64,000 nt of DNA. Origin: Frigoribacterium sp. VKM Ac-2836 (GTDB lineage: Bacteria > Actinomycetota > Actinomycetes > Actinomycetales > Microbacteriaceae). A program made the position numbers and the translations under genes. The notes under the pieces were generated by a model, which was given only the letters and a program-made list of their open reading frames with translations, was not told the origin of the DNA and did not search any database. This document shows, in pieces, positions 1 through 64,000 of the stretch. Numbering within the stretch: the first letter of the stretch is position 1; every line of letters starts with the position of its first letter. Location of the stretch: positions 310,001 through 374,000 of the forward strand of contig NZ_JABRPK010000002.1 in NCBI RefSeq assembly GCF_013248995.1. The letters run 5' to 3'.

Positions 1-534
1 TGGGCTTGCTACGGTCTCTTCGGCCTCAGCCTGGTCATGTCACTCGTCGTCATCACGCTGATCTGGAATCGACTCATGCAGCATCAGGTCGGCCCTGCCG
101 CGTTCGTGCCGACCCTCTGGATCGTTCTCGGCCCCATCGGCCAGTCGATCACGGCGGTGAACCTCCTCGCGTCGAACGCTCCGACCGCCGTCGACGCCGG
201 TACCGCGCATGCCCTCCTCGTCGTCGCGCTCGTCTACGGGTTCGCGATGCTCGGATTCGGCCTCGCCTGGACGGCCATCGCCCTCACCATCACCGTCCGC
301 ACGGCACGTCGGCACCTCCCGTTCAGCCTGACCTGGTGGTCGTTCACCTTTCCGCTCGGCACCTGCGTCACCGGTCTGAACGGTCTCGCGCTGCACTCCG
401 GCCTTGATGCGGTGGGGTACCTCGCGGTCCTCTACTTCGCCGGTCTCGTCACGGCCTGGATCGTCGTCGCCACGAGGACCTTCCACGCCTCGGTCATCCG
501 AGGAACCCTGCTGGTACCCCCGGCGGTCCACTGA
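1..534 (+). CDS. TDT-family (TehA/SLAC1-type) membrane transporter, C-terminal part
   Basis: The reading frame is open from the first base of the window, so this is the 3' part of a gene that starts upstream. About 177 residues remain, with four or five hydrophobic helices. The segment WWSFTFPLGTC is typical of the tellurite-resistance/dicarboxylate (TDT) family, which includes TehA, SLAC1-type anion channels and sulfite exporters. The protein would sit in the cytoplasmic membrane. Substrate (C4-dicarboxylate, sulfite or another anion) cannot be told from this fragment. It converges with the GntR gene downstream, with a 36-bp gap. Confidence 0.75.
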   Translation, partial: WACYGLFGLSLVMSLVVITLIWNRLMQHQVGPAAFVPTLWIVLGPIGQSITAVNLLASNAPTAVDAGTAHALLVVALVYGFAMLGFGLAWTAIALTITVRTARRHLPFSLTWWSFTFPLGTCVTGLNGLALHSGLDAVGYLAVLYFAGLVTAWIVVATRTFHASVIRGTLLVPPAVH

Positions 535-570
535 GGGACGTCGAGAGGGCCCGCCTTCGGTGCCCGGCCG

Positions 571-1140
571 CTACCCGCGGTTGAGGGCCTGGGCATGCCG
601 GATGATGTTGTCCCAGTTGATGACGGCGTCCGGGTGTTGCAGGTGGAACTGAGCTTGCGATCGAACGCGTCGCTCCGCCTCGGTGATGAGCGGGTTCTCG
701 ATCTGGGCCGCGAGGGCGCCGAAGGCGTCGTCGAACGACATCTTGGCCCCGCGATCCTGATCGAGGAGGCGCGGCAGGAGGTCGGCCACGTGCTCGCGTG
801 CATCGCGGAGCGCGTCGGCGGGGACGCGGTCGAGGTGTTCCAGGACGAAGGCGCGGATCATCTGCATGTACTCCGCCGCGCGCCGATAGACGTCAGGTGA
901 TCGGTCCGGGACGCGGGTGTAGCGATTGGGTTCCATCTCGATCAGGCCGTCCACCGCGAGCATGGCGAGAGCTTCGCGGATGGGAGTGCGAGACACCTGC
1001 AGCCAGGTGGTCAGGTCCGCGTCGTTGATCTTCTCGCCGGGTTCGAGCTGGCCCTTGAGGATCTCTTCCCGAATCGTGGAGTACACGCGATCGCGGATGA
1101 GTTGGCGGGGACGCTCGCTGGTCGGCTGGGGAACAGGCAT
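571..1140 (-). CDS. GntR-family transcriptional regulator
   Basis: 189 residues. An N-terminal winged helix-turn-helix at about residues 12-80 carries the GntR hallmarks: IREEILKGQLEPGEKI, then VSRTPIREALAMLAVDGLIE. The C-terminal half is a short helical domain resembling the FCD/FadR effector-binding type. GntR proteins of this class usually repress nearby catabolic or transport genes. Here the neighbours are a TDT transporter (convergent) and a DUF1349 gene lying upstream on the same strand, so its target is not obvious. The ATG gives a normal N-terminus. Confidence 0.85.
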   Translation of the reverse strand: MPVPQPTSERPRQLIRDRVYSTIREEILKGQLEPGEKINDADLTTWLQVSRTPIREALAMLAVDGLIEMEPNRYTRVPDRSPDVYRRAAEYMQMIRAFVLEHLDRVPADALRDAREHVADLLPRLLDQDRGAKMSFDDAFGALAAQIENPLITEAERRVRSQAQFHLQHPDAVINWDNIIRHAQALNRG

Positions 1141-1173
1141 GCATGAAACATATGGCAGGCCGTGGGTCAGGTG

Positions 1174-1758
1174 TCAATGCTCGGGGTGCAAGCTCTCGTC
1201 CGCAGGGGTGGTCGTCCACGAGGTGAAGTGCACGGTGAGGTCGGCACGCGACGGGGCGCAGCAGAACGGACCGGCGCTCACCACGGCATCCGGGGCGAGC
1301 GGGGCCACACGGACCAGACGCCACGGCTCGGCGTCGACGCGCGCTCGCACGGTAAGCGCGTCGCCCGACCGGCTGGCGCGGATCGTCACGGTCCGGCCGG
1401 TCCAGTCCACGGGGGAGAGCGACCAGTCCGACTCGCCCCGGGTCACCACGGCCCCGAGGCTCTGCTCGCCGTCGCTGAGTTCCACGCCGGCCTTGACCCA
1501 GGTCGTGGGGCCGACCGAGACGAAGATCCCGGCCTGGTCGAACTGGGCCGAGAAGTCGAGGACGAACGACACCTCCATCGCCGTGCCCTGGGCGAAGGGC
1601 GCGACCAGGGCGTGCTCGGTGTCGTGGACGAACCCGTACGACGTGATGCGCCAGGCGTCGCTGCCCTCGGCCGCCGTGACGCGCATGCCGTCGTCGGAGA
1701 CGAGGACCGCGGCCGGCTCGGTGGTCCAGGTGCCGGTGGCCCAGGCGATGTCGGTCAT
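1174..1758 (-). CDS. DUF1349 domain protein (concanavalin A-like fold)
   Basis: 194 residues, cytosolic, no signal peptide. The whole length matches the DUF1349 beta-sandwich family, as in SFVLDFSAQFDQAGIFVSVG followed by WVKAGVELSDG and a late WTGRTVTIRASRSGD segment. Relatives resemble the yeast Ree1 protein; their biochemical role is not settled. I chose the internal ATG because AGGGA lies just ahead of it; a longer start at 1785 would add nine residues of low quality. It runs with the GntR gene downstream, 33 bp away, and the two may be co-transcribed. Confidence 0.75.
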   Translation of the reverse strand: MTDIAWATGTWTTEPAAVLVSDDGMRVTAAEGSDAWRITSYGFVHDTEHALVAPFAQGTAMEVSFVLDFSAQFDQAGIFVSVGPTTWVKAGVELSDGEQSLGAVVTRGESDWSLSPVDWTGRTVTIRASRSGDALTVRARVDAEPWRLVRVAPLAPDAVVSAGPFCCAPSRADLTVHFTSWTTTPADESLHPEH

Positions 1759-1948
1759 GGGGTCCCTGTGCGATTGGACGTGCATCTGTCAAGGTCGTGC
1801 AAATCGTACATCCGCTCCTCGGGGGGTCCTGTCCGGGCCTCCCACGATCGGCACGGGAGCGTAGCGTCGAGGTGAGGGGCGATCGTCGTCGAGCGCCGTG
1901 TTCCGGCCCGCCTCTCGCCCCCGAACCGAACCCACCCCCAGGAGACCC

Positions 1949-2995
1949 ATGCGCACCGTCAACGCCTACGCCGCACCGTCCGCCACCGAGCCCCTCGTCA
2001 AGACGACCATCGAGCGCCGCGACGTCGGCCCCAAGGACGTCATGATCGACATCGCCTACGCCGGCATCTGCCACAGCGACATCCACACCGTCCGTGGCGA
2101 GTGGGGCGAGATCCAGTACCCGCAGGTCGTCGGTCACGAGATCGTCGGCACCGTGGCCGAGGTCGGCTCCGAGGTCACCAAGCACAAGGTCGGCGACCGC
2201 GTCGGGGTCGGCTGCATGGTCAACTCCTGCGGCGAGTGCGAGTACTGCAAGCGTGGAGACGAGCAGTACTGCGCCAAGGGCAACACCGGCACCTACACGA
2301 GCGTCGACCCAGCCGACGGCACCGTCACCCAGGGCGGCTACTCGCAGGCAGTCGTCGTCACCGAGGACTTCGTGCTGCGCGTGCCCGAGTCGCTCGACTA
2401 CGACAAGGTCGCACCGCTGCTCTGCGCCGGCATCACGCTCTACTCGCCGCTGCACCACTGGGGCGTCACCGAGGGCACCAAGGTCGCCATCGTCGGCATG
2501 GGCGGCCTCGGCCACATGGGCGTGAAGATCGCCGCCGCGCTCGGAGCCGACGTCACCGTGCTCTCGCAGACCACGTCGAAGAAGGACGACTCGCTGCGCT
2601 TCGGCGCCAAGGCCCACTACGCGACCAGCGAGGAGCAGACCTTCACCGACCTGGCGAACTCGTTCGACCTGATCATCAACACCGTCTCGGCGAAGATCGA
2701 CATGGGCGCCTACCTCGGCCTGTTGGCCGTCGACGGCACGCTCGTCAACGTCGGAGCGCCCTCCGAGCCCCTCGAGGTGCCCGCGTTCGCGCTGATCCCC
2801 GCCCGCCGAAGCTGGGCCGGCTCGGCCATCGGCGGCATCCGCGAGACCCAGGAGATGCTCGACTTCTGCGCCGAGCACGGCATCGTGCCCGAGACCGAGC
2901 TGATCGACGCCGACCAGATCAACGAGGCCTACGACCGCGTCCTGAAGTCCGACGTGCGCTACCGCTTCGTGATCGACGCGGCGACCTTCGCCTGA
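1949..2995 (+). CDS. Zinc-dependent NAD(P) alcohol dehydrogenase, YahK/cinnamyl-alcohol type
   Basis: 348 residues, usual length for the family. The catalytic zinc site is visible (GICHSDIH with its Cys, then VVGHEIVG with its His-Glu). The structural zinc loop [17 protein letters not shown] supplies four cysteines. A Rossmann motif [11 protein letters not shown] follows near residue 190. Such enzymes reduce aldehydes, often aromatic or aliphatic, with NADPH. AGGAG lies 5 nt before the ATG, which decides this start over an in-frame ATG at 1898. It stands alone, with a strong palindrome 44 bp behind the stop codon. Confidence 0.9.
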
Positions 2996-3039
2996 TCCGA
3001 GCCCGCTCCGAGGCGGCCTGCCGGCCGCGATCGGCCATG

Positions 3040-3097
3040 CACCCGGTTTCGGACCGTGCACCCAGAAGTTTTCGGGTGCGTGGTCCGGAACCGGGTG
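3040..3097. repeat. Nested intergenic palindrome (58 bp)
   Basis: The outer arms CACCCGGTTTCGGACC (3040-3055) and GGTCCGGAACCGGGTG (3082-3097) pair at 15 of 16 positions. Inside, GTGCACCC (3057-3064) pairs with GGGTGCGT (3074-3081) with one wobble. It lies 44 bp behind the alcohol dehydrogenase stop. No T-tract follows. It may terminate transcription or be a REP-like element; its sequence differs from the GTCGCACC family elsewhere in the window, but the two-stem design is the same. Confidence 0.7.
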
Positions 3098-3158
3098 TTT
3101 CGTCACCGACGTCAGTTAACCCACCGGACACCCGCCACCCCTACGCTGACCACGACAG

Positions 3159-3258
3159 CGCCTAGGGTTCCGGGGTCTCACGATCCGACTGGTCCGAGCG
3201 GCGCCACGGTCGGGCGCCATCGCCGGGCCGTCATCTGAACGGACAAAAGCCTGGAGGA
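3159..3258 (+). promoter_or_regulatory. Guanidine-I riboswitch (ykkC aptamer)
   Basis: Conserved blocks of the ykkC/guanidine-I aptamer appear in the right order: CTAGGGTTCCG (3162-3172), CTGGTCCGAG (3189-3198), an ACGG segment, then ACGGACAAAAGCCTGGAG (3238-3255). The aptamer is followed at once by a hairpin next to the start codon of an EamA/DMT transporter. Type 1 aptamers sense guanidinium and switch on exporters or guanidine-degrading enzymes. Related subtypes bind ppGpp, PRPP or nucleotides; the transporter context favours guanidine. Found by eye from remembered consensus blocks, not by a covariance search. Confidence 0.82.
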
Positions 3259-3296
3259 CCCGTTCGGCGCGCCCCGCGCCGAGCCGATGGGTCCTC
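3254..3296 (+). promoter_or_regulatory. Riboswitch expression-platform hairpin
   Basis: GAGGACCC (3254-3261) pairs with GGGTCCTC (3289-3296), and CGGCGCG (3265-3271) pairs with CGCGCCG (3275-3281). The hairpin shares bases with the 3' end of the aptamer and ends 2 nt before the ATG at 3299. It could therefore block initiation or stop transcription when guanidine is absent. There is no T-run, so translational control looks likelier. Confidence 0.6.
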
Positions 3297-3298
3297 GC

Positions 3299-4210
3299 AT
3301 GTCCACCACCGCCCTCCTGCTCGTCCTCGCCGCCGCCGTCTGTCACGCCGGCTGGAACATCGTCGCCCACGGCGTGAGCCGCCTCGGCACCCCCTTCCTC
3401 TGGTGGGGAGCCGTCGCCAGCGCCGTGCTCTGGCTGCCGGTCGTCCCGTTCACGGGCGGCCTCGGTGAGAGCGCCGGCGGTCTCGCGGTCGGGGCGGGGG
3501 TCTCGGCCGTGCTGCACGTCGTCTACATGACGGTGCTGCAGCGCGGCTACGCGGTCGGCAACCTGTCGACCGTCTACGCGACGGCGCGCGGCAGCGGCCC
3601 CGCCGTCAGTGCCGGCCTCGCCGTCCTGCTGCTCGGCGAGCAGCTCCCGGTCACGGCCGTCGTCGGCATCGCCGTGGTGGTCGTGGGCGTCGTGGCGACC
3701 GGGCTCATCGACCGCAGCCCGAGCACGTCACCGGCGTCGCGCCTCCTGGGCTCTTCTGAGCCGAGCGCACCGGCAAGGGCGCGCCCGCGCCTCGATCCCG
3801 GCATCGCCTGGGGCCTGCTCACCGGCCTCGCCATCGCGAGCTACACGATCTGGGACGCTCATGCCCTGCGCACCTGGGGCCTCTCGCCCGTGTCGTTCAT
3901 GGTCGGCGTGACGCTCGTCGAGATCGTCTTCTACAGCGCGTCGCTCGGCCGACGGCGGGACGAGCTCGTCGCCGTCGCCCGCCGGCACTGGCCGCGGGTG
4001 CTGGCCTTCGGTGTGCTGTCGCCTCTGTCGTACATCCTCGTGTTGACGGCGATCCAGACCGCGCCGGTCGCCCTCGTCGCTCCCGCCCGCGAGACGAGCG
4101 TGGTCATGGTCGCCGTGTTCGGCGCCCTCGTGCTGCGCGAGGGGTCGCTCGTCCGGCGGCTGACGGCCTCGACGGTCGTGCTCGGCGGCATCGCCCTGCT
4201 CGCCCTCTGA
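3299..4210 (+). CDS. EamA/DMT-family transporter, probable guanidine exporter
   Basis: 303 residues with about ten hydrophobic helices in two repeats, the usual EamA layout (first half to about residue 140, a Ser/Pro/Arg-rich cytoplasmic linker near 141-165, second half after). It sits in the cytoplasmic membrane. EamA proteins belong to the drug/metabolite transporter superfamily, which also contains the small guanidinium exporters. Control by a guanidine-I riboswitch in the leader suggests export of guanidinium or a close relative. The ATG at 3299 is placed directly after the switch hairpin; one at 3287 lies inside it. Confidence 0.85.
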   Translation: MSTTALLLVLAAAVCHAGWNIVAHGVSRLGTPFLWWGAVASAVLWLPVVPFTGGLGESAGGLAVGAGVSAVLHVVYMTVLQRGYAVGNLSTVYATARGSGPAVSAGLAVLLLGEQLPVTAVVGIAVVVVGVVATGLIDRSPSTSPASRLLGSSEPSAPARARPRLDPGIAWGLLTGLAIASYTIWDAHALRTWGLSPVSFMVGVTLVEIVFYSASLGRRRDELVAVARRHWPRVLAFGVLSPLSYILVLTAIQTAPVALVAPARETSVVMVAVFGALVLREGSLVRRLTASTVVLGGIALLAL

Positions 4211-4228
4211 CGCGCGCGTCGGGCAGTG

Positions 4229-4247
4229 CAGGAGGCGCGGGTCGGCC
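4229..4247 (+). repeat. Dispersed repeat copy, CAGGAGGCGCGGGTCGGCC
   Basis: A full-length copy of the motif scattered through the window, 19 bp long and identical to the copy at 20702-20720. It lies in the gap between the transporter and the small membrane-protein gene. See the finding on this repeat. Confidence 0.75.
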
Positions 4248-4522
4248 TACAGGAACCCGGTCACCGCGACGGCGACCGCGGCGAGCAGCGCGACGGCGGC
4301 GAGCACCTTCGACGAGCCCATGACGAGTCGGCGCCTCGGCCCGCCGTCGTACGGCTCGTCGTCGGCGTCGCGCAGTTCGGGCGGCAGCTCGGCCTCGTGT
4401 CGTCGGGCCTCCTCGACCTCGCGATCGCGGGCGACGAGCAGCTCGAGTTCGCGGTGGGCATCGTCCGACCAGGTCGCGAGGTCGTCGCCGGGAGAGTCGG
4501 GGGTGCCGTCGTCGGGTCGCAT
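4247..4522 (-). CDS. Small single-pass membrane protein, unknown function
   Basis: 91 residues if started at the ATG at 4522; a longer GTG start at 4612 is possible but adds an arginine-rich stretch of poor quality. The first 65 residues are charged and predicted helical (LVARDREVEEARRHEAELP). The C-terminal 22 or so residues form one hydrophobic helix (VLAAVALLAAVAVAVTGFL) ending at the stop, as in tail-anchored proteins. I do not recognise a family. It is convergent with the transporter gene, and one dispersed repeat copy abuts its 3' end. Confidence 0.5.
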   Translation of the reverse strand: MRPDDGTPDSPGDDLATWSDDAHRELELLVARDREVEEARRHEAELPPELRDADDEPYDGGPRRRLVMGSSKVLAAVALLAAVAVAVTGFL

Positions 4523-4665
4523 GCGGAGGCCTTCGTCGCGGGGGGCAGGGCGGGGTGGTCGTCCGAGGGTAGACCGCCCCACCTGGACCCGCCATGACCG
4601 GACGCGCACCACGGCTAGCTCGCGATCACCTGGCCCAGGTTAGGCAGACAAGAGGTGAACTCTCG

Positions 4666-4696
4666 TTGAACGGGCCCGAAGATAGGTTCCTATGTT
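4666..4696 (+). promoter_or_regulatory. Candidate phn operon promoter with 12-bp operator
   Basis: TTGAAC (4666-4671) and TATGTT (4691-4696), 19 bp apart, fit a housekeeping promoter 52 bp before phnD. The dyad ATAGGTTCCTAT (4682-4693) fills the end of the spacer and touches the -10 box. It is a plausible binding site for the GntR/UTRA regulator encoded at the far end of the operon. No binding evidence exists. Confidence 0.4.
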
Positions 4697-4748
4697 GCTC
4701 CGAGGCGTGTCACCATCGTCACGTCCTGCTCCCACCCGAAAGGCCGTC

Positions 4749-5675
4749 ATGACCCTCCGCCGTCCCCGCGCCGCGACCGCCCTCGTCGGCGCCGCCCTGC
4801 TCGCCGTCACGCTCTCCGCCTGCGCGACCCCCGCCTCCTCGGCCACCGGCTCGTCCGACGCGGCCGGCGGTTACGCGGTCGACGACAGCACCCTCGTCTT
4901 CGGCGTCGTGCCCGACTCGGTCGACACCGAGACCAACTACCAGCCGCTGATGGACTACCTCTCGAAAGAGACCGGCAAGACGGTCGAGTATCACGAGTCG
5001 ACCGACTACGCGGCCCTGATCGAGGCGAGCATCGCCGGCCAGATCGACGTCGCCTCGTTCTCGGGCTTCACCTACGTCACCGCCACCAACAACGGTGCCG
5101 AACTGACGCCGATCTCGTCGATCACGACGGCCGAGGGCCAGGAGCCCGGCTACTACTCGCAGGCCATCGTGCCGAAGGGCAGCGACATCACGTCGATCGC
5201 GGACATGAAGGGCAAGAAGATCTGCTTCGTCGACCCGTCGTCGACCTCGGGTTACCTGTTCCCGAGCTATGCGCTGCTCGAGGCCGGCATCGACCCCGAG
5301 AAGGACATCACCCCGGTCTTCGCCGGCAAGCACGACGTCAGCGTGCAGAAGGTCGGCGAGGGCACCGAGTGCGATGCGGGCTTCGCGGAGGACAGCGAGG
5401 TCGCCAAGAGTGACGCCGTCGACGTCATCGACCAGCAGATGGTGCCCGGTGCCCCGATCGTCGAGTCGAACTCGCTGCCCGACGACGTCAAGACCCAGCT
5501 GAAGGACGTCCTCTCGAACGTCACCGCCGACGACATGGTCGCCGCGGGCATCGAGGGCGCCGACAGTGAGGGCTTCCGTGCCGTGTTCTTCCAGACCACG
5601 CCCGTCGACGACGCGTACTACGACCAGATCCGCGACATCTGCGAGAAGACGAACGCCTCGCAGTGCACGGCCTGA
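4749..5675 (+). CDS. phnD: Phosphonate ABC transporter substrate-binding lipoprotein PhnD
   Basis: 308 residues. The N-terminus is a lipoprotein signal: twin-Arg-containing positive start, hydrophobic core, lipobox LSAC with the acylated cysteine at residue 25. The mature part is a PhnD/PtxB-like type II periplasmic-binding protein (LVFGVVPDSVDTETNYQPLMDYL, then SFSGFTYVTA and FVDPSSTSGYLFP). It would bind 2-aminoethylphosphonate or a related phosphonate outside the membrane and hand it to PhnE. The ATG at 4749 was preferred to 4692 because it begins the signal peptide. It is the first gene of the phosphonate operon. Confidence 0.9.
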   Translation: MTLRRPRAATALVGAALLAVTLSACATPASSATGSSDAAGGYAVDDSTLVFGVVPDSVDTETNYQPLMDYLSKETGKTVEYHESTDYAALIEASIAGQIDVASFSGFTYVTATNNGAELTPISSITTAEGQEPGYYSQAIVPKGSDITSIADMKGKKICFVDPSSTSGYLFPSYALLEAGIDPEKDITPVFAGKHDVSVQKVGEGTECDAGFAEDSEVAKSDAVDVIDQQMVPGAPIVESNSLPDDVKTQLKDVLSNVTADDMVAAGIEGADSEGFRAVFFQTTPVDDAYYDQIRDICEKTNASQCTA

Positions 5676-5698
5676 CCCGCACGACGTAGCCGATCCAC

Positions 5699-5758
5699 AC
5701 CCCAGGAACTCGCTCAGACCCTCGCGCACGCGTGGGGGTCTCGGCGACTTCCTGGGGT
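5699..5758. repeat. Nested hairpin between phnD and phnC
   Basis: ACCCCAGGAA (5699-5708) pairs perfectly with TTCCTGGGGT (5749-5758), and AGACCC (5716-5721) with GGGTCT (5736-5741). It fills most of the 107-bp gap between phnD and phnC. In ABC operons such a hairpin behind the binding-protein gene commonly acts as a partial terminator or mRNA stabiliser that raises binding-protein output over the other subunits. That role is inferred here. Confidence 0.65.
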
Positions 5759-5782
5759 CTGACCGAACCAACCGGAGACAGC

Positions 5783-6679
5783 ATGACGCAGCACACCGCC
5801 CCGACCGAGACCGTCGTCTCGCTCGCCGGCATCACCAAGCGCTTCGGCGACACCGTCGCGCTCGACGACGCCTCTCTCGACGTCCGGCGCGGCGAGGTGG
5901 TCGTGCTGCTGGGCCTGTCGGGCTCGGGCAAGTCCACCCTCCTGCGGCACGTCGACGGCCTGGACCGGCCGACCGATGGCCGTGTCACGGTGCTCGGCCG
6001 CGAGGTCACCGGCCTCACCGGGCGAGCCCTGCGGCAGCTGCGCAGCGAGGTCGGGTTCATCTTCCAGCAGTTCGAGCTCGTGCCGTCGCTGACCGTGCTC
6101 GAGAACGTGCTGACCGGATCGCTCGCGAGCCTCCGCGGACCCCGGCTCGGGCTCTGGTCGTACGGTCGCTCGGCCAAGGTCGAGGCGCTGGCACGGCTCG
6201 AACGCGTCGGCCTGCTCGACCGGGCCTACCAGCGTGCCGACACCCTCTCGGGCGGTCAACAGCAGCGCGTCGCGATCGCCCGCGCCCTCATGCAGCGACC
6301 TCAGGTGCTGCTCGCCGACGAGCCGGTCGCCTCGCTCGATCCCGAGTCGAGCGACCAGGTGATGGCACTCATCCGCGAGATCGCCGCCGACGAGGGGCTC
6401 ACCGTGATCTGCAGCCTGCACCAGGTCGACCTCGCCCTCTCATGGGCCGACCGCATCGTCGGTCTGCGCCACGGTCGCGTCGTGCTCGACACCGAGACCG
6501 AGGGCCTGTCGAAGGCCCAGGTGATGGAGATCTACGGCCGAGTCGCCACGAGCACCGACCAGTTCGAGGCCATCGAGCTCGAGTTGAGTGCTGCGGGCGT
6601 CCTGGGCGCCGGCGGCGCCGCAGACGCCCGGGGCACCGCAGGAGGCGCGGCGTCCGTCACCGGGGACACCGTCCGATGA
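5783..6679 (+). CDS. phnC: Phosphonate ABC transporter ATP-binding protein PhnC
   Basis: 298 residues. Walker A GLSGSGKST at 44-52, Q-loop near FIFQQFELV, signature LSGGQ at 155-159 and Walker B VLLADE at 175-180 are all intact. The last 40 residues are an Ala/Gly-rich tail that contains a dispersed repeat copy (6639). GGAGA before the ATG decides this start over 5732. Its stop overlaps the phnE start in ATGA, so the two are translationally coupled. It powers uptake of phosphonates bound by PhnD. Confidence 0.92.
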   Translation: MTQHTAPTETVVSLAGITKRFGDTVALDDASLDVRRGEVVVLLGLSGSGKSTLLRHVDGLDRPTDGRVTVLGREVTGLTGRALRQLRSEVGFIFQQFELVPSLTVLENVLTGSLASLRGPRLGLWSYGRSAKVEALARLERVGLLDRAYQRADTLSGGQQQRVAIARALMQRPQVLLADEPVASLDPESSDQVMALIREIAADEGLTVICSLHQVDLALSWADRIVGLRHGRVVLDTETEGLSKAQVMEIYGRVATSTDQFEAIELELSAAGVLGAGGAADARGTAGGAASVTGDTVR

Positions 6680-8406
6680 CCGCCGTCACCGAGCGCCCGC
6701 GCACGACCGGGGCGTCCTCCGCTCCTGTCACCGCGCCTCCCCGCCGCAGGGTCTCGCCTGAGCGCGTCGCGGCCGGTCTCACCCTCGTCGCCCTGTTGAT
6801 CGCGAGCCTCGTGGCCCTGCGCAGCGTCGACGTCGATCCCGCGCGGATGCTGCAGAGCTGGGCGAACGCCGAACGGTTCTTCGGCCGGGTCGGGGCGATC
6901 GAGTTCCCTCCGCTCGGTGAGCTGCTGCAGCTCACCGCCCTCACGCTCGGCCTCGTGATCTGCGGCACCCTGCTCGCCGCCGTCCTGTCGGTGCCGATCG
7001 CCGTGCTCGCGGCCGCGAACACCGCCCCCGGCCCCGGGTGGCGCGCGGCCGCCCGCTTCGTGACCGTGCTCGCGCGGGCCGTGCCCGACGTCGTTCTCGC
7101 CATGGTGTTCGTGCTGCTCTTCTCGCTCGGCACGCTGCCCGGCATCCTGGCCATCGGCCTGCACTCGGTCGGCATGATCTCGAAGCTCTTCGCCGACGCG
7201 ATCGAGCAGATCGACGAGGGGCCGCGCACCGCCGTCCGCGCCGCCGGAGGCAGCCGACTTCAACAGTTCACCGCCGGGGTGCTGCCCCAGGTGCTGCCCT
7301 CGTGGGTGGCGACCGTGCTGCACCGCAACGACATCAACCTCCGTGGCAGCGTGATCCTCGGCTATGTCGGGGTCGTCGGTCTCGGCAGGGAGATGTCGTT
7401 CGCCTTCAAGTCGCTCGACTACGGGCTCGGCCTCGGCTACGCCCTCGTCATCTTCGTGCTCTGCGTCGTCATGGAGGTCGTCTCGAGCAGCGTCCGGGCC
7501 GCCATGCTCGGCATCACGCCGACCGGCCGTGGTCTCGGCGACCGCGTCGTCCGACGGGCCACCAGGAGGCGCGGGGCCGGTCACCCCGCCCCGTCGCGGC
7601 CTGCGCCCACGACCGTCGAGTCCGCGCTCCGGCGCCCCTGGGACCGCGCCCGTCGACGCGACGTCTCGTGGGGGTGGCTCGCCGTCGCCGTGGTCGTCGC
7701 GAGCATCGCCGTGTGCGACGTCGCCTGGTCCGACCTCGTCACCGTCTGGGCGAAGGTGCCCGCGGTCGCGACGCAGTTCTGGCCGCCGTCGTTCGGCAGT
7801 TACGAGGCCTCGACGATGGTGGCTGCCATGGGCGAGACGATCGCCATCGCGCTCGCCGCGACCGTGCTGACCCTCGTCGCCTCGATCGTGGTCGGGTCGC
7901 TCGCGGCCCGTAACGTCGCCCCGAGCCGAGGGGTGCGCAGCGGCATGCGCCTGCTGCTCGTCGGCATCCGGGGGGTGCCCGAAGTGATCCTCGCCATCGT
8001 GCTGATCGTCGTGACCGGGCTCGGTACGCAGGCCGGCACCCTCGCCCTGGCACTCGGCGGTGTCGGGCTGCTCGGCAAGCTGCTCGCCGACTCGTTCGAG
8101 GAGGTCTCGCCGGGCCCCGAGCGCGCTCTCTCGGCCACCGGGGCGAGTCGCGTGCAGGTGTACGCCGGAGCGACCCTGCCGCAGGGCACCCGTGCCGTGA
8201 TCGGCCACACCTTCTACATGCTCGACACCAACCTGCGGGCCGCGACCCTGCTCGGCATCGTCGGGGCCGGGGGAGTCGGCTACTACCTGCTCAACGCGAG
8301 CCAGGGCTCGAACTACGGGACTGTCACGGCGATCGTGCTGATGATCCTCGTCGCGGTCCTGACCGTCGAGGGGCTCGCCATCTGGATGAGGAGGGTCTTC
8401 CGATGA
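6676..8406 (+). CDS. phnE: Fused tandem phosphonate permease (PhnE-PhnE)
   Basis: 576 residues, twice the usual PhnE length. The first permease spans roughly residues 30-290 and the second 335-576. Each has about six helices and its own EAA-like cytoplasmic loop (EQIDEGPRTAVRAAGGSRLQ and EEVSPGPERALSATGASRVQ). The Arg/Pro linker near residues 285-330 holds a dispersed repeat copy (7563). The fusion would supply both membrane halves of the importer from one chain. It starts in ATGA overlap with phnC and its stop overlaps the next gene. Confidence 0.9.
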   Translation: MTAVTERPRTTGASSAPVTAPPRRRVSPERVAAGLTLVALLIASLVALRSVDVDPARMLQSWANAERFFGRVGAIEFPPLGELLQLTALTLGLVICGTLLAAVLSVPIAVLAAANTAPGPGWRAAARFVTVLARAVPDVVLAMVFVLLFSLGTLPGILAIGLHSVGMISKLFADAIEQIDEGPRTAVRAAGGSRLQQFTAGVLPQVLPSWVATVLHRNDINLRGSVILGYVGVVGLGREMSFAFKSLDYGLGLGYALVIFVLCVVMEVVSSSVRAAMLGITPTGRGLGDRVVRRATRRRGAGHPAPSRPAPTTVESALRRPWDRARRRDVSWGWLAVAVVVASIAVCDVAWSDLVTVWAKVPAVATQFWPPSFGSYEASTMVAAMGETIAIALAATVLTLVASIVVGSLAARNVAPSRGVRSGMRLLLVGIRGVPEVILAIVLIVVTGLGTQAGTLALALGGVGLLGKLLADSFEEVSPGPERALSATGASRVQVYAGATLPQGTRAVIGHTFYMLDTNLRAATLLGIVGAGGVGYYLLNASQGSNYGTVTAIVLMILVAVLTVEGLAIWMRRVFR

Positions 8407-9638
8407 CCGCGACTCACGACACGGCCCGACACGCGGCGGCACCGCACGACGTGGTCGTGGTCGGCTCGGGCATCGTCGGCCTCGGTGCCGCCCTCGCCGC
8501 CCTGGACCGGGGGCTCACGGTGCTGGTCGTCGACCGCTCCCCGGTGATCGGCGGTTCGACGGTTCGAAACTTCGGCCACCTCTGCCTCACCCCGCAGAGC
8601 GGCGAGGCCCGCCGCCATGCTCTCGCCGCTCGCCAGCTGTGGCTGCGACTGGCCCGCGACGCCGGCTTCTGGCTGTCGGAGCGGGGCACACTCGTCGCCG
8701 CCCGGCACGTCGACGAGCTCGATCTGCTCGACGAGCTGGCCCTCACCCGGACCGACCGTGTGCTGGGCGACCGGCCCGAGATCGAACGGCTCGACGCGGC
8801 CGAGCTGTCCTGCCTGGCCCCGGTCGCTCCCGGTGTGGCCGTCGGCGGTGCCCTGCTCCCGTACGACCTGCAAGTCGACCCGAGAGCGGCGGCCGACGCG
8901 ATCCGCCGGCACCTCGAGACGCGAGGGGTGCACTTCCTGGCCCGCACCTCCGTGGGGTCGGTCTCGTCGGGACGCGTCGAGACGAGCCGCGGGCCGATCG
9001 ACGCCGGGACGGTCGTCGTCGCGACCAACCACGACCTCGATCAGCTCTTGCCCGACCTCGCCGACCGGCATGCCCTCGAGAGATGTGGCCTCGACATGCT
9101 GCGGGTGCGGGTGGACCTCGCCCGGCCGCTCGTCGCCCCACTGTTGACCGGTTGGTCGCTGATCCGCTACAGCGCCTTCGCCGGCACCGGTGCGGCGGAG
9201 GCGGTGCGGTCCCGCCTGCACACCGAGCGCCCCGACCTGGCAGCGATGGATCTCAACCAGATGTACACGCAGCTGCCCGACGGCTCGGTGATCGTCGGGG
9301 ACAGCCACCGGAAGGGCGCCGCGATCGCGCCGTTCCAGGACGAGCGGATCGCCGACGCCTTCCTCGACGAGTTCCGCGTGCTGTTCCGCGCCGAACCGGT
9401 CGTCACCGAGCGGTGGCAGGGCGTCTACGCCTCGGGCCGAGACGAGTTCGTCGTCGACGAGGTCGCCCCCGGCGTGCTCGTCACGGTCGTCTCGACCGGC
9501 ATCGGCATGACCACCGGGCTCGGGCTGGCCGAACACGTCGTCGGGGCGCACCTCGACGGCGGGCGCGACCGGGCGCTCGACCCCGGAGTCCACACCTCGA
9601 CCGCCACCTCGCCCCTCACAGAGAGCCTCACCGCATGA
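8403..9638 (+). CDS. FAD-dependent oxidoreductase, phosphonate-associated (TIGR03364 type)
   Basis: 411 residues. The dinucleotide-binding motif GSGIVGLG lies at 21-28, followed by the DAO-type FAD fold to the C-terminus (TVVSTGIGMTTGLGLAEHV). Its place between a PhnCDE importer and a phosphonatase-like hydrolase matches the TIGR03364 clade. From memory of the family, such enzymes oxidatively deaminate 2-aminoethylphosphonate or its N-methyl forms to phosphonoacetaldehyde, giving the substrate of the next enzyme. No PhnW transaminase is present in the window. The ATGA overlap with phnE and with the next gene points to one transcript. Confidence 0.8.
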   Translation: MTATHDTARHAAAPHDVVVVGSGIVGLGAALAALDRGLTVLVVDRSPVIGGSTVRNFGHLCLTPQSGEARRHALAARQLWLRLARDAGFWLSERGTLVAARHVDELDLLDELALTRTDRVLGDRPEIERLDAAELSCLAPVAPGVAVGGALLPYDLQVDPRAAADAIRRHLETRGVHFLARTSVGSVSSGRVETSRGPIDAGTVVVATNHDLDQLLPDLADRHALERCGLDMLRVRVDLARPLVAPLLTGWSLIRYSAFAGTGAAEAVRSRLHTERPDLAAMDLNQMYTQLPDGSVIVGDSHRKGAAIAPFQDERIADAFLDEFRVLFRAEPVVTERWQGVYASGRDEFVVDEVAPGVLVTVVSTGIGMTTGLGLAEHVVGAHLDGGRDRALDPGVHTSTATSPLTESLTA

Positions 9639-10396
9639 GCACCACGCCCGCCACTACCCCGCCCGCCAGTGCCGTCTCGGAGGCCGCGACTCCGATCGAG
9701 CTCGTCGTGCTCGACATGGCCGGCACGACCGTCGTCGACGACGGCGTGGTCGAACAGGCCTTCTCCCGTGTCGCCGACCGGGTCGACCTCGGCCCGACGC
9801 TGAGCCGAGACGAGGCGCTGAACTACGTCCTCGACACGATGGGCCGCTCGAAGATCGACGTGTTCCGTCACCTCACGGGCGGCGATGAGTCGCTCGCGCA
9901 GCGAGCCGCCGGGGAGTTCGAGGTGGCCTACGGCGAACTGGTCGACGAGCTCGGGGTCGACCCCATCGAGGGCGCGAGCGACGTGATCGACGCCCTCCGC
10001 GCCTCGGGGACGTCGGTCGTGCTGACCACGGGCTTCTCGCCCGTCACGCGTGACCGCCTGCTCGATGCCCTCGGCTGGACGGTCGACGCCGCCCTCTCGC
10101 CGGTCGACGCCGGTCGCGGCCGCCCCGCACCCGATCTCGTGCTGACCGCGCTGCTGCGCACCCGCGCGTCGTCGGTCGCCGCCGTCGCGGTCGTCGGCGA
10201 CACCGTCAGCGACGTCCTCTCGGGGCGCTCCGCCGGGGCGGGCCTCGTCGTGGGCGTCACCACGGGCGCACACACCCGCGAGCAGCTGCTCGCCGCGGGG
10301 GCCGACGTCGTGCTCGACAGCGTCCGCGACCTCGTCGCGCTGCCGGCCTTCGCCGAGGTCGTGAGCACCGGTGCGTCGACGACCGCGGTCGCATGA
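9635..10396 (+). CDS. Phosphonatase-like HAD hydrolase (PhnX relative)
   Basis: 253 residues. The nucleophile motif DMAGTT has Asp27, with Ala29 as in phosphonoacetaldehyde hydrolase (DxAGT). In the cap domain MGRSKIDVFRHL places Lys73 where PhnX carries its Schiff-base lysine. The HAD end motif is VVGDTVSDVLSG. It therefore keeps the residues needed to cleave the C-P bond of phosphonoacetaldehyde to acetaldehyde and phosphate. It resembles the TIGR03351 clade rather than classical PhnX. Coupled by ATGA overlaps on both sides. Confidence 0.85.
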   Translation: MSTTPATTPPASAVSEAATPIELVVLDMAGTTVVDDGVVEQAFSRVADRVDLGPTLSRDEALNYVLDTMGRSKIDVFRHLTGGDESLAQRAAGEFEVAYGELVDELGVDPIEGASDVIDALRASGTSVVLTTGFSPVTRDRLLDALGWTVDAALSPVDAGRGRPAPDLVLTALLRTRASSVAAVAVVGDTVSDVLSGRSAGAGLVVGVTTGAHTREQLLAAGADVVLDSVRDLVALPAFAEVVSTGASTTAVA

Positions 10397-11610
10397 CGAC
10401 CGCCCTGCCGCGGAGCGCATCGCTGCCGCCGACGAGGGTGCTGCCGCGGCCGACGGACCAGGAGGCGCGGGCCGCGTCCCCGACGGACGTCACCTCCTCG
10501 GCCACCCTCCCCCTCGACCCGGCCCCGACCGCGATGGTGTGGCTCGAACCCGGCCGTCCGCACGAGGCCGTCGCGGTGCCCTCGATCGTGCTCGCTCCCG
10601 GCGACGCCCTCGTCGAGGTCGAACTGACGACGATCTGCGGCTCGGACGTGCACACCGCCAGGGGCGACCGGACCGCGCCCGCGCCGCTCGTGCTCGGTCA
10701 CGAGCAGGTCGGTCGCGTGGTCGCCCTCGGACCGGGGGCGATCGCCGTGGACGGGACGCCGCTCGCCGTCGGGCAGCGCGTCGTCTGGTCGTTGACCGTC
10801 TCGTGCGATCGGTGCGCGACCTGCCGACGCGACCTGCCGCAGAAGTGCGAGTCGGTGCGGAAGTACGGCCACGAGCGGCTCGCCGCGGGGTGGGAACTGA
10901 GCGGCGGCTTCGCCACGCACGTGCACGTGCGGTCGGGCACGGCGATCGTCCCGGTCGAGGCCGACCTGCCCGCCGAGCTGCTGGCCCCGGTGTCGTGCGG
11001 CACGTCGACCGCCGTGGCCGCGCTCGACGCCGCCTCGGCGATCGTGCCCCTCGACGGAACCGTCGTGCTCGTGACGGGGGCCGGACTGATCGGCCTCACG
11101 GCGACCGCGCTGGCCACCGACGCCGGGGCCCGGGTGGTCGTCGTCGACCCGGACCCCGCCCGACGACGACTGGCCGTCCGCTTCGGCGCGGTCTCCACCG
11201 CCGATCCGTCGGCCGCACCCGGCTCGGGCGACGACCTCACCACCGCGTTCTCGACCGCGGGCGGCGCACCCCTGGTCGCCGTCGAGGCCTCGGGGTCGCC
11301 GCACGCGGTGGCCTCGGCGCTCGCCGCCCTGGGCGTCGGCGGTGTGGCCGTGCTGGTCGGCAGCGTGTTCCCCGCCCCGGCGGTGCCGTTCGACGCCGAG
11401 AGCATCGTGCGACGTCTCGTGACCGTCCGCGGCGTGCACAACTACGCCCCGCGGCACCTCGTCGAGGCCGCCCGCTTCGTCGAACGGAGGTCCGCTGTCT
11501 GGCCGCTCGACGCGCTCGTGGGCGAGGTCGTCGCCCTGCGCGACCTCGACGCCGGGATCGCGGCCGCCGGGGCGGGTGGGTCGGTGCGGGTGGGCGTCCG
11601 ACCGGGCTGA
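10393..11610 (+). CDS. Phosphonate-associated zinc alcohol dehydrogenase (TIGR03366 type)
   Basis: 405 residues, last gene of the operon. Catalytic zinc ligands lie in TTICGSDVHTARGD (Cys82) and LGHEQVGRV; the cysteine-rich loop is CDRCATCRRDLPQKC; the Rossmann motif is TGAGLIGLTA. The TIGR03366 group is found with phosphonate genes and may process the aldehyde released by the phosphonatase. The first 45 residues are a low-complexity extension; QEARA (23-27) comes from a dispersed repeat copy, so the enzyme proper may start later. The ATGA overlap supports the start given. Confidence 0.82.
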   Translation: MTTALPRSASLPPTRVLPRPTDQEARAASPTDVTSSATLPLDPAPTAMVWLEPGRPHEAVAVPSIVLAPGDALVEVELTTICGSDVHTARGDRTAPAPLVLGHEQVGRVVALGPGAIAVDGTPLAVGQRVVWSLTVSCDRCATCRRDLPQKCESVRKYGHERLAAGWELSGGFATHVHVRSGTAIVPVEADLPAELLAPVSCGTSTAVAALDAASAIVPLDGTVVLVTGAGLIGLTATALATDAGARVVVVDPDPARRRLAVRFGAVSTADPSAAPGSGDDLTTAFSTAGGAPLVAVEASGSPHAVASALAALGVGGVAVLVGSVFPAPAVPFDAESIVRRLVTVRGVHNYAPRHLVEAARFVERRSAVWPLDALVGEVVALRDLDAGIAAAGAGGSVRVGVRPG

Positions 11611-11630
11611 CGGGGGCGGTGGAGCGCTGC

Positions 11631-12380
11631 TCAGGGGCCGATCGCGCGGATGAAGTGATCGCCCTCGCGGGCCCGGCCCGACGCCGAGACGGTGAAGCGG
11701 ACGATGTCGCTGCGGTACCGGTCGTCCGAGGCTTCGAAGGTGCGGCCGTCGGCGCCTCGCGTGATGCGGTGCAACCGCAGGATCGGCGTGCCCTGCTCGA
11801 CCCCGAGCAGCTCGGCGTCGAGCTCGTCGGCCGCGACCGCGTCGATCTCGTGGTCGATGTCGGCGTAGCCGAAGCCTCGGGAATCCAGGTACTCCGTGAT
11901 CGACACCGTGTCGAGGTCGACGTCGAACAGCACACGGCCGACCTCTTCGATGAAGGTCAGGCGCTCGAGCATGGTCGGGCGACCGTCGACGAGCCGCAGC
12001 CGGACGACGTCGACCACGAGGGCGCCCGTCTCGATTCCGAGCGACCGGGCCTTGTCGTCGTCGGCGCGGCGCAGCGACACCTCTTGCGTGCGGGCGCCGG
12101 GCTCGCCCCCGACGTCGCGCACCCACTTGGTGAAGGGGATCGACACGTCGACCGGGTGATGCGCCTTGCGTGCGACGACCCGCGCCGGGCGTCCGCGCCG
12201 GGTCTCGACCAGGCCCTCGGAACGCAGGGCGGCGAGGGCGTTGCGGATCGGCCCGCGAGAGGTACGCCACTGCTCGGCCAGTTCGCCCTCGCTCGGCACG
12301 TCGTCGCCGACCGCTAGGTCGCCGCTCAGGATGCGCCGCCGAAGGTCGTCGGCGATCTGCTCGTAGAGGGTCGAAGGCAC
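11631..12380 (-). CDS. GntR/HutC-type regulator with UTRA domain
   Basis: 249 residues. The winged helix is at about 3-70 (YEQIADDLRRRILSGDLAVG, SEGELAEQWRTSRGPIRNAL), and a UTRA ligand-binding domain fills 90-245. It faces the phosphonate operon, stop to stop, 20 bp apart. PhnF/PhnR proteins of this class repress phosphonate or phosphate-starvation genes, so it likely controls the operon, perhaps through the dyad before phnD. The inverted repeat CGTGCGG/CCGCACG within 35 bp upstream of its start could be an autoregulatory site. Confidence 0.85.
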   Translation of the reverse strand: MPSTLYEQIADDLRRRILSGDLAVGDDVPSEGELAEQWRTSRGPIRNALAALRSEGLVETRRGRPARVVARKAHHPVDVSIPFTKWVRDVGGEPGARTQEVSLRRADDDKARSLGIETGALVVDVVRLRLVDGRPTMLERLTFIEEVGRVLFDVDLDTVSITEYLDSRGFGYADIDHEIDAVAADELDAELLGVEQGTPILRLHRITRGADGRTFEASDDRYRSDIVRFTVSASGRAREGDHFIRAIGP

Positions 12381-12457
12381 GTGCGGATCTTACCGAGCGG
12401 TCCGCACGTCGGGCAGATCACCGGGTCGGGCCGGGTCGGCTCCCGGTCAGCTCCCGG

Positions 12458-13201
12458 TCAGCTCGTCTGGTCGCGATAGAAGTTCGAGAATGCTTCGGTC
12501 TCGTCGCTGTCGCCCTCGAAGACGGTGCCGTCGACCACCACGGTCGGGACGTGCTCGATGGCCGGGATGTCGGTCGTCGCCGACAGGGGCCCCGTTACGG
12601 CCGCCTGGGTCCACCGATCGACCCAGGCGCGGTAGGAGGCGGTCCGAGGGGTGGTGAGGTCGAGCGTGACGTCGAGGGACGAGGCGATACGGGTCAGCTG
12701 CTCGTCGTCGAGCCCCGGGGTGTTCTCGTCGGGTTGCTGGTCGAACAGCGACTGGACGAATCGCGGAGTCTCGTCAGGGTGCTCGGCCGCCATCTCGACG
12801 AGGGCCGCGGCAGCGCGGGTGGAGTACCGGGTGCCCTGCGAGAGCCGGTTCAACAGGGCCAGGGGATGCACGCGAACGGTCGTCAGGCCGGCGGCCGCGT
12901 CGTCGAACAGCAGCTGACCCGAGCCCTGCTCGAACAGGCGGCAGTACGGGCACAGCGGATCGACGAAGAGGTCGACCACCTTCTCGCCCGACCCGATCTG
13001 CAGGTACCCGTCGTCGAAGTGCGCCCCGCCGACCGTTCCGGTGAGGTCTGCGGGGGCAGCCTCGGACGGCGTCGGCGAGGCGGACCGTGTGGCGGGTGCG
13101 GGCACCGCCGCACCTGCTGAGCAGCCGGTCAGCACGAGCGAGACGGCGACGAACGCGACGGCGGTCGCGAGGCGCGTGGGGCGGAGGGGGCGGAGGGGCA
13201 T
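12458..13201 (-). CDS. Thioredoxin-fold (DsbA-like) lipoprotein
   Basis: 247 residues. A positively charged N-terminus and lipobox LTGC (Cys27) mark an exported lipoprotein; a Ser/Pro/Ala linker follows to about residue 52. The DsbA-like domain has active-site CPYC at 84-87 (FVDPLCPYCRLFE) and a cis-Pro loop HVPTVVVDG. It would act outside the membrane on disulfides. The ATG at 13201 gives the natural signal peptide; a start at 13255 would add 18 residues. The gap up to the regulator gene contains an 11-bp direct repeat (AGCTCCCGGTC). Confidence 0.85.
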   Translation of the reverse strand: MPLRPLRPTRLATAVAFVAVSLVLTGCSAGAAVPAPATRSASPTPSEAAPADLTGTVGGAHFDDGYLQIGSGEKVVDLFVDPLCPYCRLFEQGSGQLLFDDAAAGLTTVRVHPLALLNRLSQGTRYSTRAAAALVEMAAEHPDETPRFVQSLFDQQPDENTPGLDDEQLTRIASSLDVTLDLTTPRTASYRAWVDRWTQAAVTGPLSATTDIPAIEHVPTVVVDGTVFEGDSDETEAFSNFYRDQTS

Positions 13202-13265
13202 GACGACACCTGCTGATCTTCGACGTGGACGGGATGCGTCCGACCAGAATGCCACATGCTTCGTG

Positions 13266-13865
13266 TCAGGCGGGCCGGGCCCCGACGCCGTCGAACAGCA
13301 GGTCCACGGTGGTCTCGAGCGCGGCGGGCCCGGGGTCGCGGCGGGTCACGACGTGCAGCAGCACCGTGCCGATCAGTGACTCGACCAGGGCGTCGAGGGG
13401 CGCGTCGTCCCGGATCTGCCCCACGCGCCTCCCGGATTCGAGGCGCTCGAGCAGCGCCGCCCGCGTCACCGAGGTGACGCGCTCGTCGTACTGAGCGGCG
13501 ACGGCGGCGTCCTCGGCCGTCGCGGCGATCGTCGCGCGGATCAGCCCGCCCGCCTCGGCCGAGGCGAACGTGGCGAAGGAGGCGCGGAGCCAGTCGCCGA
13601 CGTCCCGGCGCACGTCGCCCGTGTCGGCCATCTCGTGGTGCGGCAGCAGATGGCCCGAGAGCATGCCCTCGGCGACGAGTGCGGCCTTCGCGGGGTACCA
13701 GCGGTAGATCGTCGCCTTGCCGACCCCCGCCGCCGCCGCGATGCGGTCGAGCGAGAGCTTGTCGTAGCCGCGCTCGGCCAACTCGTCGCGGGTCGCGTCG
13801 AGGATCGCCAGGCGGGCGGCCTCGCTGCGGGTGCGGCCGGGGCGGGCGGGGCGTGCGGCGGTCAT
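13266..13865 (-). CDS. TetR-family regulator
   Basis: 199 residues. The N-terminal helix-turn-helix is clear (LDRIAAAAGVGKATIYRWYPAKAALV), with a helical C-terminal domain for ligand binding and dimerisation. It lies 60 bp downstream of an SDR gene on the same strand, so it is probably transcribed with it. It likely represses the divergent promoter between the two SDR genes, where a 15-bp dyad is found. The first ATG at 13883 is possible; 13865 starts a more typical N-terminus. Confidence 0.85.
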   Translation of the reverse strand: MTAARPARPGRTRSEAARLAILDATRDELAERGYDKLSLDRIAAAAGVGKATIYRWYPAKAALVAEGMLSGHLLPHHEMADTGDVRRDVGDWLRASFATFASAEAGGLIRATIAATAEDAAVAAQYDERVTSVTRAALLERLESGRRVGQIRDDAPLDALVESLIGTVLLHVVTRRDPGPAALETTVDLLFDGVGARPA

Positions 13866-13925
13866 CGGTCCATCTTCGTGCACGCCCCACCCGCCCGGCC
13901 CGCCGGGACCCGCTGCGACCGGCTC

Positions 13926-14951
13926 CTACTGGACCGACCAGCCGCCGTCGCTCGCCAGGATCGCGCCGTTGACGTTCACCGCGTCGTCGCTCAGCAAGAA
14001 CGTGATCGACGCCGCCAGTTCTTCGGCGGTCGCGATCGTCGGGATGGCCGCCTGGAACGGCCGCAGCCGGGCCGAGCCCGCCTCGGACACGTTCGCCGGG
14101 AACGGGATGCCCGTCGCGACGCCACCGGGCGCCACCGCGTTGACCCGGATGCCCTCCTTCGCGTACATGAAGGCCGCCGATTTCGTCAGCCCGACCACGC
14201 CGTGCTTCGACACCGTGTACGCGTTGCCCGACGCGTTGCCGCGCAGCCCCGCCTCGGAGGCGACGTTGACGACCGAGCCGCGACCGGCCCCGAGCATGAC
14301 CGGGATCACCGCGCGCGACAGCTTGAACCCTCCGGTCAGGTTGATGCCGATCACGCGGTCCCACATCGCGTCGCTCGTCTCGTGCAGCGGCGAGAAGTCG
14401 TCGTTGATGCCGGCGATGTTGGCCAGGCCGTCGATGCGGTCGCCCGCGGCCACGACGACGGCGTCGATGTCGTCCTGCTTCGTGATGTCACCCGCCACGG
14501 TGACCACGTCGGCGTCGGGCAGGGAGGCGGCCAGCGCCTCCAGCTTGTCGGCGAAGAGGTCGACCGCGACGACGCGACCGCCCTCGCGGGCGACCCGGGA
14601 GGCGGTGGCGCGGCCGATACCGGACGCGGCGCCCGTGACGATCACGGTCTTCCCGGCGAAACGGCCGGGGGTGACGGTCTCGCGCCACGGGCCCGATCCG
14701 TCGTCGACGTCGTCGGGCACGACGCCGCCGTTGACCTGCAGCACCAGGCCGTCGACGAGCTCTTGCGGCAGCTGCCCCTGGCTCATCGCCACCAGTTGCT
14801 GCAGCGGGAGGCCGCGGACCGGGGCCAGCGTGCTCTCGTCGAACGCGCCTCCTCGCCCGAGTGCTGCGCGCATCGCCGGGCCGCCCTCGGGGTGGTCGAG
14901 CCAGGTGCCGATGGTGCTGGAGCCGGTCAGGGGGGCGGTGGCGTCGGGCAT
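13926..14951 (-). CDS. Short-chain dehydrogenase with N-terminal extension
   Basis: 341 residues. The first 95 are an extra domain of unknown function (LDHPEGGPAMRAALGRGG). The SDR core then shows TGAASGIG (106-113), NIAGIN, and the catalytic YTVSK, ending SDGGWSVQ as in classical NAD-dependent SDRs. Substrate unknown, likely a secondary alcohol or ketone. It is divergent from a second SDR gene, sharing a 174-bp promoter region, and leads into the TetR gene. Confidence 0.85.
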   Translation of the reverse strand: MPDATAPLTGSSTIGTWLDHPEGGPAMRAALGRGGAFDESTLAPVRGLPLQQLVAMSQGQLPQELVDGLVLQVNGGVVPDDVDDGSGPWRETVTPGRFAGKTVIVTGAASGIGRATASRVAREGGRVVAVDLFADKLEALAASLPDADVVTVAGDITKQDDIDAVVVAAGDRIDGLANIAGINDDFSPLHETSDAMWDRVIGINLTGGFKLSRAVIPVMLGAGRGSVVNVASEAGLRGNASGNAYTVSKHGVVGLTKSAAFMYAKEGIRVNAVAPGGVATGIPFPANVSEAGSARLRPFQAAIPTIATAEELAASITFLLSDDAVNVNGAILASDGGWSVQ

Positions 14952-15006
14952 GTCGTCTCTTCTCTGAGGAGGGTCCGGTGGTCGGGACGCGAGGACGGCC
15001 CGAATC

Positions 15007-15021
15007 GAAACAAGTTGTCTC
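15007..15021. promoter_or_regulatory. Candidate TetR operator
   Basis: GAAACAAGTTGTCTC is a near-perfect 15-bp dyad with the core ACAAGTTGT. It lies between the two divergent SDR genes, in the size range of TetR-family operators. The TetR gene at 13266-13865 is the likely partner. Confidence 0.4.
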
Positions 15022-15125
15022 GTAATTGCACGGTACCGTCTGCTGACCTTCACGTTGCTGAACGCCTGCCGAGAGAACGCCGACCGCCGACCCACCCCCG
15101 GCGCATCCCGCCTAGCGTCCCCTGC

Positions 15126-16001
15126 ATGACCGTCACCCTGCCTCCCGCCGCCCGCCTCGACGACCGGACCGTGGTCGTCACCGGAGCCAGCTCGGGCATC
15201 GGCCGCGCCGCCGTCCGCGAACTCGCCCGCCTCGGAGCCACCGTGGCCGTGGTCGGTCGCAATCCCGACCGCACCCGCACGGTCGCGCACGAGATCGGTG
15301 GCCGCGCCTACCTCGCCGACTTCTCCGACCTGTCGAGCGTGCGCGACCTCGCCGAGCAGCTGCTCGCCGAGAACCCGCGCATCCACGTGCTCGCCAACAA
15401 CGCGGGGGCCACGGTCCCCGAGCGCGCGCTCACGGTCGACGGCCACGAGACGACGTTCCAGGGCAACCACCTCGCTCCCTTCCTGTTGACCGCCTTGCTG
15501 ACGCCGCGCCTCCTCGAGACGGCGAAGGAGGCGCCGGCCGGGTCGGTCCGCATCGTCCAGACCGCGAGTGCGGGCAACCTCTTCGGCAAGGTCGACCTGG
15601 ACGACCTCGACAACGCGCGGGGTGCGTGGGCCGGGGGCTTCCGGGCCTACGGCACCTCGAAGCTGCTCAACGTGCTGTTCACGCGCGAGCTCGCCCGACG
15701 CCTGCCCCGCGCCGGCGGCGGGGTCGACGCGTTCGCGTTCCACCCCGGGTTCGTCGCCTCGGGCTTCGGCGGCGACGGCGCGTTCATGACGGCCGCCAAG
15801 CGCCTGGCGGTGTCGACCGAGGACGGTGCCGAGCCGCTCATCCGCCTGGCCGGCGCCGCGACCGTGCCCGCCCCGAGCGGCAACTACTTCGACCGCCTGA
15901 AAGCCCCCGGCCGCGTCGCCCGGCAGGCGAACGACGCCGACCTCGCCCGTCGCCTGTGGGACGAGAGCGCGCGCCTCGTCGACCTCGACGAGACCATCTA
16001 G
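15126..16001 (+). CDS. Short-chain dehydrogenase, retinol/protochlorophyllide-reductase-like
   Basis: 291 residues. It has TGASSGIG in the first 25-40 residues, NNAG near 99, and catalytic YGTSK. The arrangement FQGNHLAPFLLTALLTPRL is typical of the retinol-dehydrogenase-like SDR subgroup that uses NADPH. Substrate unknown. TAGCGT (15113-15118) ends 7 nt before the ATG and no Shine-Dalgarno is visible, so translation is probably leaderless. Divergent from the other SDR gene and likely under the same TetR control. Confidence 0.88.
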   Translation: MTVTLPPAARLDDRTVVVTGASSGIGRAAVRELARLGATVAVVGRNPDRTRTVAHEIGGRAYLADFSDLSSVRDLAEQLLAENPRIHVLANNAGATVPERALTVDGHETTFQGNHLAPFLLTALLTPRLLETAKEAPAGSVRIVQTASAGNLFGKVDLDDLDNARGAWAGGFRAYGTSKLLNVLFTRELARRLPRAGGGVDAFAFHPGFVASGFGGDGAFMTAAKRLAVSTEDGAEPLIRLAGAATVPAPSGNYFDRLKAPGRVARQANDADLARRLWDESARLVDLDETI

Positions 16002-16060
16002 CGCGGACCGCGCCCGCGCCCGCGCCCGCACCCGCACCCGCCCACGACCTCGCCTCTGGC

Positions 16061-16120
16061 TCGTCGAGTGGTCGCAAAACGTCCTTCGGCGGTGATCGAA
16101 GGACGCTTCGAGACCACTCG
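16061..16120. repeat. Nested intergenic palindrome (60 bp)
   Basis: GTCGAGTGGTC (16061-16071) pairs perfectly with GACCACTCGAC (16110-16120), and CGTCCTTCG (16078-16086) with CGAAGGACG (16095-16103). It lies 60 bp behind the SDR stop and is preceded by short CGCCCG/CACCCG tandem units. It has no T-tract. The two-stem layout matches the other palindromes in the window, although the sequence is different. A dispersed repeat copy follows at 16142. Confidence 0.7.
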
Positions 16121-16220
16121 ACCGCCCGGGGCGACGGGGACGAGGAGGCGCGGGGCGGGTGGGGTACGACAGGTAGCCTCGCAGCCTCTCAAGTCCCAGC
16201 GACTGCCCAGCCGATCTGGG

Positions 16221-16249
16221 TGCACCGAGTGCGTCGCTGCACTTAGTGT
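16221..16249 (+). promoter_or_regulatory. Paired operator-like repeats before tetR-mmpL
   Basis: TGCACCGAGTGC (16221-16232) and TGCACTTAGTGT (16238-16249) are direct copies 17 bp apart. Each half is itself a partial dyad of the form TGCACNNAGTG. They end 6 nt before the GTG start of the TetR gene, so they are well placed for autoregulation of the TetR-MMPL unit. Confidence 0.45.
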
Positions 16250-16255
16250 AGGCAG

Positions 16256-16942
16256 GTGACCGTCAAGAGCCTGGTGCCCGATCGCCGTGCCGCCCTCAAG
16301 GCGAAGCACCGCCAGGCGATCGTCGACGCCGCCGACGCTCTCATCGCCGAGCGTGGCGCACCCCGGTTCAGCGTCGACGAACTGGCCGAGCGGGCCGACG
16401 TCTCGCGACGCACGGTCTTCAACCACTTCTCGTCGCTCGACGAGGTCGTCATGACGGCCTGCACCCGCGTGCTCACCGGCGCCGTCGACGAGTTCCGGGC
16501 CGCGACGGCCGCGACGCCCGTCGGTGACGGCAGCCGCGCCTCCTTGTTCGCCGAGGTCATCCAGGCCATGCAGGGCATCGACCTGCCGTCCGTCGTCTCG
16601 TACCTCTGGGGCGTCCTCGGCGACGACGGCGGCGACCCGCGGTCGCACAGCCTCATCCAGGACGTCTTCACCCGCGTCACCGAGCAGCTCTCGATCGAGA
16701 TGGCCGAGCGCAGCCCCGCCACCGACCCGCTCGAGGCCGAGGTGCTGGTCAGCTCGCTGATGAACGGCATCGCCGTCGTCGCCCGTCACTGGATCATGCG
16801 CACCGGCGCCGTGGTCGACCAGGGCACCCGCGCGGTCTGGGCCGACCTGCTCGAGCGCATGGTGACGAGCATCCGCACCGGCTACGGGCCCCCGGCGACG
16901 GCCGCCACGGCCCCGGCGGAACCCGACCCGGCCACCCCCTGA
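16256..16942 (+). CDS. TetR-family regulator of the MMPL exporter
   Basis: 228 residues starting at GTG. The helix-turn-helix is VDELAERADVSRRTVFNHFSSLDEVV. A helical effector domain and an Ala/Pro-rich tail follow. It lies 111 bp upstream of an MMPL exporter on the same strand, a standard pairing in actinobacteria, and likely represses both genes. The two TGCAC-N2-AGTG repeats directly before the start are candidate operators. Confidence 0.85.
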   Translation: MTVKSLVPDRRAALKAKHRQAIVDAADALIAERGAPRFSVDELAERADVSRRTVFNHFSSLDEVVMTACTRVLTGAVDEFRAATAATPVGDGSRASLFAEVIQAMQGIDLPSVVSYLWGVLGDDGGDPRSHSLIQDVFTRVTEQLSIEMAERSPATDPLEAEVLVSSLMNGIAVVARHWIMRTGAVVDQGTRAVWADLLERMVTSIRTGYGPPATAATAPAEPDPATP

Positions 16943-17053
16943 CCCGTCGGTCGGCCTGCCCGGCCGACCCGTACCTCCTTCTCGACGACGCGACGTGAGG
17001 CCCACCCCCGCACCCCGCATCACCCCGCACCACCCCTGGAGGAACAGACACAC

Positions 17054-19687
17054 ATGGCATCCCTGCTCTATCGACTCGGCCGGTTCTCGGCCCGGCGGGC
17101 CTGGCTCGTCATCGTGGCCTGGCTGGTCGTGCTCGGCCTCGCCGGCGGCGCCTTCGCGCTGTTCGGCGGCACGCTGACCACGGCCGTCAGTATCCCCGGG
17201 ACGGCGACCCAGAAGGTCAGCGACGAACTCGCCGAGAAGTTCCCGCAGGCGAGCGGAGGCACCGGCACGGTCGTCTTCACGACCACCGACGACTCGGCCT
17301 TCACCGACCAGCAGAAGTCCGACATCGCGGCCCTGCTGACCGACGCGAAGAAGCTGGACGACGTCAAGGGCACCACCGACCCCTTCGCGACCCAGCAGCA
17401 GATCGACGACCAGGCGCAGAAGATCACGGACGGCCGCGCGCAGATCACGGCCGGCGAGGCCCAGATCATCTCGGGCCAGGCGCAGATCGACGCCGCCCAG
17501 GCCCAGATCACCGCCGGCCAGCAGCAGCTCGACGCCGCCAAGGCCCAGGCGCAGGCCGCCGGTGGGGCCGCCCTGGCTGCCGCGACCCCGCAGCTCGAGG
17601 CGCAGCAGGCCCAGCTCGACGCGGGCGCGCAGCAGATCGCCACGCAGCAGTCCACCCTCGACGCGGGCAAGGCCGAGCTCGAGACGCAGAGTGCGACCCT
17701 CGAGCAGGGCGCGAAGCTGCTCGAACTGACCGACGGCATCCGTCAGGTGTCGACCGACGGCTCCACGGCCGTGGCCAGCATCCAGTTCGACAAGGCGCTC
17801 AACCTCGTCACCAGCGAGAACAAAGAGGCCGTCGTCGACGCCATGAACGACGCCGAGATCGACGGCGTCGCGGTCGAGGTGTCGAATGACATCGCGGCCA
17901 GCATCCCCGAGATCCTCGGCCCGGGCGAGGTGGCCGGTGTGGTCATCGCCGCCATCGTGCTGTTCGTCATGCTCGGCACCCTGATCGGTGCCGGCCTGCC
18001 CCTGATCAACGCCCTGATCGGTGTCGGCGTCGGCGTGCTCGCCTCGCTGTCGCTCTCGGGGGCCGTCGAGATGCTGTCGGTCACCCCGGTGCTCGGCGTC
18101 ATGCTCGGCCTCGCGGTCGGCATCGACTACTCGCTGTTCATCCTCAACCGGCACCGGACCCAGCTGAAAGAAGGGGTGCCGCTGCACGAGTCGATCGGCC
18201 TGGCCAACGGCACGTCGGGCAACGCGGTCGTCTTCGCCGGCTCGACCGTGCTGATCGCCCTGCTCGCGCTGAACCTGACCGGCATCCCGTTCCTCGGCCT
18301 GATGGGCACCGTCGGCGCGGTCTGCGTGTTCGTCGCCATCCTCATCGCCATCACGCTGACCCCCGCGCTGCTGCGTCTCGTCGGCCTGCGCATCCTGACG
18401 AAGAAGGCGCGGAAGAACGTCGGCAACACCGGTGCCGTCCGGGTGCCGACCAAGCCGATGAGCACCGTGCGTGCCGTGCTGACCCTCGTGGCCGGCGTGG
18501 CCGTGCTGCTGATCATCGCGATCCCGGCGCTCTCGATGCGCCTCGGGCTGCCCGCCGGGTCGTCCGAGCCGGTCGACTCGAGCGCCTACAAGGCCTACAA
18601 GCTGGTCGACGAGAAGTTCGGCGCGGGCGTCAACGGGCCCCTGGTCGTCGTGGCCGACCTGCCGACCGCGATCTCGGACGACGACCTGGTCTCCGAGCAG
18701 GTGCGCATCGGCACGATCCTGAAGGACCAGGACGACGTCGCCGCGGTCGCCCCCATCGGCGCCTCGGACGACGACACCCTGCTGGCGTTCCAGGTGGTAC
18801 CCAAGGGCGGGCCGACCGCCGAGTCCACCGAGCAGCTCGTGCGCGACCTGCGCGGCCTCGACATCGACGACGTCTCGTCGCTCGGTGTGGCCGGCAACGC
18901 GTCGGGCAACATCGACGTCAGCGAGAAGCTGGCCGGTGCCCTGCCGCTCTACCTGCTCGTCGTGGTCGGGTTGTCGTTGATCATCCTGATCTTCGTGTTC
19001 CGGTCGATCCTCGTGCCGATCACCGCCACCATCGGGTTCGTGCTGTCGCTGTTCGCCGCGTTCGGCGGTGTCACCGCGGTGTTCCAGTGGGGTTGGCTCG
19101 GCCCGGTCTTCGGCGTGCACGACCCGGGGCCCATCCTGAGCTTCTTGCCGATCCTGATGGTCGGCGTGCTGTTCGGGCTCGCGATGGACTACCAGCTGTT
19201 CCTGGTCAGCGGCATGCGCGAGGCCTACGCCCACGGCTCGCCGGCCCGCCTGGCGGTGCAGCGCGGCGTCCACGCCGGTCGCACGGTGGTCACGGCCGCG
19301 GCGCTGATCATGACCGCGGTCTTCTCGGGCTTCGTGTTCTCGAACTCGGTGATGATCCAGTCGATCGGACTCGGCCTGGCACTGGGTGTGCTCGTGGACG
19401 CTTTCGTCGTGCGCCTGCTGCTGATCCCGGCCGTGATGCACCTGCTCGGCGACGCCGCGTGGTGGCTGCCGAAGTGGCTCGACCGCATCCTGCCCGACGT
19501 CGACGTCGAGGGCGCGTCCCTCGAGCGGTCGCGGCCGCATGCCTCGGCCGGTGACGCCGCGGGCGCGGGTTCGCACGCAGGCGCGGGCTCGGGTGACGGG
19601 CCCGTCTCGCACGTCGACCCGACCGTCCCCGTCGACGCCGTCCCCGACGGCAGCGACCCCGACCACCACGGGCGCCACGCGGGCTGA
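17054..19687 (+). CDS. MMPL-family (RND superfamily) membrane exporter
   Basis: 877 residues with two MMPL halves: an N-terminal helix, a large external loop (residues 40-290), five or six helices, a second external loop, and five or six further helices. GIDYSLFILNRHR and AMDYQLFLVSGMRE carry the conserved intramembrane Asp-Tyr pairs that drive proton-coupled export. External loop 1 holds a heptad-like stretch (residues about 115-225, AQITAGEAQIISGQAQ) predicted to form a coiled coil. Cargo is probably a lipid or a toxic amphiphile. Regulated by the TetR upstream. Confidence 0.9.
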   Translation: MASLLYRLGRFSARRAWLVIVAWLVVLGLAGGAFALFGGTLTTAVSIPGTATQKVSDELAEKFPQASGGTGTVVFTTTDDSAFTDQQKSDIAALLTDAKKLDDVKGTTDPFATQQQIDDQAQKITDGRAQITAGEAQIISGQAQIDAAQAQITAGQQQLDAAKAQAQAAGGAALAAATPQLEAQQAQLDAGAQQIATQQSTLDAGKAELETQSATLEQGAKLLELTDGIRQVSTDGSTAVASIQFDKALNLVTSENKEAVVDAMNDAEIDGVAVEVSNDIAASIPEILGPGEVAGVVIAAIVLFVMLGTLIGAGLPLINALIGVGVGVLASLSLSGAVEMLSVTPVLGVMLGLAVGIDYSLFILNRHRTQLKEGVPLHESIGLANGTSGNAVVFAGSTVLIALLALNLTGIPFLGLMGTVGAVCVFVAILIAITLTPALLRLVGLRILTKKARKNVGNTGAVRVPTKPMSTVRAVLTLVAGVAVLLIIAIPALSMRLGLPAGSSEPVDSSAYKAYKLVDEKFGAGVNGPLVVVADLPTAISDDDLVSEQVRIGTILKDQDDVAAVAPIGASDDDTLLAFQVVPKGGPTAESTEQLVRDLRGLDIDDVSSLGVAGNASGNIDVSEKLAGALPLYLLVVVGLSLIILIFVFRSILVPITATIGFVLSLFAAFGGVTAVFQWGWLGPVFGVHDPGPILSFLPILMVGVLFGLAMDYQLFLVSGMREAYAHGSPARLAVQRGVHAGRTVVTAAALIMTAVFSGFVFSNSVMIQSIGLGLALGVLVDAFVVRLLLIPAVMHLLGDAAWWLPKWLDRILPDVDVEGASLERSRPHASAGDAAGAGSHAGAGSGDGPVSHVDPTVPVDAVPDGSDPDHHGRHAG

Positions 19688-19698
19688 CCCCGCACGTC

Positions 19699-19758
19699 GC
19701 ACCGCCGACTGAACGTCGCACCGCCGAATTCGGCGGTGCGACGTTCATTTCGTGGTGC
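19699..19758. repeat. GTCGCACC-family palindrome, copy 1
   Basis: The central 38 bp (19710-19747), centred on GAATTC, are a perfect palindrome with arms TGAACGTCGCACCGCCGAA. Outer GCACC/GGTGC arms extend it to 60 bp. It begins 12 bp after the MMPL stop codon. Three more copies occur in the window, each behind a gene. Confidence 0.8.
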
Positions 19759-19831
19759 CTCGGGGCCGGCCCCGGCCCGAGGAGGCGCGGGTGCCGTTGC
19801 CGAGGGCGGCTCACCGACATAGGGTGGCCCG

Positions 19832-19909
19832 GTGATCATCTCGTCCGCACCTGCGACGCCCACCGGGCGTGAGGGGGTCGTCGGCGCCGCGTGCGCCGGC
19901 TGCAGGTAG
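19832..19909 (+). CDS. Candidate leaderless leader peptide ahead of the FBP-domain gene
   Basis: A 25-codon open frame starts at GTG 6 nt after TAGGGT (19820-19825), the same geometry as other leaderless starts in this window. The peptide begins MIISSAPATPTG and ends in VVGAACAGCR. It stops 192 nt before the FBP-domain gene. Two strong hairpins lie between. The set looks like a translation-dependent attenuator, but the peptide is too short to prove coding. Confidence 0.4.
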   Translation: MIISSAPATPTGREGVVGAACAGCR

Positions 19910-19923
19910 TCGGGTCTCCGCAG

Positions 19924-19986
19924 CGGATCGGCCGTCCGGGCCGGTCCGTTCACCGCCGTGCCGCGCGGGCTTCAGCCCCGGCACGG
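19924..19986 (+). promoter_or_regulatory. Leader hairpins upstream of the FBP-domain gene
   Basis: CGGATCGGCC (19924-19933) pairs with GGCCGGTCCG (19939-19948), ten pairs with one G-U, loop of five. CCGTGCC (19956-19962) pairs with GGCACGG (19980-19986). Both lie between the candidate leader peptide and the gene at 20102. They could form an attenuator; no T-tract is seen. Confidence 0.45.
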
Positions 19987-20101
19987 TCCCACGAGAACAC
20001 CCGGGTCGACCGACGCCTCGACGTCGGGCACCAGGGCGGTCGCCGATCGCCCGGGCCCGCCGACGTCGCCGCTGCCCCGGGCCCGACGACCGGAGAACCA
20101 C

Positions 20102-20614
20102 ATGATCCCCCTGACCGAGAAGACCGTCCGCGCCTCGTTCGTCAACGCGAGCCGCAAGGAGGCGTCCGACCTCACCCTGCCGCCCGACTTCGCCGACCTC
20201 GACTGGAGCGAGCTCGAGTACCTCGGCTGGCGCGACCCCAAGCTCGCCCGCCGGGCCTACGTGGTCGTGCCCACGATCGACGAGGACGGCGAGCCGGGCC
20301 CCGCGGTCGCCGGCGTGGTGCTGCGTCAAGCCGAGGCGTCGCCCCGCCTGCGGGCGCAGTGCACCTGGTGCCAGGACGTCCGACTGCCGGCCGACGTGCT
20401 GTTCTACGCGGCGAAGCGTGCGGGGGCGGCCGGACGCAACGGCGACACCGTGGGCACGCTCGTCTGCGGCGAGTTCGAGTGCTCGGCCAACGTGCACGTC
20501 GCCCCGCCCGAGGCCTACCTCGGGTTCGACGTCGAGGCGGCCCGGCAGGAGCGCATCGCGAGCCTGCGCCTGCGGGCCGCGGGCTTCGTCGAGAACGTGC
20601 GCCGCGCCTCCTGA
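20102..20614 (+). CDS. FBP-domain protein (FusB-like, elongation-factor-G binding)
   Basis: 170 residues, cytosolic. A helical N-terminal half is followed by a treble-clef zinc site with cysteines in CTWCQDV and CGEFEC, as in the FBP_C domain of FusB/FBP proteins. In firmicutes these bind EF-G and free it from stalled or fusidic-acid-blocked ribosomes; the actinobacterial members are less studied. GGAGA lies before the ATG at 20102, making it the likely start. A long structured leader with a short ORF precedes it, and a GTCGCACC palindrome follows its stop by 9 bp. Confidence 0.8.
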   Translation: MIPLTEKTVRASFVNASRKEASDLTLPPDFADLDWSELEYLGWRDPKLARRAYVVVPTIDEDGEPGPAVAGVVLRQAEASPRLRAQCTWCQDVRLPADVLFYAAKRAGAAGRNGDTVGTLVCGEFECSANVHVAPPEAYLGFDVEAARQERIASLRLRAAGFVENVRRAS

Positions 20615-20623
20615 TCGCCCTGT

Positions 20624-20685
20624 CGCACCATCGATGGGACGTCGCACCGCCGAAGTGGGCGGTGCGACGTCTCATCGGTGGTGCG
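20624..20685. repeat. GTCGCACC-family palindrome, copy 2
   Basis: Inner arms GACGTCGCACCGCC (20638-20651) and GGCGGTGCGACGTC (20658-20671) pair perfectly around a 6-nt loop. Outer arms reach to CGCACC/GGTGCG with two mismatches. It starts 9 bp after the FBP-domain stop codon and is followed by a dispersed repeat copy at 20702. Confidence 0.8.
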
Positions 20686-20701
20686 TCGCGCCCGCAGAGC
20701 G

Positions 20702-20720
20702 CAGGAGGCGCGGGTCGGCC
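20702..20720 (+). repeat. Dispersed repeat copy, CAGGAGGCGCGGGTCGGCC
   Basis: Base-for-base identical over 19 bp to the copy at 4229-4247, here between the FBP-domain gene and a small ORF before nhaA. Confidence 0.75.
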
Positions 20721-20752
20721 CGCTCACGGACCCCGGCGGTATCCTGGTGGGC

Positions 20753-20926
20753 ATGTCGTCACCCGCCTGCCTGCCCCGTGCCTCGCGCCGGGTGCGTCGT
20801 GCGCAGCAGGCGTTCCCGAAGCGGCTCGTGCTGACGAAGCGCACCTGCGGCACGAACGGCTGGATGAGCCTGTGGGGCAGCAACGCCCACGGTGAGATCG
20901 CCGGGTGTCCGCCGCCCGTGGCGTAG
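20753..20926 (+). CDS. Small basic protein of unknown function
   Basis: 57 residues, rich in Arg and Ser, with RRAQQAFPKRLVLTKRTCG and a Trp/Gly patch NGWMSLWGSN. I recognise no family. TATCCT (20740-20745) ends 7 nt before the ATG, which matches the leaderless promoter pattern seen at several firm genes and is the main support. It lies 72 bp upstream of nhaA on the same strand and might be a leader peptide or a short basic protein. It could also be chance. Confidence 0.4.
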   Translation: MSSPACLPRASRRVRRAQQAFPKRLVLTKRTCGTNGWMSLWGSNAHGEIAGCPPPVA

Positions 20927-20998
20927 CACCGCTCCTCGTCGTCGACGGGCCGAGCGGACGCGCCGCCCGCTCACCCCCGCTCTCGAAGGACGACGACC

Positions 20999-22297
20999 AT
21001 GACCGACCCCACCCCGGCCGACCCGACGACCACGGCCACGCCTCCGGCTCCCGGCCACGCGCCCCACGCCGACGGGCGGGCCGCGCGCCTCTCGCGCTTC
21101 CTCAGTCGAGACACGACCGGCGGATTGCTGCTGCTCGCCGCGACCGTGCTCGCACTCGTGCTGGCGAACAGCCCGGCCGGCACGTTCTACTCGGCCGTGC
21201 GCGACGTCTCGTTCGGGCCCGAAGCCCTGCACCTGAACCTCAGCGTCGGCAGCTGGGCGGCCGACGGCCTGCTGGCGATCTTCTTCTTCGTGGTCGGCCT
21301 CGAGCTCAAGCAGGAGTTCGTCGCCGGCTCGCTGCGCGATCCCCGCGTGGCCGTGCTGCCCGTCGCGGCGGCGGTCGGCGGCGTCGCCCTGCCCGCGCTG
21401 ATCTTCACCGTGATCAACCTCGGCGCCGGGCCCGACGCCCTCCAGGGCTGGGCCATCCCGGCCGCGACCGACATCGCGTTCGCCGTCGCGGTGATCGCCG
21501 TGGTGGGCAAGCGCCTGCCGCCGACCCTGCGCACGTTCCTGCTGACCCTCGCGGTGGTCGACGACCTGATCGCGATCACGATCATCGCCGTCTTCTACAC
21601 GGCGGGCATCGCCTTCGTCCCGTTGCTGCTGGCGCTGCTGCCGTTGGCCGCGTTCGCCGTGCTCGTCCGACGCGGGGTGCGGGCGTGGTGGCTGCTGATC
21701 CCGCTGGGTGTCGTCGCCTGGGCGTTGGTTCACGCCTCGGGGGTGCACGCCACGATCGCGGGGGTGCTGCTCGGCCTGCTCGTGCCCGCGGTGGCGACGG
21801 CACGGGCCGGCGTCACGCACGTGGGCGCCGACGGCCGCGAGGTGCGGCACCCGCTGACCCACCACTTCGCCGAGCGCTGGAGTCCGGTCTCGTCGGGCGT
21901 CGCCGTGCCGATCTTCGCGTTCTTCTCGGCCGGCGTCACCGTGGGCGGCTTCGGAGGGTTGGTCGAGTCGTTGAGCGACAGCGTCGCGATCGGCATCGTC
22001 GTGGCGCTCGTGCTCGGCAAGTCGATCGGCATCACGGGGGCGTCGCTGCTCGTGACCCGTCTGCCGGGCATCCGGCTCGACCCGGGCCTGCGGTGGGGCG
22101 ACGTCGTGGGATTGTCGTTCGTGGCCGGCATCGGGTTCACGGTGTCGTTGCTCGTGGGTGAGCTCGCCTACGGCGCCGACAGCGCACAGGACGACGTCGT
22201 CAAGGTCGGTGTCCTGGTCGGCTCGCTCCTCTCGGCCCTCATCGGCGGCACCGTTCTCGCCGTGCGCGGGCGGGCCCGGGCCCGCCTCGGCGGCTGA
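20999..22297 (+). CDS. nhaA: Na+/H+ antiporter NhaA
   Basis: 432 residues with about 12 helices. The NhaA core is clear: AIFFFVVGLELKQEF, AAATDIAFAVAV with the conserved Thr-Asp unwound-helix motif, and TLAVVDDLIAI with the paired aspartates that bind the cation. It expels Na+ or Li+ in exchange for protons and supports pH and salt tolerance. The terminal region has family-typical GFTVSLLVGELAY. A 48-residue basic N-terminal tail precedes the first helix. Convergent with the membrane-protein gene at 22326. Confidence 0.93.
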   Translation: MTDPTPADPTTTATPPAPGHAPHADGRAARLSRFLSRDTTGGLLLLAATVLALVLANSPAGTFYSAVRDVSFGPEALHLNLSVGSWAADGLLAIFFFVVGLELKQEFVAGSLRDPRVAVLPVAAAVGGVALPALIFTVINLGAGPDALQGWAIPAATDIAFAVAVIAVVGKRLPPTLRTFLLTLAVVDDLIAITIIAVFYTAGIAFVPLLLALLPLAAFAVLVRRGVRAWWLLIPLGVVAWALVHASGVHATIAGVLLGLLVPAVATARAGVTHVGADGREVRHPLTHHFAERWSPVSSGVAVPIFAFFSAGVTVGGFGGLVESLSDSVAIGIVVALVLGKSIGITGASLLVTRLPGIRLDPGLRWGDVVGLSFVAGIGFTVSLLVGELAYGADSAQDDVVKVGVLVGSLLSALIGGTVLAVRGRARARLGG

Positions 22298-22325
22298 CGG
22301 GCCGCCGTCCGCCCAGACCTTCCTG

Positions 22326-23600
22326 TCAGCTCGCGGGGCGCGTCGCGACGACCGCCTCGGCCGCCGCGACGAGTGTCGACTGCATCTCGGGCGTGGCACC
22401 GCTCGCATAGCCGATCTGGAGCCACGATCCGTCGCTCACGAGGTCGACGTAGCACGAGCTCCCCTCGCCGCTGACGCAGACGAGGGTCGCGGCGTCCGCT
22501 CCGGCGACGGACACGGGCCGGCTGTCGTCGCTCGGCTCATAGGCCCACTCGCCGCCCGGGACGATCGTCACCCGGAACTCACCGAAGGTGCCCTGCGGGA
22601 ACGGCACCTGGGGAGGCGCCATCCACCGACAGTCGAGTGACGAGTCCTTCGTGTCCGAGATGCCGTCGACGGGAGTCGAGGAGACGTGTTCGTCCGGGCC
22701 GACGAGCGCAGGCGATCCGAGGATCGTCGGGATCGCCGCGCCCTGCAGCGACGCGCAGGTCGCGTCGGCCCAGACGGTCGCGGGCGGTTGCCAGGCGGCG
22801 GCGGGGGCGAGCCCTCCGAGGGTCGAGGACAGGCTCTGCACCGCACCGGTGACGTCCGCCCGTGCCCTCGACGAGTCCCAGTCGCCGGTCGTCTGGTCGA
22901 ACGAACCGGACGTGTCGTCGAGGTACGACAGCGAGATCCACCACGAGCCCGTCACGACGGAGGCGCGACACGACACCATCCCGTCCTCGCCGCACGAGAT
23001 CGACGACGACCGTCCCACACCCAGTCCGGACTCACCGGCGGCCCGTCGCTCGGCGGTCCACCGGGAGCCGGTCGTCACGTCGTCCGACACCCGGACGGTG
23101 ACGTTCGCGAACGAACCGGCCGTCGAGGTCCAGACGCACGAGAGGACGCCCTGCTGTGCCAGGCCGGCCTGAGCGGTGCGCGCGTAGTTCGACGGCAACA
23201 GTTCGGGGGCGAAGACGGGGTCGGGCACGAACGAGGTCAGGTCGACGCCGCTCGTCAGCGTCGCGCAGTCGATCGGGGCGGACGGCTCCGGTGCCACCAC
23301 GGGCGCCACCGTCGGCGTCGGCGTCGGACGCGGTGTCGCCGTCGGCGTGACGGATGGTGTCGGGGTGGGCGTGCCGGTCGGCGTCGCGGGGGCCGAGGCC
23401 TGGAACGGCGAGGGCAGCATGCCGAGCGCGAGGGCTCCCGAACCACCACCGATCGCCAGCAGCGCGGCCAAACCCAGGCCGAGGCCGAGGGTGCGGTTGC
23501 GCTTGCGGCGGGGGGACTCCGTGGTGCGCTCGAGGACGTTCTGCTTCATCGTGACGAGCATGCGGGCCAGCTCGTCTCCGGCGGGGGGCTCAGAGTTCAT
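22326..23600 (-). CDS. Membrane-anchored protein with Thr/Pro linker, probable sigma-factor partner
   Basis: 424 residues. A 38-residue cytoplasmic N-terminus (ending RRKRNRT) is followed by one membrane helix (about 38-62), a Thr/Pro-rich stalk (TPTPTPSVTPTATP) and an exported domain with eight or so cysteines and two similar lobes (about 105-270 and 275-424). Its start overlaps the end of the ECF sigma gene by 11 bp, so the short cytoplasmic part may act as an anti-sigma element and the outer part as a sensor. It lacks the HxxxCxxC zinc motif of ZAS anti-sigma factors. Function otherwise unknown. Confidence 0.65.
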   Translation of the reverse strand: MNSEPPAGDELARMLVTMKQNVLERTTESPRRKRNRTLGLGLGLAALLAIGGGSGALALGMLPSPFQASAPATPTGTPTPTPSVTPTATPRPTPTPTVAPVVAPEPSAPIDCATLTSGVDLTSFVPDPVFAPELLPSNYARTAQAGLAQQGVLSCVWTSTAGSFANVTVRVSDDVTTGSRWTAERRAAGESGLGVGRSSSISCGEDGMVSCRASVVTGSWWISLSYLDDTSGSFDQTTGDWDSSRARADVTGAVQSLSSTLGGLAPAAAWQPPATVWADATCASLQGAAIPTILGSPALVGPDEHVSSTPVDGISDTKDSSLDCRWMAPPQVPFPQGTFGEFRVTIVPGGEWAYEPSDDSRPVSVAGADAATLVCVSGEGSSCYVDLVSDGSWLQIGYASGATPEMQSTLVAAAEAVVATRPAS

Positions 23601-24138
23601 CGTTCATCACCGCCTTCTTCTTCAGTCGCGTTCGGGTGCGCGACACGCGTTGGGTGACGGCGCCGATGCTCAGGCCGACCCGGGCGGCGGCCTCGCCGTA
23701 GGGACGCCCCTCGATCAGACAGAGCTCGACGATCTGCCGGTCGACCGGGCCGAGGGCGTCGATCTCGTCGCGGACCCACCGCAGCCGGTCGCGCGCCTCC
23801 TCGCCGTCGTCCGGGGCGATCAGGTCGTCGGGCAGTTCGTCGGCCGCTGCGCGGGCCTGCTTGCGGCGCAGGTTCGCGGCGTGGTTGCGGCAGACGACCA
23901 GGAGCCAGGGCAGCAGCGAGTCGTCGGGCAGGTCGATCTGGTCCACCTTCTTCCAGAGGGTGACGAAGGTGTCCTGCACGATCTCCTCGACGTCCATGCG
24001 GGTCGCCGCCAACGCCCACGCGTACCGCGTCACCGTCGCCGCGTGCCGGTCGAACAAGGCCGACAGCGCCCGTTGGTCACCCCCGACCGTGCGTCTGACG
24101 AGCTCGTCGTCGCCCTTCGTGTCGTGATCCACGTCCAC
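23590..24138 (-). CDS. ECF-type RNA polymerase sigma factor
   Basis: About 182 residues. Sigma region 2 is seen at TRMDVEEIVQDTFVTLWKKVD, and region 4 at LGPVDRQIVELCLIEGRPYGEAAARVGLSIGAVTQRVSR. It redirects RNA polymerase to a small regulon and usually activates its own promoter. The GTG at 24138 is preferred because the sequence before it (GGTTC ... GGGGACAC on the minus strand) looks like an ECF-type promoter; an ATG at 24180 would read through that. The next gene overlaps its end and is the likely anti-sigma partner. Confidence 0.88.
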   Translation of the reverse strand: MDVDHDTKGDDELVRRTVGGDQRALSALFDRHAATVTRYAWALAATRMDVEEIVQDTFVTLWKKVDQIDLPDDSLLPWLLVVCRNHAANLRRKQARAAADELPDDLIAPDDGEEARDRLRWVRDEIDALGPVDRQIVELCLIEGRPYGEAAARVGLSIGAVTQRVSRTRTRLKKKAVMNDEL

Positions 24139-24269
24139 CCCCTCACTAGAGAAGTGTCCCCGATCCGACGAACCTGACACGCGGTCTCCGACGGATCGGC
24201 GCCCGCCCCTCCCCGCGCCTCCGTCTGCCGCGTTCCCGCAGCTCCGGCCGAGCCGGGTACGGTGTCCGC

Positions 24270-24677
24270 ATGAGCCCGGCCCGCGCCTCCGTCCTGTTCG
24301 TCTGCCGGAAGAACGGCGGCAAGTCCCAGATGGCCGCGGCCCTGATGCGCGACCTGGCCGGCGAGGCGGTCGCGGTCGCGTCGGCGGGCACCGAGCCCGG
24401 CACCCACCTCAATGCCCAGTCGGTCGAGTCGCTCGCCGAGCTCGGCATCGACCTCGGCGACGAGCACCCCAAGGCACTCACCGAGCAGATGGTGCGCGAC
24501 GCCGACGTGCTCGTCGTCCTCGGGCAGGAGGCGCGGGTCGACGAGGTCCCCGGCACCCGCGTCGAGACGTGGATCACCGACGAGCCCTCCGAGCGCGGCA
24601 TCGAGGGCATGGAGCGCATGCGCCTCGTCCGGGACGACATCCGCGCCCGCGTCGCCGAGCTCCGCGAGCGCCTCTGA
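24270..24677 (+). CDS. Arsenate reductase/LMW tyrosine phosphatase family protein with CX5K loop
   Basis: 135 residues. The P-loop is VLFVCRKNGGKSQMA: Cys12 is the expected nucleophile, but the loop arginine of CX5R(S/T) is replaced by Lys18. A late TDEPSERG supplies the usual general-acid Asp. Actinobacterial arsenate-mycothiol transferases have, as I recall, similar NGGK loops, so a role in arsenate reduction or protein dephosphorylation is plausible. No ars genes lie nearby. TACGGT (24258-24263) 6 nt before the ATG implies leaderless translation. GQEARVDEV includes a dispersed repeat copy in frame. Confidence 0.75.
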   Translation: MSPARASVLFVCRKNGGKSQMAAALMRDLAGEAVAVASAGTEPGTHLNAQSVESLAELGIDLGDEHPKALTEQMVRDADVLVVLGQEARVDEVPGTRVETWITDEPSERGIEGMERMRLVRDDIRARVAELRERL

Positions 24678-24692
24678 CGGTCGCACGTGAAC

Positions 24693-24730
24693 GGAGGCGG
24701 TGGTGACCTCTCAACGTCACCACCGCCTCC
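24693..24730. terminator. Bidirectional hairpin terminator
   Basis: GGAGGCGGTGGTGAC (24693-24707) and GTCACCACCGCCTCC (24716-24730) form a perfect 15-bp stem with an 8-nt loop. It lies between the convergent phosphatase-like and sugar-permease genes. No T-run is present, as is common in actinobacteria. Confidence 0.75.
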
Positions 24731-24809
24731 CGGGCCGCCGCTGCCACGGCCACGGCCCACCCGCACCGACCCCCACCGTGAACCGGGGGTCGAGCGGGAG
24801 TCGAGCTGC

Positions 24810-25775
24810 CTAGCCCTTGACGCCGCCGGCGCTGAGGCCGGACTGCCAGAAGCGCTGCAAGAAGAGGAACGCCACGACCAGCGGCAGGATCGACACGAAC
24901 GACCCGGTCAGCACGGTCGAGAACAGCACCTGGGCCCCGCCGCCTCCCGTGGCCGCCTGCTGCCACTGCGCCAGGCCGACCGTCGCGGGGAAGAGCGACG
25001 GGTCGTTCAGCATGATCAGCGGCAGGAAGTAGTTGTTCCAGGTCGACACCAGCGCGAAGAGCAGCACCGTGACGATGCCCGGCGCGAGCAGCCGCGACGC
25101 GATCGTCAGGAAGATCCGCAGTTCGCCGGCCCCGTCGATGCGGGCTGCCTCGAGCAGGCTGTCGTCGACCGCCTCGCTCGCGTAGACGCGCATCAGGTAG
25201 ACGCCGAACGGGCTGACCAGCGACGGCAGGATGATCGCCCACGGGGTGTCGACGAGGTTGGCCGCGCTGAACAGCAGGTAGGTCGGGATCGCCAGCGCCG
25301 TCAACGGCACCATGACCGCCCCGAGGATCAGCCCGAAGACGAACGACCTGCCCTTGAACACGTACTTCGCCAGCGAGTAGCCGCACATCGTCGCGAGCAG
25401 CGCCGCACCCACCGAGCTGACCACGGCGTAGAGCACCGTGTTGCCCATCCACTGCACGAAGATGCCGTCCTGGAACGTGAACAGCTGGGCCAGGTTGTCG
25501 CCCAACGCGAAGGTGCGGCCGAAGGCGAGGCCGAACGTCGAGAAGATGTCGCCGTTGCTCTTCGTCGCCTGGATCGCCAGCCAGACCAGGGGCAGCAGGA
25601 AGTACGCCAGGGTGATCCAGAGGATGACGGTGAGGATCGGCGTCTTGCGCTTCGAGCGCTCGACGCGACGGCGCGGACGGCGGCGACCCGCGCCTCCCGA
25701 GCTCTCGAGCCGACGGGCGGGGCGGTCGACGGACGTGGCCCCGGCGGTGTCGACGGGTGCGGGTGCGATCGTCAC
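24810..25775 (-). CDS. Sugar ABC transporter permease, MalG type
   Basis: 321 residues with six helices after a 50-residue Ala/Arg-rich tail. The EAA loop LEAARIDGAGELRIFLTIASRLLAPG is intact. It starts at GTG in a GTGA overlap with the preceding permease gene, so both are translationally coupled. With its partner, the binding protein and an ATPase encoded elsewhere (probably a shared MsiK-type), it would import galactosides or oligosaccharides for the GH42 enzyme upstream. The N-terminal tail contains the dispersed repeat in reverse (25685). Confidence 0.9.
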   Translation of the reverse strand: MTIAPAPVDTAGATSVDRPARRLESSGGAGRRRPRRRVERSKRKTPILTVILWITLAYFLLPLVWLAIQATKSNGDIFSTFGLAFGRTFALGDNLAQLFTFQDGIFVQWMGNTVLYAVVSSVGAALLATMCGYSLAKYVFKGRSFVFGLILGAVMVPLTALAIPTYLLFSAANLVDTPWAIILPSLVSPFGVYLMRVYASEAVDDSLLEAARIDGAGELRIFLTIASRLLAPGIVTVLLFALVSTWNNYFLPLIMLNDPSLFPATVGLAQWQQAATGGGGAQVLFSTVLTGSFVSILPLVVAFLFLQRFWQSGLSAGGVKG

Positions 25776-26731
25776 GACAGTCGTTCCTTGCGTGAGGTGG
25801 CGAGCTGCACCACGTAGCTGATGATCATGATGAGGAATCCGAGCAGGAACGCGATGGCCGCGGCGTAGTTGACGTCCTGGTTCTTGAACGCGACGTTGTA
25901 CGCGTAGAGGTTCGGGGTGAAGTCCGAACCGATCGCGTTCGGCGCGATGCTGTAGAGCAGGTTCGGCTCGTTGAAGAGCTGGAACGACCCGATCACCGAG
26001 AAGATCACGGTCAGCAGGATCGCCGAGCGGATCGCCGGGATCTTGATGCTCCACGCCACCCGCCAGGGTCCCGCACCGTCGATCTCGGCGGCCTCGTACA
26101 TCTCGGTCGGCACGCTGCGCAGCGCGGCGTACAGCACGATCATGTTGTAGCCGATGAACTCCCAGCTGACGATGTTCATGGTGCTGCCGAGCACGTTCTG
26201 CGGCGACAGCAGGTCGGGCGGGGTGAGCCCGAGACCGCTGATCACCTGGGCGATGAGGCCGGACTCGCGTCCGTAGAGGTAGCCCCACATCAGCGTCGCG
26301 ACGACGCCGGGCACGGCGTAGGGCACGAAGATCGCGAGGCGCACGAACTTGCTGCCGGCCACGCGTCCGGTGTCGAGGGCGAGGGCGACGAACAGGGCGA
26401 TCACGAGCATGATCGGCACCTGGACGAAGAGGAACAGGGCGACGCGGCCGAGGCCGGCCCAGAAGCTCGGGTCGTTCAGCGCACGGCTGTAGTTGGCGAG
26501 GCCCGAGAAGACCTGCCCGCCGACGAGCTGTGACGTGAAGGTGCTGAGGTAACCCGCGTAGCCGAGCGGCACGAGGAACATCGCCGCGAAGACGAGCAGG
26601 AACGGGATCGCCAACGCCCAGGCCGCGACGAGCTGCGGTCGGTGCAGCGAGCTCGTGCGCCGCGGGGTGGCGGGCTGACGGGACGAGGAGGCGCGGGTCG
26701 CGTCTCGACGAGGGGTGACGGAGGTGGACAT
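25772..26731 (-). CDS. Sugar ABC transporter permease, MalF type
   Basis: 319 residues, six helices, EAA loop EAAEIDGAGPWRVAWSIKIPAIRSA. Its N-terminal 25 residues are Ser/Arg/Pro-rich and include TRASSSRQ encoded by a dispersed repeat copy (26685). It lies 57 bp downstream of the solute-binding gene. It forms a heterodimer with the MalG-type permease in the cytoplasmic membrane. Substrate inferred from the neighbouring beta-galactosidase. Confidence 0.9.
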   Translation of the reverse strand: MSTSVTPRRDATRASSSRQPATPRRTSSLHRPQLVAAWALAIPFLLVFAAMFLVPLGYAGYLSTFTSQLVGGQVFSGLANYSRALNDPSFWAGLGRVALFLFVQVPIMLVIALFVALALDTGRVAGSKFVRLAIFVPYAVPGVVATLMWGYLYGRESGLIAQVISGLGLTPPDLLSPQNVLGSTMNIVSWEFIGYNMIVLYAALRSVPTEMYEAAEIDGAGPWRVAWSIKIPAIRSAILLTVIFSVIGSFQLFNEPNLLYSIAPNAIGSDFTPNLYAYNVAFKNQDVNYAAAIAFLLGFLIMIISYVVQLATSRKERLS

Positions 26732-26788
26732 GGGGCTCCTTGCCGGGCCGAGGGGTGCCGCCCGCGGGCGGGCGGCACCCCGTGAGCG

Positions 26789-28141
26789 CTACTTGACGGT
26801 GAAGCCCTGCTGCTTCGCGTAGGTCGTGACGTCGTCCTGCCAGGCCGTCAGGGCGGTCGTGAGGTCGGAGTGGTCGGCGATCGCCTTGCCGAGCGTGTCG
26901 TTGAAGCTCGAGTAGACGTAGTCCATGAACGGCAGCCACTGGAAGTCGGTGCTGACCGTGTCCGAGACGCCCGCGAAGAGCTCGTTGACCTTCTGGCCGC
27001 CGTAGAAGTCCGAGGCGGTGTCGGTGAAGTCGCTGCTCGACAGGGTGTCGGTCGTCGTCGGGAACAGGAACTGCTTGTTCGCGAAGGCGAGGGTCGACTC
27101 GGGGTCGCTGTTCAGGAACTTGCTGAACTCGGCCGCGGCGATCGGGTTCTGCGTACCCGTGATGACGGCGTCGCTCGATCCGCCCCAGTTGCCCGAGACG
27201 TCCTCGCCGGCCTTCCACTGCGGGATCTTCGCGGCGGTCCACTTGCCGCTGGTGTTCGCGGCCGTGCCCTGCAGGAACACCGGGCCCCAGGCGGCGGTCT
27301 GCCAGCTGGCGTACTTGCCCGACGAGAAGCCCTGGTACCAGGCGTCGTTGAAGTCGGCGTCGGTCGAGACGAGGTCCTTGTCGATCAGGTCCTGCCAGAA
27401 GCTCACGACCTTCTGCGTCTCGGTCGAGTCGAGGTCGATGCCGACGGTCTTGTCACCGTCGTACGAGAACGGCTTGGCGCCGGCCTGCCAGAACAGCCCG
27501 ACGATCTGGCCGGGGTCGTTGCCGGGCAGGTTCGAGATGTACGAGCCCGTCTTGTCCTTGATCGTCTGCGCGTCCGTGGCGAAGTCGGCCCAGGTCTCGG
27601 GCGCCTGCGTCAGCCCCGCCTGTGCGTAGATGTCCGAGCGGTACAGGTTGCCGAGGGGGCCCGAGTCCTGCGGCACCGACCAGACGCCGGTGTCGTCCGC
27701 GACCTGGTTCCAGACCCACGGGACGTACTTCGATTCGAGGTCCGCGCCTCCGTAGGGGGTCAGATCGACGAGGCTGCCGGTCTGACGGAACGACGGGATG
27801 TACTGGTACTCGATCTGGGCGACGTCGGGTGCGCCCTTGCCGGCCTTGAGCGCCGTCCGCAGCTTCGGGTACTGCGCGGTGCCGGTGCCCACGTTGACGA
27901 CGTCGACCTTGATCTTCGGGTACTTGGCCTCGAACAGGTCGACCTCTTGCTGGACGTCGGGCACCCAGGTCCAGAAGGTCAGGGTGGTGTCGGTGTCCAT
28001 GGCCTTGTCGATGTCGGCCTGCGACACCGGGGCGGTGGTCGCGCCGCCGCCCGATCCGCCGGACGGCGCGCAGCCGGTCAGCACGAACGCCGACACGACG
28101 GCGAGTGACACGAGCGCCTTTGCTGTGGTCTTTCTCTTCAT
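26789..28141 (-). CDS. Sugar ABC transporter solute-binding lipoprotein
   Basis: 450 residues. Signal peptide with lipobox LTGC (Cys24). The mature part is a type 1 extracellular solute-binding protein (family 1): FWTWVPDVQQEVDLFEAKYPKIKVDVVNVG, later PQDSGPLGNLYRSDIYAQAG and an aromatic-rich ligand groove. It lies between the GH42 gene and two permeases on one strand and likely captures galactosides released from plant or microbial polysaccharides. No ATPase gene is in the operon. Confidence 0.9.
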   Translation of the reverse strand: MKRKTTAKALVSLAVVSAFVLTGCAPSGGSGGGATTAPVSQADIDKAMDTDTTLTFWTWVPDVQQEVDLFEAKYPKIKVDVVNVGTGTAQYPKLRTALKAGKGAPDVAQIEYQYIPSFRQTGSLVDLTPYGGADLESKYVPWVWNQVADDTGVWSVPQDSGPLGNLYRSDIYAQAGLTQAPETWADFATDAQTIKDKTGSYISNLPGNDPGQIVGLFWQAGAKPFSYDGDKTVGIDLDSTETQKVVSFWQDLIDKDLVSTDADFNDAWYQGFSSGKYASWQTAAWGPVFLQGTAANTSGKWTAAKIPQWKAGEDVSGNWGGSSDAVITGTQNPIAAAEFSKFLNSDPESTLAFANKQFLFPTTTDTLSSSDFTDTASDFYGGQKVNELFAGVSDTVSTDFQWLPFMDYVYSSFNDTLGKAIADHSDLTTALTAWQDDVTTYAKQQGFTVK

Positions 28142-28217
28142 GGTGGTTCTTCCTCGAGGGGGTGGGGGAGTGGTGCGGGGTCGGGTGGTGCGGGTGCGGC
28201 GGGGAGGAGCGGGTCGC

Positions 28218-30404
28218 CTACGACGCCGTGTCGACGAGTTCGTAGACCTGGGCCGCGCGCGGGGCGAGGGTCAGGGTGGTGCCGGCGGCGACGACCTCGC
28301 GGGTCTCGAGGTCGCGCACGGCGGAGGGGGTGGTGACGGCGGCCTCGTGGGCCGACCAGTTCGAGACGAAGGCGAGCCCGGGGGCGTCGACTCGTGAACC
28401 GGTGGTGACGGTGACCGTCTCGGTCGCCGCCCACGCGCGCGCCGCCGTGGCCGGCACGAGCCAGCGGGCGATCGAACGCGAGAGCTCGGGGTTGGGCACG
28501 GTCGCGACGTAGCTGACCCGCCCGGCTCCGGAGGCGCGGGTCGTCAGCAGCGCGTCGGCCCCGATCTCGGTCGGCGCGGCCCGCAGCACGACGGTGGCGT
28601 CGTCGACGTGCAGGACGTCGGCCCAGCGGGTTCCGGCCGAGCCGGGCTCGAGGGCGAAGGGCGGGTCGGCCGGGTGGGCGCCGGTGCCGGGGACCGGACC
28701 CGCGCCTCCTGCGGTCGTGTCATCGGCGCGCTCGGCGGTCCCGCCGCCCTCGACGTGGACGGCGAGGGGCTCGTCGAGGTTGGTGTACTCCTCGTACCAG
28801 ACGCCCGCGGAGCCCGAGAGGCGGGCGGGGGCGGGGTCGCGTCGGGCTCGGGCGAGCTCGTCGCCGTAGGCCGTCCGGATGCCGATCACGAGGTGGCCGC
28901 CCGCCTCGGCGTAGGCGGTGAGCGCGGCGAGGGTCGCGTCGTCGACCACGTAGAGCGCCGGCACGACGAGCACCGGGTGCGACGCGACGAGCTCGGCGGG
29001 GTCGGCGGCGACGAACTGCGCCACGTGCTGGATGCGCACCTGCACACCGGTCTCGGCCAGGCCGCGGTAGTGCGCGTCGAACAGGTGCAGGTACGACTCG
29101 GGGTCGGGGCTGCCGTCGGCCCGTGCCAGCGGCGGGTAGGTCTCGAACGACCACTTGGTCTCGGTCGACCAGAGCATCAGCACGTCGGCATCGGGCTCGA
29201 GGCCGTCGATCGCGCCGCCGACGGCCTTGAGGGTGGCGCCCAGGGCCGCGACCTCGCGGTAGATGCGGCCGGGGCGCTGGCTGTGCGGCAGCACGCCACC
29301 CCAGTAGGTCTCGACGCCGAAGTGCAGGGTGTGCCAGTGCCAGTACTCGACCATGCGGGCGCCCCGGGAGACGAGGGCCAGGGCGGCCTGCTTGATCTGG
29401 CCGTCGAACGGCGGGTGGTTCTGCCAGGGGCCGCCGATCGACTGCGCGTTGGTCTCGGTGACGAGGAAGGGCGCCTGCGCCGACGAGAACGCCCGGTCGC
29501 CCCATTGCTGCAGGGCCCAGACGCCGGTGTGCCACCAGCCGGCCTCGCGGGGCACCTCGACGCCGAGGGTCAGGCCGTCCTGCATCTTGTAGTACGGGTT
29601 GCCGGCCGTCACGTCGAGGCTCTCGACGAGCCGTTCGTCGGCAACCTGCGGCCGCGAGTACGAGATGCAGGTGGTGACGAACTGGTCGTCGCGGGCGTAA
29701 TCGCGGACGACGTCGGCCTGCCAGGCGATCAGCTCGTCGGCCAGCTCGCCCTGGAACCGTCGCCACTCGAGGTCGTACTGCGGCTGCACGTTGCCGTCGG
29801 GGCGCCAGAGTTGTGACCACTCGGTCAGACGGTGTGACCAGTAGACGAGGCCCCACTCCTCGTTGAGACGTTCGACCGTGCCGTACTTGCGCTGCAGCCA
29901 GGCGACGAAGCGGTCGAAGACCTGGTCGTTGCGCGGACGTTCGTTGCCGGGCTCGTTGTCGACCTGCCAGCCGATCACGGCGGGGTGCTGCGCGTAGCGT
30001 TCGACGACCTTGCGGACGACGCGTTCGGCGTAGAAGCGGTAGGCGGGGTGGCTCTGGTCCATCTCCTGGCGGGCGCCCCAACCGGCGCGGACACCGGTCG
30101 TGCGCTCGGCCGCGATCTCGGGGTGACGCACCTGGAGCCACGGCGGCACCGCGTAGGTCGGGGTGCCGAGGACGACCGCGATGTCCCGGGCGTGGGCGCC
30201 GTCGAGCACGGGCTGCAGCCAGTCGAGGTCGAACTCGCCCTCGCGCGGCTCCCACGTCGACCAGACCGACTCGCCCACCCGGATCACCGTGAAGCCCGCC
30301 TCGACCATCAGGTCGAGGTCGCGGTCGAGGGTGCCCGCCTGCTGGTACTCGGCGTAGTAGGCGGCTCCGAAGAGAACCCCGGAGTGGCGTGGTGCTGACG
30401 TCAT
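28218..30404 (-). CDS. GH42 beta-galactosidase
   Basis: 728 residues, cytosolic. The GH42 barrel (residues 1-400) shows the acid/base Glu151 in WQVDNEPGN and the nucleophile Glu317 in VTETNAQS. A trimerisation domain and a beta-sandwich C-terminal domain follow. It hydrolyses terminal beta-galactosides brought in by the ABC system encoded directly downstream. The ATG at 30404 starts MTSAPRHSGVLFGAAYYAE, the usual N-terminus. Dispersed repeat copies at 28530 and 28697 fall in loops of the C-terminal half (TTRASGAG and DTTAGGAG). A LacI-type operator lies 80 bp upstream. Confidence 0.92.
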   Translation of the reverse strand: MTSAPRHSGVLFGAAYYAEYQQAGTLDRDLDLMVEAGFTVIRVGESVWSTWEPREGEFDLDWLQPVLDGAHARDIAVVLGTPTYAVPPWLQVRHPEIAAERTTGVRAGWGARQEMDQSHPAYRFYAERVVRKVVERYAQHPAVIGWQVDNEPGNERPRNDQVFDRFVAWLQRKYGTVERLNEEWGLVYWSHRLTEWSQLWRPDGNVQPQYDLEWRRFQGELADELIAWQADVVRDYARDDQFVTTCISYSRPQVADERLVESLDVTAGNPYYKMQDGLTLGVEVPREAGWWHTGVWALQQWGDRAFSSAQAPFLVTETNAQSIGGPWQNHPPFDGQIKQAALALVSRGARMVEYWHWHTLHFGVETYWGGVLPHSQRPGRIYREVAALGATLKAVGGAIDGLEPDADVLMLWSTETKWSFETYPPLARADGSPDPESYLHLFDAHYRGLAETGVQVRIQHVAQFVAADPAELVASHPVLVVPALYVVDDATLAALTAYAEAGGHLVIGIRTAYGDELARARRDPAPARLSGSAGVWYEEYTNLDEPLAVHVEGGGTAERADDTTAGGAGPVPGTGAHPADPPFALEPGSAGTRWADVLHVDDATVVLRAAPTEIGADALLTTRASGAGRVSYVATVPNPELSRSIARWLVPATAARAWAATETVTVTTGSRVDAPGLAFVSNWSAHEAAVTTPSAVRDLETREVVAAGTTLTLAPRAAQVYELVDTAS

Positions 30405-30483
30405 CGTTGACCCGTTCGTGTGTGTCGGCTGCGGTGGCGACCGCCGATGTCGTCTGGGTGTCGACGGTGATGTCGACCCGTGA

Positions 30484-30497
30484 TGTTGTCGATAACA
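30484..30497 (-). promoter_or_regulatory. LacI-family operator before the GH42 operon
   Basis: TGTTGTCGATAACA, inside the longer dyad GATGTTGTCGATAACATC (30482-30499), closely matches the TGTTATCGATAACA type of operator used by many LacI/GalR proteins. It lies 80 bp upstream of the GH42 start and downstream of the lacI-type gene, which is the likely partner. Confidence 0.6.
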
Positions 30498-30627
30498 TCG
30501 GCGTCTGCGGAGAACGTAACCCACGCCTCGGCGCCAGCGCAAGACCCATTTCCGACGGGCTCCCGCGTGTCGGTGCCGCGCCTCCTGCCCCTGCGCCTCT
30601 CGCCCCGGCGCGTGCCCCGGCCTCGGT

Positions 30628-30712
30628 GTGCACATCGCGACCGCAGCGGTCTTGATCGGGCCTCCGCGTGGAAACGAGCGGCGTGTCGGGGGCTCGTTGT
30701 CGCGATGTGCAC
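30628..30712. repeat. Inverted-repeat element with GTCGCGATGTGCAC ends
   Basis: GTGCACATCGCGAC (30628-30641) and GTCGCGATGTGCAC (30699-30712) are perfect inverted repeats. An inner hairpin AACGAG/CTCGTT (30673-30678, 30693-30698) sits next to the right arm. The right 36 bases (from 30677) recur with few changes at 52717-52752. Together with the tandem array at 30761 it fills the 473-bp gap between the GH42 and LacI genes. Confidence 0.6.
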
Positions 30713-30760
30713 GCCCGGGACGTCTCGGCCGGTCGGGTTCGGCACGTCGAGCGCGTGCGA

Positions 30761-30824
30761 CGGTGCGGCGGTGCGGCGGTGCGGCGGTGCGGCGGTGCGG
30801 CGGTGCGGCGGTGCGGCGGTGCGA
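30761..30824. repeat. Tandem array of CGGTGCGG (8 copies)
   Basis: Eight 8-bp units in a row. Seven are exact and the seventh unit reads CGGTGCGA; a decayed ninth follows. It lies 54 bp behind the stop codon of the LacI-type gene. Such an array should vary in copy number between strains. Confidence 0.85.
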
Positions 30825-30877
30825 CGGTGCGGCGTGACGGAGCCCAGGAGGCACGGGGCGGCCCGCACCCCGGGGCG

Positions 30878-31876
30878 TCAGCCGCGCGCGGGTGCGGTCG
30901 AGGCCCGCGGGACCAGGGACGGCACCGGCAGGCGGGTGGCCGTGTCGGGGCTGCGCCCCTCGATGCGGGCGATCAAGGTGGTGATCACGTGCGCCCCCTC
31001 GAAGCCGAAGTCGAGCGCCACGGTCGACAGCGACGGCACCATGAACCGTGCCTCGGGTGCGTCGTCGTTGCCGACCACGCTGACCTCGTGCGGCACCGAG
31101 ACCCCCGCGGACGCGAGGGCGGCGAGTAGTCCCATCGCCATCGCGTCGTTGGCGACGGCCACGGCGGTGAAGTCGTCCGTGCGGGCGGCGAGCCGCAGCC
31201 CGATGTCGTAGCCGGCCGCGGCGGACCAGTCGCCGACGTCGGTGACCGTCACCGCGCCTCCGGATCGGGTCATGGCCTGGCGGAACCCGTCGGCCCGCTC
31301 ACGGGCGGCCAGCCATTGGTCGGGCCCGGCGACGTAGGCGACGCGTCGGTGACCGAGGCTCACCAGGTGTTCGGCCGCGACCCGACCGGCGTGCTCGTTG
31401 ATCGACTCGGTGGTGCCCTCGACCATCAGGCCGAAGTCGCGCGCGACGGGGACGGAGATCGCGCGACGTTCGAGCGCGGAACGCGCGACGGCGGTCTGCG
31501 CCGTGACGACGATGCCGGCGATCTGCTGCCCGAGCATGAGGTCGAGGGCGTCGTCGACCGAGCGCTCGTCGACGCCGTCCATCGACACGATGTCGGTGAC
31601 GTAGCCGAGCGAACGGGCGGCCTCGGTGGCGCCGGAGATCGTTCGAGCGGGCCCGGACTGGTGCATGTTGTCGGCCAGCAGCCCGATGCGGTTCGACTGC
31701 TGGAGGCGCAGGTAGCGGGCCGCCGAGTTGGGGCGGTACTCGAGCTCGGCGAGTGCCTGCTCGACCTTGTCGCGGGTGGCGGGGCGGATGCCCTCGAAGC
31801 CGCGCAGGAACCTGCTGACCGTCTGGTGCGAGACGCCCGCACGCCTGGCCACGTCGTAGATCGTGGCGTCCTTCAT
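30878..31876 (-). CDS. LacI-family regulator of the galactoside operon
   Basis: 332 residues. The helix-turn-helix is IYDVARRAGVSHQTVSRFLRG, the hinge helix follows near 45-60 (YRPNSAARYLR), and a periplasmic-binding-protein-like sensor domain fills the rest (VSVVGNDDAPEARFMVPSLSTV). It probably represses the GH42-ABC operon by binding the TGTTGTCGATAACA site and is released by galactose, allolactose or similar. It is transcribed in the same direction as the operon, separated by a repeat-filled 473-bp gap. Confidence 0.9.
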   Translation of the reverse strand: MKDATIYDVARRAGVSHQTVSRFLRGFEGIRPATRDKVEQALAELEYRPNSAARYLRLQQSNRIGLLADNMHQSGPARTISGATEAARSLGYVTDIVSMDGVDERSVDDALDLMLGQQIAGIVVTAQTAVARSALERRAISVPVARDFGLMVEGTTESINEHAGRVAAEHLVSLGHRRVAYVAGPDQWLAARERADGFRQAMTRSGGAVTVTDVGDWSAAAGYDIGLRLAARTDDFTAVAVANDAMAMGLLAALASAGVSVPHEVSVVGNDDAPEARFMVPSLSTVALDFGFEGAHVITTLIARIEGRSPDTATRLPVPSLVPRASTAPARG

Positions 31877-31966
31877 GACCCGAGGCTAGCGCTGCCTCGT
31901 GCCCGCGTGGGTGACGGCGAGACCCCGGGGCCTCGGTGGGGCCGGCGCCGGGACCGGGGGCTTCGG

Positions 31967-32446
31967 CTAGGGCGAGCGCTCGATCTCGCGGGTGATGCCG
32001 ACGAGCACACGGCGCATGTAGGGCGCCCAGGCGAAGCGGACGATGCCCCGAACGATCAGGCCACGCCCCGGGCGGGCGAAGAACGAGTAGGTCCAGTCGA
32101 CCCGGGTGCGTCCGCTGGGTGTCGCGCGGTAGGTCCAGTCGGCGCGGCCGCCGGTCACCAGACGCCCGAGCAGCCCGGTGAACTCGCTCAGTTCGTAGAC
32201 GAAGACCCCGTCGGGCTCCACGCGGACCAGGCTCTCGACCACGCTGCTGCCGTCCGACAGCTCGAGCCGGCGGGTGCGCCCCACGGCGTCCCACGGCCCG
32301 GTCTGGTCGTGGACGGCGACGACGGCCGGGATCACCCCGGCCCGCGGATAGAACCCGACGGGGGTCAGCGGCGTCGCGACGCTCCACGCCCGGTCGAGCG
32401 GGGCGGCGGCGACGCGTGCGGTGCTCGCGCTCGCGGTGACGGTCAT
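31967..32446 (-). CDS. SRPBCC-family protein (polyketide cyclase/START-like)
   Basis: 159 residues, cytosolic, one domain. Alternating strands and a C-terminal amphipathic helix (FAWAPYMRRVLVGITREIERSP) match the SRPBCC helix-grip fold, as in EFTGLLGRLVTGGRADWTYR. These bind small hydrophobic ligands or act as co-chaperones; no catalytic residue can be named. It is transcribed divergently from the aldo/keto reductase gene. Confidence 0.7.
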   Translation of the reverse strand: MTVTASASTARVAAAPLDRAWSVATPLTPVGFYPRAGVIPAVVAVHDQTGPWDAVGRTRRLELSDGSSVVESLVRVEPDGVFVYELSEFTGLLGRLVTGGRADWTYRATPSGRTRVDWTYSFFARPGRGLIVRGIVRFAWAPYMRRVLVGITREIERSP

Positions 32447-32523
32447 GAGGGTCGTTCGGAACGGAGGGCGGGAACGACGGGACGGGTCCTCCCCAGGCGC
32501 CCCGCACCTCCCCGCGGTCCACC

Positions 32524-32541
32524 GAGGAGGCGCGGGTCGGC
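32524..32541 (+). repeat. Dispersed repeat copy, GAGGAGGCGCGGGTCGGC
   Basis: Copy of the window-wide motif in the divergent gap before the aldo/keto reductase gene. It ends 34 bp upstream of the GTG and is too distant to serve as its ribosome-binding site. Confidence 0.7.
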
Positions 32542-32575
32542 GACCGAGGGCGCCCGACGAGAGCAGACTGGCCGC

Positions 32576-33505
32576 GTGAAGACGACGACGTTACCCACCA
32601 CCGACCGCCCCGCCTCGACCATCGTCCTCGGGCTCATGCGCATCTCGGGCATGACCGACGACTCGATCCGTGAACTCGTGGCCGAGGCCAGAGACCTCGG
32701 CATCGACTTCTTCGACCACGCCGACGTGTACGGCGACCACCCGCACCACTGCGAACAGCGCTTCGGCGACGCCGTCGCCATGACCCCGTCCGAGCGCGAC
32801 GCCGTCCAGTTGCAGAGCAAGGTCGGAATCCGCGACGGCTTCTGGGACTTCTCCACCGAGCACATCCTCGAGTCGGTCGACGCCTCGCTCGCGGCCCTGC
32901 GCACCGACCGCCTCGACGTGCTGCTGCTGCACCGCCCCGACGCCCTGGTCGAACCCGACGAGGTCGCGGCGGCCTTCGACCAGCTGCACGCCAGCGGCAA
33001 GGTGCGGCACTTCGGGGTCTCGAACCACACCCCCGCCCAGGTCGAGTTGCTGAAGCGGAGCGTCACGCAGCCGTTGATCGCCAACCAGGTGCAGCTCAGC
33101 ATCACCCACGCTCCGCTGATCGCCGCCGGCGTCGCGGCGAACATGGCCGGGCTCGACCAGTCGCTCGACCGCGACAACGGCATCCTCGACTACAGCCGCC
33201 TGAACGACATGACGCTGCAGGCCTGGTCGCCGTTCCAGAAGGGGTTCTTCGACGGGGTCTTCCTCGGCGACCGCGAGGGCTACCCCGAGCTGAACGACGT
33301 GATCGACGAGCTGGCGGCGAAGTACGACGTGCCGCCGTCGGCGATCCCGGTCGCCTGGATCACCCGGCATCCCGCCGAGATGCAGGTCGTGCTCGGCACG
33401 ACGAGCGTCGCCCACCTGCGCGACAGTGCAGCCGGGTCCGACGTGCCGCTGACCCGGCCCGAGTGGTATCGGCTCTTCACGGCGGCCGGGCACACCCTGC
33501 CGTAG
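32576..33505 (+). CDS. Aldo/keto reductase (YdhF-like)
   Basis: 309 residues starting at GTG. A TIM-barrel AKR with the catalytic set Asp in FFDHADVYGDH, Tyr51-type residue in the same motif, Lys in QSKVGIRDG, and His in LLLHRPDALVEP. GVSNHTPAQ and the C-terminal NADPH-binding VVLGTTSVAHLR complete the pattern. It reduces small aldehydes or ketones; the exact substrate is unknown. It stands alone, with luxS 182 bp downstream. Confidence 0.88.
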   Translation: MKTTTLPTTDRPASTIVLGLMRISGMTDDSIRELVAEARDLGIDFFDHADVYGDHPHHCEQRFGDAVAMTPSERDAVQLQSKVGIRDGFWDFSTEHILESVDASLAALRTDRLDVLLLHRPDALVEPDEVAAAFDQLHASGKVRHFGVSNHTPAQVELLKRSVTQPLIANQVQLSITHAPLIAAGVAANMAGLDQSLDRDNGILDYSRLNDMTLQAWSPFQKGFFDGVFLGDREGYPELNDVIDELAAKYDVPPSAIPVAWITRHPAEMQVVLGTTSVAHLRDSAAGSDVPLTRPEWYRLFTAAGHTLP

Positions 33506-33613
33506 CGGCGCGGGGTCATCGGGGCCGGGGGTCGCCGGGCTGCGCTGCGCCCGTCGGCCCCGTGAGGGGTCACACTCCGACCACCTCCGAAGGAATGTCC
33601 TAGGGTCGACAGG

Positions 33614-33691
33614 GTGTTGGGACGCACAGATCGGTGCAGAGGCCGAGGGTGCCTCCCGTGCCCCGCCCGCACCCCGAAGGGACCATCGTGA
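33614..33691 (+). CDS. Leaderless cysteine-containing upstream ORF overlapping luxS
   Basis: GTG at 33614 stands 7 nt after TAGGGT (33601-33606). The 25-codon frame reads [16 protein letters not shown] at its start, with cysteines at codons 8, 13 and 16. Its TGA (33689-33691) overlaps the luxS GTG (33688-33690). Leaderless Cys-rich upstream ORFs that couple translation to cysteine supply are known in mycobacteria. luxS feeds homocysteine into sulfur amino-acid synthesis, which makes cysteine-responsive control plausible. Coding is inferred, not shown. Confidence 0.5.
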
Positions 33692-34155
33692 CCCAGCCCA
33701 AGATGAACGTCGAGTCGTTCAACCTCGACCACCGCACCGTCGCCGCGCCCTACGTGCGCGTCGCGGACCAGAAGACCCTGCCGCACGGCGACGTCATCAC
33801 GAAGTTCGACGTCCGGTTCGCGCAGCCGAACGAGGGCCACCTCGACATGAAGTCGGTCCACTCGCTCGAGCACCTCTTCGCCGAGCATTCGCGCAACCGG
33901 TCCGGCGACGTGATCGACTTCTCGCCGATGGGTTGCCAGACCGGCTTCTACCTCATCCTGCAGGGCGACCCCGCGATGGACGACGTCCTGTCGCTCATCG
34001 AGGGCACCCTGACCGACATCACCACCGCGACCGAGGTCCCCGCGGCCAACGAGGTCCAGTGCGGCTGGGGCGCCAACCACTCGCTCGAGGGCGCACAAGA
34101 GGTCGCCCGCGACTTCCTCGCGGCCCGCGACGAGTGGTCGACCGTCACCCGATGA
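33688..34155 (+). CDS. luxS: S-ribosylhomocysteine lyase LuxS
   Basis: 155 residues. The zinc site is His58 and His62 in HSLEHL plus Cys125 in VQCGWG; Glu61 and Cys83 (MGCQTGFY) are the catalytic pair. It splits S-ribosylhomocysteine to homocysteine and DPD, the autoinducer-2 precursor. GAAGGGA ahead of the GTG decides the start; an ATG five codons later is possible. Its stop overlaps the nucleosidase start in ATGA, giving the classic two-step detoxification of S-adenosylhomocysteine. A short Cys ORF overlaps its start. Confidence 0.95.
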
Positions 34156-34991
34156 CCGGGACGCACGCCGCGCCTCCTGCCGACGGGGTCGCGGCGGTCG
34201 CCGCACCCTCGATCATCGTGATCGTGGCGATGAGCGACGAGGCGGAGCCCTTCGTCTCGCGCGCCACCCGCGTCGACGAGCCGATCGCGGTCGGCGGGTC
34301 GCTGCAGCGCGTCGTCGAGATCGACGGCGTCGAGCTGTTGCTCGTGCAGAGCGGCATCGGCTTCGTCAACGCGGCCGGGGCGGCCACCTCGGCCATCGTG
34401 CGGTCGGGTTCGCTCGAAGGCGTCGTGCCGACCGTGATCAGCGCGGGCACCGCCGCCGGCATGGGCGAAGGCATCGAGATCGGCGACGTCGTCGCGGGTG
34501 CCGAGTACGTCAACCTCGACGCGGACGCACGCGTCTTCGGCTACCGGCTGGGGCAGGTGCCCGGCATGCCGGCCAGCTTCCACGCCGACGAGCGGTTGGT
34601 GGAGGCCGCGGTCGCGTACGACACCTCGGTCGCGTCGGCTGCGCGTGCCGGTGACGCGTCGAGTGCGGGTGACCCGTCGGGCGCATCTCGTGGCGGCTGG
34701 GCCGTGCGGCCCGGGCTGATCGCCTCGAGCGACGCCTTCATGACCGCCGAGCGCGTGATCGGTGTGCGCAGCGCGTTCGCCGACGTGGTCGACGTCGACG
34801 CCGTCGACATGGAGTCGATGGCGATCGCCCAGACCTGCCACGTCCACCACGTGCCGTTCGTCTCGGTGCGGGGAATCAGCGATCTCGCCGGGCCGGACGC
34901 CCACGACGTGCACGACGAGAACCTCGCCCTCACGGCGGGGCGGTCCGCCGACGTGACGATGCACCTCGTCCGCGCGATCGTCGCGGGCTGA
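34152..34991 (+). CDS. mtnN: 5'-methylthioadenosine/S-adenosylhomocysteine nucleosidase
   Basis: 279 residues, somewhat longer than usual owing to a 20-residue Ala/Pro start (carrying a dispersed repeat copy at 34169) and an Ala/Ser loop near residues 160-180. The PNP-fold core shows [14 protein letters not shown], the substrate loop [13 protein letters not shown] with the ribose-binding Met-Glu-Ser, and [11 protein letters not shown] with the catalytic Asp. It makes S-ribosylhomocysteine, the LuxS substrate. Coupled to luxS by ATGA. Confidence 0.88.
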
Positions 34992-35024
34992 GCTCCGGCG
35001 GGGGCCGCACCGACGACACGAGCC

Positions 35025-35068
35025 CGAAACACCCGTGCCGTCGCGACGAAACGCGTGTTTCGTACGCT
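35025..35068 (+). promoter_or_regulatory. Purine-regulon operator and -10 box before the NCS2 permease
   Basis: ACGAAACGCGTGTTTCGT (35046-35063) is a dyad whose core CGAAACGCGTGTTTCG matches the 16-bp motif found at 43069, 43099 and 46047. A half-matching copy CGAAACACCCGTGCCG lies at 35025-35040. TACGCT (35063-35068) fits a -10 box, so the dyad would block or position polymerase. Confidence 0.5.
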
Positions 35069-35107
35069 TGCGGCCACCACCCGGCATCCCCACGATCAGG
35101 AGTCCCG

Positions 35108-36562
35108 ATGTCACAGTCCCCGCCCGAGTCACCCGAGCCTCAGACGTCCACGGTCGCGACCTCGGGGTCTCCCGAGGGGACCCACCCCGTCGACCGTGTC
35201 CCACCCCTGCGGCGCCTCTTCCCGCTCGGCCTGCAGCACGTGCTCGCGATGTACGCCGGGGCGGTCGCCGTGCCGCTCATCGTCGGAGGGGCACTCGTCG
35301 GCATGGGGCAGCTCGAACCCGGTGACATCGCGTACCTGATCAGTGCCGACCTGTTCGTGGCGGGCATCGCGACGATCGTGCAGTCGGTCGGGTTCTGGCG
35401 TTTCGGGGTGCGGCTGCCGTTGATGCAGGGCTGCACCTTCGCCGCGGTCGGGCCGATGATCGTGATCGGCGGCGAGTACGGCATCACGGCGATCTACGGC
35501 TCGGTCATCGCGAGCGGCGTCTTCATGATGTTGCTGGCGCCGTTCTTCTCGAAGCTCGTGCGGTTCTTCCCGCCGATAGTCACCGGCACGGTGATCCTGA
35601 TCATCGGCGTCTCCCTGATGGACGTCGCCGCCGGGTGGGTCGGAGGAGGCGCGGGTTCCGAGGACTTCGGACGCCCGCTCGACGTCGCCTTCGCGGCCGG
35701 CACCCTGCTGCTGATCGTCCTGATCGAGCGGTTCGCGCCTCCTTCGCTCCGTCGCCTGTCGATTCTGCTGGGGCTGGTGGTGGGGACCCTCGTGGCCTGG
35801 CCGTTCGGGCTGACCGACTGGAGCGGCGTGGGCGAGAGCGCCTGGTTCGGTCTCGCGTTGCCGTTCCACTTCGGGCTGCCGACCTTCCCCGTGAGCGCGA
35901 TCGTGTCGATGTGCATCGTCGGCCTGGTGATCATGACGGAGACCACCGGCGACATCATCGCGGTGGGCGAGATCGTCGACCGACCGGTGACGCCGCGCCG
36001 GCTGGCGGACGGGCTGCGGGCCGACGGCCTGTCCACGGTCATCGGCGGCGTCTTCAACACGTTCCCGTACACGGCGTTCGCGCAGAACGTCGGCCTCGTC
36101 AGCATCACGGGGGTGAAGTCGCGGTACGTGGCGACGCTGGCGGGCGGCATCCTCGTCGTGCTGGGCCTGGTGCCCGCGCTGGGAGCCGTCGTCGAGGGTG
36201 TGCCGGTGGCGGTGCTCGGCGGGGCCGGGGTCGCGTTGTTCGGCATGGTCGCGGCGAGCGGCATCCGGACGCTGTCGAAGGTCCGCTTCACGAACAGCAA
36301 CATCCTGATCGTGGCGATCGCGCTGGGCGTCAGCCTGCTGCCGACGGTCAGCCCCGAGATCTACGCGCAATTCCCGACCTGGTTCACCATCGTGTTCGAC
36401 TCGGGCATCAGCGCCGGGGCGATCGTCGCCGTGCTGCTGAACCTGCTGCTCAACTCGCCGCGGGTGCAGGCGCGGGACGAGGGTGCGGACCGCGACGTGT
36501 CGGCCCACGACGCCGTGCGGGGTCCGGCCGCACCGGCCGGGTTGACCGACCGCCAGGCCTGA
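35108..36562 (+). CDS. NCS2-family purine permease (xanthine/urate)
   Basis: 484 residues, about 14 helices. Family marks include GLQHVLAMYAGAVAVPLI, the sodium/proton-site region MTETTGDIIAVGEIV and FPYTAFAQNVGLVSITGVKSR. These fit the xanthine/uric acid branch (PucJ/PbuX/UacT) rather than uracil carriers. It would bring purines into the cell for the degradation enzymes encoded downstream. The leader holds a candidate operator shared with the uricase and pucG promoters. A dispersed repeat copy (35642) encodes GGGAGS in an external loop. Confidence 0.9.
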   Translation: MSQSPPESPEPQTSTVATSGSPEGTHPVDRVPPLRRLFPLGLQHVLAMYAGAVAVPLIVGGALVGMGQLEPGDIAYLISADLFVAGIATIVQSVGFWRFGVRLPLMQGCTFAAVGPMIVIGGEYGITAIYGSVIASGVFMMLLAPFFSKLVRFFPPIVTGTVILIIGVSLMDVAAGWVGGGAGSEDFGRPLDVAFAAGTLLLIVLIERFAPPSLRRLSILLGLVVGTLVAWPFGLTDWSGVGESAWFGLALPFHFGLPTFPVSAIVSMCIVGLVIMTETTGDIIAVGEIVDRPVTPRRLADGLRADGLSTVIGGVFNTFPYTAFAQNVGLVSITGVKSRYVATLAGGILVVLGLVPALGAVVEGVPVAVLGGAGVALFGMVAASGIRTLSKVRFTNSNILIVAIALGVSLLPTVSPEIYAQFPTWFTIVFDSGISAGAIVAVLLNLLLNSPRVQARDEGADRDVSAHDAVRGPAAPAGLTDRQA

Positions 36563-36611
36563 GCCGGGGCCCGGCCCCGGCCCCGGCCCCGGCCCCCGCC
36601 CCGGGGCCTGC

Positions 36612-36677
36612 GTCGCACCACGAACTGAACGTCGCACCGCGCGAATTCGCGGTGCGACGTTCAGTTCATGGTGCGAC
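36612..36677. repeat. GTCGCACC-family palindrome, copy 3
   Basis: Arms of 29 bp (36612-36640 and 36649-36677) pair with one mismatch around GCGAATTC; GTCGCACC occurs twice in the left arm and its complement twice in the right. It lies 50 bp behind the permease stop, between convergent genes, next to a GGCCCC tandem stretch (36568-36600). It suits a bidirectional terminator. Confidence 0.8.
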
Positions 36678-36754
36678 TCGTGATCCGGTACGTACCGGAT
36701 CAGGCTTGGGGAGAGGGGCCCAGCACGGCTCGTCCCGGCTCGGCCCGGCCCGGC

Positions 36755-39526
36755 TCAGCTGCCGCCGGCGAGGCGCCAGAGGCGGTCGCGTGACATGGGC
36801 AGCTCGTAGGGCCGCACCCCGAGGGCGTCGCGGATCGCGTTCGCCAGGGCCGGGGCCACCGGGTTGTAGGGCGCCTCGCTCATCGACTTGGCCCCGAGCG
36901 GGCCGAGGTCGTCGTGGGTGGTCGCGAAGTGCACCTCCGTCTGCGGCACGTCGCCGAACTTGGGCATCCGGTAGTTGCGGAACGCCGTCGTCAGCACGCG
37001 ACCCTCGCCGTCGAGCATCATCTCTTCGTAGAGCGCCGTGCCGATCGCCTGGGCCGTGCCCCCCTCCACCTGTCCACGGAGCTGCTCGGGGTTCAGAACG
37101 ACCCCGGCGTCCGCAGCCTGCACCGAGCGCAGCAGCCGCACCTCACCGCTCGACCGGTCGACCGCGACCTCGAAGCCGTGCACGTTGAACGCCACCGAGC
37201 GCGGGGTGCCGTCGTGGGCGCCGTCGGCGGTGAGCGGACCGTCCGCCAGCAGCCGCTCGCCGGAGACCAGCACGGTCGCGTCGGCACCCGGACCGACCCG
37301 CACCACGACTCCGCCCGCGACCACCTCGGGGGCGGTGCCGGTGTCGACGGCGTGACCCGCGCCTCCTGCGATCGCCAGGGCACGGTCGACCATCGCCGCA
37401 CGCAGCTTGTGGGCGGCGGCGAGCAGGGCCTTGCCCGCGACGACGACGCCCGCCGAGCCGTAGGCGCCCGTGTCGTAGCGGGCCACGTCGGTGTCCGACT
37501 GCCGGACGACGACCCGGTCGGGCGTCGTGCCGAGCGCCGACGCGACGAGCTGGGTGTGCACCGTCGTGGTGCCGTTGCCGAACTCGGCGGTGCCGACGCC
37601 GACGTCGTAGCGGCCGTCGGGCAGCAACTCGATCGACGTGTCGGCGAAGTGACCCCGTGGCGGGATCGTCGCGATCATCGCCAGGGCCATGCCGCGTCCG
37701 GTCGACCAGGTCGGGCCGACGGGGGCAGGAGGCGCACCCGCGGGGGCAGGAGACCCCAGCGCCTGCTCGACCAGGTCGAGGCACTGGTCCAGCCCGTAGC
37801 TGCCGATCAGCAGGTCGCTCTCTTCGTCGGGGTCGGTGACCACCATCGGATCGCCGGGGACGACGACGTTGCGCCGGCGCAGCTCGAACGGGTCGATGCC
37901 GAGCTCGCGGGCGAGCTCGTCCATCGCCGACTCGACGGCGAACACGACCTGGCCGAGCCCGTAGCCGCGGAACGCCCCCGAGGGCAGGTTGTTCGTGTAG
38001 ACCGACTCGGCGTCGACGCGCTTGTTCGGGCAGCGGTAGACGCTGGTCGACTCGTGCACCGAGTGGTACATCACGCCGACGCCATGGTTGCCGTAGGCGC
38101 CGGTGTCCATCAGCTGGTCGACGTGCAACGCGGTCAGCACGCCGTCGCTCGTGGCCCCGACCCGCACGCGGACGCGCATCGGGTGACGGGTCGGGGCGAT
38201 CGTGAACTCGTCCTCGCGGGTGAACTCGTACTGCACGGGTCGACCGGTACGCAGCACGGCCAGGGCCACGAGGTCTTCGGTGATCAGCTCTTGCTTGCCG
38301 CCGAAGCCGCCGCCGACACGGGCGGCGACGACGCGAACCTGCTCCTGTGGCAGGTCGAAGACGTGGGCCAGCTCGTCTCGCACGAGGAACGGCACCTGGC
38401 TCGCCGTGCGGATCACGAGGCGTCCGTCGTCGTCGAGCCAGCCGCGGGAGGCATGTGTCTCGAGCGCTCCGTGCGAGACGCGCTGCGTCCGCCACGTGCC
38501 CTCGACCACCGCGTCGGCCGCCGCCAGGCCCGCCTCGACGTCTCCGGTCTCGTCGTGCATCGCGGCCACGGTGTTGCGCTCGGGGTACGCGATGCGCGAC
38601 ACCTCGCTGGTCTTCTCCCCGTGCAGCAGAGGGGCGCCCGGCGTCCGCGCCGCCTCGGGGTCGAACACGGCGGGGAGCGGTTCGTACCCGACGACGATCG
38701 CGGCCAGGGCGTTCGTCGCCGTGCGGACGTCGTCGGCGACCACCGCGGCGACCCGCTGCCCGCGGAACCGCAGCACGGGGTCGAGCACGAGACCGTCGTC
38801 GGGATCGTCCTCGCGGTCCTCGTGACGACCGGTCGAGAACAGCGTCGTGGGGGAGTCGCGGTGCGTCAGCACCAGGTGCACGCCAGGCATCGCCTCGGCG
38901 GCGCTCGTGTCGATCGAGGTGATGCGGGCGTGGGCGTGCGGGCTGCCGAGCACGGCGAGGTGCAGCAGTTTCGTCGTGCTCCGGAAGTCGAGCGTGAAGG
39001 GTTCCGCGCCGGACACGACGCGCATCGCCGCGGGGGCCTTGACCGACCGACCGGCCGCCTCGCCGTCGGCCGGGGCCACCGTGTTCGTGACACCACAGAT
39101 CGCGTCGCCGATCGCCCGGTAGCCCGTGCACCGGCAGAGGTTGCCCTTCAGGAGGCGCGGCAGATCGCTCGCGTCGGCCTCGGTGAACGTCGAGGCCGTC
39201 ACCACCATGCCGGCCGTGCAGAAGCCGCACTGGAATCCGGCCGCGTCGGCGAAGGCCTGCTGCACGGGGTGGGGATGCTCGGGGGTGCCGAGGCCGGCCG
39301 CCGTCGTCACGGCCCGACCCTCGAGTCGGTGCGCCGGGTAGATGCACGAGTGCACGGGCTCGCCGTCGACCAGCACCGAGCAGGCGCCGCAGTCGCCCGC
39401 GTCGCAGCCCTTCTTGACCGAGTGCACACCGTTCTCACGCAGTACCGTCCGCAACACCTGACCGGGTGCGACCTCGGCGTCGAGGGGCAGGCCGTCGACC
39501 TCGAACGTGACGTGTCTCGGGGTCAT
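36755..39526 (-). CDS. Xanthine dehydrogenase, fused iron-sulfur and molybdopterin subunits
   Basis: 923 residues. Residues 1-150 are the two-cluster iron-sulfur subunit: Cys41, Cys46, Cys49, Cys61 for the plant-type cluster and Cys100, Cys103, Cys131, Cys133 for the second. From about 175 the molybdenum-cofactor subunit follows (RVGGGFGGKQE, GAFRGYGLGQ, and the active-site Glu region LGAKSMSEAPYNP near the end). Small and large subunits are usually separate genes. It oxidises hypoxanthine and xanthine to urate with the FAD subunit encoded just upstream (ATGA overlap). Ala/Pro linkers at about 600 and 790 hold repeat copies. Confidence 0.88.
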   Translation of the reverse strand: MTPRHVTFEVDGLPLDAEVAPGQVLRTVLRENGVHSVKKGCDAGDCGACSVLVDGEPVHSCIYPAHRLEGRAVTTAAGLGTPEHPHPVQQAFADAAGFQCGFCTAGMVVTASTFTEADASDLPRLLKGNLCRCTGYRAIGDAICGVTNTVAPADGEAAGRSVKAPAAMRVVSGAEPFTLDFRSTTKLLHLAVLGSPHAHARITSIDTSAAEAMPGVHLVLTHRDSPTTLFSTGRHEDREDDPDDGLVLDPVLRFRGQRVAAVVADDVRTATNALAAIVVGYEPLPAVFDPEAARTPGAPLLHGEKTSEVSRIAYPERNTVAAMHDETGDVEAGLAAADAVVEGTWRTQRVSHGALETHASRGWLDDDGRLVIRTASQVPFLVRDELAHVFDLPQEQVRVVAARVGGGFGGKQELITEDLVALAVLRTGRPVQYEFTREDEFTIAPTRHPMRVRVRVGATSDGVLTALHVDQLMDTGAYGNHGVGVMYHSVHESTSVYRCPNKRVDAESVYTNNLPSGAFRGYGLGQVVFAVESAMDELARELGIDPFELRRRNVVVPGDPMVVTDPDEESDLLIGSYGLDQCLDLVEQALGSPAPAGAPPAPVGPTWSTGRGMALAMIATIPPRGHFADTSIELLPDGRYDVGVGTAEFGNGTTTVHTQLVASALGTTPDRVVVRQSDTDVARYDTGAYGSAGVVVAGKALLAAAHKLRAAMVDRALAIAGGAGHAVDTGTAPEVVAGGVVVRVGPGADATVLVSGERLLADGPLTADGAHDGTPRSVAFNVHGFEVAVDRSSGEVRLLRSVQAADAGVVLNPEQLRGQVEGGTAQAIGTALYEEMMLDGEGRVLTTAFRNYRMPKFGDVPQTEVHFATTHDDLGPLGAKSMSEAPYNPVAPALANAIRDALGVRPYELPMSRDRLWRLAGGS

Positions 39527-40491
39527 GGCGCGCCTCCCGGGCTCGTGGGGGTGGTCGGGGACGGGGTGCCGGTGAGGGCACGGGCAGCGGGGCTTCGCGG
39601 GTCGTGGGTCGGCTCGCCGTGTGGTCGCGTGCGTTCCGCCCCGGTGCCCGCGGTGGCGGACGGTGCGGGCGCGGGCCGGCCGAGTTCGACGCGCAACTCG
39701 TCGGCGAAGCGCGCGCTCATGGCGCGACGCCAGTCGGGGGCACCGTGCGGGTCGGAGTACCAACAGTCGACGCCGGCCACCGCCTCGGCCAGGGCCCGTT
39801 CGCCGGGCAACTCGTCGAAGCGCAGCTGGACGGGACGGGTCGTCCCCGCCGTGATCGTGACGACGAACTCGCCGTCGAGGCCGAGGCGGGCCGTGACCAG
39901 CGTCCCCGAGCGGCCCAGGGGGCTCAACGAGATGCGTCGGAACCCGGTGCGCGATCGCAGCGAGTCGAGTGGCACCTCGAGCGTGCGCAGCACCTCGCCC
40001 GGCTCGAGTGCGTTCTGCACGACCCCCGTGACGAAGGTCGCGACGGGCAAGCGCCGCTCACCGCCGTCGGTGGTCCAGACGACGGCCGTGGCGTCGAGGG
40101 TGGCCATCAGCGACGTCATGGCGCCCGCCGGCAAGCCGAGGGCGACGTTGCCGCCGACCGTCGCGACGTTCCAGATCTTGAACGAGGCCAGCAACGAGTT
40201 CGCGCACTGGTCGATCAACGGGTGGGCGGCCCAGTCGTCGTCGGCGGGCAGCCTCAACAACTCGGCGATGGTGCAGGTGGCGGCGATGCCGACGACGTCA
40301 CCGCTAACGGCGTCGGTGCCGCGCTCGATCGGCGTCCACCCGAGCGAGGTCAGGTCGACCAGGCCGGTCAGCCCGGGCTGCCGTTCGGAGAACAGCCACG
40401 TGCCTCCGCCGAGGGGGCGTTCGCCGGGCGCGAAGACGACCTCGTCCCGTCGTGACGGGGTACGGATCTCGCGAACGGTGGTCAGGTCCAT
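39523..40491 (-). CDS. Xanthine dehydrogenase FAD-binding subunit
   Basis: 322 residues, CoxM/XdhB type. FAD-binding motifs PLGGGTWLF and the later TVGGNVALGLPAGAM are intact; the C-terminal 55 residues are a disordered Pro/Thr/Arg tail. It passes electrons from the molybdenum/iron-sulfur chain to NAD+. Its stop overlaps the start of the large-subunit gene. The ATG at 40491 avoids four extra residues at 40503. CGAAACCCCGGTCG on the minus strand just upstream resembles a degenerate copy of the purine-regulon motif. Confidence 0.88.
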   Translation of the reverse strand: MDLTTVREIRTPSRRDEVVFAPGERPLGGGTWLFSERQPGLTGLVDLTSLGWTPIERGTDAVSGDVVGIAATCTIAELLRLPADDDWAAHPLIDQCANSLLASFKIWNVATVGGNVALGLPAGAMTSLMATLDATAVVWTTDGGERRLPVATFVTGVVQNALEPGEVLRTLEVPLDSLRSRTGFRRISLSPLGRSGTLVTARLGLDGEFVVTITAGTTRPVQLRFDELPGERALAEAVAGVDCWYSDPHGAPDWRRAMSARFADELRVELGRPAPAPSATAGTGAERTRPHGEPTHDPRSPAARALTGTPSPTTPTSPGGAP

Positions 40492-40719
40492 GGGACGACC
40501 CACTCTGCACGACCGGGGTTTCGAGCATGTGTCGGAACGCTCGGCGTCGAACGACCGTCGCGTCGTCGAACCACGCCCGGGGGTGGTTCGGTGACACGGA
40601 CGTGGTGCGACCCGCCACCCACCATGACGGGCCAGGGGGCCGTCTCACCCGACGCCCGGGAGGCGCCGGTCGGCCAGCCGCACCCGTCGCCTCGGGGCAC
40701 CGTGGCTAGGGTGTGCGTC

Positions 40720-41283
40720 ATGATCGAGCTCGACGAGGCCACCCTGCGTTCGCACCTGCTGACCGCCCTGAGTGTCGAGCGATGGGCCGACGGTGTCGCC
40801 GCGCAGGCGCCGTTCGCCGACGCCGACGCACTGATCACGGTCGCGGCCGCAGCCGCCACGCCGCTCAGCGCCGCCGAGATCGACGAGGCCATGTCGCACC
40901 ACCCGCGCATCGGCGAGAAGCCGGCCGGCGACGGCGCCGCGCAGGAGTTCAGTCGACGTGAGCAAGGGTCCGCGGTCGACGCCGACGACGAGGCCCTCGC
41001 ACAGCTGCTGGCCGAGGGCAACGCCGCGTACGAGCAGCGCTTCGGCCGGGTGTTCTTGATCCGTGCCGCCGGTCGGAGTCGGGCCGAGATCGTTGGTGAG
41101 CTGCAGCGGCGGCTCAGGCTCGACGACGACACCGAGCTGAGGATCGTGGGGGGCGAGCTGCGCGACATCGCGCTGCTGAGGCTCCAGGCGACCTTCGCGG
41201 ACGCCGGAGACTCCGCCGACGCCGCCGATTCCGCCGACGCCGCCCGGGCGACGTCCACCGACCGCGACGAGGTCGGAGCATGA
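40720..41283 (+). CDS. uraD: OHCU decarboxylase
   Basis: 187 residues. The family signature MSHHPRIGEKPAG carries the catalytic His, followed by AYEQRFGRVFLIRAAGRS and the terminal RLRLDDDTE... RDIALLRL helix. It converts 2-oxo-4-hydroxy-4-carboxy-5-ureidoimidazoline to S-allantoin, the third step after uricase. The last 20 residues are an Ala/Asp/Ser repeat (DSADAADSADAA). TAGGGT (40707-40712) 7 nt before the ATG suggests leaderless translation. ATGA overlap with the next gene. Confidence 0.92.
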   Translation: MIELDEATLRSHLLTALSVERWADGVAAQAPFADADALITVAAAAATPLSAAEIDEAMSHHPRIGEKPAGDGAAQEFSRREQGSAVDADDEALAQLLAEGNAAYEQRFGRVFLIRAAGRSRAEIVGELQRRLRLDDDTELRIVGGELRDIALLRLQATFADAGDSADAADSADAARATSTDRDEVGA

Positions 41284-41606
41284 GCCACGTCACGACGCAC
41301 GTCCTCGACGCCGCACTGGGCCGCCCGGCGGCCGACGTTCCCGTCGCGCTCCACGACGACCATGGAGTCGAACTCGGCACCGGCGTGACGAACGCCGACG
41401 GGCGCGTGCCCGAACTCGGCCCGGACGCCCTGCCCGCCGGCGATTACCGACTCGTCTTCGAGACCGCCGCCTACTTCTCGGCCGCGCAGCGAGACACGTT
41501 CTACCCGCGGGTGACGATCGACTTCACCCTCGCCGACGAGTCGAGTCACTACCACGTGCCCGTTTTGCTCAGCCCGTTCGCGTACTCGACCTACCGCGGC
41601 AGCTGA
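41280..41606 (+). CDS. uraH: 5-hydroxyisourate hydrolase (transthyretin-like)
   Basis: 108 residues, the full family length. It has the conserved N-terminal VTTHVLDAALGRPAADV with the catalytic His, and the diagnostic C-terminal YRGS tetrapeptide. It opens 5-hydroxyisourate, the unstable uricase product, to OHCU. Translationally coupled to uraD. It converges with the guanine deaminase gene, 18 bp away. Confidence 0.95.
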   Translation: MSHVTTHVLDAALGRPAADVPVALHDDHGVELGTGVTNADGRVPELGPDALPAGDYRLVFETAAYFSAAQRDTFYPRVTIDFTLADESSHYHVPVLLSPFAYSTYRGS

Positions 41607-41624
41607 CCCCCCTCGCACGCCGGC

Positions 41625-42155
41625 TCAGTAGTCGGTGCGGTGGTCGTGGGTCGCCCACGCCTCGAACGGCGCCGGCGCGTTCGCCGGGCGCACCTCGTCG
41701 ACGGGGAGGTCCCAGGTCGACCGGTCGCGCGCGAACAGCTCGTAGAACTCGAGGTCGTCGAAGCCACCTCGTGCGGCGTCGTGGCGGTCGGCCGCGTAGA
41801 CGACCCGGTCGACGCGCGCCCAGAGCGAGGCCGACAGGCACAGCGGGCACGGCTCGCACGAGGTGTACAGCGTCGTGCCGGCGAGCGAGAAGTCTCCGAC
41901 CACCTGGCAGGCCGCACGGATCGCCGTGACCTCGGCGTGCGCGGTGGGGTCGAGGTTGGCCGTGACCCGGTTCTGCCCCTCGGCCACGAGCTCGTCCCCG
42001 CGGACGATGACCGCGCCGAACGGCCCGCCTCCGTTCGCGACGTTCTCGACGGCCAACTCGATCGTTCGTGCCAGCCAGCGGGCGTCGGCGGCGTCGGTCA
42101 CGGTGTCTCCTCGGGGTGCGGCAGGCGTGGGATCGGTCGACTCGGCGACGCTCAT
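41625..42155 (-). CDS. guaD: Guanine deaminase (CDA-fold nucleoside deaminase)
   Basis: 176 residues. Zinc ligands lie in TAHAEVTAIRAA and SCEPCPLCLSA (His-Ala-Glu and PCxxC), as in the cytidine-deaminase-fold guanine deaminases. The C-terminal DDLEFYELFARDRSTW and HDHRTDY end match bacterial GuaD (YkoA/GuaD type). It converts guanine to xanthine, feeding xanthine dehydrogenase. Its start overlaps the uricase stop, so the two are made from one transcript. Confidence 0.88.
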   Translation of the reverse strand: MSVAESTDPTPAAPRGDTVTDAADARWLARTIELAVENVANGGGPFGAVIVRGDELVAEGQNRVTANLDPTAHAEVTAIRAACQVVGDFSLAGTTLYTSCEPCPLCLSASLWARVDRVVYAADRHDAARGGFDDLEFYELFARDRSTWDLPVDEVRPANAPAPFEAWATHDHRTDY

Positions 42156-43045
42156 GCGAGACCCGCCGAGGCGCGCCAGGCGTCGTGGGCCGGCGGCGCG
42201 TCGTCACGCAGCACGGTGGCTTCGATCAGACCATACGGCCGGTCGGCGGCCCAGAACACCTCGCCCGGGTTCTCGAGACCGAAGGGTGCCAGGTCGTAGG
42301 CGAAGTGGTGCCTGTTGGGCGCCTTGAGGCGTACCTCGACGATCGACGGGATCGCCTCGAGGACTGCCGTGCCCATGTGCCACAGGGTCTGTTGCAGCGC
42401 GAGCGACTGCAGGGTGGCGAACTCGCGGACCATCAGGCGCTTCACGTCGGCGTACGTGGCCTCCCAGTCGACGTCCGTCGTGCCGAAGCGCCACTTCGCG
42501 TCCAACGACGTCGCCATGACCCGGTCGTGCGTCTCGGGCAGGGTCGTGAACTCGTCGGTCAGGAATCCGGCGAACTCTGACCCGGTCGACTTGAGCAGGA
42601 CCAGGTCTTTCAGGCCGCCCACGACGTACTCGCCGGTGTCGTCCACCGTGACGGCGGCGGTGCGTACCTCTTGCCCCGAGCGCAGCCAGGTGTGGTCGTG
42701 CTCCGCGCCGTCGACGACGGCCCGCTGCCAGTCGTACTGCTCGATCTCGACGCGGGCACCGGTGACCGGCTCGACGTCGTGCACGAAGTGGCGGGCGAGT
42801 TCGAGCCCGAAGCGCTCGACGGCCTCGACGCCCTTCGACTTCGCGAAGGCGAACGCGGTGTTCTTCTGGGTGTCCGTCGGCAGGACGGCGCTCTGGTCGC
42901 CCCGCAGATACGCCGCGTCGAACGGACCGCGCAACGCCGTCGTGACGTTGACGTCGCGGATCTCGTGTCGGGGCCCGTCGCGGTAGAAGCGCACGAGTCG
43001 CGACTCCGCTTTGCCGTACTGGTTGTCGCCGAGGATGATCGCCAT
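42152..43045 (-). CDS. pucL: Urate oxidase (uricase)
   Basis: 297 residues, cofactor-free two-repeat T-fold enzyme. It starts IILGDNQYGKAESRLVRFYRDG, with the catalytic Lys-Thr pair in GKAE and VLPTDTQKNTAFAFAK, and NRHHFAYDLAPFGLENPGEVF near the end. It oxidises urate to 5-hydroxyisourate and peroxide. The divergent promoter region to the formamidase gene holds two tandem 16-bp motifs 30 bp apart. Confidence 0.95.
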   Translation of the reverse strand: MAIILGDNQYGKAESRLVRFYRDGPRHEIRDVNVTTALRGPFDAAYLRGDQSAVLPTDTQKNTAFAFAKSKGVEAVERFGLELARHFVHDVEPVTGARVEIEQYDWQRAVVDGAEHDHTWLRSGQEVRTAAVTVDDTGEYVVGGLKDLVLLKSTGSEFAGFLTDEFTTLPETHDRVMATSLDAKWRFGTTDVDWEATYADVKRLMVREFATLQSLALQQTLWHMGTAVLEAIPSIVEVRLKAPNRHHFAYDLAPFGLENPGEVFWAADRPYGLIEATVLRDDAPPAHDAWRASAGLA

Positions 43046-43068
43046 GCGGCGATGATCACACAGCCGTG

Positions 43069-43114
43069 TGAACGACTTGTTTCACGATCGGCGCATTGTG
43101 AACAACTCGTTTCA
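43069..43114. promoter_or_regulatory. Twin purine-regulon operators in the pucL-fmdA divergent promoter
   Basis: TGAACGACTTGTTTCA (43069-43084) and TGAACAACTCGTTTCA (43099-43114) are two near-identical pseudo-palindromes starting 30 bp apart, about three helical turns. Consensus TGAACRACTYGTTTCA. They lie between uricase (minus) and the formamidase-like gene (plus), and related copies precede the NCS2 permease and pucG. Confidence 0.65.
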
Positions 43115-43158
43115 GAAGGCTTATCGGGACGAGGCGTCCACTCGCTACTGTGCTGGGC

Positions 43159-44304
43159 ATGGCGATCTCCGACGCGACTCCGGCACCCCACGCGGGCCCC
43201 GTTCCCGCGACCCCGATCCTGCAACCGTTGGCTCGGGGCGATCGAGACGAGGGGGTCGTCTACCTGCCCGCGACCCCTGCCACGACGCTGTGGGGGCGCC
43301 TGCCCTGCGCTGCCGACGAGCCCGTGCTCACGATCGACCCGGGCACCGCCGTCCTCATCGACACCCTCAGCCACGAGGGCGTGCTCGACGACCAAGGGCG
43401 TGACCCCCTGGCTTTCTTCGCCCGCCACGGGGTACCCGCCGAGCACGTGCTCGACGACGCGGTCGCGCTGGCCGCGGCCGATGACGACCAGCACGGTCGC
43501 GACCCGGGTGCCGACGGTCCGCACGTCGTGACGGGGCCCATCGCGATCCGCGGAGCGCAGCCCGGCGACGTCGTCACGATGACCCTGCTCGACGCGACAC
43601 CGCGGGTGCCCTACGGCGTCATCTCGAACCGGCACGGCCGCGGCGCCCTGGCCGGTGAGTTCCCGCTCGAGGCCGGCCCGGTCAGCGTCTTCGCGGCGGT
43701 GGACCACGAGCCCGACGGCTCGCTCGTCGGCACCTTGCCGCTCGTGCCGGGTGCCGACCACACCGTGCGATTCCCCCTGCATCCCTTTCTCGGCATCATG
43801 GGCGTCGCCGTGGCGGGCGACGAGCGACCGCATTCGGTGCCTCCCGGGACGCACGGGGGCAACATCGACATCGCCCTGCTGACCGAGGGCGCTTCGCTGC
43901 ACCTGCCCGTCCAGGTGCCCGGGGCCCTGGCGTACGTCGGCGATCCCCACTTCGCCCAGGGCGACGGCGAGGTCGCGCTCACGGCGATGGAGGCCAGCCT
44001 GCGGGTCACCGTCCGGTTCGACCTGGTGCCTCGGGCCGAGGCCGTGGCGCTGTTCGGCGAGATCGCCGGGCCGCTGGCCGAGACGGCCGAACTGCTCGTG
44101 CCCACCGGTCTCGACGAAGACCTCGACGAGGCGGTCCGCGCCTGCGTCCGGGCGGCGATCGATCTGATCGAGGCCCGCTACGGCATGGACCGCAGCCTCG
44201 CCTACGCCTATCTCTCGGCCGCGACCGACTTCGACATCTCGCAGGTCGTCGACCTGGTCAAGGGCGTCCACGCCCGCATCCGCAAGGCGGACTTCGGTGG
44301 CTGA
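43159..44304 (+). CDS. Acetamidase/formamidase-family protein
   Basis: 381 residues. FmdA_AmdA fold with conserved HPFLGIMGVAVAGDERPHSVPPGTHGGNIDI near residue 215. Such enzymes hydrolyse formamide or short amides to ammonia. In this cluster it may act on a late product such as oxamate, or on formamide; this is inference. TACTGT (43146-43151) ends 7 nt before the ATG at 43159, so a leaderless start there is preferred to the GTG at 43150. Its end overlaps the fused amidase gene by 8 bp. Confidence 0.85.
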   Translation: MAISDATPAPHAGPVPATPILQPLARGDRDEGVVYLPATPATTLWGRLPCAADEPVLTIDPGTAVLIDTLSHEGVLDDQGRDPLAFFARHGVPAEHVLDDAVALAAADDDQHGRDPGADGPHVVTGPIAIRGAQPGDVVTMTLLDATPRVPYGVISNRHGRGALAGEFPLEAGPVSVFAAVDHEPDGSLVGTLPLVPGADHTVRFPLHPFLGIMGVAVAGDERPHSVPPGTHGGNIDIALLTEGASLHLPVQVPGALAYVGDPHFAQGDGEVALTAMEASLRVTVRFDLVPRAEAVALFGEIAGPLAETAELLVPTGLDEDLDEAVRACVRAAIDLIEARYGMDRSLAYAYLSAATDFDISQVVDLVKGVHARIRKADFGG

Positions 44305-45985
44305 CGCGATGCGTGCCGACGTGCCCGGTCCCGAGGAGGCGCGGGTCGGCTCGGGCACCGTCCCCACGACCGTCGACGGCGACCTGCCCGACGGCCTGAT
44401 CGCCGCGTTCGACGCCTACGAGCAGGCACTCGCGGCCGATGACCAGGTCGCGCTCGCGGCGTCCTTCGAGCCGACCGCCACCGTGATGCGCGCCGACGCC
44501 GGTGGTCTGCTGGTCGGGCACGACGCCATCACGGCCTTCCGGGGCCGGCGCGGGTCGGGGCCGGTTCGTCGTGTGGTCGAGTGCCACGTGCGGGTCGTCG
44601 ACGCCGACGCCGCGCTGATCGTGTCCGTGAACGCTCCGGCCTCCGGCGGGCGCGGGGTCGTCACGCAGCTCTGGCGCCGCGAGCCGCGGACGGGGTCGGG
44701 TCGTGGTCGCCCCTGGCGCATCGCGTCGGCGCAGGTGCAGGCGCCGCCTCCCGCGATCGACCGGCGGGTCTGGCGGGTCGTGGGCGAGCCGCTGGTCTCG
44801 GGGCGTCGCGACGACGGGGTGACCGGTGCCGCGCCTCCTGCGGGCTCTCGGGCCCTCGTCGGCGAGACCGTCGCCGTGAAAGACCTGTTCGCCGTCGCGG
44901 GCCACGCGATCGGTGCCGGGGTGCCTGCCCGTCTCGCCGGTGCGGCCCCCGAGCCCCGGCACGCGGCCGCGGTCCAGCACCTGCTCGACGCCGGGGCCGA
45001 CCTGCGCGGCATCGCGCAGACCGACGAGTTCGCCTACAGCATCGCCGGACGCAACTCCGCCTACGGCACCCCGCCCAACCCGGCCGCGCCGGGGGCGATC
45101 TCGGGTGGTTCGACCAGCGGCCCGGCGGCGGCCGTGGCCCTCGGGCAAGCGAGCATCGGCCTCGGGACCGACACGGGCGGGTCGCTCCGGGTGCCGGGGT
45201 CGTACCAGGGGCTCTGGGGCATCCGTACCACGCACGGCGCCGTCGACCGTGCCGGGCTGCTGCCCCTCGCGCCGAGCTTCGACACGGTCGGCTGGGTGAC
45301 ACGTGACGTCGACACCCTCCGCCGGTCGGCCGCGTCGTCGCTGCGGTCGGCCGACCAGGTGTCGGTCGAGCCGTCGTACGTGGTCGACCCGGGGCTGCTC
45401 TCGTCGGTCACGCCCGGTGTACGAGCCGAGTTCGGGCGGGCCCTCGACGAGGCGACCGCGGCAGGGCGCATCCCGCGTCCCGAGCCGGTCGTCCTGGGCG
45501 ACGTCGCGCACCTGTTCGAGCTGTTCCGTGTGCTGCAGGCGTTCGAGGCCTGGCAATCCGACGGGGACTGGATCACCGCGCATCCCGGCGAACTCGCCGC
45601 GGACGTCTCGGCTCGTTTCGCGTTCGGCGCGACGGTCTCGCCCCGGCAGGCCGAGGAGGCGCGGGTCGCCCTCGCCCACGAACGTCGCCGCCTCGAGGCC
45701 CTCCTCCAGGGGCGTGTGCTGCTGCTGCCGAGTGCGTCGTCGGCCGCCCCGTCGCTCAGTGCCACGGCGGCCGAGGTGGATGCCGTCCGCTCGGCCACGC
45801 TCGGTCTGACCTGCATCGCCGGCGTGCTCGGGGCTCCTGCCGTCTCGGCGCCCGTCCTCGAGGTGCCCGTCGCCGCCGGGCGGCGCGCACCCGTCGGGCT
45901 GTGCCTCGTGGGGCCACGCGGCGCGGACCTCTCCTTGGTCGAGCTCGCGGCGACTTGGGCGACCTGGGCGACCTGGGCGACCTGA
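44297..45985 (+). CDS. Fused HpxZ/AtzH-like and amidase (HpxY/AtzE-like) protein, probable oxalurate amidohydrolase
   Basis: 562 residues. Residues 28-150 are a DUF3225 (AtzH/HpxZ) NTF2-like domain. From about 185 an amidase-signature enzyme follows with Lys195 (AVKDLF), the GGSTSGP loop at 270-276 and nucleophile Ser296 in TDTGGS. In Klebsiella hpxXYZ the two parts are separate and serve oxalurate breakdown. PucG, encoded next, makes oxalurate, so this fusion likely hydrolyses it. No HpxX/AtzG gene is seen. Repeat copies encode EEARV at residues 13-17 and again near 455. The C-terminus is a peculiar (ATW)n tail. Confidence 0.78.
   Translation: MADAMRADVPGPEEARVGSGTVPTTVDGDLPDGLIAAFDAYEQALAADDQVALAASFEPTATVMRADAGGLLVGHDAITAFRGRRGSGPVRRVVECHVRVVDADAALIVSVNAPASGGRGVVTQLWRREPRTGSGRGRPWRIASAQVQAPPPAIDRRVWRVVGEPLVSGRRDDGVTGAAPPAGSRALVGETVAVKDLFAVAGHAIGAGVPARLAGAAPEPRHAAAVQHLLDAGADLRGIAQTDEFAYSIAGRNSAYGTPPNPAAPGAISGGSTSGPAAAVALGQASIGLGTDTGGSLRVPGSYQGLWGIRTTHGAVDRAGLLPLAPSFDTVGWVTRDVDTLRRSAASSLRSADQVSVEPSYVVDPGLLSSVTPGVRAEFGRALDEATAAGRIPRPEPVVLGDVAHLFELFRVLQAFEAWQSDGDWITAHPGELAADVSARFAFGATVSPRQAEEARVALAHERRRLEALLQGRVLLLPSASSAAPSLSATAAEVDAVRSATLGLTCIAGVLGAPAVSAPVLEVPVAAGRRAPVGLCLVGPRGADLSLVELAATWATWATWAT
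44333..44350 (+). repeat. Dispersed repeat copy inside a coding region, GAGGAGGCGCGGGTCGGC
   Basis: Copy of the window-wide motif read in frame as EEARVG near the N-terminus of the fused amidase. A second in-frame copy lies at 45653. Confidence 0.7.
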
Positions 45986-46024
45986 TGCTCGCCTCGGACG
46001 GCGACCTGATGCTCGCCTCGGACG
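45977..46024. repeat. 24-bp tandem duplication across the amidase stop codon
   Basis: The 24 bases at 45977-46000 recur exactly at 46001-46024. The first copy contains the amidase stop codon. Just upstream, a 9-bp unit (GCGACCTGG) is repeated about four times and encodes the ATWATWATWAT tail. Replication slippage has clearly been active here. Confidence 0.85.
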
Positions 46025-46046
46025 GCCGCCGACGCGTTCACCTGCA

Positions 46047-46068
46047 TGAAACACGGGTTGCGTAGGGT
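46047..46068 (+). promoter_or_regulatory. Purine-regulon operator and -10 box before pucG
   Basis: TGAAACACGGGTTGCG (46047-46062) matches the 16-bp motif of the pucL and permease promoters in its left half and partly in its right. It abuts TAGGGT (46063-46068), a -10 box that ends 7 nt before the GTG start of pucG, consistent with a leaderless mRNA. Confidence 0.5.
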
Positions 46069-46075
46069 GGGCCGG

Positions 46076-47323
46076 GTGAAACGAGTCTTCCAGCCGATCG
46101 ACCCGCCCGCCCGCCTGCTGATGGGCCCCGGGCCGATCAACGCCGACCCCCGGGTCCTCCGCGCGATGTCGGCTCAGCTCGTGGGGCAGTACGACCCCGC
46201 CATGACGGCCTACATGGACGAGACGCAGGCGCTGTACCGCGAGGTGTTCCAGACCGCCAACGAGCAGACCCTGCTCGTCGACGGCACCTCGCGGGCCGGC
46301 ATCGAGGCCTCGCTCGTGTCCCTGATCGAGCCGGGCGACAAGGTGCTCGTGCCCGTCTTCGGTCGATTCGGGCACCTGCTGCGCGAGATCGCCGAGCGTT
46401 GTGGGGCAGAGGTCCACGTCATCGAGGTGCCGTGGGGGCAGGTGTTCGCCCTCGAGACCATCGTCGAGGCGATCGAGCGCGTCCAGCCGAAACTGCTCGC
46501 GGTCGTGCACGGTGACACCTCGACGACCGTCGCCCAGCCCCTCGACGGGCTCGGAGAAGCCTGCGCCCGCCACGGCGTGCTGTTCTACACCGACGTCACG
46601 GCATCGATCGTCGGCAACACCTTCCGCACCGACGAGCTCGGGCTGGACGCCGTCAGCGCCGGCCTGCAGAAGTGCCTCGGCGGCCCCTCGGGGTCGTCGC
46701 CCGTCACCTTCAGCGAGCGAGCCGTGGACGTCATCCGGGCCCGCACGTCCATCGAAGCCGGAATCCGTGGTGACGGCGACACGACGAGCGCCCGCCGCAT
46801 CGCCTCGAACTACTTCGACCTCGCGATGATCTTCGACTACTGGGGGCCGCAACGCCTCAACCACCACACCGAGGCGACCACGATGCTCTGGGGCGCCCGT
46901 GAATGCGCCCGCCTGGTGGTCGACGAGGGCGTCGACGCCGTGGTCGCCCGACACGAGCTGCACGGTCGCGCCATGCTCGCGGGCGTGCTGGGGCTCGGCC
47001 TCGAGACCTTCGGTGACCTCGCTCACAAGATGAACAACGTCGTCGCCGTGGTGATCCCCGACGGTGTCGACGGCGACCGGGTGCGCGGCGCCCTGCTCAC
47101 CGACTTCGGCATCGAGATCGGCACCTCGTTCGGCCCCCTGCACGGCAAGGTCTGGCGCATCGGCACGATGGGCTACAACGCGCGTCGCGACACCGTGCTC
47201 ACGACCCTCGCCGCGCTCGAGGCCGTGCTCCGGCGCGAGGGTGCGCCGATCACGAGTGGCGGCGGGGTCGGCGCCGCCTACGACGTCTACCTCGACGCCG
47301 ACCGAGCAGGAGGCGCGGCGTGA
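46076..47323 (+). CDS. pucG: (S)-ureidoglycine-glyoxylate aminotransferase
   Basis: 415 residues, fold-type I PLP enzyme of the alanine-glyoxylate aminotransferase group. Lys199 in GLQKCLGGPSG binds PLP, with Asp173 in FYTDVTAS. MGPGPINADPRVLRAM is the typical start. RLNHHTEATTMLWG matches the active-site region of PucG. It transfers the ureidoglycine amino group to glyoxylate, giving glycine and oxalurate. The GTG at 46076 was chosen because a -10 box immediately precedes it. GTGA overlap with allC. Confidence 0.88.
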   Translation: MKRVFQPIDPPARLLMGPGPINADPRVLRAMSAQLVGQYDPAMTAYMDETQALYREVFQTANEQTLLVDGTSRAGIEASLVSLIEPGDKVLVPVFGRFGHLLREIAERCGAEVHVIEVPWGQVFALETIVEAIERVQPKLLAVVHGDTSTTVAQPLDGLGEACARHGVLFYTDVTASIVGNTFRTDELGLDAVSAGLQKCLGGPSGSSPVTFSERAVDVIRARTSIEAGIRGDGDTTSARRIASNYFDLAMIFDYWGPQRLNHHTEATTMLWGARECARLVVDEGVDAVVARHELHGRAMLAGVLGLGLETFGDLAHKMNNVVAVVIPDGVDGDRVRGALLTDFGIEIGTSFGPLHGKVWRIGTMGYNARRDTVLTTLAALEAVLRREGAPITSGGGVGAAYDVYLDADRAGGAA

Positions 47324-48576
47324 GCGACGAGGCCCGTCTCGTCCTCGAGCGCTGCGATGCCCTGGCCGCCGTCTCGAGCAGTCCGACCGGCATCGAGCGC
47401 GTGTACCTCTCGCCCGAGCACGCTCGCGTCAACGCGATGGCCGGCGAGTGGATGACACAGGCCGGCATGACGACGTGGCAGGACGCCGCCGGCAACCAGC
47501 GCGGTCGCTACGAGGGCACCGAGCCGGGCCTGCCCGCCCTGCTGCTCGGCTCGCACCTCGACACCGTGCCCGACGCCGGACGCTACGACGGCATCCTCGG
47601 CGTGCTCCTCGGCATGGCCCTGGTCGAACGTCTCGAGACCGCGGGCAGTCGTCTGCCCTTCGCGATCGAGGTGCTCGCCTTCGGTGACGAAGAGGGCACC
47701 CGCTTCGGTACCGCGCTGCTCGGTTCGCGGGCGGTCGCCGGCACCTGGCAGCCCGAGTGGTGGTCCCTGGTCGACGCCACGGGCACGACGTTGCGCGACG
47801 CGTTCCGAGCCTTCGGCCTCGACCCCGACCGGGTGACCGACGCCGCGTACGACCCCGCCGACGTCGTGGGCTACCTCGAGACCCACATCGAGCAGGGCCC
47901 CTACCTCGAAGAGGCCGACCGGGCCCTCGCCGTGGTCTCGTCGATCGCCGGCGCGCGGCGCTTCGACCTGTCCCTGACCGGGGTCGCCGGCCACGCGGGC
48001 GGCGTGCCGTTCCACCGGCGCCACGATGCGCTCGCCGGGGCCAGCGAGATCGTCCTGGCGGTCGAACGCCTGGCGCGAGAAGCCGGCTGCGTCGCCACGG
48101 TCGGCCGGCTGCAGGCTTTCCCCGGCGGGGTGAACGTGATTCCCGGGTTCGTCGAGTTCAGCCTCGACCTCCGCGCCGAGCACGACGACCGACGTGACGA
48201 GGTCTGGGCCGACATCCAGGCCGTCGCCGCCGAGGTCGGAGGGCGTCGCGGCCTCACCTTCTCGGTGGACGAGACCCACCGTGCGCCGGCCGTCGTCGCC
48301 TCACCGCGCCTCCGGGGATTCGTCCGCGACGGCATCGCCGCCACGGGAGACGTCGACCCGATGGTCCTGTTCTCGAAGGCCGGGCACGACGCCATGGCCG
48401 TCGCCGAGCTGACGGAGTGGGCCATGGTGTTCGTCCGCTGCGGCAACGGGGGCATCAGCCACCACCCCGACGAGACCGTCACGATGGCCGACGTGGCCGT
48501 CGCACTCGATGCCTTCGAGGCCACCGTGCAGGCGATCGCGGCGGCGCACCCGGCCGTGGCGCAGGCCTCCGCGTGA
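47320..48576 (+). CDS. allC: Allantoate amidohydrolase
   Basis: 418 residues, M20 metallopeptidase family. Metal ligands: His in LLGSHLDTVPDAGRYDG, Asp in the same stretch, Glu pair in AFGDEEGTRFG, and a late His in GNGGISHHPDE. THIEQGPYLEE and GVAGHAGGVPFHRRHDA are signature blocks of the allantoate/ureidoglycolate/carbamoyl-amino-acid amidohydrolases. It turns allantoate into ureidoglycine, CO2 and ammonia, the PucG substrate. It could alternatively be an N-carbamoyl amino acid hydrolase, but context decides. GTG start, coupled on both sides. Confidence 0.88.
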   Translation: MSDEARLVLERCDALAAVSSSPTGIERVYLSPEHARVNAMAGEWMTQAGMTTWQDAAGNQRGRYEGTEPGLPALLLGSHLDTVPDAGRYDGILGVLLGMALVERLETAGSRLPFAIEVLAFGDEEGTRFGTALLGSRAVAGTWQPEWWSLVDATGTTLRDAFRAFGLDPDRVTDAAYDPADVVGYLETHIEQGPYLEEADRALAVVSSIAGARRFDLSLTGVAGHAGGVPFHRRHDALAGASEIVLAVERLAREAGCVATVGRLQAFPGGVNVIPGFVEFSLDLRAEHDDRRDEVWADIQAVAAEVGGRRGLTFSVDETHRAPAVVASPRLRGFVRDGIAATGDVDPMVLFSKAGHDAMAVAELTEWAMVFVRCGNGGISHHPDETVTMADVAVALDAFEATVQAIAAAHPAVAQASA

Positions 48577-49493
48577 GCGGGCTCCGCATCGACGACACGC
48601 TCGGGGACGCTGCCGACGGCGCCAAGCCGGCGAAGGACGCAGGAGGCGCGGGCCCGGTCGAAGGGGCGGGCATCCGCGACCGCATCGATTCGGGCTACGG
48701 CCGCCTCTCGCCACGAGAACAACGAGCCGCCGACTTCATCCTCGACCACCTGGACGATCTCGCCGTCTACACCGCCACCGAGATCGCCGAGCGGAGCGGC
48801 GTCTCGAAAGCCACGGTGTCGCGGTTGTTCCGACGGCTCGGCTTCACCGACGCGCAAGAGGTGCGCGACCAGGCGCGGGCGTCGCGGAGCCGTGGCGTAC
48901 CGGTCGGGCCGACCCGCGCCTCCGGCGGCCTCGCCGAGCACGCCGAGGCCGAACGACGAAACCTCGACCTGATGCTGTCGGGGCTGGCCGACGGCCGGCT
49001 CGAGCGGGCCGCCACGGTGGTCGCCGGTGCCGAGCGGGTCGTCGTGGCGGGATTCCGCAACAGCTACCCGGTGGCGCTCCACCTGCGGCAGCAGCTGGTC
49101 CAGGCACGGGACGACGTGCGCGTCGCGCCGCAGCCGGGCCAGTCCATCGGCGAAGAGCTGGTCGGGCTCGGGGCACGGGACGTCGTCGTCCTGGTGGGGT
49201 TCCGCCGTCGGCCGGCCGGGTTCGCCGGCGTCCTGTCGGCGCTGGCCGCCCGCGGTGTGCCCGTGGTGCTGATCGCCGACCCGTCGCTGCGCGGGGTCGA
49301 GGTGACGGTACGACTCGATTGTCCGGTCGAGACCCCGGCACCCTTCGACAGCTACGCCGGCGCGATGAGCCTGGTCGCGCTGCTGGCGGGTGCCGTGCTG
49401 ACCGAGACCGTCCGGGCCGGACGACCAGGGGCAGGCCGCAGCCGTGTCGCCGAGGTCACCGAGCTGTACGCCGAGCTGAGCGAACTCGAATAG
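48573..49493 (+). CDS. RpiR-family regulator (HTH plus SIS domain), candidate purine-cluster regulator
   Basis: 306 residues starting at GTG in a GTGA overlap with allC. An RpiR-type helix-turn-helix lies at about 45-105 (LSPREQRAADFILDHLDDLAVY, SGVSKATVSRLFRRLGF). A SIS sugar-phosphate-like domain follows (VVVAGFRNSYPVALHLRQQL). It is embedded in the purine operon and is the only dedicated regulator there, so it may bind the TGAAC-N6-TTTCA motifs. Its first 40 residues and the loop near 115 contain dispersed repeat copies (48639, 48918). Effector unknown. Confidence 0.82.
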   Translation: MSGLRIDDTLGDAADGAKPAKDAGGAGPVEGAGIRDRIDSGYGRLSPREQRAADFILDHLDDLAVYTATEIAERSGVSKATVSRLFRRLGFTDAQEVRDQARASRSRGVPVGPTRASGGLAEHAEAERRNLDLMLSGLADGRLERAATVVAGAERVVVAGFRNSYPVALHLRQQLVQARDDVRVAPQPGQSIGEELVGLGARDVVVLVGFRRRPAGFAGVLSALAARGVPVVLIADPSLRGVEVTVRLDCPVETPAPFDSYAGAMSLVALLAGAVLTETVRAGRPGAGRSRVAEVTELYAELSELE

Positions 49494-49517
49494 CACGCGA
49501 TCCGCGTCACGGCTCGC

Positions 49518-50240
49518 TCAGTGCCGCAGAGCCGGCCCGTGGCCGGGCAGCACGACCCGCGCCCCTCGGTCGACCAGTCGGCCGTAGGTGCGCCCCGCCT
49601 CGGCGAGGTCGGAGTGGAAGATCGGGTGAAGCATCTGCACGCCCTCGAGCCGCGAGGTCGGGTGGCCGGTGACGAGGGCGTCGCCGGTGATCAGCACGTC
49701 GTCGTCGGGCAGCGCGAAGACGGTGTGCCCGGGGGTGTGGCCCACGGCCGTCGTGGGGACGACGCGATGACCGCTGAACGTGCGGGTCACCCCGAGCTCG
49801 AGCGGCAGGACGTCGGCCACCGCCACGTCGCCCAGGCCGCCCGCGCGCACCGCGTGCAGGACCCAGCGGGCGAACCGGGGCTTGTACAGGTGCGGCAGCA
49901 CGTCGCGGACGCCGACCTGGTGCAGCTGTTCGCGCGTCACGTTCGGCACCTCGGCGGGTGCCGCGAGGACCTCGAACCGGTGTCGCCGGCGCAGGGCCGT
50001 GATCGTGCCGATGTGGTCGCTGTGCCCGTGCGTCACGAGCACCGACGTGAGACGCGCGTCGCCCTCGTTCGTCGCCGCCACCGCCCGCAGCGACGACTCC
50101 ACGAGGTCCAGGTCGGCCGGATACCCCGCGTCGACGAGCGTCAGGGTGCCGCCACCCACGAGGATCGTCCAGTTCGACGCCGGGCCCTCGACGAAATGCA
50201 CTCCCGGTGCGACCTCGACCGGGGCGCTGCTGCCCCTCAC
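49518..50240 (-). CDS. Metallo-beta-lactamase-fold hydrolase
   Basis: 240 residues. Metal motif [10 protein letters not shown], later [10 protein letters not shown] and [10 protein letters not shown], then PGHGPALRH at the end. It resembles MBL-fold hydrolases of the glyoxalase-II/lactonase type. It begins at GTG in a GTGA overlap with the allantoinase stop, so it belongs to the purine cluster; a specific reaction cannot be named, though hydrolysis of a ureide or thioester intermediate is possible. Confidence 0.82.
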
Positions 50241-51631
50241 GAGGCGAGCCCCGGGTCGGGTCGGACGAGCAACCGCGCAGGAGGCGCGCTCGGCCCCGCC
50301 AGCCGGCCGCCCACCCACGTCGCCGCGACCTCGCCGAACAGGCGTGCGTGGTCGTACGCGGTCACGGGGTTGCGGTGCGAGAGGTCGTCGACGTCGATCG
50401 TCACGCGTGTCTCGGGGGCGAAGGCGACGAGGTCGGCATCGGCGCCGACGCCGATGCGTCCCTTCGTGGGCAGTCCAACGAGGGCTGCGGTGCCCCGCGA
50501 CATCCAGCCCACGACGCTCTCGAGGGCGATGCCCCGCTGACGGGCTCCCGTCCACACGGCGCGGAAGCTCAGCTCGAGGCCCGAGATGCCGCCCCACGCC
50601 ACGTCGAAGTCGCCGTGTGCGGCGTCGGGGCCACCGGCGAACTTCAGCTCGCGGGTCGACGGGGAGTGATCACTCGCGACGATGTCGATCGTGCCGTCGA
50701 CCAGCGCCTGCCAGAGCAGTTCGCGGTTGGCCTCGCCACGGATCGGCGGGCAGCACTTGAACTGCGTCGCGCCGTCGCCGATGTGCTCGGCGTCGAAGGT
50801 CAGGTAATGCGGGCAGGTCTCGACCGTCAGCCGCAAGCCCTCGGCCTTGGCGGCCCGGATGGCCTCGAGTGCCGTCGCCGACGAGAGGTGCAGCACATGG
50901 GCGCGCCCGCCCGTCGCACGGAGGGCCTCGATCACGTGCTCGATCGCCGTGCACTCGACCACGTCGGGACGCGAGCGGACGAAGGCGTCGTACGCCGCGC
51001 CTCCTGCCGGGGTCGCGGCCGCGGCCGCGGCCGCATCGAGCCCCTCGGGGTCTTCGGCGTGCACGATCAGCAGCCCGTCGAACTCGGCCAGCTCGGCCAT
51101 CGCCGCGTGCAGCTGCTCGGTCGACAGGTGGGGGAACTCGTCGACACCCGATGGGGACAGGAACGCCTTGAACCCGAAGACGCCGGCCTCGTGCAGCGCC
51201 CGCAGGTCGCCCGTGCCGAGGTTCGCCGGGATCGCCCCGCCCCAGAATCCGACGTCGACGACCGACTGCGGGCCGGCGGCGGCGCGTTTCTGGTCGAGGG
51301 CGTCGACGGTCGTCGTCGGTGGGATGCTGTTCAGAGGCATGTCGACGATCGTCGTGACACCGCCGGCGGCAGCGGCGCGAGTCGCGGTCGCGAACCCCTC
51401 CCACTCGGTGCGGCCGGGCTCGTTGACGTGCACGTGACTGTCGACGACGCCGGGCAGCAGCACCTGGTCGTCGGGCAGGGTCACGTCGACGGTGGCATCC
51501 ACCTCGTCGGCGTAGTCACCGATCGCGACGACCCGGCCGTCACGGACGACGACGCTCGCCTCGCGCCAGTCGCCGTCGACCAGCGCACGGCGGGCCCGGA
51601 CGACGAGGTCGTGCCGGTCGGTGTCAGGCAC
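50237..51631 (-). CDS. allB: Allantoinase
   Basis: 464 residues, cyclic amidohydrolase fold. Metal ligands: His66 and His68 in [10 protein letters not shown], carboxylated Lys155 in [10 protein letters not shown], two further His in IVHAEDPEG and ETCPHYLTF, and Asp in ASDHSPS. The set matches allantoinase rather than dihydroorotase or hydantoinase ([14 protein letters not shown]). It opens S-allantoin to allantoate for AllC. GTG start; 8-bp overlap with the DUF1275 gene before it. A reverse repeat copy at 50997 encodes PAGGAAYD. Confidence 0.93.
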
Positions 51632-52409
51632 GAGCGGCCCCGTTCGCCCCGCTGGTCGCCGAGCGAGCCTCCTCGATGTCGCCCGAGCCCGAGGCGGCGG
51701 CCGCAGCCGCTGCCTCGCGTGCCTCGAGCTCGCGCCGCCGCTCACGCAGCAGGTGACCGGCCAGTGCGACGAGCAGCGTCAGCCCGCCCGCGACGCCCAT
51801 GCCGACGCCGATGTGCACCTGCAGCAGCAGGGCCCCGACGCCCGCCCCGGCGAGGATGAGCACCACGGCGAGCACCCGTCGTGGGAAGTTCTTGCCCGTG
51901 CCCCCGGCGAGCTTGGACTCGGACGCGAGGCCCACGATCGTCGACGTGACGACGACGGTCGTGACGTCGGCGACGGCGATCTTGCGGGCCGCAGCCGCCT
52001 GCAGTCCCATCGCGGCGCCGAGCAGACCGGTGATCGTGAAAGCCCACGGCGTGTTCTCTTCGGGAACGAAGAAGAACGTCGAGACGCCGAGCCCGAGCAG
52101 CACGCCGCCCGTCACCCCGAACGAGGTCGTGCTGCGGCCCGACCAGCCGGCCCGGCCGCCACGCAGCACCCGGCCACCGATCGCGGCACCGAGCAGGAAG
52201 GCGGCGAGGGCGACGATCGGCCCGACGATCGGAAGGCCGTCGGCCTGAGCGATGGCCATGCCCAGGATGACCACGTTGCCCGTCATGTTCGCGGTGAACA
52301 CCCGGTCGAGGCCGAGGTAGCCGACGGCGTCGATGATGCCGGTGGTGAACGTCAACGTCAGCATCATGACGAGGTGCATGCGCGCCTGGTTGCGGCGGAA
52401 TCTCTTCAC
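51624..52409 (-). CDS. DUF1275 (YoaK-like) membrane protein
   Basis: 261 residues, six or so helices. [34 protein letters not shown] is the signature of the DUF1275/YoaK family. AGAGGA before the GTG at 52409 supports the start. The C-terminal 35 residues are a charged, Ala-rich cytoplasmic tail with IEEARS. Function of the family is unknown; here it is the first gene of a unit with allantoinase, overlapping it by 8 bp, so a transport or accessory role in ureide use is possible. Confidence 0.82.
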
Positions 52410-52604
52410 GGGGGTCCTCTGGTGCTCGGCGCCGCGGGACACGGCGGGGCGGGCGACTGCGGCGGCGTCGGCGCATCGGGTCTGCCGTCGATCGTATTGT
52501 CGGGGTGGCGTCGGGCGCGAACACCGGGCCGTCCCTGGGGACGGATGGAGGCGCGGTGCGGCTGGGGAGGAACGGTCCGGCCCGCCTGAGCCGGGAGGAC
52601 GTGA

Positions 52605-52680
52605 CGAACCCGACCGTCGCCCGGCGGCGGGGCGTGCCGAACCCGACCGTCGCCCGGCGGCGGGGCGTGCCGAACCCGAC
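52605..52680. repeat. 33-bp tandem repeat, 2.3 copies
   Basis: Two exact 33-bp units (52605-52637, 52638-52670) and the first ten bases of a third. Further along, 12-bp units based on CAGCGCCGA repeat at 52752-52795. Both lie in the 443-bp gene-free gap between the DUF1275 gene and the carboxylesterase gene. A minus-strand TACGAT at 52492-52497 may be the -10 box of the DUF1275/allantoinase unit. Confidence 0.85.
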
Positions 52681-52691
52681 AACGCCGAGCC

Positions 52692-52752
52692 GACACGCCG
52701 TCGCCGAGCGAAGGTGAGCGGCGTGTCGAGGGTCGACCGTCGCGATTTGCAC
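52692..52752. repeat. Second copy of the GTCGCGAT-N-TGCAC element
   Basis: GACACGCCG (52692-52700) pairs with CGGCGTGTC (52719-52727). The segment 52717-52752 matches 30677-30712 closely, sharing GAGCGGCGTGTCG and GTCGCGAT followed by TGCAC. Here the far left arm is absent. It lies 101 bp behind the carboxylesterase stop. Confidence 0.55.
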
Positions 52753-52852
52753 AGCGCCGAGGACAGCGCCGAACACAGCGCCGAGTGCAGCGCCGTGCGT
52801 GGAGGGGGAGGGGGCAGGCGGGGCGGGGCGGCGGGCGCGGGGAGGCTCGTGG

Positions 52853-54259
52853 TCAGCGGCGGTGGACGACCAGGGTGTCGGCGAGACCGGCCGTGGCGTC
52901 GGCGGCGACGGTGCCGGTGCGGGCGAAGTCGGCCCAGACCTGACGCACCTTGCGGCCACGGCGGTCGACGTCCTCCCAGGCGGTGCTGCCGATCAGGCGG
53001 GTGTGTCCCCAGGCCTCACGACCGCCGAGCAGCAGTGGCAGCTCGGTGATGTGGGCCGCACCGAAAGCCGTGCCCTCGGGCTCCCAGGTGAACTCGAAGG
53101 TCGAGACGCGCCCACCGGCGGCCCGGTGCCGCTCGGCGAAGGCCCGACCGGCCCGGTGGTAGACCGCCCTCGTCGTGGCGTCGATCATCACCCGCCGGAT
53201 GGCCCGGCCGACCACGGGCAGCCCGAACAGTCCCTGCAACAGTGGCGAGAACTCGGCGAAGACGGCGGTCTCGTCGGACGTGGCGCCGATCAGCAGGTCG
53301 ATCTCGGGTGCGACCTCACGCCAGGCGGCGTCGGCGTCGGGCTCGGCCGGCAGCGGTGCCCGGCCGTACTGGACGCCGAAGGCCATGCCGCCACGCAGTC
53401 CGAAGCGCTTGGCCGCACGCTCGGCCACGGATTGCCCCGCGAGCAGTTCGTCGAGCGGGGCGTCCGCATGGAGCGTGCCCACCGCCTCCGTCATCGCCCT
53501 CACCATGCGACGGCGCCCCCGCACGATGCCGAGCGGTGCGCTCTGCACGATGGCCCGGGCGAACAGCCCCCGGGTGCCCTCGCTGATCATCAGGTGCGCG
53601 ATCGCGTCACCGCCGGCCGACTGACCGAACAGGGTGATGCGCGAGGCGTCACCGCCGAACGCCTCGATCGTGTCGTGCACCCACCGGACCGCAGCGAGCT
53701 GGTCGAGCAGACCCAGGTTGGCGGGCACCTCCACGCCGTCGCCGAAGAACCCGAGCATGCCGAGCCGGTAGGTCACGGTGACGACGATCACCCTCTGCTC
53801 GGCGACCAGGGCGCGCGGGTCGTAGACCCGCAGATCACCCGCCCCCGACACGTACGAGCCGCCGTGGATCCACACCATCACCGGCACACGCTCGTCGGCC
53901 GGAAGGTCGGCGGGCAGGGTGATCGACAGACGGTGGCAATGCTCGTCGTCGACCATGCCGACGGCGGCTCCCTCGATCAGGGCGTCGAGCCCGGGTGACG
54001 CCACCTGCGGAGACGCGGGGGCGCGGTCGAACGCGAGCAACGGCGACGACCACGGGGTGACCGGACGCGGCGGCTCGAACCGGTCGGCCTCGGCGTAGGG
54101 CACGCCGAGCACCCGGACGACGTCGCCGTCGACTCGGCCCACGACCCGGCCCGAGGGGGTGTCGAACTCGCGTCTCGCGGCACGGTCGTCGGTGTCGACC
54201 ACGGGCTCGCCCGGGGTGGTCGGCGTGCTGGCGGTCGATCGAGGAGCGTCCTGGGTCAC
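52853..54259 (-). CDS. Type B carboxylesterase
   Basis: 468 residues. The oxyanion loop is VMVWIHGGSYVSGAG and the nucleophile elbow is FGQSAGGDAIAH; a late HITELPLLLGG region supplies the His. No signal peptide, so it is cytosolic. It is a little shorter than the family's usual 500. It hydrolyses carboxyl esters; substrate unknown. It lies alone between the purine cluster and a divergently transcribed DUF1653 gene. Confidence 0.88.
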   Translation of the reverse strand: MTQDAPRSTASTPTTPGEPVVDTDDRAARREFDTPSGRVVGRVDGDVVRVLGVPYAEADRFEPPRPVTPWSSPLLAFDRAPASPQVASPGLDALIEGAAVGMVDDEHCHRLSITLPADLPADERVPVMVWIHGGSYVSGAGDLRVYDPRALVAEQRVIVVTVTYRLGMLGFFGDGVEVPANLGLLDQLAAVRWVHDTIEAFGGDASRITLFGQSAGGDAIAHLMISEGTRGLFARAIVQSAPLGIVRGRRRMVRAMTEAVGTLHADAPLDELLAGQSVAERAAKRFGLRGGMAFGVQYGRAPLPAEPDADAAWREVAPEIDLLIGATSDETAVFAEFSPLLQGLFGLPVVGRAIRRVMIDATTRAVYHRAGRAFAERHRAAGGRVSTFEFTWEPEGTAFGAAHITELPLLLGGREAWGHTRLIGSTAWEDVDRRGRKVRQVWADFARTGTVAADATAGLADTLVVHRR

Positions 54260-54299
54260 CCGACCATCGTGCCCCTCCCGTCCCGTCTAGGCTCGCGGG

Positions 54300-54521
54300 A
54301 TGACCGCCCCCACCCCTCCTGCGCCCGGGTTCTACCGCCACTTCAAGGGTGGGCGCTACGAGGTGCTCGGCACGGCTCGCCACAGCGAGACCGACGAACC
54401 CCTGGTCGTCTACCGTGCGCTCTACGGCGAGCAGGGGCTGTGGGTGCGGCCGCTCGCGGCCTGGTCCGAGCGCGTGCGGCGCGAGGGGCATGACGGCCCG
54501 AGGTTCGAGCCCGAGGCCTGA
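54300..54521 (+). CDS. DUF1653 protein
   Basis: 73 residues, full length for the family. PGFYRHFKGGRYEVLGTARHSETDEPLVVYRALYGEQGLWVRP matches DUF1653, a small single-domain protein of unknown function. TAGGCT (54288-54293) ends 6 nt before the ATG and no ribosome-binding site is seen, so it is probably leaderless. The gap after it carries a CCCACCCGA tandem stretch and a dispersed repeat copy at 54557. Confidence 0.88.
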   Translation: MTAPTPPAPGFYRHFKGGRYEVLGTARHSETDEPLVVYRALYGEQGLWVRPLAAWSERVRREGHDGPRFEPEA

Positions 54522-54624
54522 CCGCCGACCCGCCCGACCCACCCGACCCACCCGGACGAGGAGGCGCGGGCCGGGTCAGCGAAGTCACAGCCGGTTGATA
54601 GCCGCGCGGCCGGACACTCGGCTC

Positions 54625-55878
54625 ATGAAGTTCTCACGTCGCTCCCAGCGCCCCCAGGGTGCAGCCACAGACGGGGGCGCCACGGATGACGCGACCCGCG
54701 CCGCCGCACCGACCTCGGACACCGCCCTCGCGGGTGACCCGACCCGCGCCTCCTCGCCCGGAGCCGCGCCGCGCGGAGCCGCGCTGCCCGGAGCCGCGCT
54801 GCCCCCGGGCATGCTGATCGCAGGTGCCTGGGCCTGGCGTCTGCTCGCGGTCGCCGCCGCGCTCGCGGTGCTCTTCTGGTTGATCGCCACGCTCGAGGAG
54901 ATCGTCGTCCCGCTGTTGATCGCGATCCTCGTGTCGGCGTTCCTCGTGCCGGTCGCGGGGTTCCTGCGCCGGCATCGCTGGCCGCGCTGGCTCGCCATCG
55001 TGGCGGCCCTGCTGGCCGGGGTGATCGTCGTCGGCGGGCTCGTGCTGCTCGCCGTGACGCAGATCCGTGCCGGGCTGCCGCAGATCGAGAGGCAGTCCGT
55101 GGCGCAGTACGACCAGCTGACGACCCTGCTGCAGGGGCCGCCGCTGAGCCTCACGAACGCCGACGTGAGCGGCTACCTCAAGGACGCCCAGAGCGCCCTG
55201 CAGACCGAGAGCAAGACGATCCTCAGCGGCGTGCTGTCGATCGGCACCGCCGCCGGCCACCTGCTGGCCGGAGGCCTGCTGACCCTCTTCGCGACGATCT
55301 TCCTGATGATCGACGGTCGGGGTGTGTGGGCCTGGACGGTCCGTCTGTTCCCGAAGGCGGCCCGCCCGGCCGTCGACGGGGCGGGGCAGGCGGGCTGGCA
55401 CACGCTGACGTCGTTCGTCCGCGTGCAGATCGTCGTCGCCGCGGTCAACGCGGTCGGCATCGGCCTGATCGCGTTCTTCCTCGGACTGCCCCTCGCCGTG
55501 CCGATCGCGATCCTGGTGTTCCTGGCGTCGTTCATCCCCGTGGTCGGCGCGATCGTGACCGGGGCGCTCGCGGTGATCGTCGCCCTGGTCTTCGCCGGGC
55601 CGATCCAGGCGGTCGTCATGCTGGCCGGCGTGCTGGTCGTGCACCTGCTCGAAGCCCACGTGCTGCAGCCGTTGGTCATGGGGTCGGCCGTCCGGGTGCA
55701 CCCGCTCGCGGTCGTCTTCGCCGTGGCGGGCGGGTCGTACGTGGCCGGCATCCCGGGTGCGCTCTTCGCCGTCCCGACGGTGGCCGTGCTCAACGTCATG
55801 GTCGAGTACGTGGCGACGGGGGCGTGGCGTCGATCGCGCGTCGCGGCCGACGTCGTCGAGGCGCCCGAGGCGTCGTGA
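54625..55878 (+). CDS. AI-2E family (PerM-like) transporter
   Basis: 417 residues with about eight helices in the usual pattern: two near residues 65-150, a long extracellular segment, then a cluster ending in the conserved GAIVTGALAVIVALVF, LEAHVLQPLVMG and GGSYVAGIPGALFAVP. N-terminal 60 residues are Ala/Thr-rich with a 15-bp internal tandem and a repeat copy (54741). The family includes an E. coli exporter of autoinducer-2, but most members are uncharacterised. luxS lies 21 kb away. Confidence 0.85.
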   Translation: MKFSRRSQRPQGAATDGGATDDATRAAAPTSDTALAGDPTRASSPGAAPRGAALPGAALPPGMLIAGAWAWRLLAVAAALAVLFWLIATLEEIVVPLLIAILVSAFLVPVAGFLRRHRWPRWLAIVAALLAGVIVVGGLVLLAVTQIRAGLPQIERQSVAQYDQLTTLLQGPPLSLTNADVSGYLKDAQSALQTESKTILSGVLSIGTAAGHLLAGGLLTLFATIFLMIDGRGVWAWTVRLFPKAARPAVDGAGQAGWHTLTSFVRVQIVVAAVNAVGIGLIAFFLGLPLAVPIAILVFLASFIPVVGAIVTGALAVIVALVFAGPIQAVVMLAGVLVVHLLEAHVLQPLVMGSAVRVHPLAVVFAVAGGSYVAGIPGALFAVPTVAVLNVMVEYVATGAWRRSRVAADVVEAPEAS

Positions 55879-56255
55879 TGGCGGGCTGCTGACCCACCGG
55901 GCCCGCACCTCCTTCGCTGGGATGAGGGTCGCGCGGGTCGATGTCATCCGCTGGACCGATGCGCCGGACTGCGTGGTTCGACAGTCGACTGTGTGGTTCT
56001 ACTCAGGAAGTGTCTGCATACTCGTCACTTCGCCCGGGCGCGTGCGCCCCTCCCGAACGAGCACCGACTCGATCGGGCAGCCGCGGCGGACGAGTCGGGG
56101 CCCCACGGCCTCGCGAGACCGACACCGACCTGTCACGGCCCCTCGCCCCGTTGCGTGGAGATCTGCCACCCGCGAGCGCTTCGAGCGTGCGGTGCGGCGC
56201 CGCCGTGTGCGCCCCGCCCGTCCGGAGGCGCGGGTCGGCCGAACACGAGGACCAC
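55879..56255 (+). other. Gene-free leader region before the secreted transglycosylase-like gene
   Basis: 377 bp without a credible gene. TGCATACT (56015-56022) looks like an extended -10 box, which would give a leader of about 230 nt. CGACTCG (56069-56075) pairs with CGAGTCG (56092-56098). A dispersed repeat copy at 56224 ends 15 bp before the start codon. Long leaders of actinobacterial wall hydrolases often carry c-di-AMP riboswitches, but I could not find that consensus. Confidence 0.4.
56224..56240 (+). repeat. Dispersed repeat copy, GGAGGCGCGGGTCGGCC
   Basis: Copy of the window-wide motif in the leader of the transglycosylase-like gene, 15 bp before its ATG. It includes a GGAGG string but is too far upstream to be the likely ribosome-binding site, which is GAGGA next to the start. 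Confidence 0.7.
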
Positions 56256-57149
56256 ATGACCCCCGAGAACACCCCTGCCACCGACGAGAACTCCGTGGTC
56301 ACCGAGGCTCCCGCCACGCGCCGCTCGCTCGCAGCCGGCCGCCGTCGCTCCGCCCGCCGTCGACTGTCACTGATCGGTGGCGTCGCCGCGGTCGCTCTCG
56401 TCGCGGGCACCGGCTTCGCGGTCACCTCGATGTCGGCCGCCGGCGCGGACACCATCTCCGCCGAGCAGCATGCGTCCGACGTCAAGCAGCAGAAGGCCGA
56501 CATCGCCACGTCGCTGGCACAGGCCAAGGCGCGCTCCACGATCCAGATCGCGAACCAGGTCGTGGCCTCGACCTCGGGCAGGACCGACGCCAGCGAGCTG
56601 CAGACTCAGGTCGCCTCGCTCGCGGACTACGAGAAGCTCGACGCCTCGACCCTGAACGCCCGTGTCGAGAAGACCGCGCTCTCGGCACAGACCGTCCAGA
56701 CAGCCGCCGCCGAGGCCGACCGCCAGGCCGCTGCCGCTGCCGCCGCCGCCCAGGCAGCCGCCGAAGCCCAGGCCGCTGCCGAGGCGAAGGCCGCCGCCGA
56801 GGCAGCCGCTGCTGCCGAGGCCGCGCGTGCCGCCGCCGACAACTCGGTGGCCGGGGCCAAGGCCACGGCCCAGTCGCTCGCGTCGTCGCAGTACGGCTGG
56901 GGCAGCGACCAGTACTCGTGCCTCGTCTCGCTCTGGACCAAGGAGTCCGGCTGGAACTACAAGGCCTACAACCCCAGTGGCGCGACCGGCATCCCGCAGG
57001 CACTGCCCGGCAGCAAGATGGCCTCGGCAGGCAGCGACTGGGCGACGAGCGCCAAGACGCAGATCACCTGGGGCCTCGGCTACATCAAGTCGGTCTACGG
57101 CACGCCCTGCGGTGCCTGGTCGCACTCGCAGTCCGTCAACTGGTACTGA
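56256..57149 (+). CDS. Secreted lysozyme-like (SLT/aggregation-promoting-factor type) protein
   Basis: 297 residues. An Arg-rich cytoplasmic start and one hydrophobic segment (about 39-65) direct export or anchoring. Residues 70-205 are predicted coiled coil ending in an Ala/Glu-rich stretch of 50 residues. The C-terminal 85 residues form a lysozyme-like domain (CLVSLWTKESGWNYKAYNPSGATGIPQALPG) with the catalytic Glu in TKESGW. It likely cuts or binds peptidoglycan during growth. GAGGA before the ATG at 56256 sets the start. A GTCGCACC palindrome lies 22 bp after the stop. Confidence 0.85.
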   Translation: MTPENTPATDENSVVTEAPATRRSLAAGRRRSARRRLSLIGGVAAVALVAGTGFAVTSMSAAGADTISAEQHASDVKQQKADIATSLAQAKARSTIQIANQVVASTSGRTDASELQTQVASLADYEKLDASTLNARVEKTALSAQTVQTAAAEADRQAAAAAAAAQAAAEAQAAAEAKAAAEAAAAAEAARAAADNSVAGAKATAQSLASSQYGWGSDQYSCLVSLWTKESGWNYKAYNPSGATGIPQALPGSKMASAGSDWATSAKTQITWGLGYIKSVYGTPCGAWSHSQSVNWY

Positions 57150-57170
57150 CGGGAGCAGCCCGGGTCTCGG

Positions 57171-57236
57171 GTCGCACCACCTTCTGGACGTCGCACCACG
57201 AACCTTCGTGGTGCGACGTCCAGTTCGTGGTGCGAC
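57171..57236. repeat. GTCGCACC-family palindrome, copy 4
   Basis: Perfect outer arms GTCGCACCAC (57171-57180) and GTGGTGCGAC (57227-57236), and perfect 18-bp inner arms (57185-57202, 57205-57222) around a 2-nt loop. It lies between the convergent transglycosylase and lipoprotein genes, where it could terminate both. Confidence 0.8.
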
Positions 57237-57257
57237 GGTGCGACGAAGGTGTGGCCG

Positions 57258-57497
57258 CTAGTTCTGCGGGGGGATGGTCTGCCGGTCGGTGGGTTTGTCG
57301 GTCGTGACGGGCATGGGGAGCGGGCTGGGGGTCTCGGGCGTCGACGACGGGCTGACGCTCGGGCTGACGGTCACCACGGGGTCGTCGTCGTCACCCCCGC
57401 AGGCCGTCAGCACTCCCAAGGCGAGGACCGTCGTCACGGCAGCCGCCCCCACACGAGCGGTCGTCGTCAGCAGCGTTCGCGTCGTCGTCGTCCCCAT
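57258..57497 (-). CDS. Small lipoprotein in the bacteriocin operon
   Basis: 79 residues. Signal peptide with lipobox LTAC (Cys33), then an acidic GGDDDD patch and a Ser/Thr/Pro-rich tail. No known domain. It is the last gene of the bacteriocin operon, and its first 107 bp overlap the end of the ABC ATPase gene in another frame. A small surface lipoprotein in this place could serve as an immunity factor; that is a guess from position only. Confidence 0.6.
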   Translation of the reverse strand: MGTTTTRTLLTTTARVGAAAVTTVLALGVLTACGGDDDDPVVTVSPSVSPSSTPETPSPLPMPVTTDKPTDRQTIPPQN

Positions 57498-58230
57498 GTC
57501 GGGAGCCTACGCGCGGCCTGACGAAGGCCGTCGCGCCGTCGAGCTCGAGTACTCGTTCGCTCGCGGCGACCAGCCGCAGGTCGTGGGTTGCCACGATGAC
57601 GACGGCGCCGTCGTCGGCCAGTTCGCGAAGCACGTCGAGGACCGTCTCGGCATTCGCGTCGTCGAGCGCCGCGGTGGGTTCGTCGGCGAGGACGACCCGG
57701 GGCTCGTGCAGGACGAGGCGGGCCAGAGCGACCCTCTGTTGCTCACCCCCACTCAACCGGGACACCTTCGTCGCTTCCACCCCCTCCAGGTCAATTCGTC
57801 GGAGGGCTGCGGATCGTCGCCCGGCCCGCTCCCGTGACGGGACCCTCTGGGCCGTGAGGGCGACGTCGAGGTTCTGGGCGACGGTCCAGCTGTCGACGAG
57901 GCCGTAGTCCTGGAAGAGGAACCCGACGACGTCGCGATGCAGACGTCGTCGTGCCCGACCTCGCGCACGGCTGAGTTCTGAGCCCTCGTAGGCGATCGAC
58001 CCCGACGTCGTTGTCTCGAGCAGCCCCAGGCACTGCAGGAAGGTGGACTTCCCCACCCCGCTGGGGCCCACGATCGACGTCGTGGTCCCCGCGTCGAACG
58101 TCACGGTGACGTCTTTCCAGAGCTCTCGCCCCGAACGGGCCTTCGACAGATTCGTGACGACCAGAGGCGAACGCGGACTGCCGGATGACGGCGGGCCAGG
58201 GGTCGTGGAGGGGGCATCAGGACGCACCAT
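57391..58230 (-). CDS. ABC transporter ATP-binding protein of the bacteriocin operon
   Basis: 279 residues. Walker A GPSGVGKS at 55-62, Q-loop GFLFQDYGLVDSWTV, signature LSGGEQQRVALARL and Walker B VVLADEPTAALDD are intact, of the MacB/LolD type. GAAGGAG before the ATG at 58230 decides the start. It overlaps the 7-TM gene by 14 bp. The last 40 residues (Asp/Gly/Arg-rich) run over the lipoprotein gene in another frame and look unlike an ABC C-terminus, so the natural stop may have been lost. Confidence 0.88.
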   Translation of the reverse strand: MVRPDAPSTTPGPPSSGSPRSPLVVTNLSKARSGRELWKDVTVTFDAGTTTSIVGPSGVGKSTFLQCLGLLETTTSGSIAYEGSELSRARGRARRRLHRDVVGFLFQDYGLVDSWTVAQNLDVALTAQRVPSRERAGRRSAALRRIDLEGVEATKVSRLSGGEQQRVALARLVLHEPRVVLADEPTAALDDANAETVLDVLRELADDGAVVIVATHDLRLVAASERVLELDGATAFVRPRVGSRHGDDDDANAADDDRSCGGGCRDDGPRLGSADGLRG

Positions 58231-60319
58231 GGTTGTCTCCTTCGGTCGGGCGCCGACCGGCTCTCCTGCCGGTCGACGAGGCTGTGCCCCGCGAGCGACC
58301 CTCACACCAGAGGGCCGTCGGCCAGGCCAAGAGGACGAAAGCTGCGGCGAGTGCCAGGCCGGCGGTGATCGCTCGTGCCATGACGATCTCGGGCGTGGTC
58401 ATCTGCTGGGTGCTCAGGAGAGAGGCGAACGGCCCGGCGGCACCGAGCGCAGCGATGAGGATCATCATCCGGCCGTGACGACGGAACGGGCCGAGGCCGT
58501 GGATGCGTTGGACGGACAGAGAGCGGGCACGGGAGCGGACGGACGCCCAGACGAGGAGAAGGACCATCGCCGCAGCCAGCAGGGAGCAGAGCCACAGCGT
58601 GAGGAGAGACTGGTCTTTCCAGGCGCGCCATTGCGGCACGAGCGAACCGGTCTCGTCCCGGACCTCCGTGTGGGCGAACACGAGATCGCGGATGCCGTGT
58701 TCCTCGAGCGCTCTGTCGAGCTCGTCGTGCGATCCGATGTACAACTCGTCGCCCGTGCTCATGGCCGCCAGGTGATAGTCCACGCTGAGGACTCGCCGGC
58801 CCGAGGGGATGACGACCACGACGGGATCGACGAGTACGTCCTCGCCGGTATCCGTCCGCGGATAGGCCGTCAGGAGGGGAAGTTCGAGAGGGGAGCGATA
58901 CGTCTGGACGGTCACGGCTGCGACGGGGACCCCGGCGAAGCAATCGGCGTCGGGGCAGGTGAATCGCGTCTCGACCTCGCGTTGGAATGCCACGAGATCT
59001 TTGACGCTGGACTCGAGAGCCCTGGCCTCGGGTGCCAGACCGAGGGGCACGAAGACCCGCACCCGGTCGTCGGTGTCGTCGAGGAATTCGTCGACCCCGC
59101 TCGTTGCCTGCGATGCCGCCTGCTGCAGGTAGGTGCTGGTGACCACCACGCAGTCGACCGGCAACGAGAGGCCCAGGCATCCGGGTTCGAGGTAGTCCAG
59201 CAGGAGGTGGCCGGTCGCCTCCTCGCTGGCGACGAAGCGGGACCAGCCGGGTGCCTCGCGGTCCACGACGGACTGCTCCGTCGCCCGCAAGGAGATGATC
59301 CGGGCCGATCGGTCGCGCCAGGAGTCGTGCTTCGCCGTGGCGGCGAGGAGGCCGGCGTCAGCTTCCGCCAGTGCCTCCGTCGCAGTGAGCATGGATGCCC
59401 CGATGGCCAGGAGGGCGGCGCCCGCGGCCACCCCGAGGATCGTCCTCGCGCGGCGGTCGCGCGGCCGCATCGCCGGTCGTGACCCGCCGTGGGTCACGAG
59501 GGCCGCGAGCGTGGTGATCGCGATCATGGTCCCTCCCGACAGCGCCGTGATCTGCGCCACGAGGAGACCGGTCGGGCCGATGGTCTGACGGGAGCCCCAC
59601 GCGAGGGTGGCCGTCGCCAGCCAGCCGAGCCAGGTCGTCGCCCACAGGGCCACGACGAACGTCGCCGTCTTCGCGAGGTCGCCGCCCGACACCACGCAGC
59701 GGGAAAGCCCGTGGACGCGACGAGCGCGTCGTGAGTCGGCGGTCAGAGACCAGGCTGCCGCCGACGTCGCGAACAGGAAGGCGGCGACGGCGAGCACGAG
59801 GAGGGGCGGGACCACCGTGACGGCTTGCGCGGCCGTCGCTGCTGCATCGTTCCACACGACCTCCGCCGTGAATCCGTCACGGCGGAGGTCGTCAGCGGAG
59901 CGTTCGATGTCGCCGTCGGAACCGAAGACGGTCCACTGGCCGTAGACCGTGTCGACGCCGGCCTCGAGGACGCGGATCTGCGTCGACGCGAGACGGGTGC
60001 CGAAGTCGTCACCGTGCCCACCCGGTGTCAGGGCGTCGGGCGCACCGGGCTGGCCCGTGAAACCAGGGGAGAGGACGACGAGGCGTCGGACGCCGTCCGG
60101 GGTCGCATCGAAGGTCACGAGGGCTGCGGCCAGGTCGTTGCCCTCGAAGTCAGCGACCACGGCCGCAGGTTCGTTCTGGCCGCCTGGGCCCGACGTGATG
60201 TGGATCTGGGCGGGAGCCGACAGGGGAAACAGCTCTTCGGTCCTCTCGGCGATGAGGTGGGCGGCCACGACCGAGACCATCGACACGAGAACGAGGGAGG
60301 TCCGGAGGATCACGTGCAT
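58217..60319 (-). CDS. Bacteriocin-associated 7-TM integral membrane protein (DUF1430/TIGR01654 type)
   Basis: 700 residues. One helix at the N-terminus, a long external domain (about 20-165), a group of helices between 165 and 320, a second external domain (about 330-575) with paired cysteines (FTCPDADCFAG), and final helices between 575 and 670. This FtsX-like plan fits the membrane partner found with lactococcin-972-type bacteriocins. With the ATPase it probably exports the bacteriocin or protects the producer. AGGAA lies before the ATG. Substrate inference rests on the precursor gene 100 bp upstream. Confidence 0.75.
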   Translation of the reverse strand: MHVILRTSLVLVSMVSVVAAHLIAERTEELFPLSAPAQIHITSGPGGQNEPAAVVADFEGNDLAAALVTFDATPDGVRRLVVLSPGFTGQPGAPDALTPGGHGDDFGTRLASTQIRVLEAGVDTVYGQWTVFGSDGDIERSADDLRRDGFTAEVVWNDAAATAAQAVTVVPPLLVLAVAAFLFATSAAAWSLTADSRRARRVHGLSRCVVSGGDLAKTATFVVALWATTWLGWLATATLAWGSRQTIGPTGLLVAQITALSGGTMIAITTLAALVTHGGSRPAMRPRDRRARTILGVAAGAALLAIGASMLTATEALAEADAGLLAATAKHDSWRDRSARIISLRATEQSVVDREAPGWSRFVASEEATGHLLLDYLEPGCLGLSLPVDCVVVTSTYLQQAASQATSGVDEFLDDTDDRVRVFVPLGLAPEARALESSVKDLVAFQREVETRFTCPDADCFAGVPVAAVTVQTYRSPLELPLLTAYPRTDTGEDVLVDPVVVVIPSGRRVLSVDYHLAAMSTGDELYIGSHDELDRALEEHGIRDLVFAHTEVRDETGSLVPQWRAWKDQSLLTLWLCSLLAAAMVLLLVWASVRSRARSLSVQRIHGLGPFRRHGRMMILIAALGAAGPFASLLSTQQMTTPEIVMARAITAGLALAAAFVLLAWPTALWCEGRSRGTASSTGRRAGRRPTEGDNHGAS

Positions 60320-60346
60320 CGAGGATTCCTGACGGGGAGGTCGAGT

Positions 60347-60388
60347 GGTGGCGGTGGCGGTGGCGGTGGCGGTGGCGGGAGCGGTGGC
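60347..60388. repeat. Hexamer tandem array GGTGGC
   Basis: Five exact GGTGGC units, one GGGAGC variant and one further exact unit, in the 100-bp gap between the bacteriocin gene and the 7-TM gene. Copy number may vary and could tune read-through. Confidence 0.8.
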
Positions 60389-60419
60389 GCGTCACGCGGC
60401 GTGGGACGCGCCACGCAGC

Positions 60420-60806
60420 TCAACTCGTGATGCGGTAGTACGCGTAATCCACTCGGTTCGGGGTGGCAGTGCCGTAGGCGTACGACCACTGGCCCGGGGG
60501 CGTGTTCCTGCTCTGCGTGATGCGGCCGGCGGCCGTCTTCACCGAGGACCTGTGCCACCTGCTGCGGTGGAAATAGTTCGAGTACAGGCGAGGCTTCGTG
60601 CCGTAGGTCCAGGACGACTCGACAACGAAGCCTCGGCTGCGGACGCTAGCGCTCGTCTCTCGCGTGCCGGACTGAACCGCCACCGAGCCGGACTCGACGA
60701 CCGTCGACCCAGGAACGGACAGGGTCTCTGCGTTCGCCGCGGTGGTGCCGGTCACCAGCAGAGCGAAAGCGAGAGCGCCGGTGGCGAGAGGGGTGAGGAA
60801 CTTCAT
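60420..60806 (-). CDS. Lactococcin-972-family bacteriocin precursor
   Basis: 128 residues. A Sec signal peptide ends at ANA (residue 26). The C-terminal 65 residues follow the lactococcin 972 pattern: SSWTYG, then YSNYFHRSRWHRSSV, AAGRI, GQWSYAYG and a Tyr-rich end. Lactococcin 972 binds lipid II and blocks septum formation in lactococci. The mature peptide has no cysteines. GGAAAGG before the ATG supports the start. It heads an operon with a 7-TM protein, an ATPase and a lipoprotein. TTGTCC and ATTGTG, 17 bp apart on the minus strand near 60880-60910, may be its promoter. Confidence 0.85.
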   Translation of the reverse strand: MKFLTPLATGALAFALLVTGTTAANAETLSVPGSTVVESGSVAVQSGTRETSASVRSRGFVVESSWTYGTKPRLYSNYFHRSRWHRSSVKTAAGRITQSRNTPPGQWSYAYGTATPNRVDYAYYRITS

Positions 60807-60991
60807 GGGGTGCCTTTCCGGAGGGGCGAGCACGTGCTCGACCCACCCAGGAAAGCACCGATATGTGATCTGCACAATGCCAGACATCGACCTGTGGACA
60901 ACCGTCTTCACGACATCCGGTGCGAGTGCGGTGCCCTGCACTCCCTGGTGGCGCCGCGGCGCCGTCGATCATCGACCTCGGCGCGCCTGCC

Positions 60992-61288
60992 TCAGACCGC
61001 GCCGACCAGCGTCCACGCCCCGCCGTCGCGTCGCGTGACCCGGCCCTGCACGACGTCGGCCAGTTCGCCCACGGTGGCCTCGACCACGGCTCCGATGCGG
61101 TGCGCGGGCTCGTCGGCGGCGCATTCGTACCGCACCACCAGTCGGGGTTCGCCCCGCACGAGCGTGATGTCGCTCGCCTCGACCGTGGTCAGCTCTGCGG
61201 CACTCGCCGCGGCCGCCGGCAGGACGGCGTCGGGTCGCACCCCGGGTCGCAGGGTGCCGACGGTGAGCGTGACGCGGTACGAGGGCAT
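60992..61288 (-). CDS. Conserved-looking hypothetical protein
   Basis: 98 residues, cytosolic, alternating beta-strand pattern (YRVTLTVGTLRPGV, TTVEASDITLVRGEPRLVVRYE). No domain recognised. It is transcribed divergently from the transglutaminase-like gene with a 113-bp gap. A longer frame from 61381 exists but its extra 31 residues are Gly/Arg-rich and less likely. The 185-bp gap on its other side probably holds the bacteriocin promoter. Confidence 0.55.
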   Translation of the reverse strand: MPSYRVTLTVGTLRPGVRPDAVLPAAAASAAELTTVEASDITLVRGEPRLVVRYECAADEPAHRIGAVVEATVGELADVVQGRVTRRDGGAWTLVGAV

Positions 61289-61401
61289 GGGCTCATCCAA
61301 CCCGGCACCACCGACGTCACGCCGTGGTCCCAGCAGGGTCGCAGCGCCTTCACGGCACACCCCGAAACTTGCCCGACCCATGAACGTGCCACCCTCTCGT
61401 C

Positions 61402-62256
61402 ATGAAGCGCACCGCGTCCGCCCGGCTCGAGTTCGACGTCGACGGCCCCGCAGAGTTCGTCCTGTCGATCGCCGTCTCGCGCGACCACGCCGCCGCGGCC
61501 CCCGGCACGCCCGGCGCCACCGGCGCCGCTGACCGTGCGGGCACGGCCCGCATCACCGAGGAGGCGCTGGCCGTCACCCAGCACGGCTCGCCCCTCGAGG
61601 TCCGCGAGCTGCACGACCACCACGGCACCCTCCTCCACCTGTGCGACGTCGGGGCCGGTCGGGTCACCGTGGACTACCGGGTCGTCGTCGACGGTCGCCT
61701 CGACGAGCCCGGCGTCGACGAGCTCGACCTCGTGCGGTACCGCCGTCCGAGCCGCTACTGCGAGTCCGACACCCTCAGCCCCACCGCCCGCGCCGAGTTC
61801 GGCGGGCTCGAGGGGCGCGAGCTGCTGGCCGCGGTCGCGACGTGGGTCGGATCTCACCTCGCCTACGTTCCCGGGGCCAGCGCCCCGACCGACGGCGCCG
61901 TGCAGACCCTGCTCGACCGGCAGGGCGTCTGCCGCGACTACGCCCACCTGGTGATCGCCCTGCTGCGCGGGCTGGACGTGCCCGCGCGGCTGGTCAGCGT
62001 CTACGCCCCGGGTCTGTCACCGATGGACTTCCACGCGGTGGCCGAGGCCTACGTCGACGGCGCCTGGCACGTGGTCGACGCCACCGGGCTGGCTCCCCGC
62101 CAGACGCTGCTGCGCATCGCGACCGGCCGGGACGCCTCCGACACCGCGTTCCTGTCGAGCCACGGCGGCCGGGTCACGGTCGCGGGAATGCAGGTCGGAG
62201 CCGTCGCCGACGTGTTGCCGCGCGACGACGTGAGCACCTTCGTCAGCCTCGGCTGA
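61402..62256 (+). CDS. Transglutaminase-like protein
   Basis: 284 residues, cytosolic. The catalytic triad is in place: Cys in GVCRDYAHLVIALLR, His in MDFHAVAEAYVDG and Asp in WHVVDATGLAPRQ. The N-terminal 120 residues form the beta-rich domain common in bacterial transglutaminase-like proteins. These act as peptidases or amide-transfer enzymes; the exact role is unknown. A reverse dispersed repeat copy lies behind its stop at 62269. Confidence 0.88.
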   Translation: MKRTASARLEFDVDGPAEFVLSIAVSRDHAAAAPGTPGATGAADRAGTARITEEALAVTQHGSPLEVRELHDHHGTLLHLCDVGAGRVTVDYRVVVDGRLDEPGVDELDLVRYRRPSRYCESDTLSPTARAEFGGLEGRELLAAVATWVGSHLAYVPGASAPTDGAVQTLLDRQGVCRDYAHLVIALLRGLDVPARLVSVYAPGLSPMDFHAVAEAYVDGAWHVVDATGLAPRQTLLRIATGRDASDTAFLSSHGGRVTVAGMQVGAVADVLPRDDVSTFVSLG

Positions 62257-62316
62257 CCGCCAGCCGGCACCGCGCCTCCTGCGCTCGGCTCGGCAGCCGT
62301 GAGACGGCCGCCCGGC

Positions 62317-63765
62317 TCAGTCCTCGCGGTGCGCCAGTTTCGCGCCCTCGCGGGCCCGAACGGCGGGTTCGTTCTGGTGCACGCCCGCCGGCCACGACTC
62401 GGGCCCGGCCGACCCCGCCGGGTACTCGTCGATGGCCACGTCACCGGCCTTCCAGGCCTCGACGACGGGCGCGACGATGCGCCAACCCTCCTCGGCGGAG
62501 TCGCCGCGCACCGACAGCGTCGGGTCGTCGTCGAGGATGCCCTCGAGCACCTCGCCGTAGGCCGTCAGGTCGGCCGCACCGAAGTCGGCGTGCAGGGAGG
62601 CGCGCGACAGGTCGTACGAGTCGCCCGGCCCGTTGACGTTCAGTTCGAGCGACATCTCGTCGGGCGAGATCGCGATGCGCAGGCGGTCGGGGGTGCCGCC
62701 GCCGACGAACTCCTTCGGGACGTGGGTCGGCGGGCGGAAGGTGATGACGATCTCGCGGCGACGCGATGCCAGGGCCTTGCCCGACCGCAGCAGGATCGGC
62801 ACGCCCGCCCACCGCCAGTTGGCCACCTCGACGACGACCTCGGCCAGGGTCTCGGTCTCGAGCGACGGGTCGACGCCGTCCTCGTCGACGTAGGCGGGCA
62901 GGGTGCGGCCGTCGACCTTGCCCGTGCCGTACCGGGCGCGACGCGTGTTCGCGACGGCGTCGTCGTCCCAGACGTGGGTGGCGCGCAGCACGAGCTCCTT
63001 CTCGTCGCGCAGGTCGGCGGGGCCGAGCGTCGCGGGGGCGTTCATCGTCAGCACGGCCATGACCTGCAGCAGGTGGCTCTGGATCATGTCGACCATGGCA
63101 CCGGCGTGGTCGTAGTAGCGGGCGCGGTTCTCGAGGCCGAGCTCTTCGTCGTAGACGATCTCGATGCTCTCGACGTGCTGGTTGTTGAGCATGGGCTCGA
63201 TCAGGCGGTTCGCGAAGCGCAGACCGAGCAGGTTGAGCACGGTCGACCGGCCGAGGAAGTGGTCGACGCGGTGCACCTGGTCCTCGTGCACCAGCTTCAG
63301 CACCTCGTGGTTGAGCTTCTTCGCGCTGGCGAGGTCGGTACCGAACGGCTTCTCTAGCGCGAGGGACGTGCCCTCGGGCAGGTCGACCTTCCTCAGCGCG
63401 GCACAGGCCTTCTCGGTGATGGCGGGGGGCAGGGCGAAATAGATCGACGGAGGCGCGTCACAGGCCTCGACCAGGCTGCGGAGTCCGTCGACCCCGGTCA
63501 CGTCGGCCGTGATGTACGTGGTCGACTCGAGTAGGGCGTCGACCGCGGGGCCGCTCGCGTGGACGCTGTCGAAAGACGTCTTCACGCGCTTCTTCCACTC
63601 GGCGTCGGTGTACTCCTCGACGCCGGCGCCGATCAGCTGCACGCGACGCGTCGGCTCGAGCGCCAGCAGCCCGCCCAGGCCGGGCATCAGGAGGCGCGCG
63701 GCGAGGTCCCCGCTCGCGCCGAGGATCAACAGGGTCGCCGGTTCGGGGGCCTTCTTCGCGCTCAT
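62317..63765 (-). CDS. zwf: Glucose-6-phosphate 1-dehydrogenase
   Basis: 482 residues. NADP-binding GASGDLAARL near the start, substrate loop EKPFGTD, catalytic His in HRVDHFLGRSTVLN, and the C-terminal sheet domain (GKALASRRREIVITFRPP) are all present. It starts the oxidative pentose phosphate pathway. The ATG at 63765 begins MSAKKAPEP; 63774 would add three residues. It is divergent from a small acidic gene. In many actinobacteria zwf sits with tal/tkt/opcA, but here it stands alone, as a second G6PDH might. Confidence 0.9.
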   Translation of the reverse strand: MSAKKAPEPATLLILGASGDLAARLLMPGLGGLLALEPTRRVQLIGAGVEEYTDAEWKKRVKTSFDSVHASGPAVDALLESTTYITADVTGVDGLRSLVEACDAPPSIYFALPPAITEKACAALRKVDLPEGTSLALEKPFGTDLASAKKLNHEVLKLVHEDQVHRVDHFLGRSTVLNLLGLRFANRLIEPMLNNQHVESIEIVYDEELGLENRARYYDHAGAMVDMIQSHLLQVMAVLTMNAPATLGPADLRDEKELVLRATHVWDDDAVANTRRARYGTGKVDGRTLPAYVDEDGVDPSLETETLAEVVVEVANWRWAGVPILLRSGKALASRRREIVITFRPPTHVPKEFVGGGTPDRLRIAISPDEMSLELNVNGPGDSYDLSRASLHADFGAADLTAYGEVLEGILDDDPTLSVRGDSAEEGWRIVAPVVEAWKAGDVAIDEYPAGSAGPESWPAGVHQNEPAVRAREGAKLAHRED

Positions 63766-63827
63766 GCCGTGCACGGTAGCGGGTCGGCCCCGGCCGTGCC
63801 CGGAGGAGGGCGGCGTAGCGTGCGGGC

Positions 63828-64000
63828 ATGAGCGACCAGACCTACACCGCCCGCTTCGTCGGACACGACGAGACCACCACCGAAGAGCTCGACCTGATCG
63901 ACGGCCTTCCGCAGAAGAGCGTCACCCGCCCCGGAGCCTCCGACGGCGAGGACCTCATGTGGGAGCTCGACGACGACGCCAGCGAGGGCGGCGAGTACGT
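63828..64000 (+). CDS. Small acidic protein, 5' part only
   Basis: 57 codons up to the window end: starts MSDQTYTARFVGHDETTTEE, rich in Asp/Glu, no recognised domain. TAGCGT (63816-63821) ends 6 nt before the ATG, the leaderless pattern. Divergent from zwf. Too short to assign. Confidence 0.55.
   Translation, partial: MSDQTYTARFVGHDETTTEELDLIDGLPQKSVTRPGASDGEDLMWELDDDASEGGEY

Follow-up and report, generated by a model that had tools for sequence, protein, structure and literature searches.

Which protein, if any, reads the palindromes shared by the purine-catabolism promoters of Frigoribacterium sp. VKM Ac-2836? In the 64,000-nucleotide stretch of DNA analysed here (the window), a sequence-only reading had listed four 16-mers as operators of one regulon. 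Each of these occurs exactly once, at 35047, 43069, 43099 and 46047; all four are present as listed, but a fifth site, at 46077–46092, had been overlooked; it follows 46047 by 30 bp and runs across the GTG start of pucG. Consensus counting alone places the four sites just mildly above chance in window and genome, and is too weak to decide: nine places in the window score at least 10/12, against about 3.1 expected under a first-order Markov model, and a pattern drawn from the four sites matches the 3.27-Mb genome 19 times, with 15 of these matches beyond the window (2 matches for the reversed control). By a rough filter, 13 of 22 further genome places inspected lie within likely coding frames, leaving nine. 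We then built a weight matrix (consensus TGAAACA-NN-TGTTTCA) from 68 sites in the pucG promoters of 34 loci, all in other genera, and scored the window with it. The five sites are the window's best five by this matrix, spanning 16.1–19.9 bits (35047, 19.9; 46077, 19.2; 43069, 17.5; 43099, 16.7; 46047, 16.1), and the sixth-ranked position scores 10.7 bits. Because an independent matrix built from the pucG promoters of other genera ranks the four original sites among its top five, we take them to be real.

The sites are placed differently at each of the three promoter regions that carry them. A strict sigma-70 scan of 34900–49700 reported zero promoters, and the candidate –10 boxes given here are therefore drawn from conservation. 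In agreement with the earlier claim that two sites abut –10 boxes, those at 35047 and 46047 adjoin TANNNT. The top match, CGAAACGCGTGTTTCG (35047–35062), lies directly upstream of a candidate –10 box, TACGCT (35063–35068, forward strand), of an NCS2 (xanthine/urate-type) permease gene (35108–36562, forward strand; pbuX-type; PF00860, with TIGR03173 above its cut-off). This operator is kept in 7/7 Frigoribacterium loci holding ncs2, as is TACGCT. A weaker companion site lies 22 bp upstream of it (35025–35040; 9.4 bits, tenth in the window), at a position that reads YGAAACACGYGTGCCG in the other six Frigoribacterium loci with ncs2.

Between the divergent genes for uricase (42152–43045, reverse strand; PF01014) and a formamidase/acetamidase-like protein (43150–44304, forward strand; PF03069) lie two operators, 43069–43084 and 43099–43114, 30 bp apart. 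The first is kept in 12/12 Frigoribacterium loci, with identical spacing in all twelve, and probably overlaps the predicted –35 element of uricase. Under a strict pattern this uricase-type pair is limited to the genus (2/249 genomes). The formamidase-like gene likely starts at ATG 43159, and its transcript may be leaderless, beginning after TACTGT (43147–43152). Of the two sites, the one closer to this gene has its centre about 52 bp before that likely start and lies upstream of –35.

At the third promoter, operator 1 (46047–46062) lies directly upstream of a candidate –10 box, TAGGGT (46063–46068, forward strand), proposed from TANNNT conservation, and operator 2, TGAAACGAGTCTTCCA (46077–46092), lies on its other side across the GTG start. 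Operator 1 is kept in 11/11 Frigoribacterium loci holding pucG, and in L139 besides. Operator 2 is kept across Frigoribacterium despite the AAA and CGA codons it imposes, which are uncommon (in 25 presumed genes of the window, AAA encodes 13 of the 161 lysines and CGA 77 of the 781 arginines). The first gene downstream encodes an aminotransferase (46076–47323, forward strand; PF00266), which from its context we take to be pucG. It overlaps by 4 bp an allC-like allantoate amidohydrolase gene (47320–48576, forward strand; NF006775 above its cut-off), and this in turn, if rpiR starts at 48573, overlaps by 4 bp the gene of an RpiR-family regulator (48573–49493, forward strand), whose conserved portion begins near 48669 and whose orthologs lie next to pucG and allC. 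The region upstream of rpiR in Frigoribacterium holds no matrix match, which agrees with an operon reading. The xanthine dehydrogenase genes, by contrast with these three regions, are unsupported as regulon members: the weak copy that had been proposed for them (approximately 40508–40523) scores –3.5 bits, ranks 228th and is kept in just 7/12 Frigoribacterium loci.

Are these sites tied to the RpiR protein? In the wider family, pucG-allC-rpiR promoters carry two TGAAACA-NN-TGTTTCA-like sites 29–31 bp apart that bracket a –10 box. Calling a pair at a summed matrix score of at least 19, we found one at pucG in 34/40 RpiR-bearing loci as against 1/23 RpiR-less pucG upstream regions (Fisher p ~1e-10, uncorrected for kinship), and 0/1,890 mononucleotide-shuffled regions reached that score. 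Contrasts between RpiR-bearing and RpiR-less members within a genus are concordant in g37, g68 and g84. The centres of the 34 pairs lie 29 bp apart in 22 cases, 30 in 11 and 31 in one, and TANNNT follows operator 1 directly or one base on in 32 of them. Among the named genomes, the pair is present at 52/58 loci holding pucG with enough upstream DNA. A tandem pattern run over 249 whole genomes gave 26 matches, every one at pucG and 0–101 bases from the start of its profile match (1 match for the reversed control); all of these genomes have RpiR, 25 over threshold and one (G206) with an RpiR cut by a contig end. The strict tandem pattern recovers just 25/47 RpiR genomes, and we chose the spacing, the score cut-off and the tandem pattern after many of these same promoters had been inspected. 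The consensus pair is absent from 6/40 RpiR loci (g32, g35 and g70), whose RpiRs are the least similar to that of the window; g32 and g35 carry instead a variant, GTAAC-N4-GTTCC, adjoining –10. One RpiR-less genome, G090, retains degenerate sites.

These comparisons bear on whether the repeats could simply be conserved core-promoter or coding sequence with no dedicated regulator. The sites do touch –10 boxes and one sits in the pucG coding start, as such an explanation would have it, but 22/23 pucG upstream regions of RpiR-less relatives are without them, operator 2 at pucG falls on uncommon codons, and three promoter regions of the window carry such palindromes. We consider this explanation scarcely credible.

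Beyond pucG, the sites are kept upstream of purine-gene orthologs in Frigoribacterium, the conservation that the sequence-only reading had proposed as a check. Its prediction of one regulon is thus supported for these promoters, though not for xanthine dehydrogenase, and its operator is not a new shape. Because matrix matches at other family loci fall almost exclusively at pucG, we extend the wider regulon (uricase, formamidase, ncs2) to Frigoribacterium only, together with ncs2 of Nesterenkonia, where sites occur in 4/6 loci. At pucG, 4/6 Nesterenkonia loci have one strong palindrome and no pair. In Arthrobacter, 17/18 loci have the pair behind rpiR, no more than about 400 bp downstream, and the fetched flanks hold no pucG; in L172 the gene behind the pair encodes a PF02133 purine/allantoin-type permease. 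L188 (Arthrobacter) and L202 (Kocuria) have no clear paired sites. Compared across genomes, then, the sites, their pairing and their conservation go with the rpiR gene: they go with an RpiR ortholog, are nearly always absent without one, and in Arthrobacter stay beside rpiR with no pucG in the flanks. This pattern supports the earlier choice of RpiR as the likely regulator.

The motif itself raises another candidate, since it is identical to the IclR group-2 consensus TGRAACAN1-2TGTTYCA (PMC8222616); as a sequence, the operator shape is already known. An IclR-family regulator encoded elsewhere might own the sites, with RpiR a bystander. IclR-type helix-turn-helix matches occur in 16/16 Frigoribacterium genomes, and the 29–31 bp spacing is no argument against such a protein because, in excerpts of PMC8222616, IclR tandem sites lie mostly 18–22 nt apart and spacings of roughly three and four helical turns are also over-represented, if less so. 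However, the single strong IclR match (E <1e-11) is found in 8/16 genomes of the genus, four with uricase and all four without, and the other eight uricase genomes lack it; this comparison, which covers the strong match, shows it not tracking the sites. Moreover, the sites persist beside rpiR without pucG in Arthrobacter and vanish with RpiR where pucG persists. An IclR owner is therefore very unlikely in our judgement.

The window's RpiR has the domains expected of its family. Its RpiR-type helix-turn-helix (PF01418, HTH_6) scores 38.0 bits against a cut-off of 28.3. HTH_IclR scores 21.9 bits against a cut-off of 22 (24.0 bits, over the cut-off, in the genome search), and no IclR effector domain is among its Pfam matches, so the protein does not qualify as an IclR regulator. 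PF01380 (SIS) reaches 20.7 bits, under its cut-off of 25, but an AlphaFold model (mean pLDDT 86.3) has RccR and V. vulnificus NanR, both at full length, as its best matches and aligns with the SIS domain 3SHO at TMt 0.79–0.80; on the model, a C-terminal SIS domain appears to be present. The phosphate loop of RccR, SQSGRS (S-x-S-G-x-S/T), aligns with GFRRRP in the window's protein, modelled between strand 172–177 and helix 183–194, and GFRRR or a close variant occurs in most of 45 aligned sequences. Because this loop lacks the phosphate-binding pattern, we do not class the protein as a sugar-phosphate sensor; its replacement by GFRRRP makes an anionic ureide or urate the likelier effector, a guess from sequence.

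We infer that RpiR binds the 16-bp sites, mostly at pairs 29–31 bp apart and probably with each site taken by one dimer of a tetramer, and it is likely, with good confidence, that it thereby keeps both purine catabolism and its own operon repressed until a pathway effector releases it. It would bracket –10 at pucG-allC-rpiR, abut –10 at ncs2 and cover the expected –35 at uricase; because the operators sit on these elements, bound RpiR would block RNA polymerase. Alternatively, RpiR could bind and activate, or activate some promoters and repress others. S. pneumoniae NanR is a reported RpiR activator (PMC12713135), and the formamidase pair, which lies on the upstream side of the likely –35, could serve either activation or repression. 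At pucG, however, one site abuts TANNNT and the other follows it by 13–15 bp in 32/34 family loci with the pair, so close that polymerase would have little room, and the ncs2 site likewise abuts its candidate –10. Activation, at all or some of the promoters, is thus improbable, if less so than an IclR owner.

Repression by RpiR would supply purine catabolism in the family of Frigoribacterium, in Arthrobacter and in Nesterenkonia with a regulator and its DNA target, in a logic open to test, and a little-studied RpiR branch with a likely job and a DNA target, the sites being very probably its docking sites. Another pointer is to RpiR proteins with a ligand pocket shaped for something other than sugar phosphates, in contrast to the four cases described in PMC12713135. 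A bolder proposal, which we put forward tentatively and as somewhat doubtful, is that the ligand of this RpiR subfamily is a product of purine breakdown without a phosphate group (allantoate, ureidoglycine, ureidoglycolate or urate), sensed through a loop rebuilt as arginine-rich; that the subfamily bridges two operators around –10; and that, with a closely similar operator, it has been reused next to uptake genes for dicarboxylates or amino acids in Arthrobacter and Gammaproteobacteria. Within the open-access full-text literature (subscription papers being outside the scope), we found no paper that places purine catabolism under an RpiR regulator; for GssR, a clostridial RpiR protein, a table names ureidoglycine aminohydrolase among many genes.

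Among known systems, IclR group-2 operators (KdgR type) share the motif but belong to another protein family, with tandems at mostly 18–22 nt, and about three turns too, as against 29–31 bp here. AllR, the allantoin repressor of E. coli, controls a similar pathway; it too is an IclR-family protein, and its site is KTTGGAAWAWTWTTCCAAC (PMC8222616). The RpiR-fold proteins S. pneumoniae NanR, V. vulnificus NanR and P. aeruginosa RccR are the nearest solved structures by sequence and fold, and the S. pneumoniae NanR site, TCTGAAAGTACTTTTAGA, shares the TGAAA half-site (PMC12713135); their reported effectors are phosphorylated carbohydrates, however, and the window's RpiR is only about 16–21% identical to them in fold alignments. 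E. coli MurR, with SIS structures that our model matches in fold, responds to a sugar phosphate in cell-wall recycling, whereas here the genes concern purines and ureides and the phosphate loop is missing. The likeness drawn here is one of layout: MurR has two adjacent operators, 47 bp in total, over –35/–10, for which a tetramer bridge has been proposed (PMC12713135), and the RpiR pairs described here are likewise adjacent and span 45–47 bp.

A purine-breakdown cluster in this 3.27-Mb genome encodes an NCS2 permease, fused iron-sulfur/molybdopterin xanthine dehydrogenase subunit, FAD subunit, OHCU decarboxylase, HIU hydrolase, deaminase, uricase, formamidase-like protein, AtzH-amidase fusion (44297-45985; AtzH-like domain and amidase in a single frame), pucG-like aminotransferase, allantoate amidohydrolase, RpiR regulator (48573-49493) and allantoinase. 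Because pucG/allC and, if rpiR starts at 48573, allC/rpiR overlap by 4 bases, we read pucG, allC and rpiR as a single operon. A dispersed element with inverted 27-bp arms (GTCGCACCACGAACTGAACGTCGCACC) occupies 19696-19761, 36612-36677 and 57184-57236; there are 5 matches at up to 3 mismatches, against a mean of 0.00 in shuffles, and the element is REP- or terminator-like.

The sequence-only reading had placed four 16-bp sites at ncs2 (35047), in the uricase/formamidase gap (43069 and 43099) and at pucG (46047), and a search of the window found them at exactly these positions. TGAAAC-N4-GTTTCA matches 9 window positions at 10 of 12 bases or better, against ~3.1 expected, so the original grouping was by itself suggestive, short of decisive. 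Viewing the sites as pairs exposed a fifth (46077-46092), which overlaps the GTG of pucG at a distance of 30 bp from 46047; it retains a lysine AAA and often an arginine CGA, both uncommon codons here (13 of 161 Lys and 77 of 781 Arg). Under a symmetric matrix trained on 34 pairs, all non-Frigoribacterium, the five sites rank 1-5. The original observation is correct and stronger than first claimed. Across the genome, a pattern derived from the four sites first named matches 19 places, those 4 included. Elsewhere in this genome (C3), two lone matches resembling the operator precede other reading frames (fetched loci L014 and L226, both 1501-1516) and are possible further targets, and one match (L225, ~1501-1526) overlaps TTTCACGTGAAAC, which we take to resemble a chromosome-partition (parS) site.

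RpiR orthologs (E up to 1e-40) occur in 47 of 249 Microbacteriaceae genomes and 21 of 85 genera. We fetched loci from 40 of the 45 such genomes outside Frigoribacterium (omitting G059, G104, G166, G188 and G204); all 40 contain pucG, allC and rpiR, in the same order and direction in 39 (exception, L100). The usual layout upstream of pucG is two sites, the first ending at the start of a -10 box TANNNT and the second typically beginning near the expected transcription start. Such a pair (summed score at least 19) is present in 34 of the 40 loci, with centre-to-centre spacings of 29 bp (22 pairs), 30 bp (11) or 31 bp (1), and TANNNT follows site 1 directly or one base on in 32 of these 34. The six loci without a pair (three in genus g32, two in g35, one in g70) encode the RpiR proteins least similar to the window's (39-44% identical). 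In g32 and g35, GTAAC-N4-GTTCC adjoins the -10 and the helix-turn-helix is altered (SGTSKATVSRLVRSLGF versus SGVSKATVSRLFRRLGF); protein and site look to have changed jointly, in what may have been a single event, the genera being close to each other. A strong site (18-22 bits) also lies ~4 kb upstream of pucG in g32, near a further gene (L103, 2924; L104, 3203; L105, 2977; orientation as in the locus comparison).

pucG (E up to 1e-100) is found in 70 of the 249 genomes, and as a negative control we fetched all 23 that fall below the RpiR threshold. One of them, G206, carries the first ~86 RpiR residues at a contig end together with an operator pair; it was reassigned to the RpiR side and excluded from the count. 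The remaining 22 genomes hold 23 pucG upstream regions (two in G136), of which one has a pair. A relaxed RpiR search (1e-8) of these 22 genomes returned nothing above 109 bits, orthologs scoring 380-415 bits and the cut-off piece in G206 98 bits. The same tie of pair to RpiR holds within genera g37, g68 and g84, and overall gives a Fisher p of ~1e-10, kinship ignored. The sole RpiR-less pair consists of degenerate sites at pucG in G090 (L121), as if its regulator had recently been lost; its congener G203 has RpiR.

A tandem pattern, TGAAACNNNNGTTNCR-N13-15-NGAAAC-N8-C, yielded 26 matches in the 249 whole genomes, one per genome, each 0-101 bases away from where the pucG profile match begins and each in a genome with RpiR (25 over threshold, plus G206); the reversed pattern gave 1 match. 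Recall is not independent, because the pattern was written after 40 of the promoters were known, and 22 of the 47 RpiR genomes escape it; the absence of matches elsewhere is independent evidence. Comparison of loci and genomes favours the earlier proposal of one regulon, with RpiR as its probable regulator.

Within Frigoribacterium, uricase is present in 12 of 16 genomes, and we compared footprints in the window and 11 relatives. The uricase/formamidase gap contains two TGTGAAC-N5-GTTTCA sites spaced exactly 30 bp in 12 of 12 loci; TGAAAC-N4-GTTGCG followed by TANNNT stands at pucG in all 11 loci holding that gene, and likewise in the twelfth genome (G007, L139). All 7 loci whose fetched stretch includes ncs2 carry the site at this gene, which is not seen in the stretches from the other five; the xanthine dehydrogenase copy of the motif occurs in 7 of the 12 loci and is missing from the remaining 5. 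The G007 cluster is split (L139, L038), with pucG-allC-rpiR ~20 kb from the uricase part and operator pairs kept in both. Of the four genomes without uricase, G003, G012 and G013 yield no RpiR match when E values up to 1e-8 are admitted, and the sole match in G015 is distant (109 bits).

An unlikely alternative is that the sites belong to an IclR-family regulator encoded elsewhere: their motif is identical to a published IclR consensus, and IclR tandem sites ~three turns apart are on record (PMC8222616). However, Frigoribacterium has just one strong IclR match, which four genomes with uricase and all four without it share, and which eight genomes with uricase lack. The RpiR helix-turn-helix borders on the IclR profile, which may explain the common motif shape.

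The association with RpiR extends beyond the family. A named-genome scan covered at least 80 loci; among the matches listed, a pair is present in 52 of 58 loci holding pucG with enough upstream DNA, the other six being two from Cryobacterium (late-starting pucG match) and four from Nesterenkonia, which have one perfect-scoring palindrome instead. Among the same matches, sites lie at ncs2 in 4 of 6 Nesterenkonia loci, and in 17 of 18 Arthrobacter loci a pair (looser score) lies within ~400 bp downstream of rpiR, with no pucG in the fetched flanks of those loci and TGAGACGGTTGTTTCA or a close sequence at the rpiR start in most. Of two genes checked behind the Arthrobacter pair, one encodes a PF02133 cytosine/purine/allantoin permease (L172) and the other a dicarboxylate symporter (L178). 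In two gammaproteobacterial loci, amino-acid-type binding-protein genes follow rpiR and the sites are weaker. The sites therefore track the regulator, not one target gene. Similar sites also accompany RpiR relatives whose surroundings show no recognised purine gene (L178, L192) or include uptake genes of the amino-acid type (L173, L214), and the RpiR subfamily therefore looks wider than purine genes.

At pucG, the pair would cover both polymerase contacts; at ncs2 the predicted operator adjoins the -10, and at uricase one predicted operator would overlap the likely -35. Pairs here span 45-47 bp. For E. coli MurR, whose two sites cover the -35/-10 region and measure 47 bp overall, bridging by a tetramer has been proposed (PMC12713135). 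Sugar-phosphate effectors are reported for four RpiR proteins (PMC12713135); the SIS domain here lacks the S-x-S-G-x-S/T phosphate loop and reads GFRRRP, making a sugar phosphate an unlikely effector. Sequence comparison points to a new regulator-operator system that belongs to a known kind and whose ligand pocket is a variant.
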